A stretch of 64,000 nucleotides of DNA from Actinostola sp. cb2023 (Eukaryota; Cnidaria; Anthozoa; Actiniaria; Actinostolidae), in contig JAUJYZ010001516.1 of NCBI GenBank assembly GCA_033675265.1, positions 62,001-126,000 on the forward strand, written 5' to 3'. Shown piece by piece: positions 1 through 64,000 of the stretch. The notes beneath the pieces were generated by a model. That model was given only the letters and a program-made list of their open reading frames with translations. It was not told where the DNA came from and ran no database searches. The number at the start of each line of letters is the position of its first letter. Position 1 is the first letter of the stretch. The position numbers and the translations under genes were made by a program.

Positions 1-1821
1 CTTCATTCCATAGTTCATAATCAATTGACTCTTCAGAGCACGTGCACGATAACAGTCTAAATTGACCAAAGCTTCTTTGTATCGCATGGTCATTAAGAGA
101 AAACATGTTAAAGTCTCATAGTAACGAATATATTTGTCAACAAATGCAATTTTGAACTTGTCATTTTTACCAAGAAAGTGAAACATCGTTTCAAAACACT
201 TGATGGCTTCTCTGACGCAATTTTCAGCAGTTTTTAATGCACCCCGTATAACGAAAACCTTGCCCATGCTATAATGACATTCACATTCAAAGAGCTTGTC
301 ATCTAATCCCTTTGAGTAGCAAAGGATCTCGTGATAAAGCCTTAAAGCAATATTGTGATTTCCTAACAGACAGTTCATCCTTGCTGTCTTCATTTTTATG
401 CGGTATTCGGGAACTTTTAGTTCCACTAGTTTTTTAGACACTTTTTCATAAACTGAAAGAGCACGACCGTACTCTCCCTGAGATTCAAACTTGAGTGCAA
501 CATCGAGTAGTTCGAATGGCTCTCCAACATTCTCACTGTTTTTAATCCATTCCCTAATTTCAGACAATTCAAGTCCCTTAATACCGACAGTGAAATGTAT
601 ATCGGACAAGGAAATCTTAAACTCCTTCACTGAATCGTCGTCTGCCAATTGTTCGGCAATTTCAAGACCTTCAGTGAGGTATGAGAGAGCTGTGTCATAC
701 TGGCACAAACCATTGTATGCCCTTCCTGTGATTAACTGAGCTCGAGACTCCACCTTTCTATCGCCACTTTCCTTTGCAGCTTCAATGCATTTGTTGGCAT
801 ATTGAATGGCATCATTGTACAGTTGCAGGTTCATCTTGTTGTTGGCTATTAAATGTAGCGACTTCATAATAAAGTTTTTGTCATCACTGTCCTGTGCAAT
901 ACTGTTGCACTGCATTGCACAGTTAATAGCTTCTTCGAATCGTTTCAATTTACAAAGTGCTTTTCCCATTACAAAATAAGCTTCCCCCTTATCACACTCT
1001 TTGCAAACTTCTATTGCTTTCTTGGAATAGAAAAGAGATTTTTCGAATTGCTCTAGTGAGAAATAGGCTTCTGCCAGCACCAGTGATACTTTTCCCACAA
1101 CAATAGCATCGTTAACATTCATTGCAATCTCAAAGCACTTCTCTCCATAAACTATTGCATCATCATACTTATTTAGATTGTATAATTCTAGTGCCAACAA
1201 ACATAAGGAATCCATTTCTGCAATTCTTGTATTTTGTGGGTCCAATTGTGCTAATTCAATGCAGCTTTTACAACACTTCACAGCCTCACTGGAATTTCCC
1301 AGTGTGTGATATGAATCCCCAAGATGACAGTATAATTCCACCTCAAAATTTCTGTAGCCTGCAGTTTTTGCAGCAATGTCAAGACACTTGTTGGCATGGA
1401 GAATTGCATACTCATGCTTTTCAAAGTGTCGATAGACTTCTATCAGCATTAAATGTGCTTGCATCTCTTCATCTTTGTCACCAAGTTCTTCTGCAAGTGT
1501 TATGCACATTTTACTAGCTTGGACTGCAACAGTGTAATTATTTTCCATTTTGTTGGAATTCAAGTATGAAACATTGTCAGTATTCTTTCCTAACATAATG
1601 ATTTGCAGCACTGTATAACAACAGCAATCCATAGCAAGTAGTTTGTCACCATAGTAGCTTGCCACTTCTAAGCATTCATTGTACAGACAAAGTAGTTGTT
1701 CAGGAGACAGTCCTAGGTCAATATGGCATCCAACTGCTACACAGAATGTTATAAATGGCTGGATAACAGCACTGTAGAAAATAGACTGTACGTGCCATGT
1801 GCAGTCAGTACTAGTGTCCAT
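1..1821 (-). CDS. TPR-CHAT protein, copy A (N-terminal 607 codons, runs off window)
   Basis: The reading frame opens at ATG 1821-1819 (protein begins MDTSTDC) and stays in register with copies B and C down to base 1, where it ends in the stretch NYGMK. I translated about half of it and saw no stop. It covers the N-terminus and the tetratricopeptide (TPR) superhelix, recognisable by repeated helix pairs with A/Y/F at TPR positions and Cys-rich loops (ANKCLD, GEKCFE type). The CHAT protease-like domain would lie left of the window. TPR arrays bind proteins and commonly hold a CHAT domain in check. No intron is evident. The start is chosen because all four copies share MDTSTD and the 5' flank. 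It could be intact or a pseudogene beyond the edge. Confidence 0.82.
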   Translation of the reverse strand, partial: MDTSTDCTWHVQSIFYSAVIQPFITFCVAVGCHIDLGLSPEQLLCLYNECLEVASYYGDKLLAMDCCCYTVLQIIMLGKNTDNVSYLNSNKMENNYTVAVQASKMCITLAEELGDKDEEMQAHLMLIEVYRHFEKHEYAILHANKCLDIAAKTAGYRNFEVELYCHLGDSYHTLGNSSEAVKCCKSCIELAQLDPQNTRIAEMDSLCLLALELYNLNKYDDAIVYGEKCFEIAMNVNDAIVVGKVSLVLAEAYFSLEQFEKSLFYSKKAIEVCKECDKGEAYFVMGKALCKLKRFEEAINCAMQCNSIAQDSDDKNFIMKSLHLIANNKMNLQLYNDAIQYANKCIEAAKESGDRKVESRAQLITGRAYNGLCQYDTALSYLTEGLEIAEQLADDDSVKEFKISLSDIHFTVGIKGLELSEIREWIKNSENVGEPFELLDVALKFESQGEYGRALSVYEKVSKKLVELKVPEYRIKMKTARMNCLLGNHNIALRLYHEILCYSKGLDDKLFECECHYSMGKVFVIRGALKTAENCVREAIKCFETMFHFLGKNDKFKIAFVDKYIRYYETLTCFLLMTMRYKEALVNLDCYRARALKSQLIMNYGMK

Positions 1822-2232
1822 TTTGAAACAAATACTATATTCCAGTACAGTACCAGAAATGACTGGTGATGTTGTTACTGTTTATCATCCCATCTTGTTC
1901 AAATACAGTTTCAGCAACTCATTGTTGGTCCAATCGCCAAACATTTGCTGTATTAAGGGAGAGCTTTATGAGATTGATGAATTGACCATCCATGGAAAAT
2001 AAGCTACATGTAATATGTACAGAATATATGGATGCACAGAGCTTTTGTTGTCATCCTTATATGGCCAACTGCTTCCTAAAATTAATGCCATTCCTCTGTA
2101 TAATTAAAAAGAAAATAGACTGTTAGATATCCAGCTGATGATGATATAATATGAATTGTACTTTTTCATATATTTTTATAATTTATTTGTATATTAGTAC
2201 TTTATTTAGTTAGTTCTTTATTTATTTAGTAA
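1822..2232 (-). promoter_or_regulatory. Conserved 5' flank of TPR-CHAT copy A
   Basis: About 410 bp upstream of the start codon is nearly the same as the flanks of copies B, C and D, so it was duplicated with the gene and probably holds the promoter and 5' UTR. I see no element I would name with confidence. The homology is interrupted at 2233-2556 by a MITE that the other three copies lack. Confidence 0.5.
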
Positions 2233-2236
2233 AATT

Positions 2237-2552
2237 GCCCTATACCACTATGACGTCAAATCAAAACAATCTATTGTTTAAACGCTAAGGATCATGGTCG
2301 CTAGAGGGGGACAAAACAGCAACAACACAAAGGATTTCCCAAATAAATTTATTTTACAGACGGTCTGAAAGCGATAAAAGTCACCAAACACAGTAAATAT
2401 TGTGGGAAAAGCATCGATGAACATAATATCTGGAAACTAGCCAATTTGAAATCTAGCGAACCTCAGCAGAGCAGATTTAGTTCAAATTTCTATTGTTCTT
2501 CACGATTCTGTCCCCCTCATAAATAAGCCGTTACGTCATAGTGGTATAGGGC
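2237..2552. mobile_element. MITE-1 copy 1 (316 bp), inserted in copy A flank
   Basis: Terminal inverted repeats begin GCCCTATACCACTATGACGT and end with its exact complement. AATT flanks both ends (2233-2236 and 2553-2556). The paralogous flanks of copies B, C and D carry a single AATT at this point and no insert, giving a natural empty site. AATT is palindromic, so the true target duplication could be shorter and the inverted repeat longer. It has no coding capacity and is non-autonomous. Confidence 0.85.
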
Positions 2553-2654
2553 AATTGTACTGTAATTTTGATTGCAATTGTAGCATTTTATCAGCACTTC
2601 CACTCGCGCGCTCCCAAGGAAGAATCAGAGAGATCTTGCTAGCAGGGAATTAAG

Positions 2655-2925
2655 CAGCCAACCTCTATTTAGCGGCCAGTGGTCAATATTCAAAAGAGTT
2701 CTTTAGCAATATTTTACACCTGTAGGCCAACCGACTGGCCAACCTCTATTTAGCGGCAAGTGGTCAATGTTCGAAAGAGTGCTTTAGCATTGTTTTACAC
2801 CTCTATTAAGCAGCCAACCTCTATTTAGCAACCAGTGGGCAATGTTCAAAAGAGTGCTTTAGCATTGTTTTACACTGACCTGTAGGCCAACCGACTGGCC
2901 AACCTCTATTTAGTGGATAACCGAA
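2655..2925. repeat. Degenerate tandem repeat, four ~80-bp units
   Basis: The phrase CCAACCTCTATTTAG recurs at about 2658, 2739, 2814 and 2899, with intervening text about fragments of ~80 bp (CAGTGG, CAATGTTC, AGAGTGCTTTAGCA). The units are diverged. No coding potential. Confidence 0.7.
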
Positions 2926-2999
2926 CAAATAAAATAATATAAATTCAACCAATCAGCAGATATAAATTTTCCCGCAAATAATTTAATACTTCAGCCTTA

Positions 3000-3385
3000 G
3001 GGGTGGATCAATTAACTTTTGAAGGGGAGGGGGTTGGGTGATTTGGTTCAGCATTATTATTTTTTTCGGACCCATAACACTCAATACATATTTTTTCTAT
3101 CATACCAATATAAATGTGCATGAATTTTTTTCCACATAAAACTTTATACTCTTCTAATAAATGAGCATTACATTTGTACATGTATGTTCAAGAGCTGCCT
3201 TCGCACTGAGAAGTTTTATAATATTTGTTGATTTATATAAAACAAAGCGCCATTAAACTTTCAATATTATGTTAGAGCTGAACGTAAAAACAACGTGATG
3301 GTGTTCCTTTGCCTCCTGCATGACTTCCTGGACACTGCTTTTCCTTGAGGCTATCATATGTCATCAGTTGTCCACATCTCTCATT
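3000..3385. other. Intergenic stretch, nothing recognised
   Basis: AT-rich sequence between the degenerate tandem repeat and the second MITE-1 copy. No ORF, repeat or motif that I can support. Confidence 0.5.
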
Positions 3386-3702
3386 GCCCTATATCACTAT
3401 GACGTCACATCAAAACAAAATCTATTGTTTAAACGCTAAGGATCATGGTCGCGAGAGGGGAACAAACAGCAACAACACAAAGGATTTCCCAAATAAATGT
3501 ATTTTACAGATGGTCTAAAAGTGATAAAAGTCACCAAACACAGTAAATATTGTGGGAAAAGTATTGATGAACATAATATCTGGAAACTAGCCAATTTGAA
3601 ATCAAGCGAACCTCAGCAGAGCAGATTTAGTTCAAATTTCTATTGTTCTTCACGATTCTGTCCCACTTATAAAAAAAGCCGTTACGTCATAATGGTATTG
3701 GC
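3386..3702. mobile_element. MITE-1 copy 2 (about 317 bp)
   Basis: It matches copy 1 along its length, including the internal GGATCATGGTCGCGAGAGGGG-like segment, and has degenerate inverted ends (GCCCTATATCACTATGACGT at left, ACGTCATAATGGTATTGGC at right). The target duplication is no longer clear. The short ORF across it is a translation of the element and not a gene. Confidence 0.75.
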
Positions 3703-3739
3703 ATATATTTTATTAGAGATTGAATTGTTTTTCTAAGAG

Positions 3740-4700
3740 TGATATATTGGGGGTCGGAGGAGATTGGAAAGAACCTAATTACATGTAATAATATCTGATC
3801 CCCCCTCAAAACAACTGATAAATTTCCCTGTACCCCCCGAATGTACAATAATATTTCACTACACCCCCCTCCCACTACCCCCAAATGACACTACACATTT
3901 TTGTGTGAAAACGTCTGGTACACGGTATAGTGAAATTTATTATTCTTATTCTAATGATACCCAAATGCTTTAAATTGCATCGAAAAGGATTCAAAATCAT
4001 TATGGCAAGACACTAGTTTTTCACAATAATTAATACATACCATAGCAGTCCCGTAGCAAGGGGAAAAGAGTTGTGGGGCACAATCTGACGACTGACAAAG
4101 GCGCAAGCTCATAATAGGGTGCGTGCACAGGGGATATTTCTGGGAATTTTTCTGGTTCGTTTTATTTTTTTTATTGAAGAAAAATATCATGACTTTCTAT
4201 TTTATATTTTAGCTAATCACATGCACAGGGGATTTTTCGGGAATTTTTCTTCTGTTCTACTTATTTTATACATCTTAGCAAATTTGATGAAGTTTTAGGC
4301 ATTAACCAAAATTAGTTCACAGAAAATTCGATTCGCTATTCCTAATTATTTCTCTATAAAGCGCCCACCCTCGATTAAGCACCCCTTGCATACCCTCAAA
4401 ATTTGAAATAAACGCCTCCCTTCACCCCCAAGATATATGGTACAATAAGAGATTACAGAATATGGTATACAACTTTAATTGCGTTTTATGACAAAGATAC
4501 GGCGTGTTCCTATATGTAGTACCATATTGAAGTTGTGTTTCCGAGATCAAATCACGTTTTGATATTAAGCGCCCCCCTCTCGATTAAGCGCCCTTCCTCA
4601 GTCGTTTAAGCGGGCCCCCTTGGCTACAAAATTTGAAATAAGCGCCCAGGGCACTTAATCGAGGAAATATGGTATACATACTGTCCCCCCTTGAATTTTG
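3740..4700. repeat. Mosaic of repeat fragments, incl. partial element A and GCGCCC-type motifs
   Basis: The part from about 3820 to 4110 resembles 28020-28330 (CCTGTACCCCCCGAATGTAC and following). The part from about 4116 to 4365 resembles the 3' half of element A (CACAGGGGATTTTTCGGGAA, TTCGATTCGCTATTCC). The part from about 4365 to 4670 is built of CTCGATTAAGCGCCC-type phrases related to the ends of the D elements. No gene is supported. Confidence 0.55.
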
Positions 4701-5148
4701 GGTTATGTACGGCCCTGGTCAAACAAGTAATTTATATTCCGTGATGAATCAAAATAATGAAATTAATTAATTAATTCAAAAGTTTGAGTTGCATAAAAAT
4801 TGTTGATTTTATAGTCATTTGTTGTTATGCCCTGACCCATTTCCTTCTAACTTTTGTTCATTCCACTACTAAATGGCAAATGAATTTAGCTGTGCGGTCA
4901 GTATTTGTACTAAATATTACTATTATATTTATTATAGAGAAATAATTAGGAATAGCGAATTCAAATTTGCTAAGATTTATAAAACAAGACGCTCAATGAG
5001 CGTACACTCGGGCATTATGACAAATTGAGAAGGAAAAGGAATCGTAAAAATCGTACTTCAAAACTTCATCAAAGCAAATAGGCCATCATCAACGCCACGG
5101 ACTAAGCAAGTTCAATGTACGAAATTCGGGGTTAACTCCGAGTCGAAC

Positions 5149-5584
5149 GTATAACACTTTTATGTTTCCAACTTGAAGGAAAGAAACGCTCCTCTCACAT
5201 ATGTCACACGCTGTGACTAAAGATTAAAGCCCATACTAGTTACTCGCTAGTTTAAATTCTCTCTCCTTTGCTTCGTTTGCTTCGCGATAAATACGCTAAA
5301 GTTACACCATACCAGAAGTACATAATAGACACAGGAGATACATACAGTACAATATCCGTGTAGCTAGGTTCCTCAGTGTTGTACTGTATGTATCTCCTGT
5401 GTCTATTATGTACTTCTGGTATGGTGTAACTTTAGCGTATTTATCGCGAAGCAAACGAAGCAAAGGAGAGAGAATTTAAACTAGCGAGTAACTAGTATGG
5501 GCTTTAATCTTTAATCACAGCGTGTGTGACATATGTGAGAGGAGCGTTTCTTTCCTTCAAGTTGGAAACATAAAAGTGTTATAC
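5149..5584. repeat. Near-perfect long palindrome (204/206-bp arms, 26-bp loop)
   Basis: The left arm 5149-5352 is the reverse complement of the right arm 5379-5584. I found only one mismatch (GTGACTAAAG against GTGATTAAAG) and one 2-bp indel (in the CACAC run). The spacer is 5353-5378. Such similar arms imply a recent inverted duplication or ongoing homogenisation. Transcripts would fold into a ~200-bp duplex. Confidence 0.9.
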
Positions 5585-6119
5585 TTAAAACTCTCTCTTT
5601 GATATAGAAAAATTCTATTTTTAACAGCATTAACACAATAAAAAATATAAACAGAATGTAAACAAGGATTGTCGACTTCATTTTCGCCTCAGATTTGCCG
5701 TGTTCTTCTTGATGCGATTTCAAAGTTGTTTTCTCACCTTTGGATTTGTCCATGTTGGAATCACACTTCTGAATCAGTACATCTGGCTTCAAGTAATTGT
5801 GGTATACATGCTTGGCTAGGCAGTACTCAGTTGAGTTCACATTTAAGTCAACATTAGAGTTCATTTGTATTATAGTTCTTGAGTTCATTTGATTTGCTTT
5901 TGATGAGTTCATGTAAAAGCCCTGTCGAAAACGCTCAACATCTTTTAGAGTGGGCCCACACGAATCGGCGTATGCGTTTGTATGTGAGAGCGTATTTAAG
6001 AGGAACTGATGGATGGCTTGCCTTGGATACAACATAATTTCTCTTCTGCACAGATCAACTGCTTCTTTCACTTCTAGTCGTCGAATACGATCACTTAGCA
6101 CTATCAGTATCTGCCCTGA
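5511..6119 (-). CDS. Hypothetical single-pass membrane protein fragment or exon
   Basis: I do not recognise this product. The frame is open from at least 6119 to the stop at 5511, and there is no ATG at its 5' end. A possible splice acceptor (CTCAG) lies near 6116, so it may be an internal or last exon. The first ~60 residues are charged and helical (SDRIRRLEVKEAVDLCRREI). The middle is polar and rich in Asn/Ser/Lys. Near the C-terminus one strongly hydrophobic stretch (VYILFIFFIVLMLLKIEFF) is a likely membrane span. The last ~25 residues are encoded by the right arm of the palindrome, so the true end may differ. It may equally be non-coding. Confidence 0.3.
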   Translation of the reverse strand, partial: SGQILIVLSDRIRRLEVKEAVDLCRREIMLYPRQAIHQFLLNTLSHTNAYADSCGPTLKDVERFRQGFYMNSSKANQMNSRTIIQMNSNVDLNVNSTEYCLAKHVYHNYLKPDVLIQKCDSNMDKSKGEKTTLKSHQEEHGKSEAKMKSTILVYILFIFFIVLMLLKIEFFYIKERVLSITLLCFQLEGKKRSSHICHTRCD

Positions 6120-7019
6120 GCGAACAATACTTCTATTTTACATGTTTGTGGCGCCATGAATATAGGCTATTAAAACTACTTTGGCATGACTCCAAATTTC
6201 GGACATTGACCTTGTTTAGCTTTGCTTTAATTGATGAAGTTTTGAAGTATGATTTCTACGATTTCTTTTCCTTCTGAATTTTTCAAACGTCGAATCGAAT
6301 AAACATCCATCATTATAAATCTGAGAAATGTGTTTCGTTTTATTGCCGGATACTTTTTAAACGGTTATTCACGGCGCGTGACGACAGTCAGGCAGCAAGC
6401 AAAGCGATATTAGCTATCTAAACAAAATCTACTGAAAAATCAAACCCTTGCTCTCTAGCTTCAGAGACATAATACGAAGCTGCTCAGTAACGGATTATTA
6501 ACGACATGCTGCTTTCAAAACTAAGATTCATAATCTACTTGAGTACTGTGTGTCGTTTGTCTTTTCTTATCTGCTGAGTAATCTTGAAACTCGATACGAT
6601 TAAATACGTCGCATACTTTCGTCATTCTTGAGCCGAACAAAACTACTACTACTACCGAAATTCGCATTTTATAACTCGGGCTTCCTTCGGAAGAGCCCGA
6701 GTAATTAAGATACTAGTAATTAATATTTAGTACAAATGCTTACTACACAGCTAACGGCATTTGCCATTTAGTTGTGGAATGAACAAAAGTTAGAAGGAAA
6801 TTGGTCAGGGCATAACAACAAATGACTATAAAATTATCAATGCAACTCAAACTTTTGAATTAATTAATTAATTTCATCAGCATTTTGATTCATCACGGAA
6901 TATAAATTACTTGTTTGACCAGGGTGTACATAACACAAAATTCAAGGGGGGCAGTACGTATCCCGTATTTCCTCGATTAACACCCAAATTTGTGACCAGG
7001 GGGGTGCTTAAACGAGGGT

Positions 7020-7430
7020 GGGGGGGTACTCCAGAAAATTTAGGATAGGGGTGTGCCCCCGGGTTGTCGAAATCCTTACCCTATTTCTAAAAGGATGAAG
7101 AATTGGAAAATTCATACCCTTTACAAGGATTTGTAACTGAAATATAGACCCAATTTAAGGAAAAAGTTAATAGTATTCCTTTGGAAATCGCTAATATCAG
7201 AAGTACACACGCCGGCTGTTATGCTAAGCGGATTTTTTAGTCAAAATAAAAAAAGTGTATAATGATACTCTATTCAAATACTAAACAAATTAAAGATCAA
7301 ATATTTTATTTTATGGTGAAAAATGATAATATGGTACCCAATTTAAGGATCTGGGGGTTCAAAAACCATACCCTATTGGTACCTATATACGTGTAGCATA
7401 TATATGGGAGTACCTGCCACCTCCCCCCCC
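7020..7430. mobile_element. MITE of the GGTACTCC-ended family
   Basis: It starts GGGGGGTACTCC and ends GGGAGTACC beside a C homopolymer. The inside contains phrases such as ATAGGGGTGTGCCCC and CCATACCCTAT that recur in a second copy at 19600-19820. Ends and target duplication are unclear because they run into G/C tracts. Confidence 0.5.
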
Positions 7431-7499
7431 CCCCGGTATTTTTGATCCAACCTCCCACTCCTCCCCCCTCAAAAGCCCCCCACACTCCTCAATAGACCC

Positions 7500-8490
7500 C
7501 GGCCCCTCAGGGAACAAGGGTGAGTGGTCCTCAATGAAAGTTTGTGAGAAAAAAAGACTAAGTAACTTTGCGAATTCGTTATTGAAGTGAGCTAAAAGTA
7601 AGCATAATTTTGAATTTGAAACAATGAAACAAATTTGGTTTCAATTCCATGTTACATCTCCCGCTGAGTAGAAGTACATATTTGTAGCCATGCAGAGCCA
7701 GAGGAATGCTTAGATAATATAAACTCCTATAATTCCAACACTTTAAAGGTAAACATGAGCTAAAGACAATTCCTACGAACCTTAATTTTCAGACCAGAGA
7801 AGCATTTCTGTCCGAGAATTCTTAAAATCTGCACCGAAGGTTGATGACTTTGTGTTGCTTCGCTCGAGTGACAGACCAGAATTTCCCCCCAAAAGACATA
7901 AACGCCTTCAACAAAATCTATTATACTTGTATTGTCTTGGACGTGATACCAGCTGAACGTGGATTAAGCCATCATTTTGGTTGTTTTGTCGAAGATCGAA
8001 CTTCTGCAGAACAAATCCTAAACGAAGACGGAAGTGCTAACTTGCAAATCTTGATGGGGTCTAAACTGGGCTCTGATTGGATGTCTTAAAATAGGCTTAA
8101 ATGACGTCAACCGATGTGGCCAATCACGTGCACAGGGGATATTTCTGGGAATTTTTCTGGTTTGTTTTAATTTTTTATTGAAGAAAAATATCATGACTTT
8201 GTATTTTATATTTACGCTAATCACATGTACAGGGGATTTTTCGGGAATATTTCTTCTGTTCTACTTATTTTATAAACTCAGCAAATTTGATGAAGTTTTA
8301 GTCATTCACAAAAATTAGTTCACAGAAAATTCGATTCGCTATTCCTAATTATTTCTCTATAATTAATATACTAGTAATATTTAGTACAAATACTGACTGC
8401 ACAGCTAAATTCATTTGCCATTTAGTAGTGGAATGAACAAAAGTTAGAAGGAAATGGGTCAGGGCATAACAACAAATGACTATAAAATCA
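7500..8490. repeat. Element A, copy 1 (~1 kb interspersed repeat)
   Basis: This ~1-kb unit contains, in order, the phrases CTTTGCGAATTCGTTATTGA, CATCTCCCGCTGAGTAGAAG, CCAACACTTTAAAGGTAAAC, GCAGAACAAATCCTAAACGA, GATTGGATGTCTTAAAATAG, CACAGGGGATATTTCTGGGA and GGTCAGGGCATAACAACAAA. Six copies occur in the window. It has no convincing ORF. The 82-residue ORF at 7841 is not conserved between copies. Confidence 0.75.
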
Positions 8491-8564
8491 ACAATGCCAG
8501 GAGAATTATGGGCTCCTGACAATGCAGGTATAAACTCTTGAATAAATATTATTTTGATTCATCA

Positions 8565-8845
8565 CAATGCAAGGGGGGACAGTACGTATATTTAAAAGCA
8601 AAAATAAAAATAGTACAGTTCTCAGTACTTTTTCGTAACTTTTTCGCCTTGTTAGGGGCGGGGGGGGGGGGGGGGGAGTAAGGGGGGTAAGGCGGGGTAA
8701 GGGGGGGGGGGGGATGTCCCCCATGCCCCTGTGCTGTGTACGGCCCTGTTGACAACATAAATACTGCAGCAGAATAAAACCAGCTTTTTACAACATGTTT
8801 CACTGAAGACCAGTAAATGATTTCCATCTTTAAATAAATATATAA
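8565..8845. repeat. Element B, copy 1, with long G tracts
   Basis: Sequence from GGGACAGTACGTATATTTAA to the phrase ACAACATGTTTCACTGAAGA recurs at 20915-21150, 45420-45690 and 61665-61870. In copies 1-3 the centre holds very long G runs (here about 8653-8714). In the fourth that segment is short and C-rich. Pro-rich reading frames on the minus strand are translations of the G tract. Confidence 0.65.
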
Positions 8846-8879
8846 TTATGACCAAACATTTCAAAATGCATTGCACTAC

Positions 8880-9245
8880 CACCCTTGGCTACGCCACTGA
8901 CTACATACCGTAGTGATCCCGGCTATAAGTGCTGGCCTTATATAACTTCGCAAGGGTTTTATGGTGGGCTTATAACCGGGGGGTCTTATAACCAGGGGAG
9001 GGGGGGGGGGGGGGGGGCTTATAAATGGGAGTTGGGAAAACGTCTGAAATCCGTTCTATTAAAAAAAACACCAATGTTTATAATCGTGACCATTTTAGTT
9101 AAATAGTGTTCATGCAACAATAACTGTAAAAGATTTAAAACTTGAATATGCTCAGGAAAAACTATAATATGAGCGGATTTTCAAGCAATAAGCTACCGTA
9201 TACTACTGGACTCCATCCTTGTTTCCTGTATATGGTACCCCGTGT
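8880..9245. repeat. CTTATAACCGGGGG-type repeat, left part
   Basis: It contains GGGCTTATAACCGGGG phrases and a G run (9000-9017). The same segment lies at 21300-21700 and 45800-46120. Its continuation is at 11677-11900, after element C, so element C was inserted into it. Confidence 0.6.
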
Positions 9246-11667
9246 GGCATGTTGTATAACCAGGACTCAACTGGACTGGACTGGACCCGAAAAACACGGA
9301 CTACTGAGTCCGCGTTTTCGATGGACTGAGTCTTAGGAAGACACATGTATGGTTGGGTTACCGCTGTGATGGACTGAGTCTTAGGAAGACACATGTATGG
9401 TTGGGTTACCTGTGATGGACCTGAGTCTTAGGAAGACACATGTATGGTTGGGTTACCGCTGTGATGGACTGAGTCTTAGGAAGACACATGTATGGTTGGG
9501 TTACCTGTGATGGACTGAGTCTTAGGAAGACACATGTATGGTTGGGTTACCTGTGATGGACTGAGTCTTAGGAAGACACATGTATGGTTGGGTTACCGCT
9601 GTGATGGACTGAGTCTTAGGAAGACACATGTATGGTTGGGTTACCTGTGATGGACTGAGTCTTAGGAAGACACATGTATGGTTGGGTTACCGCTGTGATG
9701 GACTGAGTCTTAGGAAGACACATGTATGGTTAGGTTACCTGTGATGGACTGAGTCTTAGGAAGATACATGTATGGTTGGGTTACCTGTGTTGGACTGAGT
9801 CTTTATAGGAAGACACATGTATGGTTGGGTTACCTGTGATGGACTGAGTCTTAGGAAGACACATGTATGGTTGGGTTACCTGTGATGGACTGAGTCTTAG
9901 GAAGACACATGTATGGTTGGGTTACCTGTGATGGACTGAGTCTTAGGAAGACACATGTATGGTTGGGTTACCTGTGATGGACCGAGTCTTAGGAAGACAC
10001 ATGTATGGTTGGGTTACCTGTGTTGGACTGAGTCTTAGGAAGACACATGTATGGTTGGGTTACCTGTGATGGACTGAGTCTTAGGAAGACACATGTATGG
10101 TTGGGTTACCTGTGATGGACTGAGTCTTAGGAAGACACATGTATGGTTGGGTTACCTGTGATGGACTGAGTCTTAGGAAGACACATGTATGGTTGGGTTA
10201 CCTGTGATGGACTGAGTCTTAGGAAGACACATGTATGGTTGGGTTACCTGTGATGGACTGAGTCTTAGTAAGACACATGTATGGTTGGGTTACCTGTTTT
10301 ACGATACAGCTCCCAGTGTCATTTGGCGCCAAACTTTATTTGTAAATATTCTATGTTGATTTGCGCTGTAGTCGTCGCCCAAAAGGCCATTTTTGGGGTC
10401 GGCATGTACCCGAACCATGCACTTTTATCCGTGCTTGCGACCCGACCCGACCCAAGAAAGGTTTGTAGTGTAAATGGGCCTAAAATGTACCTGATTGAAA
10501 TATCTATTTTATATACCAATCAGAATACAGGAAAGCTATCAGTGTACATTCGTCAGCATACACTGCATTCTCAGTTTTTTTCTCTTATTTTCTATGGTAT
10601 GGAATAATTCCTGGTATTCCACCCCAAAGCATTAGCCACTATCAAATCGAGCAGGGGACTGGGAATGAGTTTATTAGAATTAATGCAATTACGAAATTAA
10701 GTTCATGTCATGAAAGAGTATGTTGAAGTTAGCTTCTGTGCAAAGTTTGATGTGATTTGAGCGAATTCTGTCGGAATTATAAACTTCTGAAACTGTGTTG
10801 TCCAGCCAAAATTTTACAGTATGGTTTGGATGGACAACGTCAAAAATTTACAGAGTTTGTATGGGAAAATATACATCTTTGATGCCCTCTAGCATCGTCA
10901 ATATTAAGCCGAAGTTCACCAAACTTTCCAGACTAGCTAAGTTTGATCTGCTCTCTCAGAAAATGATGCCCAATTTTACTAGTATCAAATTGAATTAGTT
11001 TTACGGACTTGGTACCAGTCCCCTGCTCGATTTGGAAGTGGCTAATTGTATAACTAATATATATTGCAGTATCAGAAGTTTTACAAGAGGCTGTAATTAT
11101 TTTCTCAGGCCAGTGAATAATGATTGGGAAACATTTTATAGGCATGGGAGACTTCAAAATTAACATTAACTAAAGATATCTATGAGCGGCGATGTTTCGT
11201 TTGTTGTAACATGGCTGCTTTTGCATTTATTTGCAGTGATTACACGCTATTCTAATAGGCCGGGTTAACGTTACTGACCCTATAAACTCAATGGGTACTT
11301 AATGAAAAAGAGCTTTCCCCCGGCTGTGTCAATACGTATTCGAATCTCACGTATCCAATCGCTCTTGGATGCACTATGCTGCACCAAATCACGTTTAATT
11401 TCAAAGAAAGATGTAAAAAAATCCTTCTCAAACAAATTAACATTAACAATATTAACTAAAGATCTATGAGCGGCGACGTTCTGTTTCACGTATCCAATCG
11501 CTAATTGTAAACTCTACTTTTCCCGCCAAAACGCTGTCCATCACAGGTAACCCAACCATACATGTGTCCGTTCTCAATCCGTGTTTTCGAAACGCGGACT
11601 CAGTGGGACCGTGTTTTTCGGGTCCAGTCCAGTCCAGTTGAGTTGAGTCCGTGATATACAACATGCC
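9246..11667. mobile_element. Non-autonomous DNA transposon C, copy 1 (2.4 kb)
   Basis: Inverted ends start GGCATGTTGTATA and contain GACTCAACTGGACTGG and CCCGAAAAACACGGAC. The right end carries the complements. Flanks are ACCCCGTGT (9237-9245) and ACCCTGTAT (11668-11676), a diverged ~9-bp target duplication. The homologous segment near 21680 reads ACCCTGTAT once with no insert, which is the empty site. A ~9-bp duplication suggests hAT or Mutator type. The inside holds a tandem array and no transposase. Confidence 0.8.
9322..10300. repeat. 46-bp minisatellite, about 21 copies
   Basis: The unit reads GATGGACTGAGTCTTAGGAA then GACACATGTATGGTTGGGTT then ACCTGT. I counted 21 occurrences of GTATGGTT at ~46-bp spacing. 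Several units carry an extra CGC variant (ACCGCTGT). The array is inside transposon C. Copy 2 of the same transposon (46130-47126) has only one unit at the corresponding place. Confidence 0.92.
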
Positions 11668-11689
11668 ACCCTGTATGGGGATCGAGTAA

Positions 11690-11936
11690 ATGAAGGGGGC
11701 TTATAACGGGGGGGGGGGCCTATAACCGGGAGGGAATTTCTGTTAGCAGACAGGTGGGCTTATAAACCGGTAGGAAATTTCTGTTAGCAGATCGACAGGT
11801 GGGATTCTACGGTATGTATAAAGATCAAAGAGACACTGCTATTTCACACTCACGAAGACTCCGCTGTACATCGAAACGAAAGACAAGCCAACTTTTATAG
11901 ACGTGCGAGTTTCACATTTTAAATTACCGTAAATGC
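11690..11936. repeat. CTTATAACCGGGGG-type repeat, right part
   Basis: This continues the segment broken by transposon C. It has GGGAGGGAATTTCTGTTAGCAG-like phrases twice, then leads into a segment shared with 21900-22000, 47290-47399 and 61985-62095. Confidence 0.55.
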
Positions 11937-12397
11937 TCGATTTAGCTTAATTCCCGGGCGCTAATATTTTTTTTAGACCTCTAGAGGGGGGCGCTTATTC
12001 GAGGGGGGCGCTTATTCGAGGGGGGCGCTTATTCGAGGGGGGCGCTTATTCGAGGGGGGCGCTTATTCGAAGGGGGCGCTTATTGGAAGCAGGGCGCTTA
12101 TTTCTTTTCTCAGATGTTGAACTCAATGTTTTCTTTATTACCGGCATACGGTACTGTAACATACATGTACAGTGAATAAAAATACCGTGCGGTACTTGGT
12201 AAACGCAAGTTTTATTTTATTAAATAATACAAGAGAGTAGTTTCTGCATTTCTGTTAGGGGAGGAGGGCGCTTCTTGGAAGGAGGGGGGGCGCTTATTGG
12301 AAGGGGGCGCTTATAATTTTTTTAGACATATAGGGTGGGGCGCTTATTCGAGGGGGGCGCTTATTGGAAGCAGGGCGCTTAATCGAGCATTTACCGG
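11937..12397. mobile_element. MITE D, copy 1 (461 bp), TA target site
   Basis: Ends are CCGTAAATGCTCGATTTAGC at left and the complement GAGCATTTACCGG at right, each next to TA. Empty sites at about 21985 and 62090 read AAATTAATA with a single TA, as expected for Tc1/mariner-type insertion. The interior has repeated GGGGGGCGCTTATTCGA phrases flanking one unit (about 12115-12205) of the sequence that forms the ~93-bp satellite in copy 2. Confidence 0.85.
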
Positions 12398-12399
12398 TA

Positions 12400-13550
12400 A
12401 TACAATTAATTAATTAACATAACAATAATTATGAATTGAAATTCAACTTGGTATGTCGATTTAAAGACAAGAAAAACCCAAAGTTTATAACCGTATACAA
12501 CTATAACAAATTATATGTAGAACTGTAAAGCATTTAGCTGTTTTTTTAGGTGTGCAAGTACAAACGCAAGTTTTCAGTGTTTAGGGCCATGTTTCTAGAA
12601 CCTCTCAGCACTGCACCATGCGCATGCGTACTGGAGCGAGCAAACAGTCTTAAACGATTTGACCCGAGCCGCAGTACTTGCGTATGACGGTATAATCCTT
12701 CATTGGAAACCCAAGGACTACTCTGTGGGACACCCGGAGAGTGGGATCCCGAGGGAGTGGGGGACGCGGTTAAGTAGCTCTTGGGTTTGCGAGGATATCT
12801 ACAATATGGACCGGGCATCAGTCGAGGGGAGCCAATCCCTTCATGCAAGGCGTTTCTACTTGTATTTTATAACTTGTAAACATAACTTGCTTTCAGTCCG
12901 AAAAAATGTAAATTCTAAATATATACAAGAAATTTTGACTAATTATTTTGACCATATATTTTAAACTAAGGACATTCGTGTAATTTCTAAATTTTCGAAT
13001 ATTATGAATAACATATTGATATTTTTTAAACAAGTGGTGTAGTTATGATATTCATTACACTGATGGCAACATATTTGAAGAAATTCCGTCGAAGACGATT
13101 TACCCACAATTCTGAGCAGGCACGACTAATGCCACTAGGTTCGCAATGTATTGTGGGTAGATCCATCTTTTACACATAACTTGATTTTATATAATTTCGA
13201 TAGAATAGCTAGTAAAACAACAATGCTGATACCATTATATTAATACATGGTATTTCTAATAAACCAAAAGCAATTGTTTTGTTGTTTTCTACATATAACT
13301 AGGGTTCCCATATAAGGGTGACAAAACTAGCCCCATGAACGAGCCTGAAGTCACAAAGTGTGTTGATTCACTATTCAAATACAATCAAAATCTGAACACT
13401 AGAAGACACGCTGTGGTTCGGTTCGCACACTACAAAAGTTCTGAAGAATATTATCAGTTATAAAAAACACCGATTCAATAACGATAGAAACTGTTGATGT
13501 AATGTTTTGTTAGTCTTCGTTGTTTTGTTGTTGGGAAGGCTCCGTTTACA
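12400..13550. repeat. Segmental duplication 3' of TPR-CHAT copy B
   Basis: This ~1.1-kb segment recurs at 54390-55555 and 62095-63540, and its first part recurs at 21990-22320. It appears to travel with the TPR-CHAT genes. It includes a single copy of the 74-bp unit (12795-12875) that is expanded to seven copies at 62511-63030. I see no conserved gene. ORFs at 12546 and 12659 are not preserved in the other copies. Confidence 0.7.
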
Positions 13551-13556
13551 GCAGGG

Positions 13557-13667
13557 CTGGGCCCGGTTCCAGAAAGCCCGATTAGTCTTAATCCAGGTTT
13601 AAAATGAATGGTTTTCTTAAGATTTAATCCTGGGTTAGCGCTAATCGGCCTTTCAGGAACCCAGGCC
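13557..13667. mobile_element. Small hairpin MITE (GGGCCCGGTTCC type), copy 1
   Basis: Left end GCTGGGCCCGGTTCCAGAAA pairs with right end TTTCAGGAACCCAGGCC. AGCCCGATTAG pairs with GCTAATCGGCC further in. The same element sits at 55558-55669. A 67-residue ORF conserved between the two copies covers it and is explained by duplication, not by coding constraint. Confidence 0.7.
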
Positions 13668-14089
13668 TGTATTTTCAAGTTTCCGTTTCAATACAAAACA
13701 TAAAATGAACAAAACATATCGTCTGGACTGAACCCGAACTATGCGTGAATCCATGTGGACAGGTCTAAGAATAACTCTTATAATTACTAGGTGTCCTGCT
13801 GAGGGGAGAGGGGAAGAAAACCTGCGAATGGAACTAATAAGTACGCTTACACTAAACTCCTTGGTATGTTGGCTGTATAAAACTTAGTGTTGTACTGTGC
13901 GTTCAAACTACTTTCATCACCTTTTTCTGGTGGTTGCTTGTTTTCGCCGATACCATGTAGGATTTTCACTGTTGCTCTTGTAGGCCAATATCTTACACTG
14001 CAGAACAGTCCCCAAACTCCGCCGAGAAGTTTGATCGAGTAAAAGATTGCTCTCTCGCAATTGACTAGCGCGCGCTAATACAACGTAAT

Positions 14090-14600
14090 TTGTTACATGT
14101 TGCAGAAGTAGGACTCGATTCACAGGCAGACCAACCTTTGCTTTTGAGGCTACTAAATAATGAAATAAAATGATATTTGCGTCTTTTTGTGATGGGTTTC
14201 CTGTGCTAGAGAGTGCGCTCGCAATACGTATATGTCGGGCTCCCTGTGCTGAGTAACGTCCTATGTAGGAATCCCTGTGTGTGTCCCGCAAGAAGTGCAA
14301 TATACTACGTATAATATACTAAATGGCTGAACGTCCCGCAGGACGCACACCGGGAACCCAACGTAATGCGTTACTAAGCACAGGGAGCCCAACACTACCA
14401 CAGGAAACCCATAAAAAAGACGCGCAGACACAAATATATTATTATTTAGTAGCCACAAAAGCAGTGTGGTTGGCCTGCCTGTGCTCGATTCTACTTCTGC
14501 AACATTGCACGCAACATGTTGCAGAGATTGACACACGCTGCAACAATACATGTTGCAACAATACATGCTGCACGAAATGTTGCACCGTGTGTCCGCACCT
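14090..14600. repeat. Foldback element downstream of copy B
   Basis: The left arm (about 14098-14215, TTGCAGAAGTAGGACTCGAT, AGGCTACTAAATAATGAAAT) is complementary to the right arm (about 14400-14512, ATTATTATTTAGTAGCCACA, CGATTCTACTTCTGCAA). Palindromic CACAGGGA/TCCCTGTG phrases lie between. Related copies are at 22397-23033 and 56035-56540, always 3' of a TPR-CHAT gene. Confidence 0.7.
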
Positions 14601-14875
14601 TAACAGTATCTTCACTTTGTACTTTTTTTATCGGTAGTTTCTTTATCCATATTTAGAGATCTGTTCTGACAATTGGCGTGCGTCCCCTGCACTAACTGTG
14701 CACAAATCCAAGTGGTCGGTATCACTCCAGTATTATGAGTATCTTGTGATTGGTGTTAGATCTTGTTAGAAGATCAATTAGTATTAGTGTTAATAATGGC
14801 ATGCATTGGTAATAAGATCATTAGTACATTATGATTGGATAATATTATAGAAGTAGTAGTATTAGCAGTGTCAAT
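14600..14875 (-). other. 3' flank of TPR-CHAT copy B, conserved
   Basis: The last ~170 bp before the stop codon (GATTGGTGTTAGATCTTGTT through TAGTAGTATTAGCAGTGTC) are almost the same in copies B, C and D, so this is probably 3' UTR duplicated with the gene. No AATAAA-type signal stands out on the minus strand. Confidence 0.5.
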
Positions 14876-17800
14876 TTAGAAATCAATGGTGACATCGTCG
14901 CCCATTAGAAAGAACGGCGCCCAGTACTTGGGTTGGTTGTACTCCTCTTTTCCTCTCATGTGCTCCATCGCCAATTGAAGACTCAAAGTTGCACTTTTCT
15001 TTTCTCTAAGATTTAAATAGAACTGTATCATGAACTCACGAGTAGCATCGTCATCGATGGACCAAAGAGATGCTACCACTGCACGAGCTCCAGCCGCTAG
15101 AAAAGCACGACACATGCCAACTACTCCTTCTGCTCGGATCTCACCACGCCCACTCTGACAGCAGCTTAGCACGACTAACTTAGCACGCACTTGAGAGTTC
15201 TGGACGTCATCCATGGTCAGAACATAATCTTCTTCGTCGGGGATCTTTGTTGCTCTTACTTCGGGAGAAGGAGCCAGCAAGATGGTAGCTTTTTTAACGT
15301 CTCCGTGCGCAGCGATATGAACAACTGAGACTCCTTGGTGCAGCTTTTCCAAGACAGCAGCTTTGGTCGCCTTCTCTCTTGAAAGTGGTTCAACATAAAA
15401 CAGTTTAGAAATTGCCAATGCCTCAATGTATGCCATAAACAGGGGCGTAATCTCTCTTTCCTGACCATCAAATATTACTTTACCAACCAATGGATCTCCA
15501 ATAATCAGTGCGCCTCTCTTACAGTAAAAATCTGCTGGTCGATCATTCAAGATCTTCAGGGTAGAAATTGAAGGGGCAATCCTGATACGTTTCATTTCCG
15601 ACAAATAGCGTCCCGTCTCTGGGTCACGCAGAGCTGCAAAGGGTATTTTAAATAAGGGACCATCAGGCAGAAACACGATTTCTTCTTGTTTAATAAGAGG
15701 CATTACGTTGCGCAGCAATTTGCTGTACAAAATTTCCAGTGCACTGTTCAAACTACTCTCATCAACGTTTTCTGATGGTTGCTTGTTTTCAGGAGACCGA
15801 AACTCCAGGCTCCTGGCACTGGTACGATTCAGAAGGATTTCCAGTTTCTCTTCTATGCGAGTGTCTTCACTCTGAGTACTCAGAACAGTTTTGAAGAGGC
15901 CAGGTTGCTCAACGACGATCAAATCACTTCCACGCTCCAAAAGAAAGACGATCAAAGAGTTCATGTACTTGGAGGCAAAATACTGTACGATGGTGTACTT
16001 GTTGTTGGAGATTAAAGACTCGATTTCAGTGAACTGTATCCGTGATTCTTCGTGTAAGTCTTGCTTCATTCCATAGTTCATAATCAATTGACTCTTCAGA
16101 GCACGTGCACGATAACAGTCTAAATTGACCAAAGCTTCTTTGTATCGCTCGGTCATTAAGAGAAAACCTGTTAAAGTCTCATGATAATGAATATATTTGT
16201 CAACAAATGCAATTTTGAACTTGTCATTTTTACCAAGAAAGTGAAACATCGTTTCAAAACACTTGATGGCTTCTCTGAAGCAATTTTCAGCAGGTTTTAA
16301 TGCACCCCGTGTAGCGAAAACCTCGGCCATGCTATAATGACAATCAGATTCAAGGAGTTTGTCCTTTACTTCCTTTGAGTGACATAAGATCTTGTGATAA
16401 AGCCTTAAAGCGATATTGTGATTTCGTAATAGACAGTTCATCCTTGCTATATTCATTTTTATGCGGTATTCAATAGATTGTAGTTCCACTAGTTTTTCAG
16501 CTTGTTCATAAACTGAAAGAGCACGACCGTATTCTCCCTGAGATTCAAACTTTTGTGCAACATCGAATAGTTCCAATACCTGTCTAACTTTCTCATGGTT
16601 TTTACAACATTCCCTAACTTCAGACAATTCAATTCCCTTAATACCGACAGTGGAATGTAGATTGGACAAGTAGATGTTCAAGTTCTTCACTAAATCGTCG
16701 TCTGCCAATTGTTCGGCAATTTCAAGACCTTCAGTGAAGTATGAGAGAGCTGTGTCATACTGGCACAAACCTTGGTATGCTATTCCTGTGATTAACTGAG
16801 CGTTAGACTCCATCTTTCTATCGCCACTTTCCTTTGCAGCTTCAATGCACTTGTTGGCATATTGAATGGCATCATTGTACAGTTGCAGGTCCATCTTGTT
16901 TTTGGCTATTAAAAGTAGTGACTCCATAATAAGGTTTTTGTCATCACTGTCCTGTGCAATACTGTTGCACTGCATTGCACAGTTAATAGCTTCTTCGAAT
17001 CGTTTCAATCCTTGAAGTACTATTCCCATTACAAGATAAGCTTCCCCCTTATCACACTCTTTGTAAACTTCTATTGCTTTCTTGGAATAGAAAAGAGATT
17101 TTTCGAATTGCATTAGTGAGAAATAGGCATTTGCCAGCACCTGTGATACTTTTCCCACAATAATAGCATCGTTAATATTCATTGAAATCTCAAAGCACTT
17201 CTCTCCATAAACTATTGCATCATCATACTTATTCAGATTGTTTAATTCTAGTGCCAACAAATATAAGGAATTCATTTCTGCAAGTCTTGTATTTTGTGGG
17301 TCCAATTGTGCTAATTCAATGTATCTTTTACAACACTTCACAGCCTCCCTGGAATTTCCCAGTATGTGATATGAAAACCCAAGACGCCAGTATAATTCCA
17401 CCTCAAGATTTCTGTAGCTTGCAGTTTTTGCAGCAATGTCAAGGCACTTGTTGGCATGGAGAATTGCATACTCATGCTTTTCAAAGTGTTGATAGACATC
17501 TATCAGCATTAAATGTGCTACCATCTCTTTATCTTTGTCACCAAATTCTTCTGCAAGTGTTATGAACATTTTACTGGCTTGGACTGCAACAGTGTAATGA
17601 TTTTGCATTTTGTTGGAATTCAAGTATAAAACAGTGTCAGTATTCTTTCCTAACATACTGATTTGCCGTACTGTATAAAAACAGCAATAAATACCAAGTA
17701 GTTTGTCACCATAGTAGCTTGCCAATTCTAAGCATTCATTGTACAGACAAAGTAGTCGTTCAGGAGACAGTCCTAGGTCAATATGGCATCCAACTGCTAC

Positions 17801-17911
17801 ACAGAATGTTACAAATGGCTTGATAACAGCAATGTAGAAAATATACTGTACGTGCCATATTCTTCCGTGTTTTAACAAAATCACTGACTTGCAATCAGTA
17901 CTAGTGTCCAT
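14876..17911 (-). CDS. TPR-CHAT protein, copy B (1011 aa, intact)
   Basis: A single open frame without introns. Residues ~60-600 form many tetratricopeptide repeats (for example EKCFEISMNINDAIIVGKVS and the NKCIEAAKESGDRKMESNAQ repeat). Residues ~690-1005 form a CHAT (caspase HetF-associated with TPRs) domain. The predicted catalytic pair is present: His869 in HIAAHGD and Cys918 in LSCCQSG, followed by the typical AGARAVVASLWSIDD stretch. CHAT proteins are caspase-like proteases or their relatives. TPR-CHAT proteins in animals resemble TTC28-like proteins of unknown function. There is no signal peptide or membrane span, so it is probably cytosolic. Compared with copy C, it has 10 extra residues near the N-terminus and a TPR-CHAT linker shortened by 34 residues. 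Confidence 0.93.
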   Translation of the reverse strand: MDTSTDCKSVILLKHGRIWHVQYIFYIAVIKPFVTFCVAVGCHIDLGLSPERLLCLYNECLELASYYGDKLLGIYCCFYTVRQISMLGKNTDTVLYLNSNKMQNHYTVAVQASKMFITLAEEFGDKDKEMVAHLMLIDVYQHFEKHEYAILHANKCLDIAAKTASYRNLEVELYWRLGFSYHILGNSREAVKCCKRYIELAQLDPQNTRLAEMNSLYLLALELNNLNKYDDAIVYGEKCFEISMNINDAIIVGKVSQVLANAYFSLMQFEKSLFYSKKAIEVYKECDKGEAYLVMGIVLQGLKRFEEAINCAMQCNSIAQDSDDKNLIMESLLLIAKNKMDLQLYNDAIQYANKCIEAAKESGDRKMESNAQLITGIAYQGLCQYDTALSYFTEGLEIAEQLADDDLVKNLNIYLSNLHSTVGIKGIELSEVRECCKNHEKVRQVLELFDVAQKFESQGEYGRALSVYEQAEKLVELQSIEYRIKMNIARMNCLLRNHNIALRLYHKILCHSKEVKDKLLESDCHYSMAEVFATRGALKPAENCFREAIKCFETMFHFLGKNDKFKIAFVDKYIHYHETLTGFLLMTERYKEALVNLDCYRARALKSQLIMNYGMKQDLHEESRIQFTEIESLISNNKYTIVQYFASKYMNSLIVFLLERGSDLIVVEQPGLFKTVLSTQSEDTRIEEKLEILLNRTSARSLEFRSPENKQPSENVDESSLNSALEILYSKLLRNVMPLIKQEEIVFLPDGPLFKIPFAALRDPETGRYLSEMKRIRIAPSISTLKILNDRPADFYCKRGALIIGDPLVGKVIFDGQEREITPLFMAYIEALAISKLFYVEPLSREKATKAAVLEKLHQGVSVVHIAAHGDVKKATILLAPSPEVRATKIPDEEDYVLTMDDVQNSQVRAKLVVLSCCQSGRGEIRAEGVVGMCRAFLAAGARAVVASLWSIDDDATREFMIQFYLNLREKKSATLSLQLAMEHMRGKEEYNQPKYWAPFFLMGDDVTIDF

Positions 17912-18360
17912 TTTGAAACAAATACTATATTCCAGTACAGTACCAGAAATGACTGGTGATATTGTTACTGTTTATCATCCCATCTTGTTCAAATACAGTT
18001 TAGGCAACTCATTGTTGGTCCAATTGCCAAACATTTGCTGTATTAAGGGAGAGCATTACGAGATTGATGATTTGACCATCCATGGAAAATAGCTCAGTAC
18101 ATGTAATATGTACAGAATATATGGATGCACAGAGCTTTTGTTGTCATCCTTATATGGCCAACTGCTTCCTAAAATGAATGCCATTCCTCTGTATAATTAA
18201 AAAGAAAATAGACTGTTAGATATCCAGCTGATGATGATATAATATGAATTGTACTTTTTACATCTATTTGCATATTTTATTTGTATATCAGTGCTTTATT
18301 TAGTTAGTTCTTTATTTATTTAGTCATAATTGTACTGTAATTTTGATTGTAATTATAGCA
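17912..18360 (-). promoter_or_regulatory. Conserved 5' flank of TPR-CHAT copy B
   Basis: It aligns with the flanks of copies A, C and D over ~440 bp, from TTTTGAAACAAATACTATAT to AATTGTACTGTAATTTTGAT, with few changes. The MITE-1 of copy A is absent here. It is probably the promoter and 5' UTR. Confidence 0.5.
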
Positions 18361-18477
18361 TTTTATCAGCACTTTAGAATATTTCTAGTTAGTCAAAGAG
18401 TTCTATATAAATTATTAACTGATTACTATTATTAATGTAACAGTATAATGGTATAAGGAATAAAGATTATTATTATT

Positions 18478-19450
18478 ATTTGCGAATTCGTTATTGAAGT
18501 GAGCTAAAAGTAAGCATAATTTTGAATTTGAATCAATGAAAAAAAATTGTTTTCAATTCCATGTCACATCTCCCGCTGAGTATATTTGTAGCCATGCAAA
18601 GCCAGAGGAATGCTTAGCTAATGCTTGCATCGACGTGAAGATAGAACGGTTTATAAACTCCTATAATTCCAACACTTTAAAGGTAAACATGAGCTAAAGA
18701 CAATTCCTACGAACCTTTTCAGACCAGAGAATCATTTCTGTTCGAGAACTCTTCAAAGCTTTAAGGCGAAGGCGACATAATTATTCGCGCCGAAGTTCAA
18801 AAGACATAAACGCCTTCAACAAAATCTATTCAGTCATACTTGTATTGTCTTGGACGTGATACCAGCTGAACGTGGATTAAGCCATCGTTTTGGCTGCTTT
18901 TATCGAAGAATACGAACTTCTGCAGAGCAAATCCTGAACGTACTTGCAAAACTTGATGACGGGTCTGGGCTCTGATTGGATGTCTTAAAATAGGCTTAAA
19001 TGACGTCAACCGATGTGGCCAATCGCATGCACAGGGGATATTTCTGGGAATTGTTCTGGTTTGTTTTATTAATTTTTTATTTAAGAGAAAAAAAAGACTT
19101 TGTATTTGATACTTATTTTATATTTTAGCTAATCACATGCACAGGGGATTTTTCGGGAATATTTCTTATGCTCTACTTATTTTATAAATCTTTAGCAAAT
19201 TTGATGAAGTTTTAGGCATTAACCAAAATTAGTTCACAGAAAACTGATTCGATTCGCTATTCCTAATTATTTCTCTATAATAATAATATAATTATTAATA
19301 TAATAGTAATATTTAGTACAAATACTGACTGCACAGCTAAATTCATTTGCCATTTAGTAGTGCAATGAACAAAAAGGTAATGGATCAGGGCATAACAACA
19401 AATGACTATAAAATCAACAATGCAACTCAAACTTTTGAATTAATTAATTA
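18478..19450. repeat. Element A, copy 2
   Basis: It matches copy 1 of element A with several indels, for example loss of GAAGTACA near 18580 and a changed segment at 18755-18800 that is shared with the copy at 60610. Confidence 0.75.
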
Positions 19451-19599
19451 ATTTCATTATTTTGATTCACCACGGAATATAAATTACTTGTTTGACCAGG
19501 GTGTACAGAACCCAAAATTCAAGGGGGACAGTACGTATCCCGTATTTCCTCGATTAACAGCCAAATTTTGTGACCAAAGGGGGTGCTTAAACGAGGGGG

Positions 19600-19820
19600 G
19601 GAGGGGGGTACTCCCGGAAATTTAGGATAGGGGTGTGCCCCCGGGTTGTTGAAATCCTGACCCTATTCAAATACTAAACAAATTAAAGATCAAATATTTT
19701 ATTTTATGGTGAAAAATGATAATATGGTACCCAATTTAAGGATCTGGGGGTTCAAAAACCATACCCTATTTGGGGGCACATACCTATATAGCATATATGT
19801 GGGAGTACCTCCCCGCCCCC
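19600..19820. mobile_element. MITE of the GGTACTCC-ended family, shortened copy
   Basis: GGGGGGTACTCCCGGAAATT at left and GTGGGAGTACC at right match the copy at 7020-7430, with an internal deletion after CCCTATT. Confidence 0.5.
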
Positions 19821-19869
19821 CCCCCCGCCCCCCCGGAGGTTTTTCTCGTCAAAAAATCAATAGACCCCG

Positions 19870-20890
19870 GGCCCCTCAGGGAACAAGGGTGAGTTGTCCT
19901 CAATGAAAGTTTGTGAGAAAAAAGATTAAGAAACTTTGCGAATTCGTTATTGAAGTGAGCTAAAAGTAAGCATAATTTTGAATTTGAAACAATGAAACAA
20001 ATTTGTTTTCAATTCCATGTTACATCTCCCGCTGAGTAGAAGTACATATTTGTAGCCATGCAGAGCCAGAGGAATGCTTAGCTAATGCTTGCATCGACAT
20101 GAAGATAGAACGGTTTATAAACTCCTATAATTCCAACACTTTAAAGGTAAACATGAGCTAAAGACAATTCCTACGAACCTTTTCAGACCAGAGAAGCATT
20201 TCTGTCCGAGAATTCTTAAAATTCGCACCAAAGTTGATGACTTTCACCTTCGCTCGATCGACAGACCAGAATTTTCCCCCAAAAGACATAAACGCCTTCA
20301 ACAAAATCTATTATACTTGTATTGTCTTGGACGTGATGCCAGCTGAACGTGGATTAAGCCATCGTTTTGGTTGTTTTGTCGAAGAATACGAACTTCTGCA
20401 GAGCAAATCTTGAACGAAGACGGAAGTGCTAACTTGCAAATCTTAATGGGATCTAAACTGGACTCTGATTGGATGTCTTAAAAAAGGCTTAAATGACGTC
20501 AACCGATGTGGCCAATATGCACAGGGGATATTTCTGGGATTTTTTTTTGTTTTAATTTGTTATTGAAGGACTATGACTTTGTATTTTTCGCTAATCACAT
20601 GCACAGGGGATTTTTCGGGAATATTTCTTCTGTTCTACTTATTTTATAAATCTCAGCAAATTTGATGAAGTTTTAGTCATTCACAAAAATTAGTTCACAG
20701 AAAACTTCGATTCTCTATTCCTAATCATTTCACTATAATTAATATAATAGTAATATTTAGTACAAATACTGACTGCACAGCTAACGGCATTTGCCATTTA
20801 GGAGTGGAATGAACAAAAGTTAGAATGAAATTGGTCAGGGCATAACAACAAATGACTATAAAACCAACAATGCAACTCAAACTTTTGAAT
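19870..20890. repeat. Element A, copy 3
   Basis: A full-length copy. Together with copy 2 it gives two A elements in direct orientation ~400 bp apart. Its CCTAAACGA site has diverged (TCTTGAACGAAGACGG). Confidence 0.75.
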
Positions 20891-20914
20891 AAATATTATT
20901 TTGATTCATCACAA

Positions 20915-21890
20915 TGCAAGGGGAGACAGTACGTATATTTAAAAGCAAAATAAGTAAAGTTGTCAGTACTTTTTCGTATCTTTTTCGCCTTGTTAGTGGG
21001 GGGGGGGGGGGGGGGGATGGGGGGGGGGGGGGGGGATGTCCCCCATGCCCCCGTGCTGTGTATGGCCCAGTTGACAACATAAATACTGCAGCACAATAAA
21101 ACCAGCTTTTTACAACATGTTTCACTGAAGACCAGTAATTAAATGATCTCCATCTTTAACTTAAAATATATATAATTATGACCAAACATTAATATGTAAA
21201 GATGAAAAACTAAAAAATTGTCAGATTCTTCCTGACCTAACCCACAACCAATCAAAATGCATTGTACTACCAGTGGCGTAGCTACCCCATTGCTACACTT
21301 CAATGCCACCCTGGCTACGCCACGGATCGGACTACATACCATAGAATCCCGGTTATAACGGTGCTGGCCTTACATAACTTCATAAGGGTTTTATGGCGGG
21401 CTTATAACCGGGGGCTCTTATAACCAGGGGGGGACGGGGAGGGGGGTTGTAAAAGGGAGGAAAAAACGTCTGAAATCCATTCTATTTAAAAAACAATGTT
21501 TATAATCGTGACCATTTTAGTTAAATAGTGTTCATGCAACAATAACTGTAAAAGTCGTGAATATGCTCAGGAAAAACCATAATCTGAGATTATGATTTTC
21601 AAGCAATGAGCTACCGTATACTACTGGACTCCATAAGTCTCGTTTGCTACCTAATTGCCTGATTATTGTTTCCTGTATATGGTACCCTGTATGGGGATCG
21701 AGTAAATGAAGGGGGCTTATAACCGGGGGGGGGGGGGGGCATATAACCACGAGGGCTTATAACCGGGAGGGAATTTCTGTTAGCAGACAAGTGGGCTTAT
21801 AACCGGGGTGGCTTATAACTTGGAGGGCTTATAAACTGTGAGGAAATTTCTGTTAGCAGACAGGTGGGATTCTACGGTATGCATAAATAT
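20915..21890. repeat. Element B copy 2 and CTTATAACCGGGGG-type repeat (unoccupied)
   Basis: Element B (20915-21150) has G runs at 20998-21035. It is followed by the CTTATAACC segment, which here has ACCCTGTAT once near 21683 and no transposon C, so it is the empty-site reference for copies at 9246 and 46130. G runs also occur at 21726-21739. Confidence 0.65.
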
Positions 21891-21899
21891 CTCAGAGAC

Positions 21900-22396
21900 A
21901 CTATTTCACACTCATGAGAACTCCGCTGTACATCGAAACGAAAGACAAGCCAACTTTTATAGACGTGCGAGTTTCACATTTTAAATTAAGATAATTAATT
22001 AATTAACATAACAATAATTATGAATTGAAATTCAACTTGGTATGTCGATTTAAAGACAAGAAAAACCCAAAGTTTTTCACCGTATACAACTATAACAAAT
22101 TATATGTAGAACTGTAAAGCATTTAGGTGTTATTTTAGGTTTGCAAGTACTCAAACGCAACTTTTGTTTAGGGCCATGTTTCTAGAACCTCTCAGCACTG
22201 CACCATGCACATGCGTACTGGAGCGAGCAATTACATAATCCTTGGAAACCCAAGGTCTACTGATCAGTGGGACCCCCGAGGAAGTGGGGTCCCGAGGGAG
22301 TGGGGGACGCCTCACTGCCCTGGGTCTTTTACTCGATCAAACTTCAACTCTTCTCAGCGTAGTTTCACGAAAATGTAGGTACTCTTTTGCAGTCTA
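21900..22396. repeat. Segmental duplication, shortened copy
   Basis: It corresponds to 11830-12760 but has no MITE D. The text AAATTAAGATAATTAATTAA near 21985 is the empty site. The homology ends near 22320. Confidence 0.6.
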
Positions 22397-23033
22397 AAGG
22401 TGCGGACACACGGTGCTACAATGCGTGCAATATTCGTGGCAATTTTGTAGCAGCGTGTGACCACCCATGAAACTGATTGCTCGCAATTGACTAACGCGCG
22501 CTAATACGACGTAATCTGTTACTTGCAATGTTGCAGAAGTAGGACTCGATTCACAGGCAGCCCAACCTTTGCTTTTGAGGCTACTAAATAATGAAATAAA
22601 ATGATATTTGCGTCCTTTTTGATGGGTTTCCTGTGCTAGAGAGTGCGCGCGCAATACGTATATGTCGGGCTCCCTGTGCCGAGTAACGTCCTATGTAGGA
22701 ATCCCTGTATCTGTCCCGCAAGAAGTGCAATATACTACGTGTAATATACTACATTGCTGTGGGCGCGTCCCACAGGACGCACACCGGGAACCCAACGTAA
22801 TGCGCTACTAAGCACAGGGAGCCCAACACTACCACAGGAAACCCATAAAAAGACGTGCGGATACAAGTATATTATTATTTAGTAGCCTCAAAAGCAATGG
22901 TTGGCCTGCCTGTGCTCGTTTCCACTTCTGCAACATTGCGCGCAAAATGTTGGAGATATTGACACACGCTGCAACAATACATGTTGCAGGAAATGTTGCA
23001 CGAAAAGTTGCACCGTGTGTCCGCATCTTTACA
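22397..23033. mobile_element. Foldback/MITE with GGTGCGGACACACGGTGC ends
   Basis: The left end (about 22399-22418, GGTGCGGACACACGGTGC) and the right end (about 23010-23030, GCACCGTGTGTCCGCATC) are inverted repeats of ~18 bp. The interior is the same foldback structure as at 14090-14600. It has no coding capacity. Copies near genes B and D have lost one or both ends. Confidence 0.7.
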
Positions 23034-23308
23034 GTATCTTCACTTTGTGATTTTTTTATCCGTAGTTTCTTTATCCATATTTAGAGAATGATATGTTCTG
23101 ACAATTGGCGTGCGTTCTCTGCACTAACTGTGCACAAATCCAAGTGGTCGGGTATCACTCCAGTATTATGAGTATCTTGTGATTGGTGTTAGATCTTGTT
23201 AGAAGATCAATTAGTATTAGTGTTAATAATGGCATGCATTGGTAATAAGATCATTAGTACATTATGATTGGATAATATTATAGAAGTAGTAGTATTAGCA
23301 GTGTCAAT

Positions 23309-26300
23309 TTAGAAATCAATGGTGACATCCTCGCCCATTAGAAAGAACGGCGCCCAGTACTTGGGTTGGTTGTACTCCTCTTTTCCTCTCATGTGCTCCA
23401 TCGCCAATTGAAGACTCAAAGTTGCACTTTTCTTTTCTCTGAGATTTAAATAGAACTGTAACATGAACTCACGAGTAGCATCGTCATCGATGGACCAAAG
23501 AGATGCTACCACTGCACGAGCTCCAGCCGCTAGAAAGGCACGACACATGCCAACTACTCCTTCTGCTCGGATTTCACCACGCCCACTCTGACAGCAGCTT
23601 AGCACGACTAACTTAGCACGCACTTGTGAGTTCTGGACGTCATCCATGGTTAGAACATAATCTTCTTCGTCGGGGATCTTTGTTGCTCTTACTTCGGGAG
23701 AAGGAGCCAGCAAGATGGTAGCTTTTTGAACGTCTCCGTGCGCAGCGATATGAACAACTGAGACTCCTTGGTGCAGCTTTTCCAAGACAGCAGCTTTGGT
23801 CGCCTTCTCTCTTGAGAACAGTTCAACATGAAACAGAGTAGAAATTCCCAACGCCTCAATGTATGCCATAATCAGGGGCTTAAACTCTCTTTCCTGACCA
23901 TCATACATTACTTTACCAACCAATGGATCTCCAATAATCAATGAGCCTCTCTTACAGTAAAAATCTGCTGGTCGATCATTCAAGATCTTCAGGGTAGAAA
24001 TTGAAGGGGCAATCCTGATACGTTTCATTTCCGACAAATAGCGTCCCGTCTCTGGGTCACGCAGAGCTGCAAAGGGTATTTTAAACAAGGGACCATCAGG
24101 TAGAAACACGATTTCTTCTTGTTTAACACGAGGCAGTACGTTGCGCAGCAATTTGCTGTACAAAATTTCCAGTGCATTGTTCAAACTACTCTCATCAACG
24201 TTTTCTGATGGTTGCTTGTTTTCAGGAGATCGAAACTCCAGGCTCCTGGCACCGGTACGATTCAGAAGGATTTCCAGTTTCTCTTCTATGCCAGTGTCTT
24301 CACTCTGTACCTTTTTGTCATCTGTGGTTTCTTCACCAACCTTTAAGCATCGGTTCTCACAAGTAACGTGGCGCACGTTCATTTCAGTGAATGCATTTTC
24401 GACGCACTTTTCCAAGAACTCAGAACAGTTATGAAGAGGTTGCTCAACGACGATCAAATCACTCCCACGCTCCAAAAGAAAGACGAACAAAGAGTTCCTG
24501 TTCTCGCAGGCAAAATACTGTACGATGGTGTACTTGTTGTTGGAGATTAAAGACTCGATTTCAGTGAACTGTATCCGTGATTCTTCGTGTAAGTCTTGCT
24601 TCATTCCATAGTTCATAATCAATTGACTCTTCAGAGCACGTGCACGATAACAGTCTAAATTGACAAAAGCTTCTTTGTATCGCTTGGTCATTAAGAGAAG
24701 AGCTGTTAATCTCTCATAATAACGAATATATTTGTCAACAAATGCAATTTTGAACTTGTCATTTTTACCAAGAAAGTGAAACATCGTTTCAAAACACTTG
24801 ATGGCTTCTCTGATGCAATTTTCAGCAGGTTTTAATGCACCCCGTATAAAGAAAACCTCGCTCATTGCATAACGACATTCAGATTCAAGGAGTTTGTCCT
24901 TTGCTTTCTTTGAGTAGCATAAGATCTCGTGATAAAGCCTTAAAGCGATATTGTGATTTCCTAACAGACAGTTCATCGTTGCTATATCCATTTTTATGCG
25001 GTATTCACTAGTAGATTGTACTTCCACTAGTTTTTCAGCTTGTTCACAAACTGAAAGAGCACGACCGTACTCTCGCTGAGATTCAAACTTTTGTGCATCA
25101 ACACATAGTTCGAATAGTTGTCTACCAGTCTCACTGTTTTTACAACTTTCCCTAATTTGAGACCATTCCATTCCCTTAATACCGACAGTGGAATGTACAT
25201 TGGACAACAAAAACTTAAAGTTCTTCACTAAATCGTTGTCTGCCAATTGTTCGGCAATTTCAAGACCTTCAGTGAGGTATGAGAGAGCTGTGTCATACTG
25301 GCACAAACCATTGTATGCTATTCCTGTGAATAACTGAGCTTTAGCCTCCATCTGTCTATCGTCACTTTCCTTTGCAGCTTCAATGCACTTGTTGGCATAT
25401 TGAATGGCATCATTGTGCAGTTCCAGTTTCATCTTGCTGTCGGCTATTAAAAATAGCGAATTCATAATAAGGTATTTGTCTTCAGTGTCCTGTGCAATAC
25501 TGTTGCACTGCATTCCACAGTTAATAGCTTCTCCAAATCGTTTCAATTCATAAAGTGTATTTCCCATCAGAAGATAAGCTTTCCCCTTATCACACTCTTT
25601 GCAAACTTCTGTTGCTTTCTTGGAATAGAAAAGAGATTTTTCGAATTGCTCTAGTGAGAAATAGGCATCTGCCAGCACCAGTGATACTTTTCCCACAGCA
25701 ATAGCATTGTTAATATTCATTGAAATCTCAAAGCACTTCTCTCCATAAACTATTGCATCATCATACTTATTCAGATGGTTTAATTCTACTGCCAACAAAT
25801 ATAAGGAATTCATTTCTGCAATTCTTGTATTTTGTGGGTCCAATGTTGCTAATTCAATGCAGCTTTTACAACACTTCACAGCCTCTCTGGAATTTCCCAG
25901 TATGTGATATGAACCCCCAAGACGACAGTATAATTCCACCTCAAAATTTCTGTAGCCTGCAGTTTTTGCAGCAACGTCAAGGCACTTGTTGGCATGGAGA
26001 ATTGCATACTCATGCTTTTCAAAGTGTTGATAGACATCTATCAGCATTAAATGTGCTACCATCTCTATATCTTTGTCACCAAGTTCTTCTGCAAGTGTTA
26101 TGCACATTTTACTAGCTTGGACTGCAACAGTGTAATTATTTTGCGATTTGTTGGAATTCAAGTATGAAACAGTGTCAGTATTCTTTACTAACATAATGAT
26201 TTGCTGTGCTGTATAAAAACAGCAATAAATACCAAGTGGTTTGTCACCATAGTAGCTTGCCATTTCTAAGCATTCATTGAACAGACAAAGTAGTTGTTCA

Positions 26301-26419
26301 GGAGACAGTCCTAGCTCAATATGGTGTCCAATAACTACACAGAATGTTATAAATGGCTTGATAACAGCACTGTAGAAAATAGACTGTAGTTGCAATTTGC
26401 AGTCAGTACTAGTGTCCAT
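23309..26419 (-). CDS. TPR-CHAT protein, copy C (1036 aa, intact)
   Basis: A single intronless frame starting MDTSTDCK, with the shared 5' flank directly upstream. TPR repeats span residues ~60-600. A Cys-rich linker (~640-690, with TCENRC) follows, then a CHAT domain (~710-1030) with His894 in HIAAHGD and Cys943 in LSCCQSG. The linker is complete here and in copy D but cut down in copy B. From about residue 240 to the end it is very close to copy D at both DNA and protein level, while the N-terminal quarter is further from D. It is likely a cytosolic regulated protease or adaptor. Substrate and trigger cannot be read from the sequence. Confidence 0.93.
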   Translation of the reverse strand: MDTSTDCKLQLQSIFYSAVIKPFITFCVVIGHHIELGLSPEQLLCLFNECLEMASYYGDKPLGIYCCFYTAQQIIMLVKNTDTVSYLNSNKSQNNYTVAVQASKMCITLAEELGDKDIEMVAHLMLIDVYQHFEKHEYAILHANKCLDVAAKTAGYRNFEVELYCRLGGSYHILGNSREAVKCCKSCIELATLDPQNTRIAEMNSLYLLAVELNHLNKYDDAIVYGEKCFEISMNINNAIAVGKVSLVLADAYFSLEQFEKSLFYSKKATEVCKECDKGKAYLLMGNTLYELKRFGEAINCGMQCNSIAQDTEDKYLIMNSLFLIADSKMKLELHNDAIQYANKCIEAAKESDDRQMEAKAQLFTGIAYNGLCQYDTALSYLTEGLEIAEQLADNDLVKNFKFLLSNVHSTVGIKGMEWSQIRESCKNSETGRQLFELCVDAQKFESQREYGRALSVCEQAEKLVEVQSTSEYRIKMDIATMNCLLGNHNIALRLYHEILCYSKKAKDKLLESECRYAMSEVFFIRGALKPAENCIREAIKCFETMFHFLGKNDKFKIAFVDKYIRYYERLTALLLMTKRYKEAFVNLDCYRARALKSQLIMNYGMKQDLHEESRIQFTEIESLISNNKYTIVQYFACENRNSLFVFLLERGSDLIVVEQPLHNCSEFLEKCVENAFTEMNVRHVTCENRCLKVGEETTDDKKVQSEDTGIEEKLEILLNRTGARSLEFRSPENKQPSENVDESSLNNALEILYSKLLRNVLPRVKQEEIVFLPDGPLFKIPFAALRDPETGRYLSEMKRIRIAPSISTLKILNDRPADFYCKRGSLIIGDPLVGKVMYDGQEREFKPLIMAYIEALGISTLFHVELFSREKATKAAVLEKLHQGVSVVHIAAHGDVQKATILLAPSPEVRATKIPDEEDYVLTMDDVQNSQVRAKLVVLSCCQSGRGEIRAEGVVGMCRAFLAAGARAVVASLWSIDDDATREFMLQFYLNLREKKSATLSLQLAMEHMRGKEEYNQPKYWAPFFLMGEDVTIDF

Positions 26420-26868
26420 TTTGAAACAAATACTATATTCCAGTACAGTACCAGAAATGACTGGTGATATTGTTACTGTTTATCATCCCATCTTGTTCAA
26501 ATACAGTTTCAGCAACTCATTGTTGGTCCAATTGCCAAACATTATTTTGCTGTATTAAGGGAGAGCATTACGAGATTGATGATTTGACCATCCATGGATA
26601 ATAGCTACATGTAATTTGTACAGAATATATGGATGCACAAAGCTTTTGTTGTCATCCTTATATGGTCAACTGCTTCCTAAAATTAATGCCATTCCTCTGT
26701 ATAATTAAAAAGAAAATAGACTGTTAGATATCCAGCTGATGATGATATAATATGAATTGTACTTTTTACATCTATTTTTATATTTTATTTGTATATTAGT
26801 ACTTTATTTAGTTAGTTCTTTATTTATTTAGTTATAATTGTACTGTAATTCTGATTGCAATTAGAATA
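26420..26868 (-). promoter_or_regulatory. Conserved 5' flank of TPR-CHAT copy C
   Basis: Matches the other three flanks. AATTGTACTG occurs once here, so it also serves as an empty site for MITE-1. Confidence 0.5.
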
Positions 26869-26954
26869 TTTATAGCTAGAGTTATATGTATAAATTATTA
26901 ACTGATTATATTATTAATGTATCAGTATAATGGTATAAGGAATAAATATTTTAT

Positions 26955-27525
26955 TATTATTATTATATAATTAATAATAATTGTATTTTGAAATTGTATA
27001 ATACTAATACTAATAATTGCATATTGTAATTTAATATAATAAATGCATTTATAGACCACTGAAGATGACATTAATTATAATAATAACACAGGCAGCTCAA
27101 CCATTGTTTCTGAGGCTATTTCTAATTATTTAAAAAAATAAATTTGCAGCAATGTGTATATTGACATAAAGATTATTATTATATAATTAATAATAATTGT
27201 ATAATTTTGAAATTGTATAATACTAATAATAATTGTATATTGTAATTATAATAAATGCATTGATAGACCACTGAAGATGGCAATAATTATAATAATAACA
27301 CAGGCAGCCCAACCATTGTTTCTGAGGCTATTTCTAATTATTTAAAAAAATAAATTTGCAGCAATGTGTATATTGACATAAAGATTATTATTATATAATT
27401 AATAATAATTGTATTTTGAAATTGTATAATACTAATAATAATTGTATATTGTAATTATAATAAATGCATTGATAGACCACTGAAGATGACAATAATTATA
27501 ATAATAATGCCTATAATTAAAACGA
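26955..27525. repeat. AT-rich tandem repeat, ~2.7 units of ~205 bp
   Basis: Units share AATGCATTGATAGACCACTG, CCAACCATTGTTTCTGAGGC and AATTTGCAGCAATGTGTATA. They are linked by ATT/AAT microsatellite. No coding potential. Confidence 0.8.
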
Positions 27526-27554
27526 GTTAACAATAACAGCTACATGTATGGCTC

Positions 27555-27890
27555 TCAACTAGAAAAACTATTTTAAAGTATAATAATATTATACTTTAAT
27601 TATTAAAGTTTATGAAAAGAACAAGATAAATTTATTAAACTATTTTTATTTATTACTTGGTAAAGCTGTGGCATATAAACCAAGGTGGTACTTTACAAAT
27701 ATATTATAAGTAAATAATGTATAATAATATTATACTATAATTATTAAAGTTTATGAAAAGAACAAGATAAATTTATTAATCTATATTTTTATTTATTACT
27801 CGGTAAAGCTGTGGCATATAAACCAAGGTGGTACTTTACAAATATATAAGTAAATAATTGAAATAATGTATAATAATATTAAATATAGAA
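27555..27890. repeat. AT-rich tandem repeat, two ~150-bp units
   Basis: TTTATGAAAAGAACAAGATA and GGTAAAGCTGTGGCATATAA occur in both units, each with a TATAATAATATTATA palindrome in front. Confidence 0.8.
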
Positions 27891-28019
27891 AAACAAAATT
27901 ACAAGTGATATTCATAAATTCACAACATCAATTAGATTAAGGTGTTTAAAATACAAATAATATATCCTTGTAAACATATACAGCACCTGATAAATGAAAA
28001 AATAAATAAATTAAAATAA

Positions 28020-28340
28020 ATACAATTTCCCTGTACCCCCCGAATGTACAATAATATTTCACTACACCCCCTCCCACTACCCCCCAAGTGACACTACACA
28101 TTTTTGTGTGAAAACGTCTGGTACACGGTATAGTGAAATTTATTATTATTATTCTAATGATACCCAAATGCTTTAAATTGCACCAAAAAGAATTTAAAAT
28201 CATTATGGCAAGACACTAGTATTTCACAATAATTAATACATACCATAGCAGTCCCGTAGCCAGGGGAAAAGAGTCGTGGGGCATGCATATTTGACGAGTG
28301 ACGAAGGCGCGAGCTTGTACGGGGGTGCGGGGGCATGCTC
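28020..28340. repeat. Interspersed repeat fragment shared with 3820-4110
   Basis: Phrases CCCTGTACCCCCCGAATGTA, GTGAAAACGTCTGGTACACG and CATACCATAGCAGTCCCGTA occur in both places. No ORF of interest. Confidence 0.65.
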
Positions 28341-29020
28341 CACCGAAAATGATTGAGGTACATTGTATAGGGTCTCTGAATTGAAATAGCATTTCCTGCC
28401 TTCTGAGAGCAGTTTCCAGGAAGTTTAAACTGACAGAAAATTGATCTTGTGGCCGAATTGTAGAGAATTTGAGTGGCTGCAGACATGTAAATCATATCAT
28501 TATGTGTACATCAGTGATGTGTGTTTTATAGCCTTTCTTTCCAATTGTTGTCAAAACTTTGTGAAACTTTTTATAAGGAGAAATAAACAGAAACAGGTAT
28601 TATGTTTTCGTTCCCAGGCTATTAATGGCTGTCTCACAGGAGCCCATAAGTAGGAGCATGCATGCTACATATTGGGTCTATGTCACGGCGTTTGAACAAG
28701 TTTGGCTCTTTTTAGTACACGATTTCTCGAAATTGACCAATCACTGTGCACTTCCGGTTTTATATGCAGCAACTCGTTTTATTAGATATCTATATTTAGT
28801 TCAAATAGGCTACATAACAGTTAGAAGCCCGACTTCACTCGAGTAGAGCGTCCACTTATTGTTAGTGTACAGGTTTTTTTCGTCAAACAAACAGCTTGCA
28901 GGAATTTTTTATTACCCAACCTCCTACCCCTCCCTCCTCAAAATCCCCCCACCCACCTTAAAAAAGCCCCACCCCCCCCCCCCCCCCCCCTCCAAAATTA
29001 AATGGTCGGTCCCTTAGGAA
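28340..29020. other. Intergenic stretch without recognisable gene
   Basis: Several short ORFs occur but none has a recognisable motif or a paralogue in the window. The right end has a C homopolymer (about 28972-28991) next to element A, as at 60542-60575. Confidence 0.45.
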
Positions 29021-29024
29021 ACAA

Positions 29025-29570
29025 GGGCGAGTTGTCCTAAATGAAAGTTTGTGAGAAAAAAGATTAAGAAACTTTGCGAATTCGTTATTGAAGTGAGCTA
29101 AAAGTAAGCATAATTTTGAATTTGCAACAATGAAACAAATTTGTTTTCAATTCCATGTTACATCTCCCGCTGAGTAGAAGTACATATTTGTAGCCATGCA
29201 GAGCCAGAGGAATGCTTAGCTAATGCTTGCATCGACGTGAAGATAGAACGGTTTATAAACTCCTATAATTCCAACACTTTAAAGGTAAACATGAGCTAAA
29301 GACAATTCCTACGAACCTTTTCAGACCAGAGAAGCATTTCTGTCCGAGAAAGCGAAGCGAAGGCGACAAAATTCGCGTCGAAGTTGATGACTTTGTGTTG
29401 CTTCGCTCGATCGACAGACCAGAATTTTCCTCCAAAAGACATAAACGCCTTCAACAAAATCTATTCTACTTGTATTGTCTTGGACGTGATGCCAGCTGAA
29501 CGTTGATTATAAGCCATCGTTTTGGTTGTTTTGTCGAAGAACGAACTTCTGCAGAACAAATCCTAAACGA
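29025..29570. repeat. Element A, copy 4, left part (interrupted)
   Basis: It matches other A copies up to CCTAAACGA, where the 14.3-kb transposon begins. The right part resumes at 43847 with AAACGAAGACGG. Copies at 8010-8045 and 44865-44890 are uninterrupted at this point. Confidence 0.85.
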
Positions 29571-30181
29571 TATGAGGGGTGATTACCGCCAAAATGTATA
29601 TTTTGATTATGCAATTCTAAAATGCCATTATGCTCTTCTCGTTTGAAGTTGTAAACTGCCATTATGCAATGAAAGAATCCAACTTTTGATTATGCAATTC
29701 TAAAATGCCATTATGCTCTTCTCGTTTGATATTGTAAACTGCCATTACGCAATGAAAGAATCCAACTTTTGATTATGCAATTCTAAAATGCCATTATGCT
29801 CTTCTCGTAGTCGTTTGATATTGTAAACTGCCATTATGCAATGAAAGAATCCAACTTTTGATTATGCAATTATGGTATTCCCAATTGATATAATAAAATG
29901 CAGTTATGAAGTTATGTACCCAAAAAAAACAAGACTTCGATTAAGCTTATACATTTCTAAAAAGCTGTGTTCATTTTGAATTTGGAGATCCAGTGACTTC
30001 GTCCTGAGTAAAACTTCTTTGGAAAAACCCCTTATTATGATATGCTTACGTCATATACTGCATGACACTCAGATGTGGATATTATGATATGCTTACGTCA
30101 TATACTGCATGACACTCAGATGTGGAAGAGTGGGTGGGAGAGTGGAGTCTGGATCGACTACTCTCAAAATGGCGGACAACG
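29571..30181. repeat. Left terminal inverted repeat (611 bp)
   Basis: It is complementary to 43147-43846. It contains three ~90-bp direct sub-repeats (each with ATTCTAAAATGCCATTATGC and CAATGAAAGAATCCAACTTT), a 46-bp direct duplication upstream of the gene, and the ATG and first four codons (MADN) of the HECT gene. Sub-repeats near transposon ends are often transposase binding sites. Confidence 0.9.
30034..30126 (+). promoter_or_regulatory. Duplicated 46-bp upstream element with CRE/ATF-like sites
   Basis: Two exact 46-bp units (30034-30079, 30081-30126), each containing TTACGTCA (30046-30053, 30093-30100), lie 43 bp before the start codon. TTACGTCA fits a bZIP (CREB/ATF) site. The mirror pair is in the right inverted repeat (about 43202-43294) upstream of the transposase. 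Promoter function is inferred from position and duplication. Confidence 0.5.
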
Positions 30182-33100
30182 CACATGGTAGAGACGATGC
30201 AAAAAAGATAGATCAAGGTATAAGGCTTTTACGTGAGGCGACTGAACTACTTTCTGGAGCAACTAGCAGTACTACTACTACTACTAGTAATAATGTCAAT
30301 TCTACAAGTGCCAATCTTCGCTCCCTCTTTGGGCCATACGAAAATAGACCGGGAAGTAGTCGCAACCGGCCAGCTCCACAAAGCAGAAATCAAGTTGCTG
30401 TGCCACCGAAGAAGAAAGCAAAGGCCGCTCCATACTTGTTTTTTAAACCACGCGAAACCTGGACACACGAGTTTATGTGTCTATGTTACTCCCATCAAGA
30501 AGTTGTTCCTTCGAAAGAGATGAAATATAAACTGCAGATGGCTGGGTTAGGGAAGAAAAAGATATGTCTCTCGAAGGATGCAGGCTCAGTTCAGGTGAAG
30601 ACAAAGCTGGAAGATGTATTCCCCAAACTTGTTGATGGCGGTGGTTTCGAAATAATGCGACGAGGTTTGGCCAATGAATTAGTGCTCATACAACCCCCTC
30701 GTAGTGGTTATTCTGTCCAATTTCTTCGAGATGTTGCTGGCCTTGGACAAGCCATAGCTTTCATCAGGCCAATCCAAAGTAATTTGGATATGACACCAGT
30801 ACAAGGTGAAGAAATCAATGAGGTGAGGGGTGAAGTCTTCCTATATATTCTACAAATACCGTACCGTATTTTCTCGAATAAGCGGATTTTGACTGTAAAT
30901 TAAATTCAGAATAAAGTGGTTCAGCTGTTCATTCAACGTTAAGCTTTAAGCTTTAATATATGCAGTGCGTGTACATGTACAGTATCTGAACTTATTACTC
31001 AGATACTCAAACAATGCTTTTCTAATCAATATAGGGTCAAAGTGCAAGTTCCGCACCGAAAGTAAACTGCGTTGTTTGCCACCAGGAACTTCCAGTGACA
31101 GAAGTCAGACAGCATCGAGAGACTTGTAACAGGTACAACTACTAATTACTGCTTGTGTTTGTGGTGGAAATTTAAACCTGATAATTATGGCATATATTGT
31201 AGTCCTGTAGTCCCCGCGTAATATGTAAATATATATCTCGATTTTTCAACTTTACGACTGCTAAGGACCGCTGGGATTGTAACTGGCTGAAATAAACGCA
31301 GGCTCACTGTGTTTTGTAACGGTAGTACCGATCAGTATCACCGAAAAAAAGAATGATACGTCTTCAGATCCTCAATATAAACACACTGAAAACTACTACG
31401 CAGAAGCTGAATACCAAAATACTGATGTGCAGAACTCAGAAGCTGAAGGAAACATTCCGGCACGAAGAAGAATTTGACGCCAACCACCACTCGAGACTCG
31501 AGGCGAAAGAAAGTCACCTAATTTTCAAAATGGGCCACAGTACACGGACTATACGAAAATTTGTATATCTTAAGGTGCATTTTATGGTTCTTTTCATCCT
31601 TTGTCTTTATCCTATTAGCAGAATATGTAGCATTTTTGTTAAACGTCGAGCGTGGGTCTAATGTCTTACATTTAAATGTCGTCACATGTGTTCTCGTATG
31701 TTTTTCAAAAAGTCCAAGAATACACCAATTGTTTTTCGTAGTGAAAATTAAATGCATCGCAGATGTTCATCAACAATTGTACTTTAGTTTTTGGCTATAT
31801 TTACACTTGCATATTCGATTATCGTAAATCTACTTCACATGAATATCGAAGTCAAACTAATCATGGACGCATGCATGCTAATTTGCCGAGTCACGCAACG
31901 AGTGACCAAACAATGTTTTAGTCACGCTGCGATGCCAAAGGTTTTGAATGAATGAATGAACTTTATTTAAAGAAGGTTAATATAAAAAAACATTTACAAA
32001 ATGCACCAGTTTAGCATAGCTAATCTTCCACTGGGCCTTCTAGGTTAAATAAATAATAATAATCGTAATAATAATATGTGATTAACTAAATAAATAGAAT
32101 ACAAAGTTTTGCACTATTTTCTGAAATAGTTCCCTGATGTAATTCTTTAGCTAAAATATAAGGAGTTTAATTTGTTGTACTCGTTTGTAATCAATCAATG
32201 ATTTTCATATAAGAGATTGAATTAGAATATTGATGAAACCTGACCTTCAATGATGAACAGAAATGTATAAACATGTATTTACAACCAAATGTAATCTAGT
32301 TTTACTTATCAGATTAATTTATAGTTCCCAGTCAGTTTTTAAAGAACGGGGGCAGCTGTAGTGTCAACTATGACTAGTTTATATGTGCATTAGAAGTATA
32401 CAATATTACAACTTAGTGTATCTTGTGTACTTTATTATTATGATCTCCCCTCCATGTTTGGGTATAGGCGTGCCGCTGACAGTTTGAAACCCCAACCCTG
32501 TTTAAGACAAAAAAATCAAAAATACCTACCCTGTCTTGGACAACACCCTCTATTTTAGGACCCTGTTTAGGACAAAATACACACTGTCTTTAACATGTGC
32601 TTTATGTTGACAGATGACCTGCTAAAGATCGGCAAACTTCTCACATCTTGGTTGGCTAAATACCGGTTAAAACCATATTTAACAATGACAATCGTGCATT
32701 ACCATACCCTGACAGACTCACATAAAATTATATACCCTATTCAGTGTTCAGCGGCACATCCCCGTATAGCCCATATACATGTATGGGAGTACCACCCCCC
32801 CCCCCCCCTCCCCCCAGGGACCTCCCCCTGTGCACTATGGTACATGTATACTGTAGTAGTCCTGCATGGCCCAGGTTCTTGATTTTAATGGCATTGTTTT
32901 TAATTTATTTTTAAATATGCAAATCATCTGAATATCATTACAAGTACATAAATACTGCATGCACCCATCTTAGGCCTAGGTCAAACATCAAACCTCACAT
33001 GAGCTGAACCTAATGAGATCAAAGAACACAGCCTTTGTTTTAATCCTGTTTTATTTGCCTTTGGCTCATGTAACAGTAAAGTTTGACCTAGGCCTTAGAG

Positions 33101-36100
33101 TACAAATAAAGTGCAGTTGTTATTAACCCCAATGATGGCAATGCACATAATTATATTCTATTCCCCATTTTTATTTTATATCAATATGGTTGACAGCTCT
33201 GGAAAAGAGGATGTTGTTATCAGTAAAGTGGTTAATAGCTGCTCTGCAGTTGAGGACAGTACCAAATTGTCTACTGTGTCACCTATTGAGGTATCAAATG
33301 TGTTTTTGAACTATTATTACAGTTACATGTAAACAAACTTTTACTGACAAAAAAATGTTTTTGCCAATATATAGGATACTGCAAGTGCCTCTAGTAGTCA
33401 AGACTCTAGTCACGATTCCAAAGTCCAAGGTAATTACTATAGACTCTGTTTTATTGTGTGCTGTCAAATATCTTTATTTTTTGCTGGTATCATCTATTTT
33501 ACTTTTTATTTTAGTATCATTGTGCCATTTTTAGGGAAATTCATTCTCATTCAAAGGTATTTTTGTCAGGGAATGAAGATCTAAGAATGTCAACACCAGC
33601 ATACAGCAGTCCTAGTACTAGTGTTAAAAGCACGAGTTTTGAAGATCTTAAACAAATATTCCCTTTTCATGAGATTGAACACTTAAGGCAAGTTTTGGAT
33701 CGGTCTTATACAATGGATGATGCAGTAGCTGATGTATTGGATGAAGGAATCCTCAGTGTTCCAAGTTTTGAAGGTAAGAGAACAGCCAAATGAGTTTGTT
33801 ATAATAAGTTTTAATCAAGTTTGCTAACTTGCCAAAAAAGTTAATACTAGAACCATGAGCCTTTTGTTGACATTTAATGAATTAAAACAAGAGCTACAGT
33901 AATACCCACTGAGTAAAAAACATGAATTTCAATCAGTGGATTTGATGACGTGAAAATGAAAACAACTTAAATGAATTTCTTGACAATTTTCTCGAACTGG
34001 CCAAAATGGTATTCAATGCCCTACAGTACATGTATGTCTAAATATCAATGTCTATTTTTTTGGTGAAAAATCTCAAAAGAGCAAGTGCAAAATTTGAGAG
34101 GATAATTTCTAAAAATAAATCTAAACAAGCAAACAATGGTGCAACATCAAATGAGATGGTTGGGGGCAGGGCTGGGCTTAATGGATTATTAATCAATTAT
34201 TGAGTGAGCAAATTGGAATTTCAATACTTTTTTACTTCAAACATAGATCTTCTCACACTTAAATGTTTCAGACATGCATATTCAATATCCACAAGCTTTG
34301 ACAATTAAATAAATAAAGTTGGTTATTTCTTTTTCTAGATGAGGTTGTTAAAGATGAAGCTGTTAAATATGCCAGTGATGAAGAAGACTTGGTTCTTCAT
34401 ACTGACAAAAGTAAAGGTATGACAGTCTTTCTTAATTAATAAATATATATTGATTGCACATGATATTGATGCTGTGGTATTATAATAATATTATTATTAA
34501 TCATGTCATTTATCATGTGTTAAAATCCCTGGCCTTATTTCCCCCTTTTTTGAGGCAGTGGGGGAGAATTACAGATCCTAAAAGTTGTGAAATCTTGCAT
34601 TGCCAGTATGTTTGCAATGACACGTCCATGTGTAGACAACTAATCACCCCTCCTACTAGGGTCTTGTTCAAATGTGTTGTTTTTGTGATTACCAACAATT
34701 TTTGTGATTATAAATATAAATACTCTTAGGCCCTCTCCACATGTATGCATTTGCGCATACTTTGGTAAGCGATTCCAGCCATCTGCACATAAACGGTTAT
34801 CGTTTACGAATCATTTTCGCCCATCCACAAGAAAACGATTCTAAAATGAATCAGTCTAGCCAGGGTCACTGTTGTGGAGTGTTGGATACCTACTCAATTA
34901 GAGAGACTGGGGAAGACCTTGTTCCCGGGGGGGTGGGGGGGCACTCCCCTATTTATGCTAATCTATACAGGTATGTGCCGCGGGATAGGGTATGGTTTTT
35001 GAGCTCCTTAGGTCTGGGATAGGGTATCGTTTTTGCACTTTTAGTCTAGGATGGGGTACGTTTTGGTCTGATATACATTTGTAGGGTATGGTTTCCGCAA
35101 TAACACCACTATCAGTTTACATACATGTATCCCTTTAGCACGCTTTCAATCTGGGATAGGGTATACATTTTTAAGCTTTAGTCTGGAATAGGGCATGGAA
35201 AATCAAAATTTTAGGTCTGGGAAAATACCCTTAGTGCCCCTCCCGGGGACCTTGTGAAGTCAGTGTTTTCAAAAGTATTCATTTACACCATCCACACAAG
35301 AACTTGTAAACAGCGTTTTCAAAAGTATCCACTTTGGAAAACATTTTCAAAAGTATGTGTTTACGTGTGGACAGAAGACATACAAAGTATGCATTCCATA
35401 CAACTCATGTGGATGGTGCCTTAAGCCACTGTTACATGTTACTAGCTCAGTAACAGCATTGTATCCATGTTTGTTTTATTGTAGGCATGCCTGCCGAACA
35501 GATTTTCAAAATATTCAAATCCACTGTTGTCGAAAATAATGGACCAACAATGTCTATCACATTAAACCGTTCTAAGAAGCCATTTCGTGAACTTTGTAGA
35601 GTTTACAAAAATGGTTCTGACAAGCTCAAGAGACCCCCAGTAGTGTACTTTATTTCTGAAAGTGGTGACGATGAATTTGAAGAAGAAGCTGCAGACATTG
35701 GTGGGCCATTAAAAGAGTTCCAAACAATTGCCATAGAAACTGTACTCACTTCAACAGATCCACAACTATTTGAAGGAGGTGATGACCATAAAATCCCAGT
35801 CCATTCTCAGCAATTGGTACTCAATGGCTTCTTTAAGATGGTAGGTCAAATTATGGCCCATTCGATGATCCATGGAGAGATCTGGACAGTCGGTCTAGCG
35901 AAGCCAGTGAAGGTTTTCTTGGCATCTGGTTGTTCAGAAAATGCTGCACAAGTGGTGTCAGTAGATGATGTAGCAGATTTGAGTGTCAGAGAGGTTTTGA
36001 AACAAATAACTGCAGCCGATGAGGGCCAAATTGCAATGTTATATTCAGATGAAATGGTTTGTAGCCTGATGGGGGAGAGTGGAGTGAGTGCTGCCTTTCT

Positions 36101-39100
36101 TACTCTAAACAACGCTTCACAAGTTGCATACGAGATCATGGTTTTTCAAGTTGTACATAAAAGAATCAGAGAGTTGGAGGAACTTAGAAAGGGTCTCGAA
36201 GTTCTCAAAGTTGGTCAACTACTGGACAATCATCCAAAAGTAATGTCCTTGGTATTCCCTACAGTGGAGCAGTCGGAAATAGATATCAATGTGCTAAAAG
36301 GAAGAGTGAAAAAATTTCCTATTGCCTTAAATGACAACAACAATGTCAACAATGATTGTGCATTCAAGTTTCTGCTTGACTATTTTGAAGAAGTGTGCAA
36401 GAGAACAGATGGTAAGTATAGAAACTGCATAATATTTGCAACTATCACAATGTGCCAAGAGAATGGAAACAAAAATGGATATAATATTAGTTTCAATAAT
36501 TATCAGACTCATAAATAATACATGAGGAAAACAATAGAAATCACAACTTACTGTGGAGGTTGTATGTAATATATATACGAGTGGCCATGTTGTAAACGAT
36601 TTACAAACTCAAGCAGTATGCAAATTTTATTTTGTGTTTGAGGGTGCGTTCAATTGACCCTATTCCAGAATAGGAATACACGGAATAAATAAAATAATAA
36701 TAATAATAATAAACTTTATTAACGTGTCTTTTAAAATTAGTTAGCTTACATTAACAGTATGCTAATTGGGGACACCTAGTATCTAAAGAAATTGAAATAA
36801 AAGAAAATAATTCAAATATATCACCTAATATATATAATTACATAATGCCAATACTAATAATATCAAATCTAAATTCTAAAATTTGTATTAAAATAATTAT
36901 AAAAAATATATATATTACTAAAAAAAAATTATAATATGTATATATATACAGAATATATTAATTAACTAATTATTACATAAAAAAACAAGCGTGACATGTT
37001 TCTTGTATTAAATCCTTAAGGTCTAATTTCCTTATACAGTCATTTGCAAAAATTCTGGCCGCTACGAGATATCAATATATCAATATATCGGGTGCATTAC
37101 GCCAGCAAAGTTGGTATAAATATTTAGTATAATGTTTATTTTAGTCATACGTTTGTTGTTTGTAAATTTTGCTTTATTTAATAAGTTAGGAAACTAAAAA
37201 TAGTATTATTTAATTACCCATAATGCACCCGATATATTGATATATCGTGGCGGCCAGAATTTTTGCAAATGACTGTATATGTGTTTTGAAAATATTAATA
37301 GTACTAGACTTTCTTATAGTATCACTTAGTTTTGACCATAGAATAGGTCCAAAGTATCTTAGACTATGTTGACTATGTTGACTATGTTGACTATGTATCT
37401 TAGACTATGTTGAAGACGGTGGTCTTCAAGCCTTAACATACTATTTGGATCAACGCCTAGTGAAGGAACCTCCCACTCATACACTTACGCGGCTGGCAGA
37501 GCTTGTTCTAACCCTTAATGCCTTCTCATTCAATGGTCAAATTTATCATCAGACCGGAGGAGTTGCCATGGGTACCAAAATGGGACCGAATTATGCATGT
37601 CTGTACGTGGGCTACTTTGAGGATCAAGTATTTCGTCAATATACCGGATTTGTACCCCAACTATACAGGCGATATATTGACGACGTAATTGGAGCGGCAT
37701 CATGTAACCGAGAGGAGCTGGAAGGGTTTATTGACTTTGTCTCTAACTTTAACCCAGCCCTTCAATTTACGTACACCATAACAGAACGCGAGTTACCATT
37801 TCTTGACATCACCCTACGCATAGACCATGACAGGCTACAAACTTCAGTCTTCTACAAGGAAACAGCCACCCACAACTACCTTCACTACAACTCTTCACAC
37901 CCCAGCCATTGCAAGCGCAGCATTCCATACAGCCAGTTTCTACGCCTCCGCCGACTCTGCTCTGACAACAACGACTTCTTGGCCAGATCTACTGAAATGA
38001 AGACCTTCTTCATACACCGTGGTTACCTGTCCTCATCCTTAGATGATGACCTACGGAAAATCATGTCGATCGATAGACAGGATGCTCTGGTTCCCAGGCA
38101 GTCAGTAAACAACGAAACACAAGAGAGTCCCCCTGGTCCTCACGTACCATCCTTTGACGACCAACATTAAACGTATTCTTTTGGAAAACTTCACCATTTT
38201 ATCCAACGACCCTTTAACCAAGGTGATTTTTGAAAATACACCTGTTGTCGCTTACAGACGCGACCAAAGTCTACGTGATACCCTCGTCCACACAACCGAA
38301 GGTTGCGTCACTTCGCAAGCTGGTTCAAATGCTTGCAGACATCCAAGATGCCACACCTGTGAGTACATAACACCTGATACTGAGGTGCGTGCCCCTAAGA
38401 TGACGTACACCATTCGCGAGAACTTTACGTGTAAGACTGAGAACGTAATATATGTTTTATCATGCTGTCGATGCCCCCAGCTCTACATCGGGGAAACCGG
38501 TAGAACTATAAGAGAACGCTTTGCCGAACATCTCCGCAGTATAAGGAAACAGACTCCCGGTTTTCCCGTTGCAGAGCATTTTAGCTCAGGTGGCCATTCT
38601 ATCAGGGACATTAGAGTGAGGGGACTTAAGCTCTGTCATGGTTCTGCACTGAAGCGTAAACAAACAGAAATGGAGCTTATTTATAAACTGGCAACATTAC
38701 AACCTCGCGGAATGAACATTAATTTTCATTATATATAAATTTTATAGCTTGTACACCCTTTATTCCATTCAATTTCACTGTAATTCCATTCTTGTTAGTC
38801 AGCTCGCGGAGCGCGCGCGCATTCAATTATAATCACGTGTAAACACAACGGTTGATCACACTGATGAAGGGCTATGCCCGAAACGTCTGTAAAAATACAA
38901 TTGACACTTAAAATAATTTTGTTTTACCATTGTTTTATCTAAAAAGTAAGTGTCACGCATCTCAATCAAGAACTTCTAGTTCATTTTCTATATGTTTACC
39001 ATTACAGTGTTAAATCTAGGTATTATGGGGGTCGCACTAAGGGTATTTTTGGGTAGGGTGTGCCACGGGCACCTCAAAACCCTGATCCTATCCCAGACTA

Positions 39101-39744
39101 AAGCTTTAAAATGTATACCCTATCCCAGACTAAAGCATAAAAATGTATACCCTATCCCAGATTGAAAGCGTGCTAAAGGGATATGTAAACTGATTAGTGG
39201 CGTTATTGAACGTACCCCATCCTAGACTAAAAGTGCAAAAACGATACCCTATCCCAGACTTAAGGAGCTCAAAAACCATACCCTATCCTGCGGCACATAC
39301 CCGTATAGCATATATAGGGGAGATCCCCCCCCCCCCCCCCCCCCCCCCCCGCAATATTGGGTTATGCCTTTGGCTTGAGTTTGTACATTTTGTAACTCCT
39401 GATACATCACTGCTTTGAATGCTGTAACACTAGTTAGATAAACACTATTTATTGGAAGACAAATGCAATAGCATTAGACTTACATGCATAAATAATATAA
39501 ATAAATGACTTTATTTGCTTTTATAGGTGTTGGAATTAAGTCTGTATTGTCTTTCATCACTGGCTCACCACTTCTACCAAGAGAAATCACTGTCCATTTC
39601 TTGCCTGCTGACAAAGCTTTACCAGACCCTAATACTTGCTCTAATGCTGTTAAAGTTCCTACCTGTTATACAACATATGATAAGTTTTGTTCAGCATTTG
39701 ATTCAACGATCTCAATCCAGGGCAGGGGATATGGAAGAGCCTAG
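30169..39744 (+). CDS. Transposon-borne UBZ-CUE-HECT E3 ubiquitin ligase-like protein (8 exons, 775 aa)
   Basis: Proposed exons are 30169-30822, 31035-31132, 33197-33290, 33375-33429, 33570-33773, 34339-34416, 35485-36411 and 39527-39744. Every junction is GT-AG, all phases agree and the total is 2328 nt. Residues 230-249 form C-x2-C-x11-H-x3-C, the Rad18/UBZ4 ubiquitin-binding finger pattern. Residues ~322-364 (DLKQIFPF ... MDDAVADVLDEG) look like a CUE domain. Residues ~440-775 form a HECT domain: GGPLKEF and HSMIHG in the N-lobe, catalytic Cys741 in the motif NTCSN, and a short Gly-rich tail. HECT ligases pass ubiquitin from E2 to substrate through this Cys. It resembles G2E3-like proteins. 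ATG and MADN lie in the left inverted repeat. It appears intact despite large insertions in introns 2, 6 and 7. Intron 2 could hide another exon. Confidence 0.82.
31940..32110 (-). mobile_element. 3' tail of a LINE/SINE-like retroelement in HECT intron 2
   Basis: (AATG)n followed by AACTTTATTTAAAGAAGG reads on the minus strand as a poly-A-signal-like AAATAAAG then a CATT microsatellite tail, which is typical of CR1/L2-like 3' ends. No coding sequence remains. Confidence 0.35.
32440..32825. mobile_element. MITE-like repeat with CCCTGTTTAGGAC phrases
   Basis: It begins near GGTATAGGCGTGCCGCTGAC and ends near GCGGCACATCCCCGTATAGC and GGGAGTACC with a C run. The layout resembles the ATAGGGTATGG family at 34923 and 39025 and the copy at 7020. 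Ends are not resolved. Confidence 0.45.
33774..34338. other. HECT intron 5, nothing recognised
   Basis: AT-rich intron sequence with no clear repeat or ORF. Confidence 0.4.
34728..35424. mobile_element. hAT-like MITE in HECT intron 6, itself interrupted
   Basis: Left end TTAGGCCCTCTCCACATG and right end CATGTGGATGGTGCCTTAA are imperfect inverted repeats. Inside are CGTTTTCAAAAGTAT phrases. A second element is inserted at 34923-35247. Confidence 0.6.
34923..35247. mobile_element. Nested 325-bp element with 8-bp target duplication
   Basis: GACCTTGT flanks both sides (34915-34922 and 35248-35255). Ends are TCCCGGGGGG and CCTCCCGGG. The interior repeats GGGATAGGGTAT. An 8-bp duplication suggests hAT. 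An inverted relative lies at 39025-39355. Confidence 0.8.
36690..36760 (-). mobile_element. Retroelement 3' tail (ATA/AAT microsatellite with AAACTTTATT)
   Basis: AATAATAATAATAATAAACTTTATTAACG resembles, on the minus strand, a poly-A signal followed by a trinucleotide tail. The following ~250 bp to 37010 is AT-rich and may be its body. Confidence 0.3.
37037..37275. mobile_element. Mariner-type MITE (239 bp)
   Basis: Ends CAGTCATTTGCAAAAATTCT and complement AGAATTTTTGCAAATGACTG are inverted repeats, continuing through GGCCGC and ATATCAATATATCGGGTGCAT with minor changes. TA flanks both sides (37035-37036, 37276-37277). The CAGT start and TA target are as in Tc1/mariner elements. Confidence 0.85.
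37412..38738 (+). pseudogene. Penelope-like RT/GIY-YIG endonuclease, truncated and frameshifted
   Basis: The first frame (to 38168) has RT motifs GVAMGTKMGPNYACLYVG, YRRYIDDVIG (YIDD active site) and LPFLDITL. N-terminal RT motifs are missing. The second frame (from about 38154 to 38738) has a Cys/His cluster (CRHPRCHTCEY) and the endonuclease signature VIYVLSC ... LYIGETGRTIRERFAEH. In related elements these are one protein. Here the frames overlap by about 15 bp near 38160, so a 1-base shift separates them. Both catalytic cores look otherwise well preserved, suggesting a fairly young insertion. It is not expected to be active. Confidence 0.88.
38855..38892 (+). ncRNA. Candidate hammerhead ribozyme core in Penelope-like 3' region
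   Basis: CTGATGA (38861-38867), a GGGC-TAT-GCCC stem II, then GAAAC and GTC follow in the order of the hammerhead core. Stem III would be the self-complementary ACGT, possible only in a dimer. Minimal dimeric hammerheads are known from Penelope-like elements. Stem I is not obvious by eye. Confidence 0.5.
39025..39355. mobile_element. Inverted relative of the 34923 element
   Basis: CCCTATCCCAGACTAAAG phrases are the complement of the GGGATAGGGTAT repeats at 34923-35247, in the same order when reversed. It ends in a C homopolymer of about 24 (39327-39350). It sits 170 bp before the last HECT exon. Confidence 0.7.
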
Positions 39745-40139
39745 CTCAAATATTATAGATTTTCATACAGATTGAAAATTACAGATTGAGTACTTTATGA
39801 TGTTCGAGTTTCTGATCATTAACTGTTGCTGTTTTTATTTTATATGACAAGTTTTATTCATTGGTACAGTTCAATTAATATTTTAAGTGTGTACTTTATT
39901 ATTGTAGGTTCAGGAACCATCCCTATGAAAGACATTGTTCATGCAATAGAGAATATTGTTCGATTGAGTCACCAAAAACCTTAATTCCTGAGATGTGTGT
40001 CAATTTGAAAACATTGAACCACAGATCATTATTATTTGATGATCTTTACAGTTAGAAATAGTAACCGTAAACCTCATGAAAGTGATTATACAGAATATGA
40101 ACCAAGGTCACTTTTATGGTACTGGGTCACTGCAACTAC

Positions 40140-40340
40140 TATATAATAAAATAGTTATTATAAAAATACCAAAAATATGCCATTATTACTGTACATCAGA
40201 ACATTGGTTTTTAAAGGCAAATATATTGTTTTACTATTACTGTTATTAAAAAAGCAAATACCAAAATATGCCATTACATCAGATCAGAACACTGGTTTTT
40301 AAAGGCAATATTGTTTTACTGTAACTGGTTTATTTTACTA
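40140..40340. repeat. Tandem duplication, two ~95-bp units
   Basis: CAAAAATATGCCATTA, CATCAGAACA, GGTTTTTAAAGGCAA and TTGTTTTACT occur twice in order. This lies between the two convergent transposon genes (39745-40357), a region otherwise without features. Confidence 0.75.
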
Positions 40341-40357
40341 TTAAACATTTTGAGATT

Positions 40358-43159
40358 TCAGTTGTGTTGTTCCTCTGGTCTGTCAGCAAGTTTCCCAGTC
40401 AAAAAAGCTAATGTTTCCAAATATAGATCAACACCTTGGAATTCAGACTGGTCTAAGGGGTGTACTCTCAAAGAAAGCTCTCTGGAATCTTCTGTTGTTA
40501 ATTGATAAAAGGGTAATGTTTCTGGTACTTGTACTTCCTGCTGTACATCATTCCAAGATCGAGTTGTAGGTTCTTCATAATCAATGCCATAATCATTGAC
40601 ATCTTCAGGAACCTTAAACCAATAAAAATAATACAATACAATACAATAACTTTTATTTAAACACGATAATAGGCGACTTGCATGATGACGTTGTTTTACT
40701 ACAAGTACCAGAATGCTTTGGGAATTTTCTTTCTTATTCATATGTTTATTCCCTCATGAGAATAGTAAGACAATAATTATTGGTGCTAATTATCTAACAA
40801 AAGAAAATGGGCAAAGCATTCTGGTACTTGTAGTATATGACGCCATCATGCAAGTTGCCTATTATGAGTAATAATGATTCAGACAGACATTTCCCCCTTA
40901 AAAATGTATGAATAAATATCACCAACTTGTAAATGCCTCGGGGTAAATGTTTGTTAATGATGGCACAGTACAATTGAATCATGAATGCATATATAGCCAA
41001 TCTCATTACATTGTCCAGAAAAATACATTTTTATAGTCTATTGCACATTTCACATGTCTCATTAATTAACTATTACCGGTAAGTTGTTTATCCACATTTT
41101 ATGTTTTCTGGCTAAAATACAAAACGCAATTCTTACTCAAACATCATACCTTACCGGTATTTCTAATATTAGAGAAAAGATTGCTTGAATTCATCTGTTT
41201 ACTCATTTCAGATTGCTTGATGTGAACGGTTTTTTTTTACATTCGTAAAATCTATTGATTACATGTAATGTTACACCAACTATATTTACAACCATATGAC
41301 TATATGGCCGTGAAATAGTTATGTTACTAAATAGTACTAAATAGTGTTATCTCTATTGTTTTCTATTGTTTCATCAGTGCTATGTAGTACTAATTAGTTA
41401 GTACTGTTTCACGGACATACGGTTTGCACTCTATAATTACCTGCTCCCTGAATTCTCTTGCTACACGAAACTCTGCATTTCTAACAGCCAACATTCCCCT
41501 TACCCAGAGTTGTTCAGGTGACATATTATGTTCTGTACTAATGGGACCATTGCTATGTCCAGCTTGAAAGGTTTGTAGATGAGAGTTAATTCTAGGGAGG
41601 AAGACATAATGAAGTGCAGCAAGATGAATTTCATTATCTGGGTCTAGGATTCCACTTTCCTCCATGTGATAAAATAAATGGTAAAATATGTAAGTGCATC
41701 CAGTAAATAAATCTCGCCATAAACGTTCTATTCTTTGATTATGGACACTGCGTCCAGCAATGTGACTTCCTCTTCCAGGTCCACGTTGTGGATGATCAAG
41801 CATGTACCGTGCAATATCAATGTTCTCTCCCCCTTTGTCTGACCTTACCCTTGAAGGTAGTCCAAAGTTCTCAATTGCTTCCAGGAACAGGGAAAAAACA
41901 GTAGAAGCCCTATTATTGGTAGAACACTTCAAGAAGACTATCATTCTGGTGAAACCATCAATGCCCCCATGGATGACAAACCTCCATCTGGAAACATGAT
42001 TTTAACAGAAACATCCATTTATCCATTTTATTAAAACACTGAAGAATTAGGTTATATTTTATATTTTTGTAACAAACGAAATTGAAATCATGATTGTATT
42101 TTATAAAAGAAATAGAAAACTTGTCTGCTGTGGTATGTGCAGATTCATAGCACTTGGCGGGGGCGGGGGGGGGGGGGGATTGATCGGAACTCTCGAGAAG
42201 TGTTGAGAAGCACTCCACTACATGTATGTGTCGTGCTTCTCCTAACACTTGTCTCGTGTTCTGATCAGTCCCTGCGTGCTATAAATCTGCACATAGCACC
42301 TGCATGTGCGTTTACTATTTCTTCAGTAAATAGCACTATAGTCTCACTATATCTTATAAGTAAGCTTAATTATTAACCAATGGAGTTCGTCTAGCATAAT
42401 TTAGACTGCTATTTATGATAGATTGATCCCCTGATTAATATGACAGCACCAACCTGACAAGTTTGTGATTTCCATCTATATGCCATAATGCCAAAGGGCT
42501 TTTGACCTGGTAGCGCCTTCTTTGTATTATATTCATCTCTACAGCCCTTAAAACTGTTCCCTCAGGATTCACTCTGCGCATTGCTTCACGAATTCGTAGT
42601 TGCTGTACTCTTAAATTACGAGAAAGCAGGAACCCCGTCATACGTTTGTAACCGGTATTTGGAAACTCCATCAAGATCCCGGAAACTTCTACATCAAGCT
42701 CTTCATTAGTCATCTTAGCGTATGTCCCTCTGATTGACAAGCTGAATTCCTCTAAACGTCTTTCGACGGTCCTCTTACTTACGCCCAAAAGTAAGGCTAT
42801 TTGTGCCGTAGCAAAACCTCTTTCCAACCAGAAATTCCAGTTGCTCTCTAGGTATATTGAATTTTGGTCTGCCGCAAGTACCAGTAAAAACTTTCGATGT
42901 TTGGTATGAATCAGGAGCTTGATATGGCTTAAAAACAATCACATGCCTCTCCTACGATAGTAACGATTCGTTCGTCAATAATTCCTACTTCAACACACCT
43001 CATCATCATCCTGCAAATACTATCAAGTTGATAGTGTATGTAATCAAGGGTGTCAGAATCATTATTGCCTACTTCTATCCGTCTTATAATATTTAACAAC
43101 CAACTGCGAAGATGATTTGTTGTTGCTTCCCTGTTCATCATGTCCACGTTGTCCGCCAT
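40358..43159 (-). pseudogene. IS3EU-like DDE transposase, 3 exons, two frameshifts
   Basis: Exons on minus are 43159-42454, 41987-41441 and 40612-40358, with GT-AG introns in agreeing phase once two single extra bases in exon 1 are discounted (near 42938 in a T5 run, and near 42828 in a GG). That would give ~501 codons. Exon 1 has the MADN start inside the inverted repeat, a helix-turn-helix (TAQIALLLGVSKRTVERRL) and the first catalytic Asp in WHIDGNHK. Exon 2 has the second Asp in RSDKGGEN and the Glu in HNQRIERLW, 36 residues apart, as in retroviral/IS3 integrases. The last exon ends in an acidic, aromatic tail (GVDLYLETLAFL). The frameshifts could be decay, sequencing error in homopolymers, or recoding. 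Confidence 0.85.
40666..40865. mobile_element. 200-bp MITE in transposase intron 2
   Basis: ATAATAGGCGACTTGCATGA at left pairs with TCATGCAAGTTGCCTATTAT at right. ACTACAAGTACCAGAATGCTT also pairs with its complement near 40820. The target duplication is not clear. Confidence 0.75.
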
Positions 43160-43846
43160 TTTGAGAGTAGTCGATCCAGACTCCACTCTCCCACCCACTC
43201 TTCCACATCTGAGTGTCATGCAGTATATGACGTAAGCATATCATAATATCCACATCTGAGTGTCATGCAGTATATGACGTAAGCATATCATAATAAGGGG
43301 TTTTTCCAAAGAAGTTTTACTCAGGACGAAGTCACTGGATCTCCAAATTCAAAATGAACACAGCTTTTTAGAAATGTATAAGCTTAATTGAAGTCTTGTT
43401 TTTTTTGGGTACATAACTTCATAACTGCATTTTATTATATCAATTGGGAATACCATAATTGCATAATCAAAAGTTGGATTCTTTCATTGCATAATGGCAG
43501 TTTACAATATCAAACGACTACGAGAAGAGCATAATGGCATTTTAGAATTGCATAATCAAAAGTTGGATTCTTTCATTGCATAATGGCAGTTTACAATATC
43601 AAACGACTACGAGAAGAGCATAATGGCATTTTAGAATTGCATAATCAAAAGTTGGATTCTTTCATTGCGTAATGGCAGTTTACAATATCAAACGAGAAGA
43701 GCATAATGGCATTTTAGAATTGCATAATCAAAAGTTGGATTCTTTCATTGCATAATGGCAGTTTACAACTTCAAACGAGAAGAGCATAATGGCATTTTAG
43801 AATTGCATAATCAAAATATACATTTTGGCGGTAATCACCCCTCATA
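43147..43846. repeat. Right terminal inverted repeat (700 bp)
   Basis: It is complementary to 29571-30181 but has four instead of three ~90-bp sub-repeats, which accounts for the 89-bp difference. It includes the duplicated 46-bp TTACGTCA-bearing unit and the transposase start codon. Confidence 0.9.
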
Positions 43847-44215
43847 AAACGAAGACGGAAGTGCTAACATGCAAATCTTGATGAGGTCTAAACTGGGCTC
43901 TGATTGGATGTCCTAAAATAGGCTTAAATGACGTCAACCGATGTGGCGAATGACGTGCACAGCCGGATATTTCTGGGAATATTTCTGGTTTGTTTTAATT
44001 TTTTATTGAAGAAAAATATGACTTTGTATTTGATGCTTATTTTATATTTTAGCTATTCACATGCACAGGGGATTTTTCGGGAATTTTTCTTATGCTCTAC
44101 TTATATTATTTTATAAATCTTAGCAAATTTGATGAAGTTTTAGTCATTCACAAAAAATTAGTTCACAGAAAATTCGATCCGCTATCGGCCTAATTATAAA
44201 CTGGTTCCGACGTCA
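43847..44215. repeat. Element A, copy 4, right part
   Basis: It starts with the duplicated AAACGA, continues AGACGGAAGTGCTAAC, and runs to the TTCGATCCGCTAT end, completing the copy begun at 29025. Confidence 0.85.
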
Positions 44216-44334
44216 CTGGTCAATGCTGTGTTGGCGCATGACAAAATACCCATATATGCTCAATGCTCAGCTTGCAGGTATTTTTATTACCCAACCTCCC
44301 ACTACTCCCCCCTCAAAAGATCCCGGCCCCTCAG

Positions 44335-45345
44335 GGAACAAGGGCAAGTTGTCCTCAATGAAAGTTTGTGAGAAAAAAAGATTAAGAAACTTTGCGAATT
44401 CGTTATTGAAGTGAGCTAAAAGTAAGCATAATTTTGAATTTGAAACAATGAAACAAATTTGTTTTCAATTCCATGTTTAATACATCTCCCGCTGAGTGGA
44501 AGTACATATTTGTAGCCATGCAGAGCCAGAGGAATGCTTAGCTAATGCTTGCATCGATGTGAAGATATAACGGTTTATAAACTCCTATAATTCCAACACT
44601 TTAAAGGTAAACATGAGCTAAAGACAATTCCTACGAACCTTTTCAGACCAGAGAAGCATTTCTGTCCGAGAATTCTTACTGAAATTCGCACCGAAGTTGA
44701 TGACTTTGTGTTGCCTCTGCTCGATCGACAGACCAGAATTTTCCTCCAAAAGACATAAACGCCTTCAACATCTATTCTACTTGTATTGTCTTGGACGTGA
44801 TGCCAGCTGAACGTTGATTATAAGCCATCGTTTTGGTTGTTTTGTCGAAGAACGAACTTCTGCAGAACAAATCCTAAACGATGACGGAAGTGCTAACATG
44901 CAAATCTTGATGGGGTCTAAACTGGGCTCTGATTGGATGTCCTAAAATAGGCTTAAATGACGTCAGCCGATGTGGCCAATCACGTGCACAGGGGATATTT
45001 CTGGGAATTTTTCTGGTTTGTTTTAATTATTTATTGAAGAAAAATATCATGACTTTGTATTTTATATTTTAGCTAATTACATGCACAGGGGATTTTTCGG
45101 GAATATTTCTTCTGTTCTACTTATTTTATAAATCTCAGCAAATTTGATGAAGTTTTAGTCATTCACCAAATTAGTTCCCAGAAAATTCGATTCGCTATTC
45201 CTAATTATTTCTCTATAATTAATATAATAGTAATATTTAGTACAAATACTGACTGCACAGCTAAATTCATTTGCCATTTAGTAGTGGAATGAACCAAAGT
45301 TAGAATGAAATTGGTCAGGGCATATAACAACAAATGACTATAAAA
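44335..45345. repeat. Element A, copy 5
   Basis: A full copy 120 bp after the end of copy 4. At the transposon target it reads CCTAAACGATGACGG without insertion. Confidence 0.78.
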
Positions 45346-45419
45346 TCAACAATGCCAGGAGAATTATGGGCTCCTGACAATGTATAAACTCTTGAATAAA
45401 TATTATTTTGATTCATCAC

Positions 45420-45909
45420 AATGCAAGGGGGGACAGTACGTATAATTAAAAGCAAAAAAATAAAAATAGTACAGTTCTCAGTACTTTTTCGTAAACTTTT
45501 TCGCCTTGTTAGGGGCGGGGGGGGGGGGGGGGGGGGGAGTAAGGCGGGGTAAGGGGGGGGGGGGGGGGGTGTGGGAATGCCCCTGTGCTGTGTACGGCCC
45601 TGTTGACAACATAAAAACTGCAGCACAATAAAACCAGCTTTTTACAACATGTTTCACTCGAAGACCAGTAAATGATTTCCATCTTTAAATAAATATATAA
45701 TTATGACCAAACATTAATATGTAAAGATGAAAAACTAAACAATTGTCAGATTCTTCCTGACCTAACCCTCAACCAATCAAAATGCATTGTACTACCACCC
45801 TGACTACGCCACTGACTACATACCGTAGAATCCCGGCCATAAGTGCTGGCATAACTTCGCAAGGGTTTTATGGTGGGCTTATAACCGGGGTGTCTTATAA
45901 CCGGGGGAA

Positions 45910-45941
<32 letters not shown>

Positions 45942-46120
45942 TATAAAAGGGAGGGGGGAAAACGTCTGAAATCCGTTCTATAAAAAAAAATATGTTTATA
46001 ATCGTGACCATTTTAGTGTTCATGCAACAATAACTGTAAAAGTTTTTTAACGTGAATATGCTCAGGAAAAACTATAATCTGAGCGGATTTTCAAGCAATG
46101 AGCTACCGTATACTACATGC
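45420..46120. repeat. Element B copy 3 and CTTATAACCGGGGG-type repeat
   Basis: The longest G tracts of the window are here (about 45518-45570 and 45909-45939). The layout equals 8565-9245. Confidence 0.65.
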
Positions 46121-46129
46121 ACCCCGTAT

Positions 46130-47126
46130 GGCATGTTGTATAACCCGGCTTACAACTGGACTGGACTGGACCCGAAAAACGCGGACTGAGTCTTAGGAAG
46201 ACACATGTATGGTTGGGTTACCTGTTTTACGATACAACTCCCAGTGTCATTTGGTGCCAAACTTTATTTGTAAGTATTCTATGTTGATTTGCGCTGTAGT
46301 CGCCCAAAAGGCCATTTTTGGGGTCGGCATGTACCCGAACCATGCACTTTTATCCGTGCTTGCGACCCGAGCGGCGCCGACCCAAGAAAGGTTTGTAGTG
46401 TAAATGGGCCTAAAATGTACCTGATTGAAATATTTAGTTTATACCAATCAGAATACAGGAAAGCTATCAGTGTATATTCGTCAGTATTCAATTCATTCTT
46501 CCTATATATATCATACACTGCATTCTCAGTTTTTTTCTTTATTGTATAACTAATATATATTGCAGTATCAGAAGTTTTACAAGAGGATGTATTTATTTTC
46601 TCAGGTCAGTGAATAATGATTGGGAAACATCTTAAAGGCATGGGAGACTTCAAAATTAACATTAACATTAACTAAAGATATCTATGAGCGGCGATGTTCT
46701 GTTTGTTGTAACATGGCTGCTTTTGCATTTATTTGCAGTGATTACACGCTATATATTCTAATAGGCCGGATTAACGTTACTGGCCCTATAAACTCAATGG
46801 GTACTTAATGAAAAAGAGCTTTCCCGGCTGTGTCAATACGTATTCGAATCTCACGTATCCAATCGCTCTTGGATGCACTATGCTGCACCAAATCACGTTT
46901 AATTTAAAAGAAAGATGTAAAAAAAATCCTTCTCAAACGAATTAACATTAACAATATTAACTAAAGATCTATGAGCGGCGATGTTCTGTTTCACGTATCC
47001 AATCGCTAATCGTAAACTCTACTTTTCCCGCCAAAACGCTGTCCATCACAGGTAGCGCAACCATACATGTGTCCGGACCGTATTTTTCGGGTCCAGTCCA
47101 GTTGAGTCCGTGTTATACCACATGCC
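46130..47126. mobile_element. Non-autonomous DNA transposon C, copy 2 (997 bp)
   Basis: Perfect 9-bp duplication ACCCCGTAT at 46121-46129 and 47127-47135. Inverted ends are GGCATGTTGTATAACC and its near complement. It contains only one 46-bp unit (GGACTGAGTCTTAGGAAGAC onward) where copy 1 has ~21, and it lacks the segment of copy 1 from about 10610 to 11030. Confidence 0.85.
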
Positions 47127-47524
47127 ACCCCGTATGGGGATCGAGTAAATGAAGGGGGCTTATAACCGGGGGGGGGGGGGGGGGGCTATAACCGGGAGGG
47201 AATTTCTGTTAGCAGACAGGTGGGCTTATAAACCGGGAGGAACTTTCTGTTAGCAGATCGACAGGTGGGATTCTACGGTATGTATAAAGATCAACGAGAC
47301 ACTATTTCACACTCATGAGAACTCCGCTGTACATCGAAACGAAAGACAAGCCAACTTTTATAGACGTGCGAGTTTCACATTTTAAATTACCGTAAATGCT
47401 CGATTTAGCGACCCGGGCGCTTAATTTTTTTTAGACCTCTAGAGGAGGGCGCTTATTCGAGGGGGGCGCTTATTCGAGGGGGGCGCTTACATGGAAGCAG
47501 GGCGCTTATTTATTTTCTCAGATG

Positions 47525-49571
47525 TTGACCTCAATGTTTTCTTTATCATCGGTATACGGTACTATAACATACATGTACAGTGAATAAAAATAGTAAACAT
47601 ATACCGTGCGGTACTTGGTGAACTCAATGTTTTCTTTATTACCGGTATACGGTACTGTAACATACATGTACAGTGAATAAAAATAGTAAAAACATATACC
47701 GTGCGGTACTTGGTGAACTCAATGTTTTCTTTATCACCGGTATACGGTACTGTAACATACATGTACAGTGAATAAAAATAGTAAACATATACCGTGCGGT
47801 ACTTGGTGAACTCAATGTTTTCTTTATTACCGGTATACGGTACTGTAACATACATGTACAGTGAATAAAAATAGTAAACATATACCGTGCGGTACTTGGT
47901 GAACTCAATGTTTTCTTTATTACCGGTATACGGTACTGTAACATGTACAGTGAATAAAAATAGTACACATATACCGTGCGGTACTTGGTGAACTCAATGT
48001 TTTCTTTATTACCGGTATACGGTACTATAAACATACATGTACAGTGAATAAAAATAGTGAACATATACCGTGCGGTACTTGGTGAACGCAATGTTTTCTT
48101 TATTACCGGTATACGGTACTGTAACATGTACAGTGAATAAAAATAGTAAACATATACCGTGCGGTACTTGGTGAACTCAATGTTTTCTTTATTACCGGTA
48201 TACGGTACTGTAACATACATGTACAGTGAATAAAAATAGTAAACATATACCGTGCGGTACTTGGTGAACTCAATGTTTTCTTTATTACCGGTATACGGTA
48301 CTATAACATACATGTACAGTGAATAAAAATAGTGAACATATACCGTGCGGTACTTGGTGAACGCAATGTTTTCTTTATTACCGGTATACGGTACTGTAAC
48401 ATGTACAGTGAATAAAAATAGTAAACATATACCGTGCGGTACTTGGTGAACTCAATGTTTTCTTTATCATCGGTATACGGTACTATAACATACATGTACA
48501 GTGAATAAAAATAGTAAACATATACCGTGCGGTACTTGGTGAACTCAATGTTTTCTTTATCATCGGTATACGGTACTATAACATACATGTACAGTGAATA
48601 AAAATAGTAAACATATACCGTGCGGTACTTGGTGAACTCAATGTTTTCTTTATCATCGGTATACGGTACTATAACATACATGTACAGTGAATAAAAATAG
48701 TAAACATATACCGTGCGGTACTTGGTGAACTCAATGTTTTCTTTATCACCGGTATACGGTACTGTAACATACATGTACAGTGAATAAAAATAGTAAAACA
48801 TATACCGTGCGGTACTTGGTGAACTCAATGTTTTCTTTATTACCGGTATACGGTACTATAACATACATGTACAGTGAATAAAAATAGTGAACATATACCG
48901 TGCGGTACTTGGTGAACGCAATGTTTTCTTTATTACCGGTATACGGTACTGTAACATGTACAGTGAATAAAAATAGTAAACATATACCGTGCGGTACTTG
49001 GTGAACTCAATGTTTTCTTTATTACGGTATACGGTACTGTAACATACATATGTACAGTGAATAAAAATAGTAAACATATACCGTGCGGTACTTGGTGAAC
49101 TCAATGTTTTCTTTATTACCGGTATACGGTACTGTAACATACATGTACAGTGAATAAAAATAGTAAACATATACCGTGCGGTACTTGGTGAACTCAATGT
49201 TTTCTTTATTACCGGTATACGGTACTGTAACATACATGTACAGTGAATAAAAATAGTAAACATATACCGTGCGGTACTTGGTGAACTCAATGTTTTCTTT
49301 ATTACCGGTATACGGTACTGTAACATACATGTACAGTGAATAAAAATAGTAAAACATATACCGTGCGGTACTTGGTGAACTCAATGTTTTCTTTATTACC
49401 GGTATACGGTACTGTAACATACATGTACAGTGAATAAAAATAGTGAACATATACCGTGCGGTACTTGGTGAACTCAATGTTTTCTTTATTACCGGTATAC
49501 GGTACTGTAACATACATGTACAGTGAATAAAAATAGTAAACATATACCGTGCGGTACTTGGTGAACTCAAT
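47525..49571. repeat. ~93-bp satellite array, left block (about 22 units)
   Basis: The unit runs AACTCAATGTTTTCTTTATT, ACCGGTATACGGTACTGTAA, CATACATGTACAGTGAATAA, AAATAGTAAACATATACCGT, GCGGTACTTGGTG. I counted 22 full units and the start of a 23rd. Variants (ACGCAATG, ATCATCGG, loss of ATAC) recur in blocks, indicating multi-unit duplications. Long minus-strand ORFs here are satellite translations. Confidence 0.95.
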
Positions 49572-49664
49572 CACGTAGGGCACGCGCGCGCTCAAAAATG
49601 CCGGGGTTCGCCATATCTTTTGTACAGCGGTAGACTTCATGAGTGCTGAATTTGAAAAATCAAA

Positions 49665-49796
49665 ATGGCGGCAGGTTTCAACACTGAACAAGGTTTAAAA
49701 TATATTTTTGGGCAGAGTTTTAGCCATGATGATGACATTAGCGAGGAAGGCGATGTAGTAGACGAGGAGGAAGACAGTGAGAGAGAAAAACTGTGA
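49665..49796 (+). CDS. Short acidic ORF or first exon in the 4.16-kb element
   Basis: ATG in AAAATGG context opens 43 codons (MAAGFNTEQGLKYIFGQSFS then an Asp/Glu-rich end) to a TGA. I do not recognise it. The CAAAATGGCGGCAGG start resembles a genuine gene 5' end. It could be a broken exon. Confidence 0.25.
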   Translation: MAAGFNTEQGLKYIFGQSFSHDDDISEEGDVVDEEEDSEREKL

Positions 49797-50279
49797 GAAT
49801 TTCTCGCAAAATATGAAGGTATCGGTAGAGAAGTGTTCGATATTTATAAAGGAGTTTTTTTATTGCCAAGTCACTGGATGCTCTCTTGCCCATCATTGAA
49901 CAGTTTAAACATCTGACACTCGATCAGATGGTAAGGTATACTTTTCATTGAGGTATTTATACTTCTAGCTTTTGAAATCTAGCTTTGAGTACCATTTTAA
50001 TATTATTTAGTGTCACTGAATATCAATGTTTATAAGTTGAGATTTCACGAACAATTTGCAATGTAATTAAATTCAATAAACTTTAAAGTTGATAATTACT
50101 TAGCTTATTGTGTTTTTAAACGACAATTTCACTGATAAATATATTAGATGTATGTAGAAGCTCAATGAGTCTGTGGCTCGGATTTTGCTCACACTTTTTT
50201 AGCTTCTACACAGATATCTACATGTAATTGTATGTTTTTACTGCTTCATCTGTACATTACTTCTACCTGAGGGAAAACT

Positions 50280-50440
50280 GTATTTCCTCGATTAAGCACC
50301 CACCATCGATTAAGCGTCTTCCCTCGATTAAGCCCCCCCCCCCCCCCCTCCTGCCCTCAAAATTTGAGCCCCCCCCCCTGCCCTCAAAATTTGAAATAAA
50401 TACCCCCTCTCCTCCGTCAAGAAATATGGTACAGTAAGAG
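50280..50440. repeat. CTCGATTAAGC-type repeat with C tracts
   Basis: CCTCGATTAAGCACCC, CTCGATTAAGCGTC and CCCTCAAAATTTGAAATAAA resemble 4365-4670. A second block with C runs follows at 50680-50740. Confidence 0.55.
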
Positions 50441-50534
50441 ATTACAGAATATGGAATAGAACTTGCATTTTATTACAAAGTTAAGTCATGTTCCTATATG
50501 TAGTACCATATGAAGTTGTTTCCGAGTTCAAATT

Positions 50535-50666
50535 GAAGGGCTCCCTGCAAGAACGACGTAAGTGACTTGTGATCAAACCCCAAATTCTCCTTTGAAATTC
50601 AAACAATCTCGAGGAGAATTTAGATTTTGATCAGGTCACTTACGTAGTTATTGCAGGGAGCCCTTC
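50535..50666. mobile_element. 132-bp hairpin MITE flanked by AATT
   Basis: GAAGGGCTCCCTGCAA at left pairs with TTGCAGGGAGCCCTTC at right. ACGTAAGTGAC pairs with GTCACTTACGT and GGAGAATTT lies in the stem. AATT flanks both sides (50531-50534, 50667-50670), as with MITE-1. Confidence 0.8.
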
Positions 50667-50700
50667 AATTAAGTTTTTATATTAAGCGCCCCCCACCCTT

Positions 50701-50734
<34 letters not shown>

Positions 50735-50740
50735 CCCCAG

Positions 50741-51344
50741 CTCTAGAGAGGTGAATAAATACTTCAGTCGTACACTCAACAATCCAAGTAGGAATGGCCA
50801 TAATGTGAAACTGATTGTGTCTGTGTCTCAAGTATTCGACAGGGCAAATGATCATCCAATTTAGCTACGGTGGATGTAACACTTATGGTTACCCACAACA
50901 TCCATGCCCAAATGGAAGACCAGGATCACTAATATCCAAAGAACATATAATAATATAAAAATATAATATGGTACAATTGGACATGTAGTTCAAAAGGCTA
51001 TTTTTTTCATGAGTTTATTATCTTTACTCTACTTATTCACTCTTAGTGACATTCAATGAAACTGCAATCAGATATTATTCACTGACTTCATGTATACATT
51101 GTACTGGAGTTTATACATGTTTTTTTTTTCTTCAGAGTGGTTTGCACATAGCCAATGAAAATTAATGTTGATAGTCAAAAACAGACACACTCTCACATTC
51201 TAGTATTCATAATCTACATTATTTGGGTCAATTTGACTTACACATTCATTATTGGTATTTGTATTAATTTTGTTTCATGGGTTAGGTAATGCACAAGGCA
51301 ATCTCTCAAGGAATAAATTTACAAATTATAAGAGAGATTAATCA
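50741..51344. other. Stretch without recognisable feature
   Basis: AT-rich sequence inside the 4.16-kb element. No gene, clear repeat or motif seen. Confidence 0.4.
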
Positions 51345-51672
51345 TGTCTATGATACATTAGCTTACAAGTAGAGAGATCAAACTATTATTAAAGCTATTA
51401 TTATTCCAACATGTCAATGAGACATTAGCTTACAAGTAGAGAGATCAATATATTATTAAAGCTATTATTATTCCAACATGTCAATGAGACATTAGCTTAC
51501 AAGTAGAGAGATCAATCTATTATTAAAGCTATGAGACATTAGCTTAACAAGTAGAGAGATCAATATATCATTAAAGCTATTAATATTATTCCAACATGTC
51601 TATGAGACATTAGCTTAACAAGTAGAGAGATCAATATATCATTAAAGCTATTATTATTCCAACATAGACATG
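51345..51672. repeat. ~67-bp tandem repeat, five units
   Basis: GAGACATTAGCTTACAAGTA, GAGAGATCAA and TTATTAAAGCTATTATTATTCC recur five times, one unit shortened. Confidence 0.85.
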
Positions 51673-51682
51673 GGACATGATT

Positions 51683-51821
51683 TTAGCTTCTCGACACCTA
51701 TTTAGCAACTTTCAACTGGTGCTGGTATTTCCATGGCTTCCAAGTATCATTTTGTAGCCGCATCACCTCCAATAGTATAACGGAACGTGTACGGCTCTTC
51801 AAATCAAACAAACTCACTTTC
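51683..51821 (-). CDS. Possible last exon of an unrecognised gene
   Basis: On minus, after a TATATAG acceptor at about 51822-51824, an open frame reads KVSLFDLKSRTRSVILLEVM then MRLQNDTWKPWKYQH and ends at a TAG. It has the composition of real protein, unlike the surrounding repeats. Its phase does not join directly to the exon at 53063, so any shared gene needs another exon between. Confidence 0.3.
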
Positions 51822-52029
51822 CCTATATAGATAAAAATTAGCAAGAGTTAGTATAGTTCTCTGATCTCAATAGCAACCATGCACGTTGTATCCTCCTCAT
51901 TCAAGCCATTATAGAGAGTATCATCAACATTGTACACCTGTATACCTTACCTATGCATATACAAAATGTATAGACTTCACAAATGGCATCAGCTTAATTG
52001 TATGGTACTAGCCTGGGCATTGGTAAATG

Positions 52030-52150
52030 ATTAACTAAAATACTACTACCACTACTACTACTACATGTACTACTACCACTACAGTAACCTGCACTACTAC
52101 TACTAAATGTACTACTACTACTACCACTACTACTACTGCTACTACTACTG

Positions 52151-52187
<37 letters not shown>

Positions 52188-52458
52188 CACTACCACTACT
52201 ACTGCTACTACCACTATTACTACTACTACTATTACTGCTGCTGCTGCTGCTACTAATAATTAATTAATAATTAATAACTACTATTACTACTACTACTACT
52301 GCTGCTGCTACTGCTACTACTACTACTACTGCCGCTGCTACTGCCGCTGCTACTGCTGCTGCTGCTACTGCTACTACTAATACTGATACTGCTGCTGCTA
52401 CTGCTACTACTAATACTACTACTACTACTGATACTACTACTACTACTGCTACTACTAA

Positions 52459-52505
<47 letters not shown>

Positions 52506-52641
52506 ATACTACTACTACTACTACTAATACTACTACTACTACTACTGCTGCCGCTGCTGCTACTGCTGCTGCTGCTACTGCTACTACTAATACTGATACT
52601 GCTGCTGCTACTGCTACTACTAATACTACTACTACTACTGA

Positions 52642-52703
<62 letters not shown>

Positions 52704-52790
52704 ATACTACTACTACTAATACTACTACTACTACTGCTGCTGCTGCTACTACTGCTACTACTAATACTGATACTGCTGCTACTGCTACTC
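52030..52790. repeat. ACT/GCT trinucleotide microsatellite (~750 bp)
   Basis: Nearly uninterrupted CTA/CTG triplets with embedded AATACTGATACTGCTGCTGC-type phrases that repeat at higher order (about 52375-52440 and 52580-52645). A 174-codon Ser-rich minus-strand ORF is its translation. Confidence 0.95.
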
Positions 52791-53062
52791 GACATACATG
52801 TATTTATTACGCATGTACATGTATAAAGCTTAATATAACTTTAATATACAGATCATCATTCATCTACATGTACACCTACATTAGGGTGTTCCTGCAAAGG
52901 AGGATACCCATCACTGCAAGACATACATAGGGGAATAAAATAATTAATAAATAAAAATTACAGGGGATATCTATAAGCTTATATTTTTTCCTGATAAAGT
53001 GATAAGTAGTATAATATTCCGTTAAGCTTATATGAAATCATACGCGCGTAGGTCTAGCTCAC

Positions 53063-53203
53063 CTTATCATCCAGCCTTTGAAGCTGGATTTTCTTTGCAT
53101 TGAACTTCTTATTCAGATCTTTGACTTCTCTTCTTCTGGTCAATCTCCTTTGTCTTCTCCTCAACCGCTTCTTATCCTCGAGATCGGCTAGAGACACTTC
53201 CAT
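53063..53203 (-). CDS. Possible exon encoding a basic coiled coil
   Basis: ATG at 53203 (the frame is open further upstream) starts MEVSLADLEDKKRLRRRQRR, then an Arg/Lys-rich heptad-like helix ending QLQRLDDK, followed by a good donor (AAG|GTGAGC, intron from 53062). I do not recognise the family. It may be a host exon captured by the 4.16-kb element, or part of the element's own gene. Confidence 0.35.
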
Positions 53204-53732
53204 CTTCTTCGTGTAGTCTCCAACTTTAACTCGTGGTATTGTAACAATTCAATGAATATAACAGCAAAATAACAGGAAATTACAGGCGTACCAAGTGAAA
53301 TCAAAGTCGAAAATCAAAAAAATAAAAAGAACACGATAACAGACATAGCTTCAGCTTTCGAACAAGCATAAATTCATTTTGACAACAGTTCAGACGACAA
53401 AATTAAAACAAGGGTCAAAACATGCCCTCTGTTGAAAAATATCGAGATTGAAGGAATCTCGCGAAAGCAACATCTCGAAAAAAATTGTTTTGTTGTCAAA
53501 CTGCCGCCATCTTTGACATCAAAATGAACAGCAACCACAGCTCGGTCTTTTGCCGCCAATCGATTATTAATCGGAAGAGAACGAACGATCTACGAAGCTC
53601 CGAAACACTGGCCGTTTCGCACTCGTGAAAAAAACGTTAATTCGTTCCCAGACCTCTATATTTGTCTCCCGTCCAATATGGCGTCTGTTACACCAAACCC
53701 CGGCATTTTTGAGCGCGCGCGTGCCCTACGTG

Positions 53733-54197
53733 AATGTTTTCTTTATTACGGTATACGGTACTGTAACATACATATACAGTGAATAAAAATAGTAAACATA
53801 TACCGTGTGGTACTTGGTGAACTCAATGTTTTCTTTATTACGGTATACGGTACTGTAACATACATGTACAGTGAATAAAAATAGTAAACATATACCGTGC
53901 GGTACTTGGTGAACTCAATGTTTTCTTTATTACCGGTATACGGTACTGTAACATACATATGTACAGTGAATAAAAATAGTAAACATGTACCGTGCGGTAC
54001 TTGGTGAACTCAATGTTTTCTTTATTACCGGTATACGGTACTGTAACATACATGTACAGTGAATAAAAATAGTAAACATGTACCGTGCGGTACTTGGTGA
54101 ACGCAATGTTTTCTTTATTACCGGTATACGGTACTGTAACATACATGTACAGTGAATAAAAATAGTAAACATATACCGTGCGGTACTTGGTGAACGC
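53733..54197. repeat. ~93-bp satellite array, right block (about 5 units)
   Basis: The array resumes in register after the insertion (AATGTTTTC) with one completed and four further units, then passes into GCAAGTTTAATTTTATTAAA, which also follows the single unit in MITE D copy 1. Confidence 0.95.
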
Positions 54198-54384
54198 AAG
54201 TTTAATTTTATTAAATAATACAAGAGTAGTTTCTGCATTTCTTTTAGGGGAGGAGGGCGCTTCTTGGAAGGAGGGGGGCGCTTATTGGAAGGGGGCGCTT
54301 ATAAATTTTTTAGACCTCTAGGGTGGGGCGCTTACAACAGGGGGGCGCTTATTGGAAGCAGGGCGCTTAATCGAGCATTTACGG

Positions 54385-55557
54385 TAATACAATTAATTAA
54401 TTAACATAACAATAATTATGAATTGAAATTCAACTTGGTATGTCGATTTAAAGACAAGAAAACCGCAAAGATTTCACCGTATACAACTATAACAAATTAT
54501 ATGTAGAACTGTAAAGCATTTAGCTGTTTTTTTAAGGTATGCAAGTACAAACGCAACTTTTGTTTAAGGCCATGTTTCTAGAACCTCAGCACTGCACCAT
54601 GCGCATGCGTACTGGAGCGAGCAAACAGTCTTAAACGATTTGACCCGAGCCGCTGTACTTGCGTATTACATAATCCTTGGAAACCCAAGGACTACTCAGT
54701 GGGTCCCCCAGGTGTGTTGGGTCCCGAGGGAGTGGGGGACGCGGTTTGCTAGCCTTTGGGTTTGCAAGGATATCACACCAGTGCTGTGCTAGATATTTGA
54801 TAACTACAGTATGAACCGGACATCAGTTGAGGTCCACGCCCTTCTTGCAAGGCGTTTCTACTTGTATTTTATAACTTGTAAACATAACTTGCTTTCAGTC
54901 CTAAAAAAATTAATGTAAATTCTAAATATATACAAGAAATCATTTGACTAATTATTTTGACATATATTTTAAACTAAGGACATTCGGGTAATTTCTAAAT
55001 TTTCGAATATTATGAATAACATATTGATATTTTTTAAACAAGTGGTGTAGTTATGATATTCATTACACTGATGGCAACATATTTGAAGAAATTCCGTCGC
55101 AGACGATTTACCCACAATTCTTAGCAGGCACGACTGCCACTAGGTTCGCAATGTATTGTGGGTAGATCCATCTTTTACACATAACTTGATTTTATATAAT
55201 TTCGATAGAATAGCTAGTAACACAACAATGCTGATACCATTATATTAATACATGGTATTTCTAATCAACTAAAAGCAATTGTTTTGTTGTTTTCTACATA
55301 TAAGGGTTCCAATATAAGGGTGACAAAACTAGCCCCATGAACGAGCCTGAAGTCACAAAGTGTGTTGATTCACTATTCAAATACAATCAAAATCTGAACA
55401 CTAGAAGACACGCTGTGGTTCGGTTCGCACACTACAAAAGTTCTGAAGAATATTATCAGTTATAAAAAACACCGATTCAATAACGATAGAAACTGTTGAT
55501 GTAATGTTTTGTTAGTCTTCGTTGTTTTGTTGGTGGGAAGGCTCCGTTTACAGCAGG
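54385..55557. repeat. Segmental duplication 3' of TPR-CHAT copy D
   Basis: Aligns with 12398-13556 almost throughout, including TTTCGATAGAATAGCTAGTA and CGAGCCTGAAGTCACAAAGT. No gene supported. Confidence 0.75.
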
Positions 55558-55669
55558 GCTGGGCCCGGTTACAGAAAGCCCGATTAGTCTTAATCCAGGT
55601 TTAAAATGAATGGTTTTCTTAAGATTTAATCCTGGGTTAGCGCTAATCGGCCTTTCAGGAACCCAGGCC
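55558..55669. mobile_element. Small hairpin MITE (GGGCCCGGTT type), copy 2
   Basis: Same place and sequence as 13557-13667 apart from point changes (GGTTACAG for GGTTCCAG), so it was duplicated with the segment and did not insert twice. Confidence 0.7.
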
Positions 55670-56034
55670 TGTATTTTCAAGTTTCCGTTTCAATACAAAA
55701 CATAAAATGAACAAAACATATCGTCTGGATTGAACCCGAACTATGCGTGAATCCATGTGGACAGGTCTAAGAATAACTCTTATAATTACTAGGTGTCCTG
55801 CTGAGGGGAGAGAGGGGGAAGAAAACCTGCGAAAGGAACTAATAAGTACGCTTACACTAAACTCCTTGGTCTGTTGGCTGTATAAAACTTAGTGTTGTGC
55901 TGTGCGTTCAAACTAATTTCATCACCATTTTCTGGTGGTTGCTTGTTTTCGCCGATACCATGTAGGATTTTCACTGTTGCTCTTGTAGGCCAGTATCTTA
56001 CACTGCAGAACAGTGCCTAACCTCCGCCGCGAAA

Positions 56035-56540
56035 TTGACTAGCGCGCGCTAATACAACGTAATTTGTTACATGTTGCAGAAGTAGGACTCGATTCACAGG
56101 CCCAACCTTTGCTTTTGAGGCTACTAAATAATGAAATGAAATGATATTTGCGTCTTTTTTATGGGTTTCCTGTACTAGAGTGCGCGCGCAATACGTCGGA
56201 TTCCCTGTGCCGAGTAACGTCCTATGTAGCAATCCCTGTATGTGTCCCGCAAGAAGTGCAATATACTACGTGTAATATACTACATTGCTGCGGGTGCGTC
56301 CCGCAGGATGCATACAGGGAACCCAATTACAATGTAATGCGTTACTAAGCACAGGAAACCCATAAAAAGACACGCGGACACAAGTATATTATTATTTAGT
56401 AGCCACAAAAGCAATGGTTGGGCTGCCTGTGCTCGAATCTACTTCTGCAATATTGCGCGCAACATGATGGAGATACTGACACACGCTGCAACAATACATG
56501 TTGCAGGGAATGTTGCACGAAATGTTGCACCGTGTGTGTG
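56035..56540. repeat. Foldback element downstream of copy D (right end truncated)
   Basis: Matches 14050-14590 and 22490-23010. At the right the GCACCGTGTGTCC end is replaced by GCACCGTGTGTGTGATTGGTG, a junction formed by deletion at GTGTG. Confidence 0.65.
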
Positions 56541-56667
56541 ATTGGTGTTAGATCTTGTTAGAAGATCAATTAGTATTAGTGTTAATAATGGCATGCATTG
56601 GTAATAAGATCATTAGTACATTGTGATTGGATAATATTATAGAAGTAGTAGTATTAGCAGTGTCAAT

Positions 56668-59600
56668 TTAGAAATCAATGGTGACATCCTCGCCCATTAA
56701 AAAGAATGGCGCCCAGTACTTGGGTTGGTTGTACTCCTCTCTTTTTCTCATGTGCTCCATCGCCAATTGAAGACTCAAAGTTGCAGTTTTCTTTTCTCTG
56801 AGATTTAAATAGAACTGTAACATGAACTCACGAGTAGCATCGTCATCGATGGACCAAAGAGATGCTACCACTGCACGAGCTCCAGCCGCTAGAAAGGCAC
56901 GACACATGCCAACTACTCCTTCTGCTCGGATCTCACCACGCCCACTCTGACAGCAGCTTAGCACGACTAACTTAGCACGCACTTGACAGTTCTGGACGTC
57001 ATCCATGGTTAGAACATAATCTTCTTCGTCGGGGATCTTTGTTGCTCTTACTTCGGGAGAAGGAGCCAGCAAGATGGTAGCTTTTTGAAGGTCCCCGTGC
57101 GCAGCGATATGAACAACTGAGACTCCTTGGTGCAGCTTTTCCAAGACAGCAGCTTTGGTCGCCTTCTCTCTTGAGAACAGTTCAACATGAAACAGAGTAG
57201 AAATTGCCAATGCCTCAATGTATGCATTAAGCAGGGGCTTAAACTCTCTTTCCTGACCATCATACATTACTTTACCAACCAATGGATCTCCAATAATCAG
57301 TGCGCCTCTCTTACAGTAAAAATCTGCTGGTCGATCATTCAAGATCTTCAGGGTAGAAATTGAAGGGGCAATCCTGATACGTTTCATTTCCGACAAATAG
57401 CGTCCCGTCTCTGGGTCACGTAGAGCAGCAAAGGGTATTTTAAACAAGGGACCATCAGGTAGAAACACGATTTCTTCTTGTTTAATATGAGGCAGTACGT
57501 TGCGCAGCAATTTGCAGTACAAAATTTCCAGTGCACTGTTCAAACTACTCTCGTCAACGATTTCTGATGGTTGCTTGTTTTCAGGAGACCGAAACTCCAG
57601 GCTCCTAGCACCGGTACGATTCAGAAGGATTTCCAGTTTCTCTTCTATGCCAGTGTCTTCACTCTGTACCTTTTTGTCGTCTGTGGTTTCTTCTCCAACA
57701 TTTAAGCATCGGTTCTCACAAGTAACGTGGCGCACGTTCATTTCAGTGAATGCATTTTCGATGCACTTTTCCAAGAACTCAGAACAGTTATGAAGAGGTT
57801 GCTCAACGACGATCAAATCACTTCCACGCTCCAAAAGAAAGACGACCAAAGAGTCGCTATACTGGCAGGCAAAATACTGTACGATGGTGTACTTGTTGTT
57901 GGAGATTAAAGACTCGATTTCAGTGAACTGTATCCGTGATTCTTCGTGTAAGTCTTGCTTCATTCCATAGTTCATAATCAATTGACTCTTCAGAGCACGT
58001 GCACGATAACAGTCTAAATTGACCAAAGCTTCTTTGTATCGCTTGGTCATTAAGAGAAGAGCTGTTAATCTCTCATAATAACGAATATATTTGTCAACAA
58101 ATGCAATTTTGAACTTGTCATTTTTACCAAGAAAGTGAAACATCGTTTCAAAACACTTGATGGCTTCTCTGATGCAATTTTCAGCAGGTTTTAATGCACC
58201 CCGTATAAAGAAAACCTCGCTCATTGCATAACGACATTCAGATTCAAGGAGTTTGTCCTTTGCTTTCTTTGAGTAGCATAAGATCTCGTGATAAAGCCTT
58301 AAAGCGATATTGTGATTTCCTAACAGACAGTTCATCGTTGCTATATCCATTTTTATGCGGTATTCACTAGTAGATTGTACTTCCACTAGTTTTTCAGCTT
58401 GTTCACAAACTGAAAGAGCACGACCGTACTCTCGCTGAGATTCAAACTTTTGTGCATCAACACATAGTTCGAATAGTTGTCTACCAGTCTCACTGTTTTT
58501 TACAACTTTCCCTAATTTGAGACCATTCCATTCCCTTAATACCGACAGTGGAATGTACATTGGACAACAAAAACTTAAAGTTCTTCACTAAATCGTTGTC
58601 TGCCAATTGTTCGGCAATTTCAAGACCTTCAGTGAGGTATGAGAGAGCTGTGTCATACTGGCACAAACCATTGTATGCTATTCCTGTGAATAACTGAGCT
58701 TTAGCCTCCATCTGTCTATCGTCACTTTCCTTTGCAGCTTCAATGCACTTGTTGGCATATTGAATGGCATCATTGTGCAGTTCCAGTTTCATCTTGCTGT
58801 CGGCTATTAAAAATAGCGAATTCATAATAAGGTTTTTGTCTTCAGTGTCCTGTGCAATACTGTTGCACTGCATTCCACAGTTAATAGCTTCTCCGAATCG
58901 TTTCAATTCATAAAGTGTATTTCCCATCAGAAGATAAGCTTTCCCCTTATCACACTCTTTGCAAACTTCTATTGCTTTCTTGGAATAGAAAAGAGATTTT
59001 TCGAATTGCTCTAGTGAGAAATAGGCATCTGCCAGCACCAGTGATACTTTTCACACAGCAATAGCATTGTTAATATTCATTGAAATCTCAAAGCACTTCT
59101 CTCCATAAACTATTGCACTTATTCAGATTGTTTAATTCTACTGCCAACAAACATAAGGAATTCAGTTCTGCAATTCTTGTATTTTGTGGGTCCAATTGTG
59201 CTAATTCAATGCAGCTTTTACAACACTTCACAGCCTCACTCGAATTTCCCAGTATGCATCGATGTGAAAACCCAAGACGCCAGTATAATTCCACCTCAAA
59301 ATTTCGGCTGTAGCTTGCAGTTTTTGCAGCAACGTCAAGGCACTTGTTGCCATGGAGAATTGCATACTCATGCTTTTCAAAGTGTCGATAGACATCTATC
59401 AGCATTAAATGTGCTTGCATCTCTTGATCTTTGTCACCAAGTTCTTCTGCAAGTGTTATGCACATTTTACTGGCTTGGACTGCAACAGTGTAATGATTTT
59501 GCATTTTGTTGGAATTCAAGTATAAAACAGTGTCAGTATTCTTTACTAACATAATGATTTGCCGCACTGTAGAAAAACAGCAATCCATACCAAGTGGTTT

Positions 59601-59777
59601 GTCACCATAGTACCTTGCCAATTCTAAGCATTCATTGTACAGACAAAGTAGTTGTTCAGGAGACAGTCCTAGCTCAGTAAGGCATCCAACTGCTACACAG
59701 AATGTTACGAATGGCTTGATAACAGCACTGTAGAAAATAGACTGTACTTGCCATTTCCAGTCAGTACTAGTGTCCAT
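56668..59777 (-). pseudogene. TPR-CHAT protein, copy D (three inactivating changes)
   Basis: Homology to copies B/C is continuous, but the frame is broken into 59777-59088, 59038-58490 and 58560-56668. By alignment with copy C, an 8-bp deletion of a TCATCATA stretch lies near 59115, a GGA to TGA nonsense change at 59053-59051 and one extra T in a run at about 58496-58501. The CHAT part is otherwise intact (HIAAHGD, LSCCQSG), as is the Cys-rich linker. Two 3-bp insertions lie in the N-terminal quarter (near 59255 and 59305). The last 630 codons could still form a short product with CHAT if translated internally, but there is no evidence for it. Sequencing error could explain the T run but not the other two. 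Confidence 0.88.
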
Positions 59778-60225
59778 TTTGAAACAAATACTATATTACA
59801 GTACAGTACCAGAAATGACTGGTGATATTGTTACTGTTTATATATATCATCCCATCTTGTTCAAATACAGTTTCATCAACTCATTGTTGGTCCAATTGCG
59901 AAACATTTGCTGTATTAAGGGAGAGCATTATGAGATTAATGATTTGACCATCCATGGAAAATAGCTACATGTAATTTGCACAGAATATATGGATGCACAG
60001 AGCTTTTGTTGTCATCCTTTTTTTTAGACAACTGCCAGTTCCTAAAATTAATGCCATTTCTCTGTATAATTAAAAAGAAAATAGACTGTTAGATATCCAG
60101 CTGATGATGATATAATATGAATTGTACTTTTTACATCTATTTTTATATTTTATTTGTATATTAGTACTTTATTTAGTTAGTTCTTTATTTATTTAGTTAT
60201 AATTGTACTGTAATTTTGATTGCAA
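59778..60225 (-). promoter_or_regulatory. Conserved 5' flank of TPR-CHAT copy D
   Basis: Matches the flanks of A-C with small indels (extra TATATA near 59840, a T run near 60020). The duplicate promoter is retained although the gene is broken. MITE-1 is absent. Confidence 0.5.
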
Positions 60226-60600
60226 CTGAAGGGTTGCCCATGAAAACTGCGTATGTGACTATTTTGATGATTTTTTAAATGTTACGCAATTGCTTCATAA
60301 ACACACCTACTGGCTTGTAGATACCTCAGTATACAAACATTATTTGGTGATGCTGAGACCGATTATTACACTAGATGAAGACGGTGGGGAGGGAGTGTAC
60401 AGCGTGGGAAATCTCAATCTAAGGCCTTCATCTAGTTATTATTAGTGTACATGATTTTTTCCCGTCAAAAAACAGCTTGTAGGAATTTTTTATCACCCAA
60501 CCTCCCACCCCTCCCCCCTCAAAAGCCCCCTACCCCCCTCGAAATCCCCCCCCCCCCCCCCCCCTCCCCCCCCCTCAAAAGTTAAATGGTCGGACCGGCC
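60226..60600. other. Intergenic stretch ending in a C homopolymer
   Basis: No gene seen. The last part (CACCCAACCTCCCACCCCTC and a C run near 60547-60575) equals the left border of element A at 28915-29010. Confidence 0.45.
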
Positions 60601-60609
60601 CCTTAGGGA

Positions 60610-61590
60610 ACAGGGGCGAGTTGTTCTAAATGTAAGTTTGTGAGATAAAAAGATTAAGAAACTTTGTGAATTCGTTATTGAAGTGAACTAAAAGTAAGCA
60701 TAATTTTGAATTGTTTTCAATTCCATGTTACATCTCCCGCTGAGCAGAACTGGTACATATTTGTAACCATGAAGAGCCAGAGGAATGCTTAGCTAATGCT
60801 TGCATCGACGTGAAGATAGAACGGTTTATAAGCTCCTATAATTCCAACACTTTAAAGGTAAACATGAGCTAAAGACAATTCCTACGAACCTTTTCAGACC
60901 AGAGAAGCATTTCTGTTCGAGAATTCTTCAAAGCTTTGAAGCGAAGGCGACATAATTATTCGCGCCGAAGTCCAAAAGACATAAACGCCTTCAACAAAAT
61001 CTATTATACTTGTATTTAAGCCATCGTTTTGGCTGCTTTTATCGAACGGAATACGAACTTCTGCATGCAGAGCAAATCCTGAACGTACTAGTGCAAAACT
61101 TGATGAGGTCTGGGCTCTGATTGGATGTCTTAAAATAGGCTTAAATGACGTCAACCGATGTGACCAATCGCATGCACAGGGGATATTTCTGGGAATTTTT
61201 CGGATTTGTTTTATTAATTTTTTATTTAAGAGAAAAAAGCTAGACTTTGTATTTGATGCTTATTTTATATTTTAGCTAATTACATGCACAGGGGATTTTT
61301 CGGGAATTTTTCTTATGCTCTACTTATTTTATAAATCTTAGCAAATTTGATGAAGTTTTAGCATTAACCAAAATTAGTTCACAGAAAATTCGATTCTCTA
61401 TTCCTAATTATTTCTCTATAATTAATATAATAGTAATATATTTAGTACAAATACTGATTGCACAGCTAAATTCATTTGCCATTTAGTAGTGGAATGAACA
61501 AAAGTTAGAAGGTAATGGATCAGGGCATAACAACAAATGACTATAAAACCAACAATGCAACTCAAACTTTTGAATTAATTAATAAATTTC
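60610..61590. repeat. Element A, copy 6
   Basis: Closest to copy 2 (shared AAGGCGACATAATTATTCGC segment). It lacks AAATCCTAAACGA, so it is not an intact target-site reference. Confidence 0.72.
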
Positions 61591-61664
61591 ATTATTTTGA
61601 TTCATCACGGAAATTAAATTACTTGTTTGACCAGGGTGTACATAACCCAAAATTCAAGGGGGGA

Positions 61665-61985
61665 CAGAACGTATATTTAAAATCAAAAATCAAATAAAAT
61701 AAAAATAGTACAGTTCTCAGTACTTTGTCGCCTTGTTAAGGGGCAACTGTCCCCCCCTCCCCCCCTGTGCTGTGTACGGCCCTGTTGACAACATAAAAAC
61801 TGCAGCAGAATAAAACCAGCTTTTTACAACATGTTTCACTGAAGACCAGTAATTAAATGATCTCCATCTTTAAAAAACATATATAATTATGACCAAACAT
61901 TAATATGTAAAGATAACAAACTAAACAATTGTCAGATTCTTCCTGACCTAACCCTCAACCAATCAAAATGCATTTTACTACATAT
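61665..61985. repeat. Element B, copy 4
   Basis: GGACAGAACGTATATTTAAA through ACAACATGTTTCACTGAAGA. The G tract of the other copies is replaced by a short CCCCCCTCCCCCC run. The CTTATAACC segment that follows in other places is missing, and the sequence jumps to the next duplicated segment near 61985. Confidence 0.65.
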
Positions 61986-63545
61986 GTATAAAGACAAAGA
62001 GACACTATTTCACACTCATGAGAACTCCGCTGTACATCGAAACGAAAGACAAGCCAACTTTTATAAACGTGCGAGTTTCACATTTTAAATTAATACAATT
62101 AATTAATTAACATGACAATAATTATGAATTGAAATTCAACTTGGTATGTCGATTTAAAGACAAGAAAAAAACCCAGTTTCTAACCGTATACAACTATAAC
62201 AAATTATATGTAGAACTGTAAAGCATTTAGCTGTTTTTTTAAGGTGTGCAAGTGCAAACGCAACTTTTGTTCAGGGCCATGTTTCTAGAACCTCTCAGCA
62301 CTACACCATGCGCATTCGTCCTGGAGCAAGTAAACAGTCTTAAACGATTTGACCCGAGCTGCTGTACTTGCGTATTACATAATCCTTGGAAACCCAACGA
62401 CTACTCAGTGGGACACCCAGGGTAGTGGGGTCCCGAGGGAGTGGGGGACGCGGTTAAGTAGCGCTTGGGTTTGCGAGGATATCACACCAGTGCCGTGCTA
62501 GATATTTTATAACTACAGTATGGACCGGACATCAGTAGAGGGGAGCCAAGCCCTTCATGCAAGACGTTTCTACTTGTATTTTATAACTACATTATGGACC
62601 GGACATCAGTTGAGGGGAGCCAAGCCCTTCATGCAAGGCGTTTCTACTTGTATTTTATAACTACAGTATGGACCGGACATCAGTTGAGGGGAGCCAAGCC
62701 CTTCATGCAAGGCGTTTCTACTTGTATTTTATAACTACATTATGGACCGGACATCAGTTGAGGGGAGCCAAGCCCTTCATGCAAGGCGTTTCTACTTGTA
62801 TTTTATAACTACAGTATGGACCGGACATCAGTTGAGGGGAGCCAAGCCCTTCATGCAAGACGTTTCTACTTGTATTTTTTATAACTACAGTATGGACCGG
62901 ACATCAGTTGAGGGGAGCCAAGCCCTTCATGCAAGACGTTTCTACTTGTATTTTATAACTACATTATGGACCGGACATCAGTTGAGGGGAGCCAAGCCCT
63001 TCATGCAAGGCGTTTCTACTTGTATTTTATAACTTGTAAACATAACTAGCTTTCAGTCCTAAACAAATGTAAATTCTAAATATATATACATGAAATTTTG
63101 ACTAATTATTTTGACATATATTTTAAACTAAGAACATTCGTGTAATTTCTAAATTTTCGAATATTATGAATAACATATTGCTATTTTTTAAACAAGTGGT
63201 GTAGTTATGATATTCATTACACCTGATGGCAACATATTTGAAGAAATTCCGTCGCAGACGATTTACCCACAATTCTTAGCAGGCACGACTAATGCCACTA
63301 GGTTCGCAATGTATTGTGGGTAGATCGAAAACCTCCATCTTTTACACATAACATGATTTAAGAAAAATTTCGATAGAATAGCTAGTAACACAACAATGCT
63401 GATACCATTACATTATATTAATACATGGTATTTCTAATAAACTAAAAGCAATTGTTTTGTTGTTTTCTACATATAAGGGTTCCCATATAAGGGTGACAAA
63501 ACTAGCCCATGAACGAGCCTGAAGTCGCAAAGTGTGTCGATTCAC
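61986..63545. repeat. Segmental duplication, fourth copy
   Basis: Aligns with 11820-13370 without MITE D (AAATTAATACAATTAATTAA near 62090 is the empty site). It diverges at about 63545, before the GGGCCCGGTT MITE, foldback and TPR-CHAT gene expected from the other copies. No gene is supported. Confidence 0.72.
62511..63030. repeat. 74-bp tandem repeat, seven units
   Basis: The unit is ATGGACCGGACATCAGTTGA, GGGGAGCCAAGCCCTTCATG, CAAGACGTTTCTACTTGTAT, TTTATAACTACAGT. Seven starts occur at ~74-bp spacing. The corresponding place in other copies of the duplication (12795, 54810) has one unit. Confidence 0.92.
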
Positions 63546-64000
63546 TATTCAAATACATTCTCAAACTCATTAATTATTCATGAGGTAACCAGCCAATCCG
63601 GTGCATCAAATCCGGTCACACGATGGACCTGGAAACCCCGGAAAGTCCGCTCAAGAGTACTTTGAAATGCATTTCAAAGTCCAAGGACTTTGAAATGATT
63701 TCAAAGTATTCTTTCCTGAGTTCTTATCCCTCATATAACAATCATCGGGACCTTGGGGGATATTATTTATATACGATGTACTCGACTCTGCGCATGAGCA
63801 GAGGATATGCAGACTGGAATTCTTGCTTTTCCGGGCTAAAATCTTGCAACTCTTTATTTATTGCCTTTAGGCCATTGCATGTAATAATTAATGAGTATGA
63901 GAAGTCGTTCCAAAACCTCGAATTCGGACTAGACGGGGTTTCCAGTCCTCGGCCCCGTCTAGTCCTCATTCTCGGCTTTGAAACATTCATCAAAATCTGA
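63546..64000 (+). other. Unique right-end segment with a 125-codon ORF, unrecognised
   Basis: An ORF from 63623 to the TGA at 64000 begins MDLETPESPLKSTLKCISKS. It has no motif I know. The DNA contains the palindrome CTTTGAAATGCATTTCAAAG (about 63660-63679), a related CTTTGAAATGATTTCAAAG just after, and AGACGGGG/CCCCGTCT inverted repeats near 63930-63960, which points more to a mobile element end than to a gene. Confidence 0.3.

Follow-up and report, generated by a model that had tools for sequence, protein, structure and literature searches.

The closest described relatives of the element reported here are the IS3EU transposons, which combine an integrase-like DDE transposase with TA..TA ends and, usually, 6-bp target-site duplications (TSDs) (PMC10045372). 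Fungal IS3EU families are described as carrying TET/JBP dioxygenase and alpha-kinase genes, the latter opposite in orientation to the transposase, and the TET/JBP enzyme has been proposed as an aid in escaping methylation-based silencing (PMC12730594). These elements are among the known transposons whose additional enzymes have been proposed to work against control by the host. The element described here lies in a 64,000-nucleotide stretch of DNA from Actinostola sp. cb2023 (the window) and shares with the elements of PMC10045372 the type of transposase, the termini and the length of the TSD, and with the fungal elements a second enzyme gene oriented against the transposase. It differs in that its host is a cnidarian and the predicted enzyme is a HECT ubiquitin ligase rather than a kinase or a dioxygenase; neither ‘HECT’ nor ‘ubiquitin’ occurs in the main text of PMC10045372 or in that of PMC12730594. 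No publication on the pairing of HECT with an IS3EU transposase was found among the matches listed, judged by titles and the openings of abstracts, with Repbase reports outside this scope. We consider both the anatomy of the element and the lineage-wide pairing of the two genes to be very likely.

The transposon is 14,276 bp in length and occupies positions 29571-43846 of the window. It is flanked by an identical 6-bp duplication, AAACGA, at 29565-29570 and 43847-43852, and its termini, TATGAGGGG.. from 29571 and ..CCCCTCATA up to 43846, are of the TA..TA form. The left terminal inverted repeat (TIR) of 611 bp (29571-30181, plus strand) contains subterminal tandem units of 83-89 bp and a 47-bp tandem repeat, and differs from the right TIR of 700 bp (43147-43846, minus strand) by one substitution and by one extra 89-bp tandem unit in the latter. 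The terminal 20 bp occurs twice in the window when up to three mismatches are allowed, where shuffled sequences give an expectation of 0. Empty sites were also found: once the two flanks are joined, five paralogues within the window match them through the junction, at 44493-45208 (91%), 20033-20728 (87%), 7665-8352 (86%), 18582-19270 (81%) and 60741-61411 (78%). The borders proposed in the first-pass annotation are thus confirmed by the perfect TSD, the inverted repeats and the empty sites, together with the further genome copies discussed below, and this is a real DNA transposon.

The transposase gene is encoded on the minus strand. Exon 1 (42943-43159) has an uncertain donor, several in-frame alternatives existing for the exon 1/2 junction; exon 2 (42454-42868) encodes a helix-turn-helix and the first catalytic Asp, exon 3 (41441-41987) the rva_4 core with the second Asp and the Glu, and exon 4 (40358-40612) ends with the stop codon. 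The match to rva_4 (Pfam PF24764) has an E-value of 1.6e-83, in agreement with the earlier call of a DDE integrase-like transposase. In an alignment of 17 rows every sequence has the second Asp and the Glu; at the position of the first Asp one row (P0093) has Asn, and two rows begin after it. Judged by its rva_4 core, TA..TA termini and 6-bp TSD, the element is of the IS3EU/GingerRoot type. By analogy with its family, the transposase would bind the repeated units of the TIRs and insert the element via 6-bp staggered cuts, 6-bp duplications being what is observed.

The HECT gene is encoded on the plus strand, convergent with the transposase. Its eight exons, which had been proposed to splice in phase to 775 codons, were reproduced here in that frame, the splice sites of both genes being derived from open reading frames and homologues and not from RNA. 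Exon 1 (30169-30822) encodes an N-terminal helix and a predicted ubiquitin-like beta-grasp domain (approximately residues 92-205), exon 2 (31035-31132) a UBZ4-pattern finger, exon 5 (33570-33773) a weak CUE-like segment, exon 7 (35485-36411) the HECT N-lobe and exon 8 (39527-39744) the C-lobe with the predicted catalytic Cys741 (TGC at 39637-39639) and the stop codon. The remaining exons are exon 3 (33197-33290), with an uncertain acceptor for which there are several in-frame alternatives, exon 4 (33375-33429) and exon 6 (34339-34416). The HECT domain is recognised by Pfam at residues 484-765 (E=2.6e-10; 40.9 bits against a cut-off of 23.9) and the TC at residues 740-741 is identical in a medaka homologue, which bears out the HECT domain and catalytic Cys of the first reading; the 775-residue protein is likely, on these sequence features, to be an active ubiquitin ligase. 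Among PDB sequences the HECT part found SMURF1 alone (E=0.38) and the N-terminal alignment found no match, and a structure model of a full-length homologue was poor (mean pLDDT 53) and not usable. The predicted N-terminal domain is probably ubiquitin-like. Two ubiquitin-binding modules had also been claimed. The first of these is supported, since the finger (C230-x2-C233-x11-H245-x3-C249) keeps the pattern C-x2-C-x11-H-x3-C in five of five aligned members. The second is weaker, as the CUE match of the exon open reading frame is below threshold (13.8 bits against a cut-off of 21.1, E=0.048), no Pfam CUE match is listed at E<=1 for the full 775-residue protein, and a profile of only three sequences has SMARCAD1 CUE1 as its best match (E=0.17); the exon 5 segment is a weak candidate for a CUE domain.

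One other long locus of the same family was found in the genome, C1566, and both the HECT and the transposase gene are present between its TIRs; the C1282 locus represents this insertion a second time, on a different contig. Nine short copies were fetched, all of which have perfect 6-bp duplications and TA..TA termini, one having TACGAGGGG at one end. Seven of the nine keep a piece of HECT exon 1 together with a piece of the transposase, that is, the 5' parts of both genes, which is the pattern that internal-deletion derivatives would give. Copies sharing these ends but consistently lacking HECT would have spoken against a mobile unit with its own ligase; what was found speaks in favour of it.

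Further evidence for the pairing came from other transposon families of this genome. A scored rva_4 transposase match lies within 10 kb of 20 of the 34 other-family HECT loci, whose proteins are 30-49% identical to the window HECT, and 19 of these 20 pairs are convergent, the exception being that on C556. When HECT loci were shifted by 30-300 kb on the same contig in 2000 trials, a mean of 0.6 and a maximum of 4 of the 34 fell near a transposase, although this mean may be somewhat low because shifts could pass contig ends. Removal of five apparent duplicate sets left 14 distinct pairs, 13 of them convergent. In a second family (C1491) the two genes are convergent between inverted repeats of approximately 400 bp ending TATGGAGCGCC; no matching 6-bp TSD was found for this element. 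The occurrence of the same pairing in distantly related transposons suggests that the ligase is inherited in one lineage and is not a chance passenger, and the second long locus, the short copies and the other-family loci give strong support to a HECT ligase as part of the mobile unit. The pairing is not universal. Of the 34 HECT loci, 13 lack a scored transposase within 15 kb, and 127 of the 150 scored transposases are without a HECT exon-1 hit over the same distance, although such absences are not clean because only 150 of 864 candidates were scored; the latter count indicates that HECT marks a lineage and not the superfamily. Among transposases sharing an intron position, seven of 19 lacked a HECT exon-1 hit at this 15-kb range, and for one of these seven (C97) HECT pieces were found by tblastn. 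Eight intron-sharing transposases (L027-L034) were chosen before the HECT map was known, and the 6 kb downstream of each contained HECT-family matches in five cases and no HECT in three (L028, L029 and L033). No HECT was present within approximately 1.5 kb on each side of the eight best-scoring transposase loci (L004-L011).

The explanation that fits best as a whole, and which we consider reasonably probable, is a two-gene IS3EU/GingerRoot-type transposon whose HECT ligase acts as a local module that both reads and writes ubiquitin marks. The second, convergent gene would be an E3 ligase inherited as part of one IS3EU lineage; its UBZ finger, and perhaps the CUE-like segment, may tether it to chromatin or to repair proteins that are ubiquitinated, and the predicted ubiquitin-like domain may help in partner choice or autoregulation. 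The HECT domain would then ubiquitinate a host factor that otherwise silences or restricts the element, although a host-restriction factor as the target is put forward only tentatively. The start codon of the HECT gene lies inside the left TIR and that of the transposase inside the right, and the promoters of the two genes probably lie within the TIRs as well. Since these TIRs are near-identical, the two genes could be co-expressed, and this, with the recurrence of convergent pairs across families, would also fit a ligase that ubiquitinates the element's own transposase and so limits its activity and copy number. Selection on single copies would, however, hardly maintain a self-limiting gene, and such a brake seems rather unlikely.

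Equally doubtful is a role in repair, in which a UBZ-guided ligase at excision or insertion gaps promotes gap repair in the manner of Rad18. The spacing of the finger is typical of Rad18 UBZ4, it is kept in all aligned members, and the finger profile finds the finger of WRNIP1 weakly (E=0.53). The best match among solved structures is nevertheless the FLN29 zinc finger (E=0.0048) and not a repair UBZ.

DNA transposons commonly capture genes, and a captured host HECT gene might simply be carried along without a role. Comparison of the window copy with C1566 across HECT exons 1-6 is consistent with this, as divergence is 0.83% in exons and 0.92% in introns, with one synonymous and eight nonsynonymous changes, so that purifying selection is not visible between these two copies; the many scored transposases without a nearby HECT hit point the same way. 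Against it, the pairing is seen again at 14 separate sites, convergent in almost all of them, with HECT proteins of only 30-49% identity, both gene starts lie within the TIRs, and a distant family (C934, the third) retains the signatures of the finger and of HECT, in that the UBZ pattern is kept, the C-lobe matches HECT with E=2.6e-12 and SC replaces the TC of the window protein at the predicted catalytic Cys. A pure passenger was set aside on these grounds as very improbable. That host HECT genes merely lie near transposases, outside mobile units, might be read from the 13 loci without a scored neighbour, but HECT is enclosed by TIRs in the window element (with a TSD, which refutes this reading there), in C1566/C1282 and in C1491, and its pieces occur in short copies with perfect TSDs, so that we give the idea practically no weight.

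The HECT protein may have relatives beyond this genome. The medaka uncharacterized protein LOC105358285 (P0001; E=1.6e-42, 24% identity, 94% of the query covered) resembles the window protein in having an N-terminal domain, a C2HC finger and HECT, and differs in that no CUE-like segment was identified. Scans of viral contigs with the transposase, with the HECT alignments and with the TIR end yielded no loci, nor did a scan of a genome-contig collection with the HECT alignment. In that collection the transposase alignment found three short contigs from the MAG of a sponge-associated Cycloclasticus symbiont, which are probably host DNA and in which no HECT match was better than E=0.067. By size matching by eye, no contigs were common to the transposase and HECT database matches among those listed (120 of 5754 for the transposase). 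A broader and more speculative proposal is an ancient animal IS3EU clade with a second gene of ubiquitin-like, UBZ, CUE-like and HECT layout, which would bring its own ubiquitin signalling to sites of transposition, recognising marks there and adding new ones to a host factor involved in silencing or repair, with fish proteins of similar layout perhaps being members or domesticated descendants. A ligase that recurs as the second gene of an IS3EU lineage would add ubiquitin signalling to the known accessory functions of transposons. Such a lineage may also explain part of the HECT gene repetition seen in animal genomes, points to some ‘uncharacterized HECT proteins’ of this kind being transposon genes, and offers a testable system for ubiquitin control of transposition.

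The first-pass annotation had further stated that only two genes fill the element, and this did not hold. HECT intron 7 contains a nested Penelope-like retroelement fragment (37376-38990, plus strand, borders approximate) with reverse transcriptase and GIY-YIG open reading frames at 37391-38738; it is missing from the C1566 copy and is not part of the transposon proper. The introns of the element also hold short palindromic repeats.

The pairing of a HECT ligase gene with an IS3EU-type transposase recurs outside the family of the window element. When the Actinostola genome (424,152,321 bases, 1594 contigs) was searched for HECT exon 1, all 85 candidates were scored and 57 matches emerged. These merge to 48 loci, 14 belonging to the element's own family (at least 70% identity) and 34 to others at 30-49%. 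The transposase side of the comparison comprised 150 scored matches, of 864 candidates, to the Pfam profile of the transposase core (rva_4). A scored match lay within 10 kb of 20 of the 34 other-family HECT loci and within 15 kb of 21, with the two genes convergent in 19 and 20 of these pairs respectively, the sole exception being on contig C556. The uniform chance expectation is 0.7% per locus, and a same-contig shift control, somewhat lenient as shifts may overrun contig ends, gave a mean of 0.6 and a maximum of 4 of 34. Five apparent duplicate sets were called by equal or near-equal match rows (C453=C570=C1560; C1491=C636:963616; C1068=C763; C465=C835) or by translations (C934=C630), and collapsing them leaves 14 distinct pairs of the 20.

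Viewed from the transposase, 23 of the 150 have a HECT exon-1 match within 15 kb, counting the window element and the copy on C1566. Such a match was found for 12 of the 19 transposases whose profile match starts at the end of the lineage's intron (profile 18-21) versus 11 of the 131 others, a split which indicates that HECT pairing marks one lineage. Most IS3EU-type transposases of the genome, among the 150 scored of 864, were not seen to carry the pairing. Eight six-kb stretches 3' of intron-sharing transposases were chosen before the HECT map was known; HECT-family matches were present in five (C97, C453, C611, C556 and C630) and none was detected in the other three (C1020, C596 and C1048). 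No HECT was found at the eight best-scoring transposase loci with short flanks, nor did an HMM search of eight six-kb pieces of the window, one overlapping the left terminal inverted repeat (TIR) by 430 bp, return a HECT-family match. In the C1491 family the convergent genes are enclosed by inverted repeats of about 400 bp ending TATGGAGCGCC; no target-site duplication (TSD) is apparent, since the 6-bp flanks, GATGGA and GATTTT, are unlike. In the C934 family the inverted repeats extend to the edges of the examined stretch.

The window transposon itself spans 29571-43846, with termini TATGAGGGG..CCCCTCATA and AAACGA flanking both sides. Its TIRs, of 611 and 700 bp, are alike except for a single substitution and an extra 89-bp tandem unit in the longer one, and this near-identity suggests either that the insertion is young or that the repeats have been homogenised. 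A Penelope-like fragment (RT and GIY-YIG) at about 37376-38990, within HECT intron 7, is missing from the C1566 copy and therefore most likely arrived after the transposon. A short repeat is present in two inverted copies, up to 97% alike, at 34963-35196 (intron 6) and 39087-39308 (intron 7), and a 247-bp palindromic repeat lies at 37033-37279. When joined without the insert, the flanks align to five paralogous stretches of the window at 78-91%; these empty-site paralogues probably exist because the transposon sits in a repeated ORF cluster. Several similar long minus-strand ORFs surround it (14876-17971, 23309-26479 and 56668-59795), and the one scanned, 23309-26479, contains a CHAT domain (E=8.4e-52) and TPR repeats. 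Minisatellite arrays occur at about 9320-10403, 47387-49722, from 51970 and at 62502-63108, with spacings of about 46, 93, 9-15 and 74 bp respectively.

The left TIR gave 56 matches in the genome. One further long locus of the family is present on C1566 and C1282, counted as one because about 23.6 kb align at 94% with the same insertion in both. It retains pieces of all eight HECT exons and the transposase; its HECT gene is decayed, with about 3.2 kb splitting exon 8 and 35 gap positions in exon 7, and there is no readable TSD since the outer 164 bp are missing at one end. C1282 shows many small indels relative to C1566 near 26380-26860 (locus L017), as if poorly polished, and the number of genes counted on contigs of this kind may be inaccurate. 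Nine short two-ended copies were examined (C509, C336, C1576, C634, C888, C1593, C705, C818 and C1425); left out were the two-ended copies on C1377, C297 and C199, as well as the matches on C873, C207, C959 and C1459, which are single or partial. All nine, of 1298-2531 bp, have perfect 6-bp TSDs. Seven hold a HECT exon-1 piece with a transposase piece and two (C888 and C1425) a transposase piece only, so that the short copies appear to have arisen by deletion from a parent element with both genes. The exon-1 search also matches the copies on C1377, C297, C199 and C873.

There is indirect support for a function of the HECT protein. The C934 family has the UBZ4-pattern finger CVNCHQTVPIHNMKDHMDIC and a C-lobe, the part with the predicted catalytic Cys, that matches HECT (E=2.6e-12); finger and HECT signatures are thus kept in a distant family, and exon-1 frames are mostly free of stops (28 of 34 other-family loci have a best match without an internal one). 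The window and C1566 copies differ by 0.83% in HECT exons 1-6, with one synonymous and eight nonsynonymous changes, and by 0.92% in the introns between these exons; this pattern looks like that of dead copies and lends no support for function.

By analogy with its family, the transposase would cut and join with a 6-bp stagger. The ligase would most likely be expressed together with it and most likely ubiquitinate a factor of the host at the element or close to it, our first choice being a silencing or restriction factor; the main rival targets are the transposase itself and a repair factor. A parallel is offered by fungal IS3EU elements in which a TET/JBP gene is placed between transposase and alpha-kinase genes of opposite orientations (PMC12730594). 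Neither the IS3EU superfamily nor the concept of transposons with accessory enzymes is new. The literature searched yielded no account of a HECT ligase that recurs as the second gene; Repbase entries, which might already note such a protein, were outside that search.

Beyond this genome, the HECT protein gave two database matches, one of them to a medaka protein of 755 aa that shows 24% identity at 94% coverage (E=1.6e-42). A HECT alignment gave 24, nearly all unnamed partial ORFs in clusters of 1 to 143 sequences, one being a chytrid HECT protein with a different layout (E=6.8e-4). Relatives of the transposase number in the thousands (of 6893 candidates, 5754 reach E<=1e-20), the best named among the 120 matches listed coming from the corals Oculina, Porites and Acropora. 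In a MAG of a Cycloclasticus sponge symbiont, three contigs (L001-L003) that are probably host contamination also carry transposase genes of eukaryotic type.
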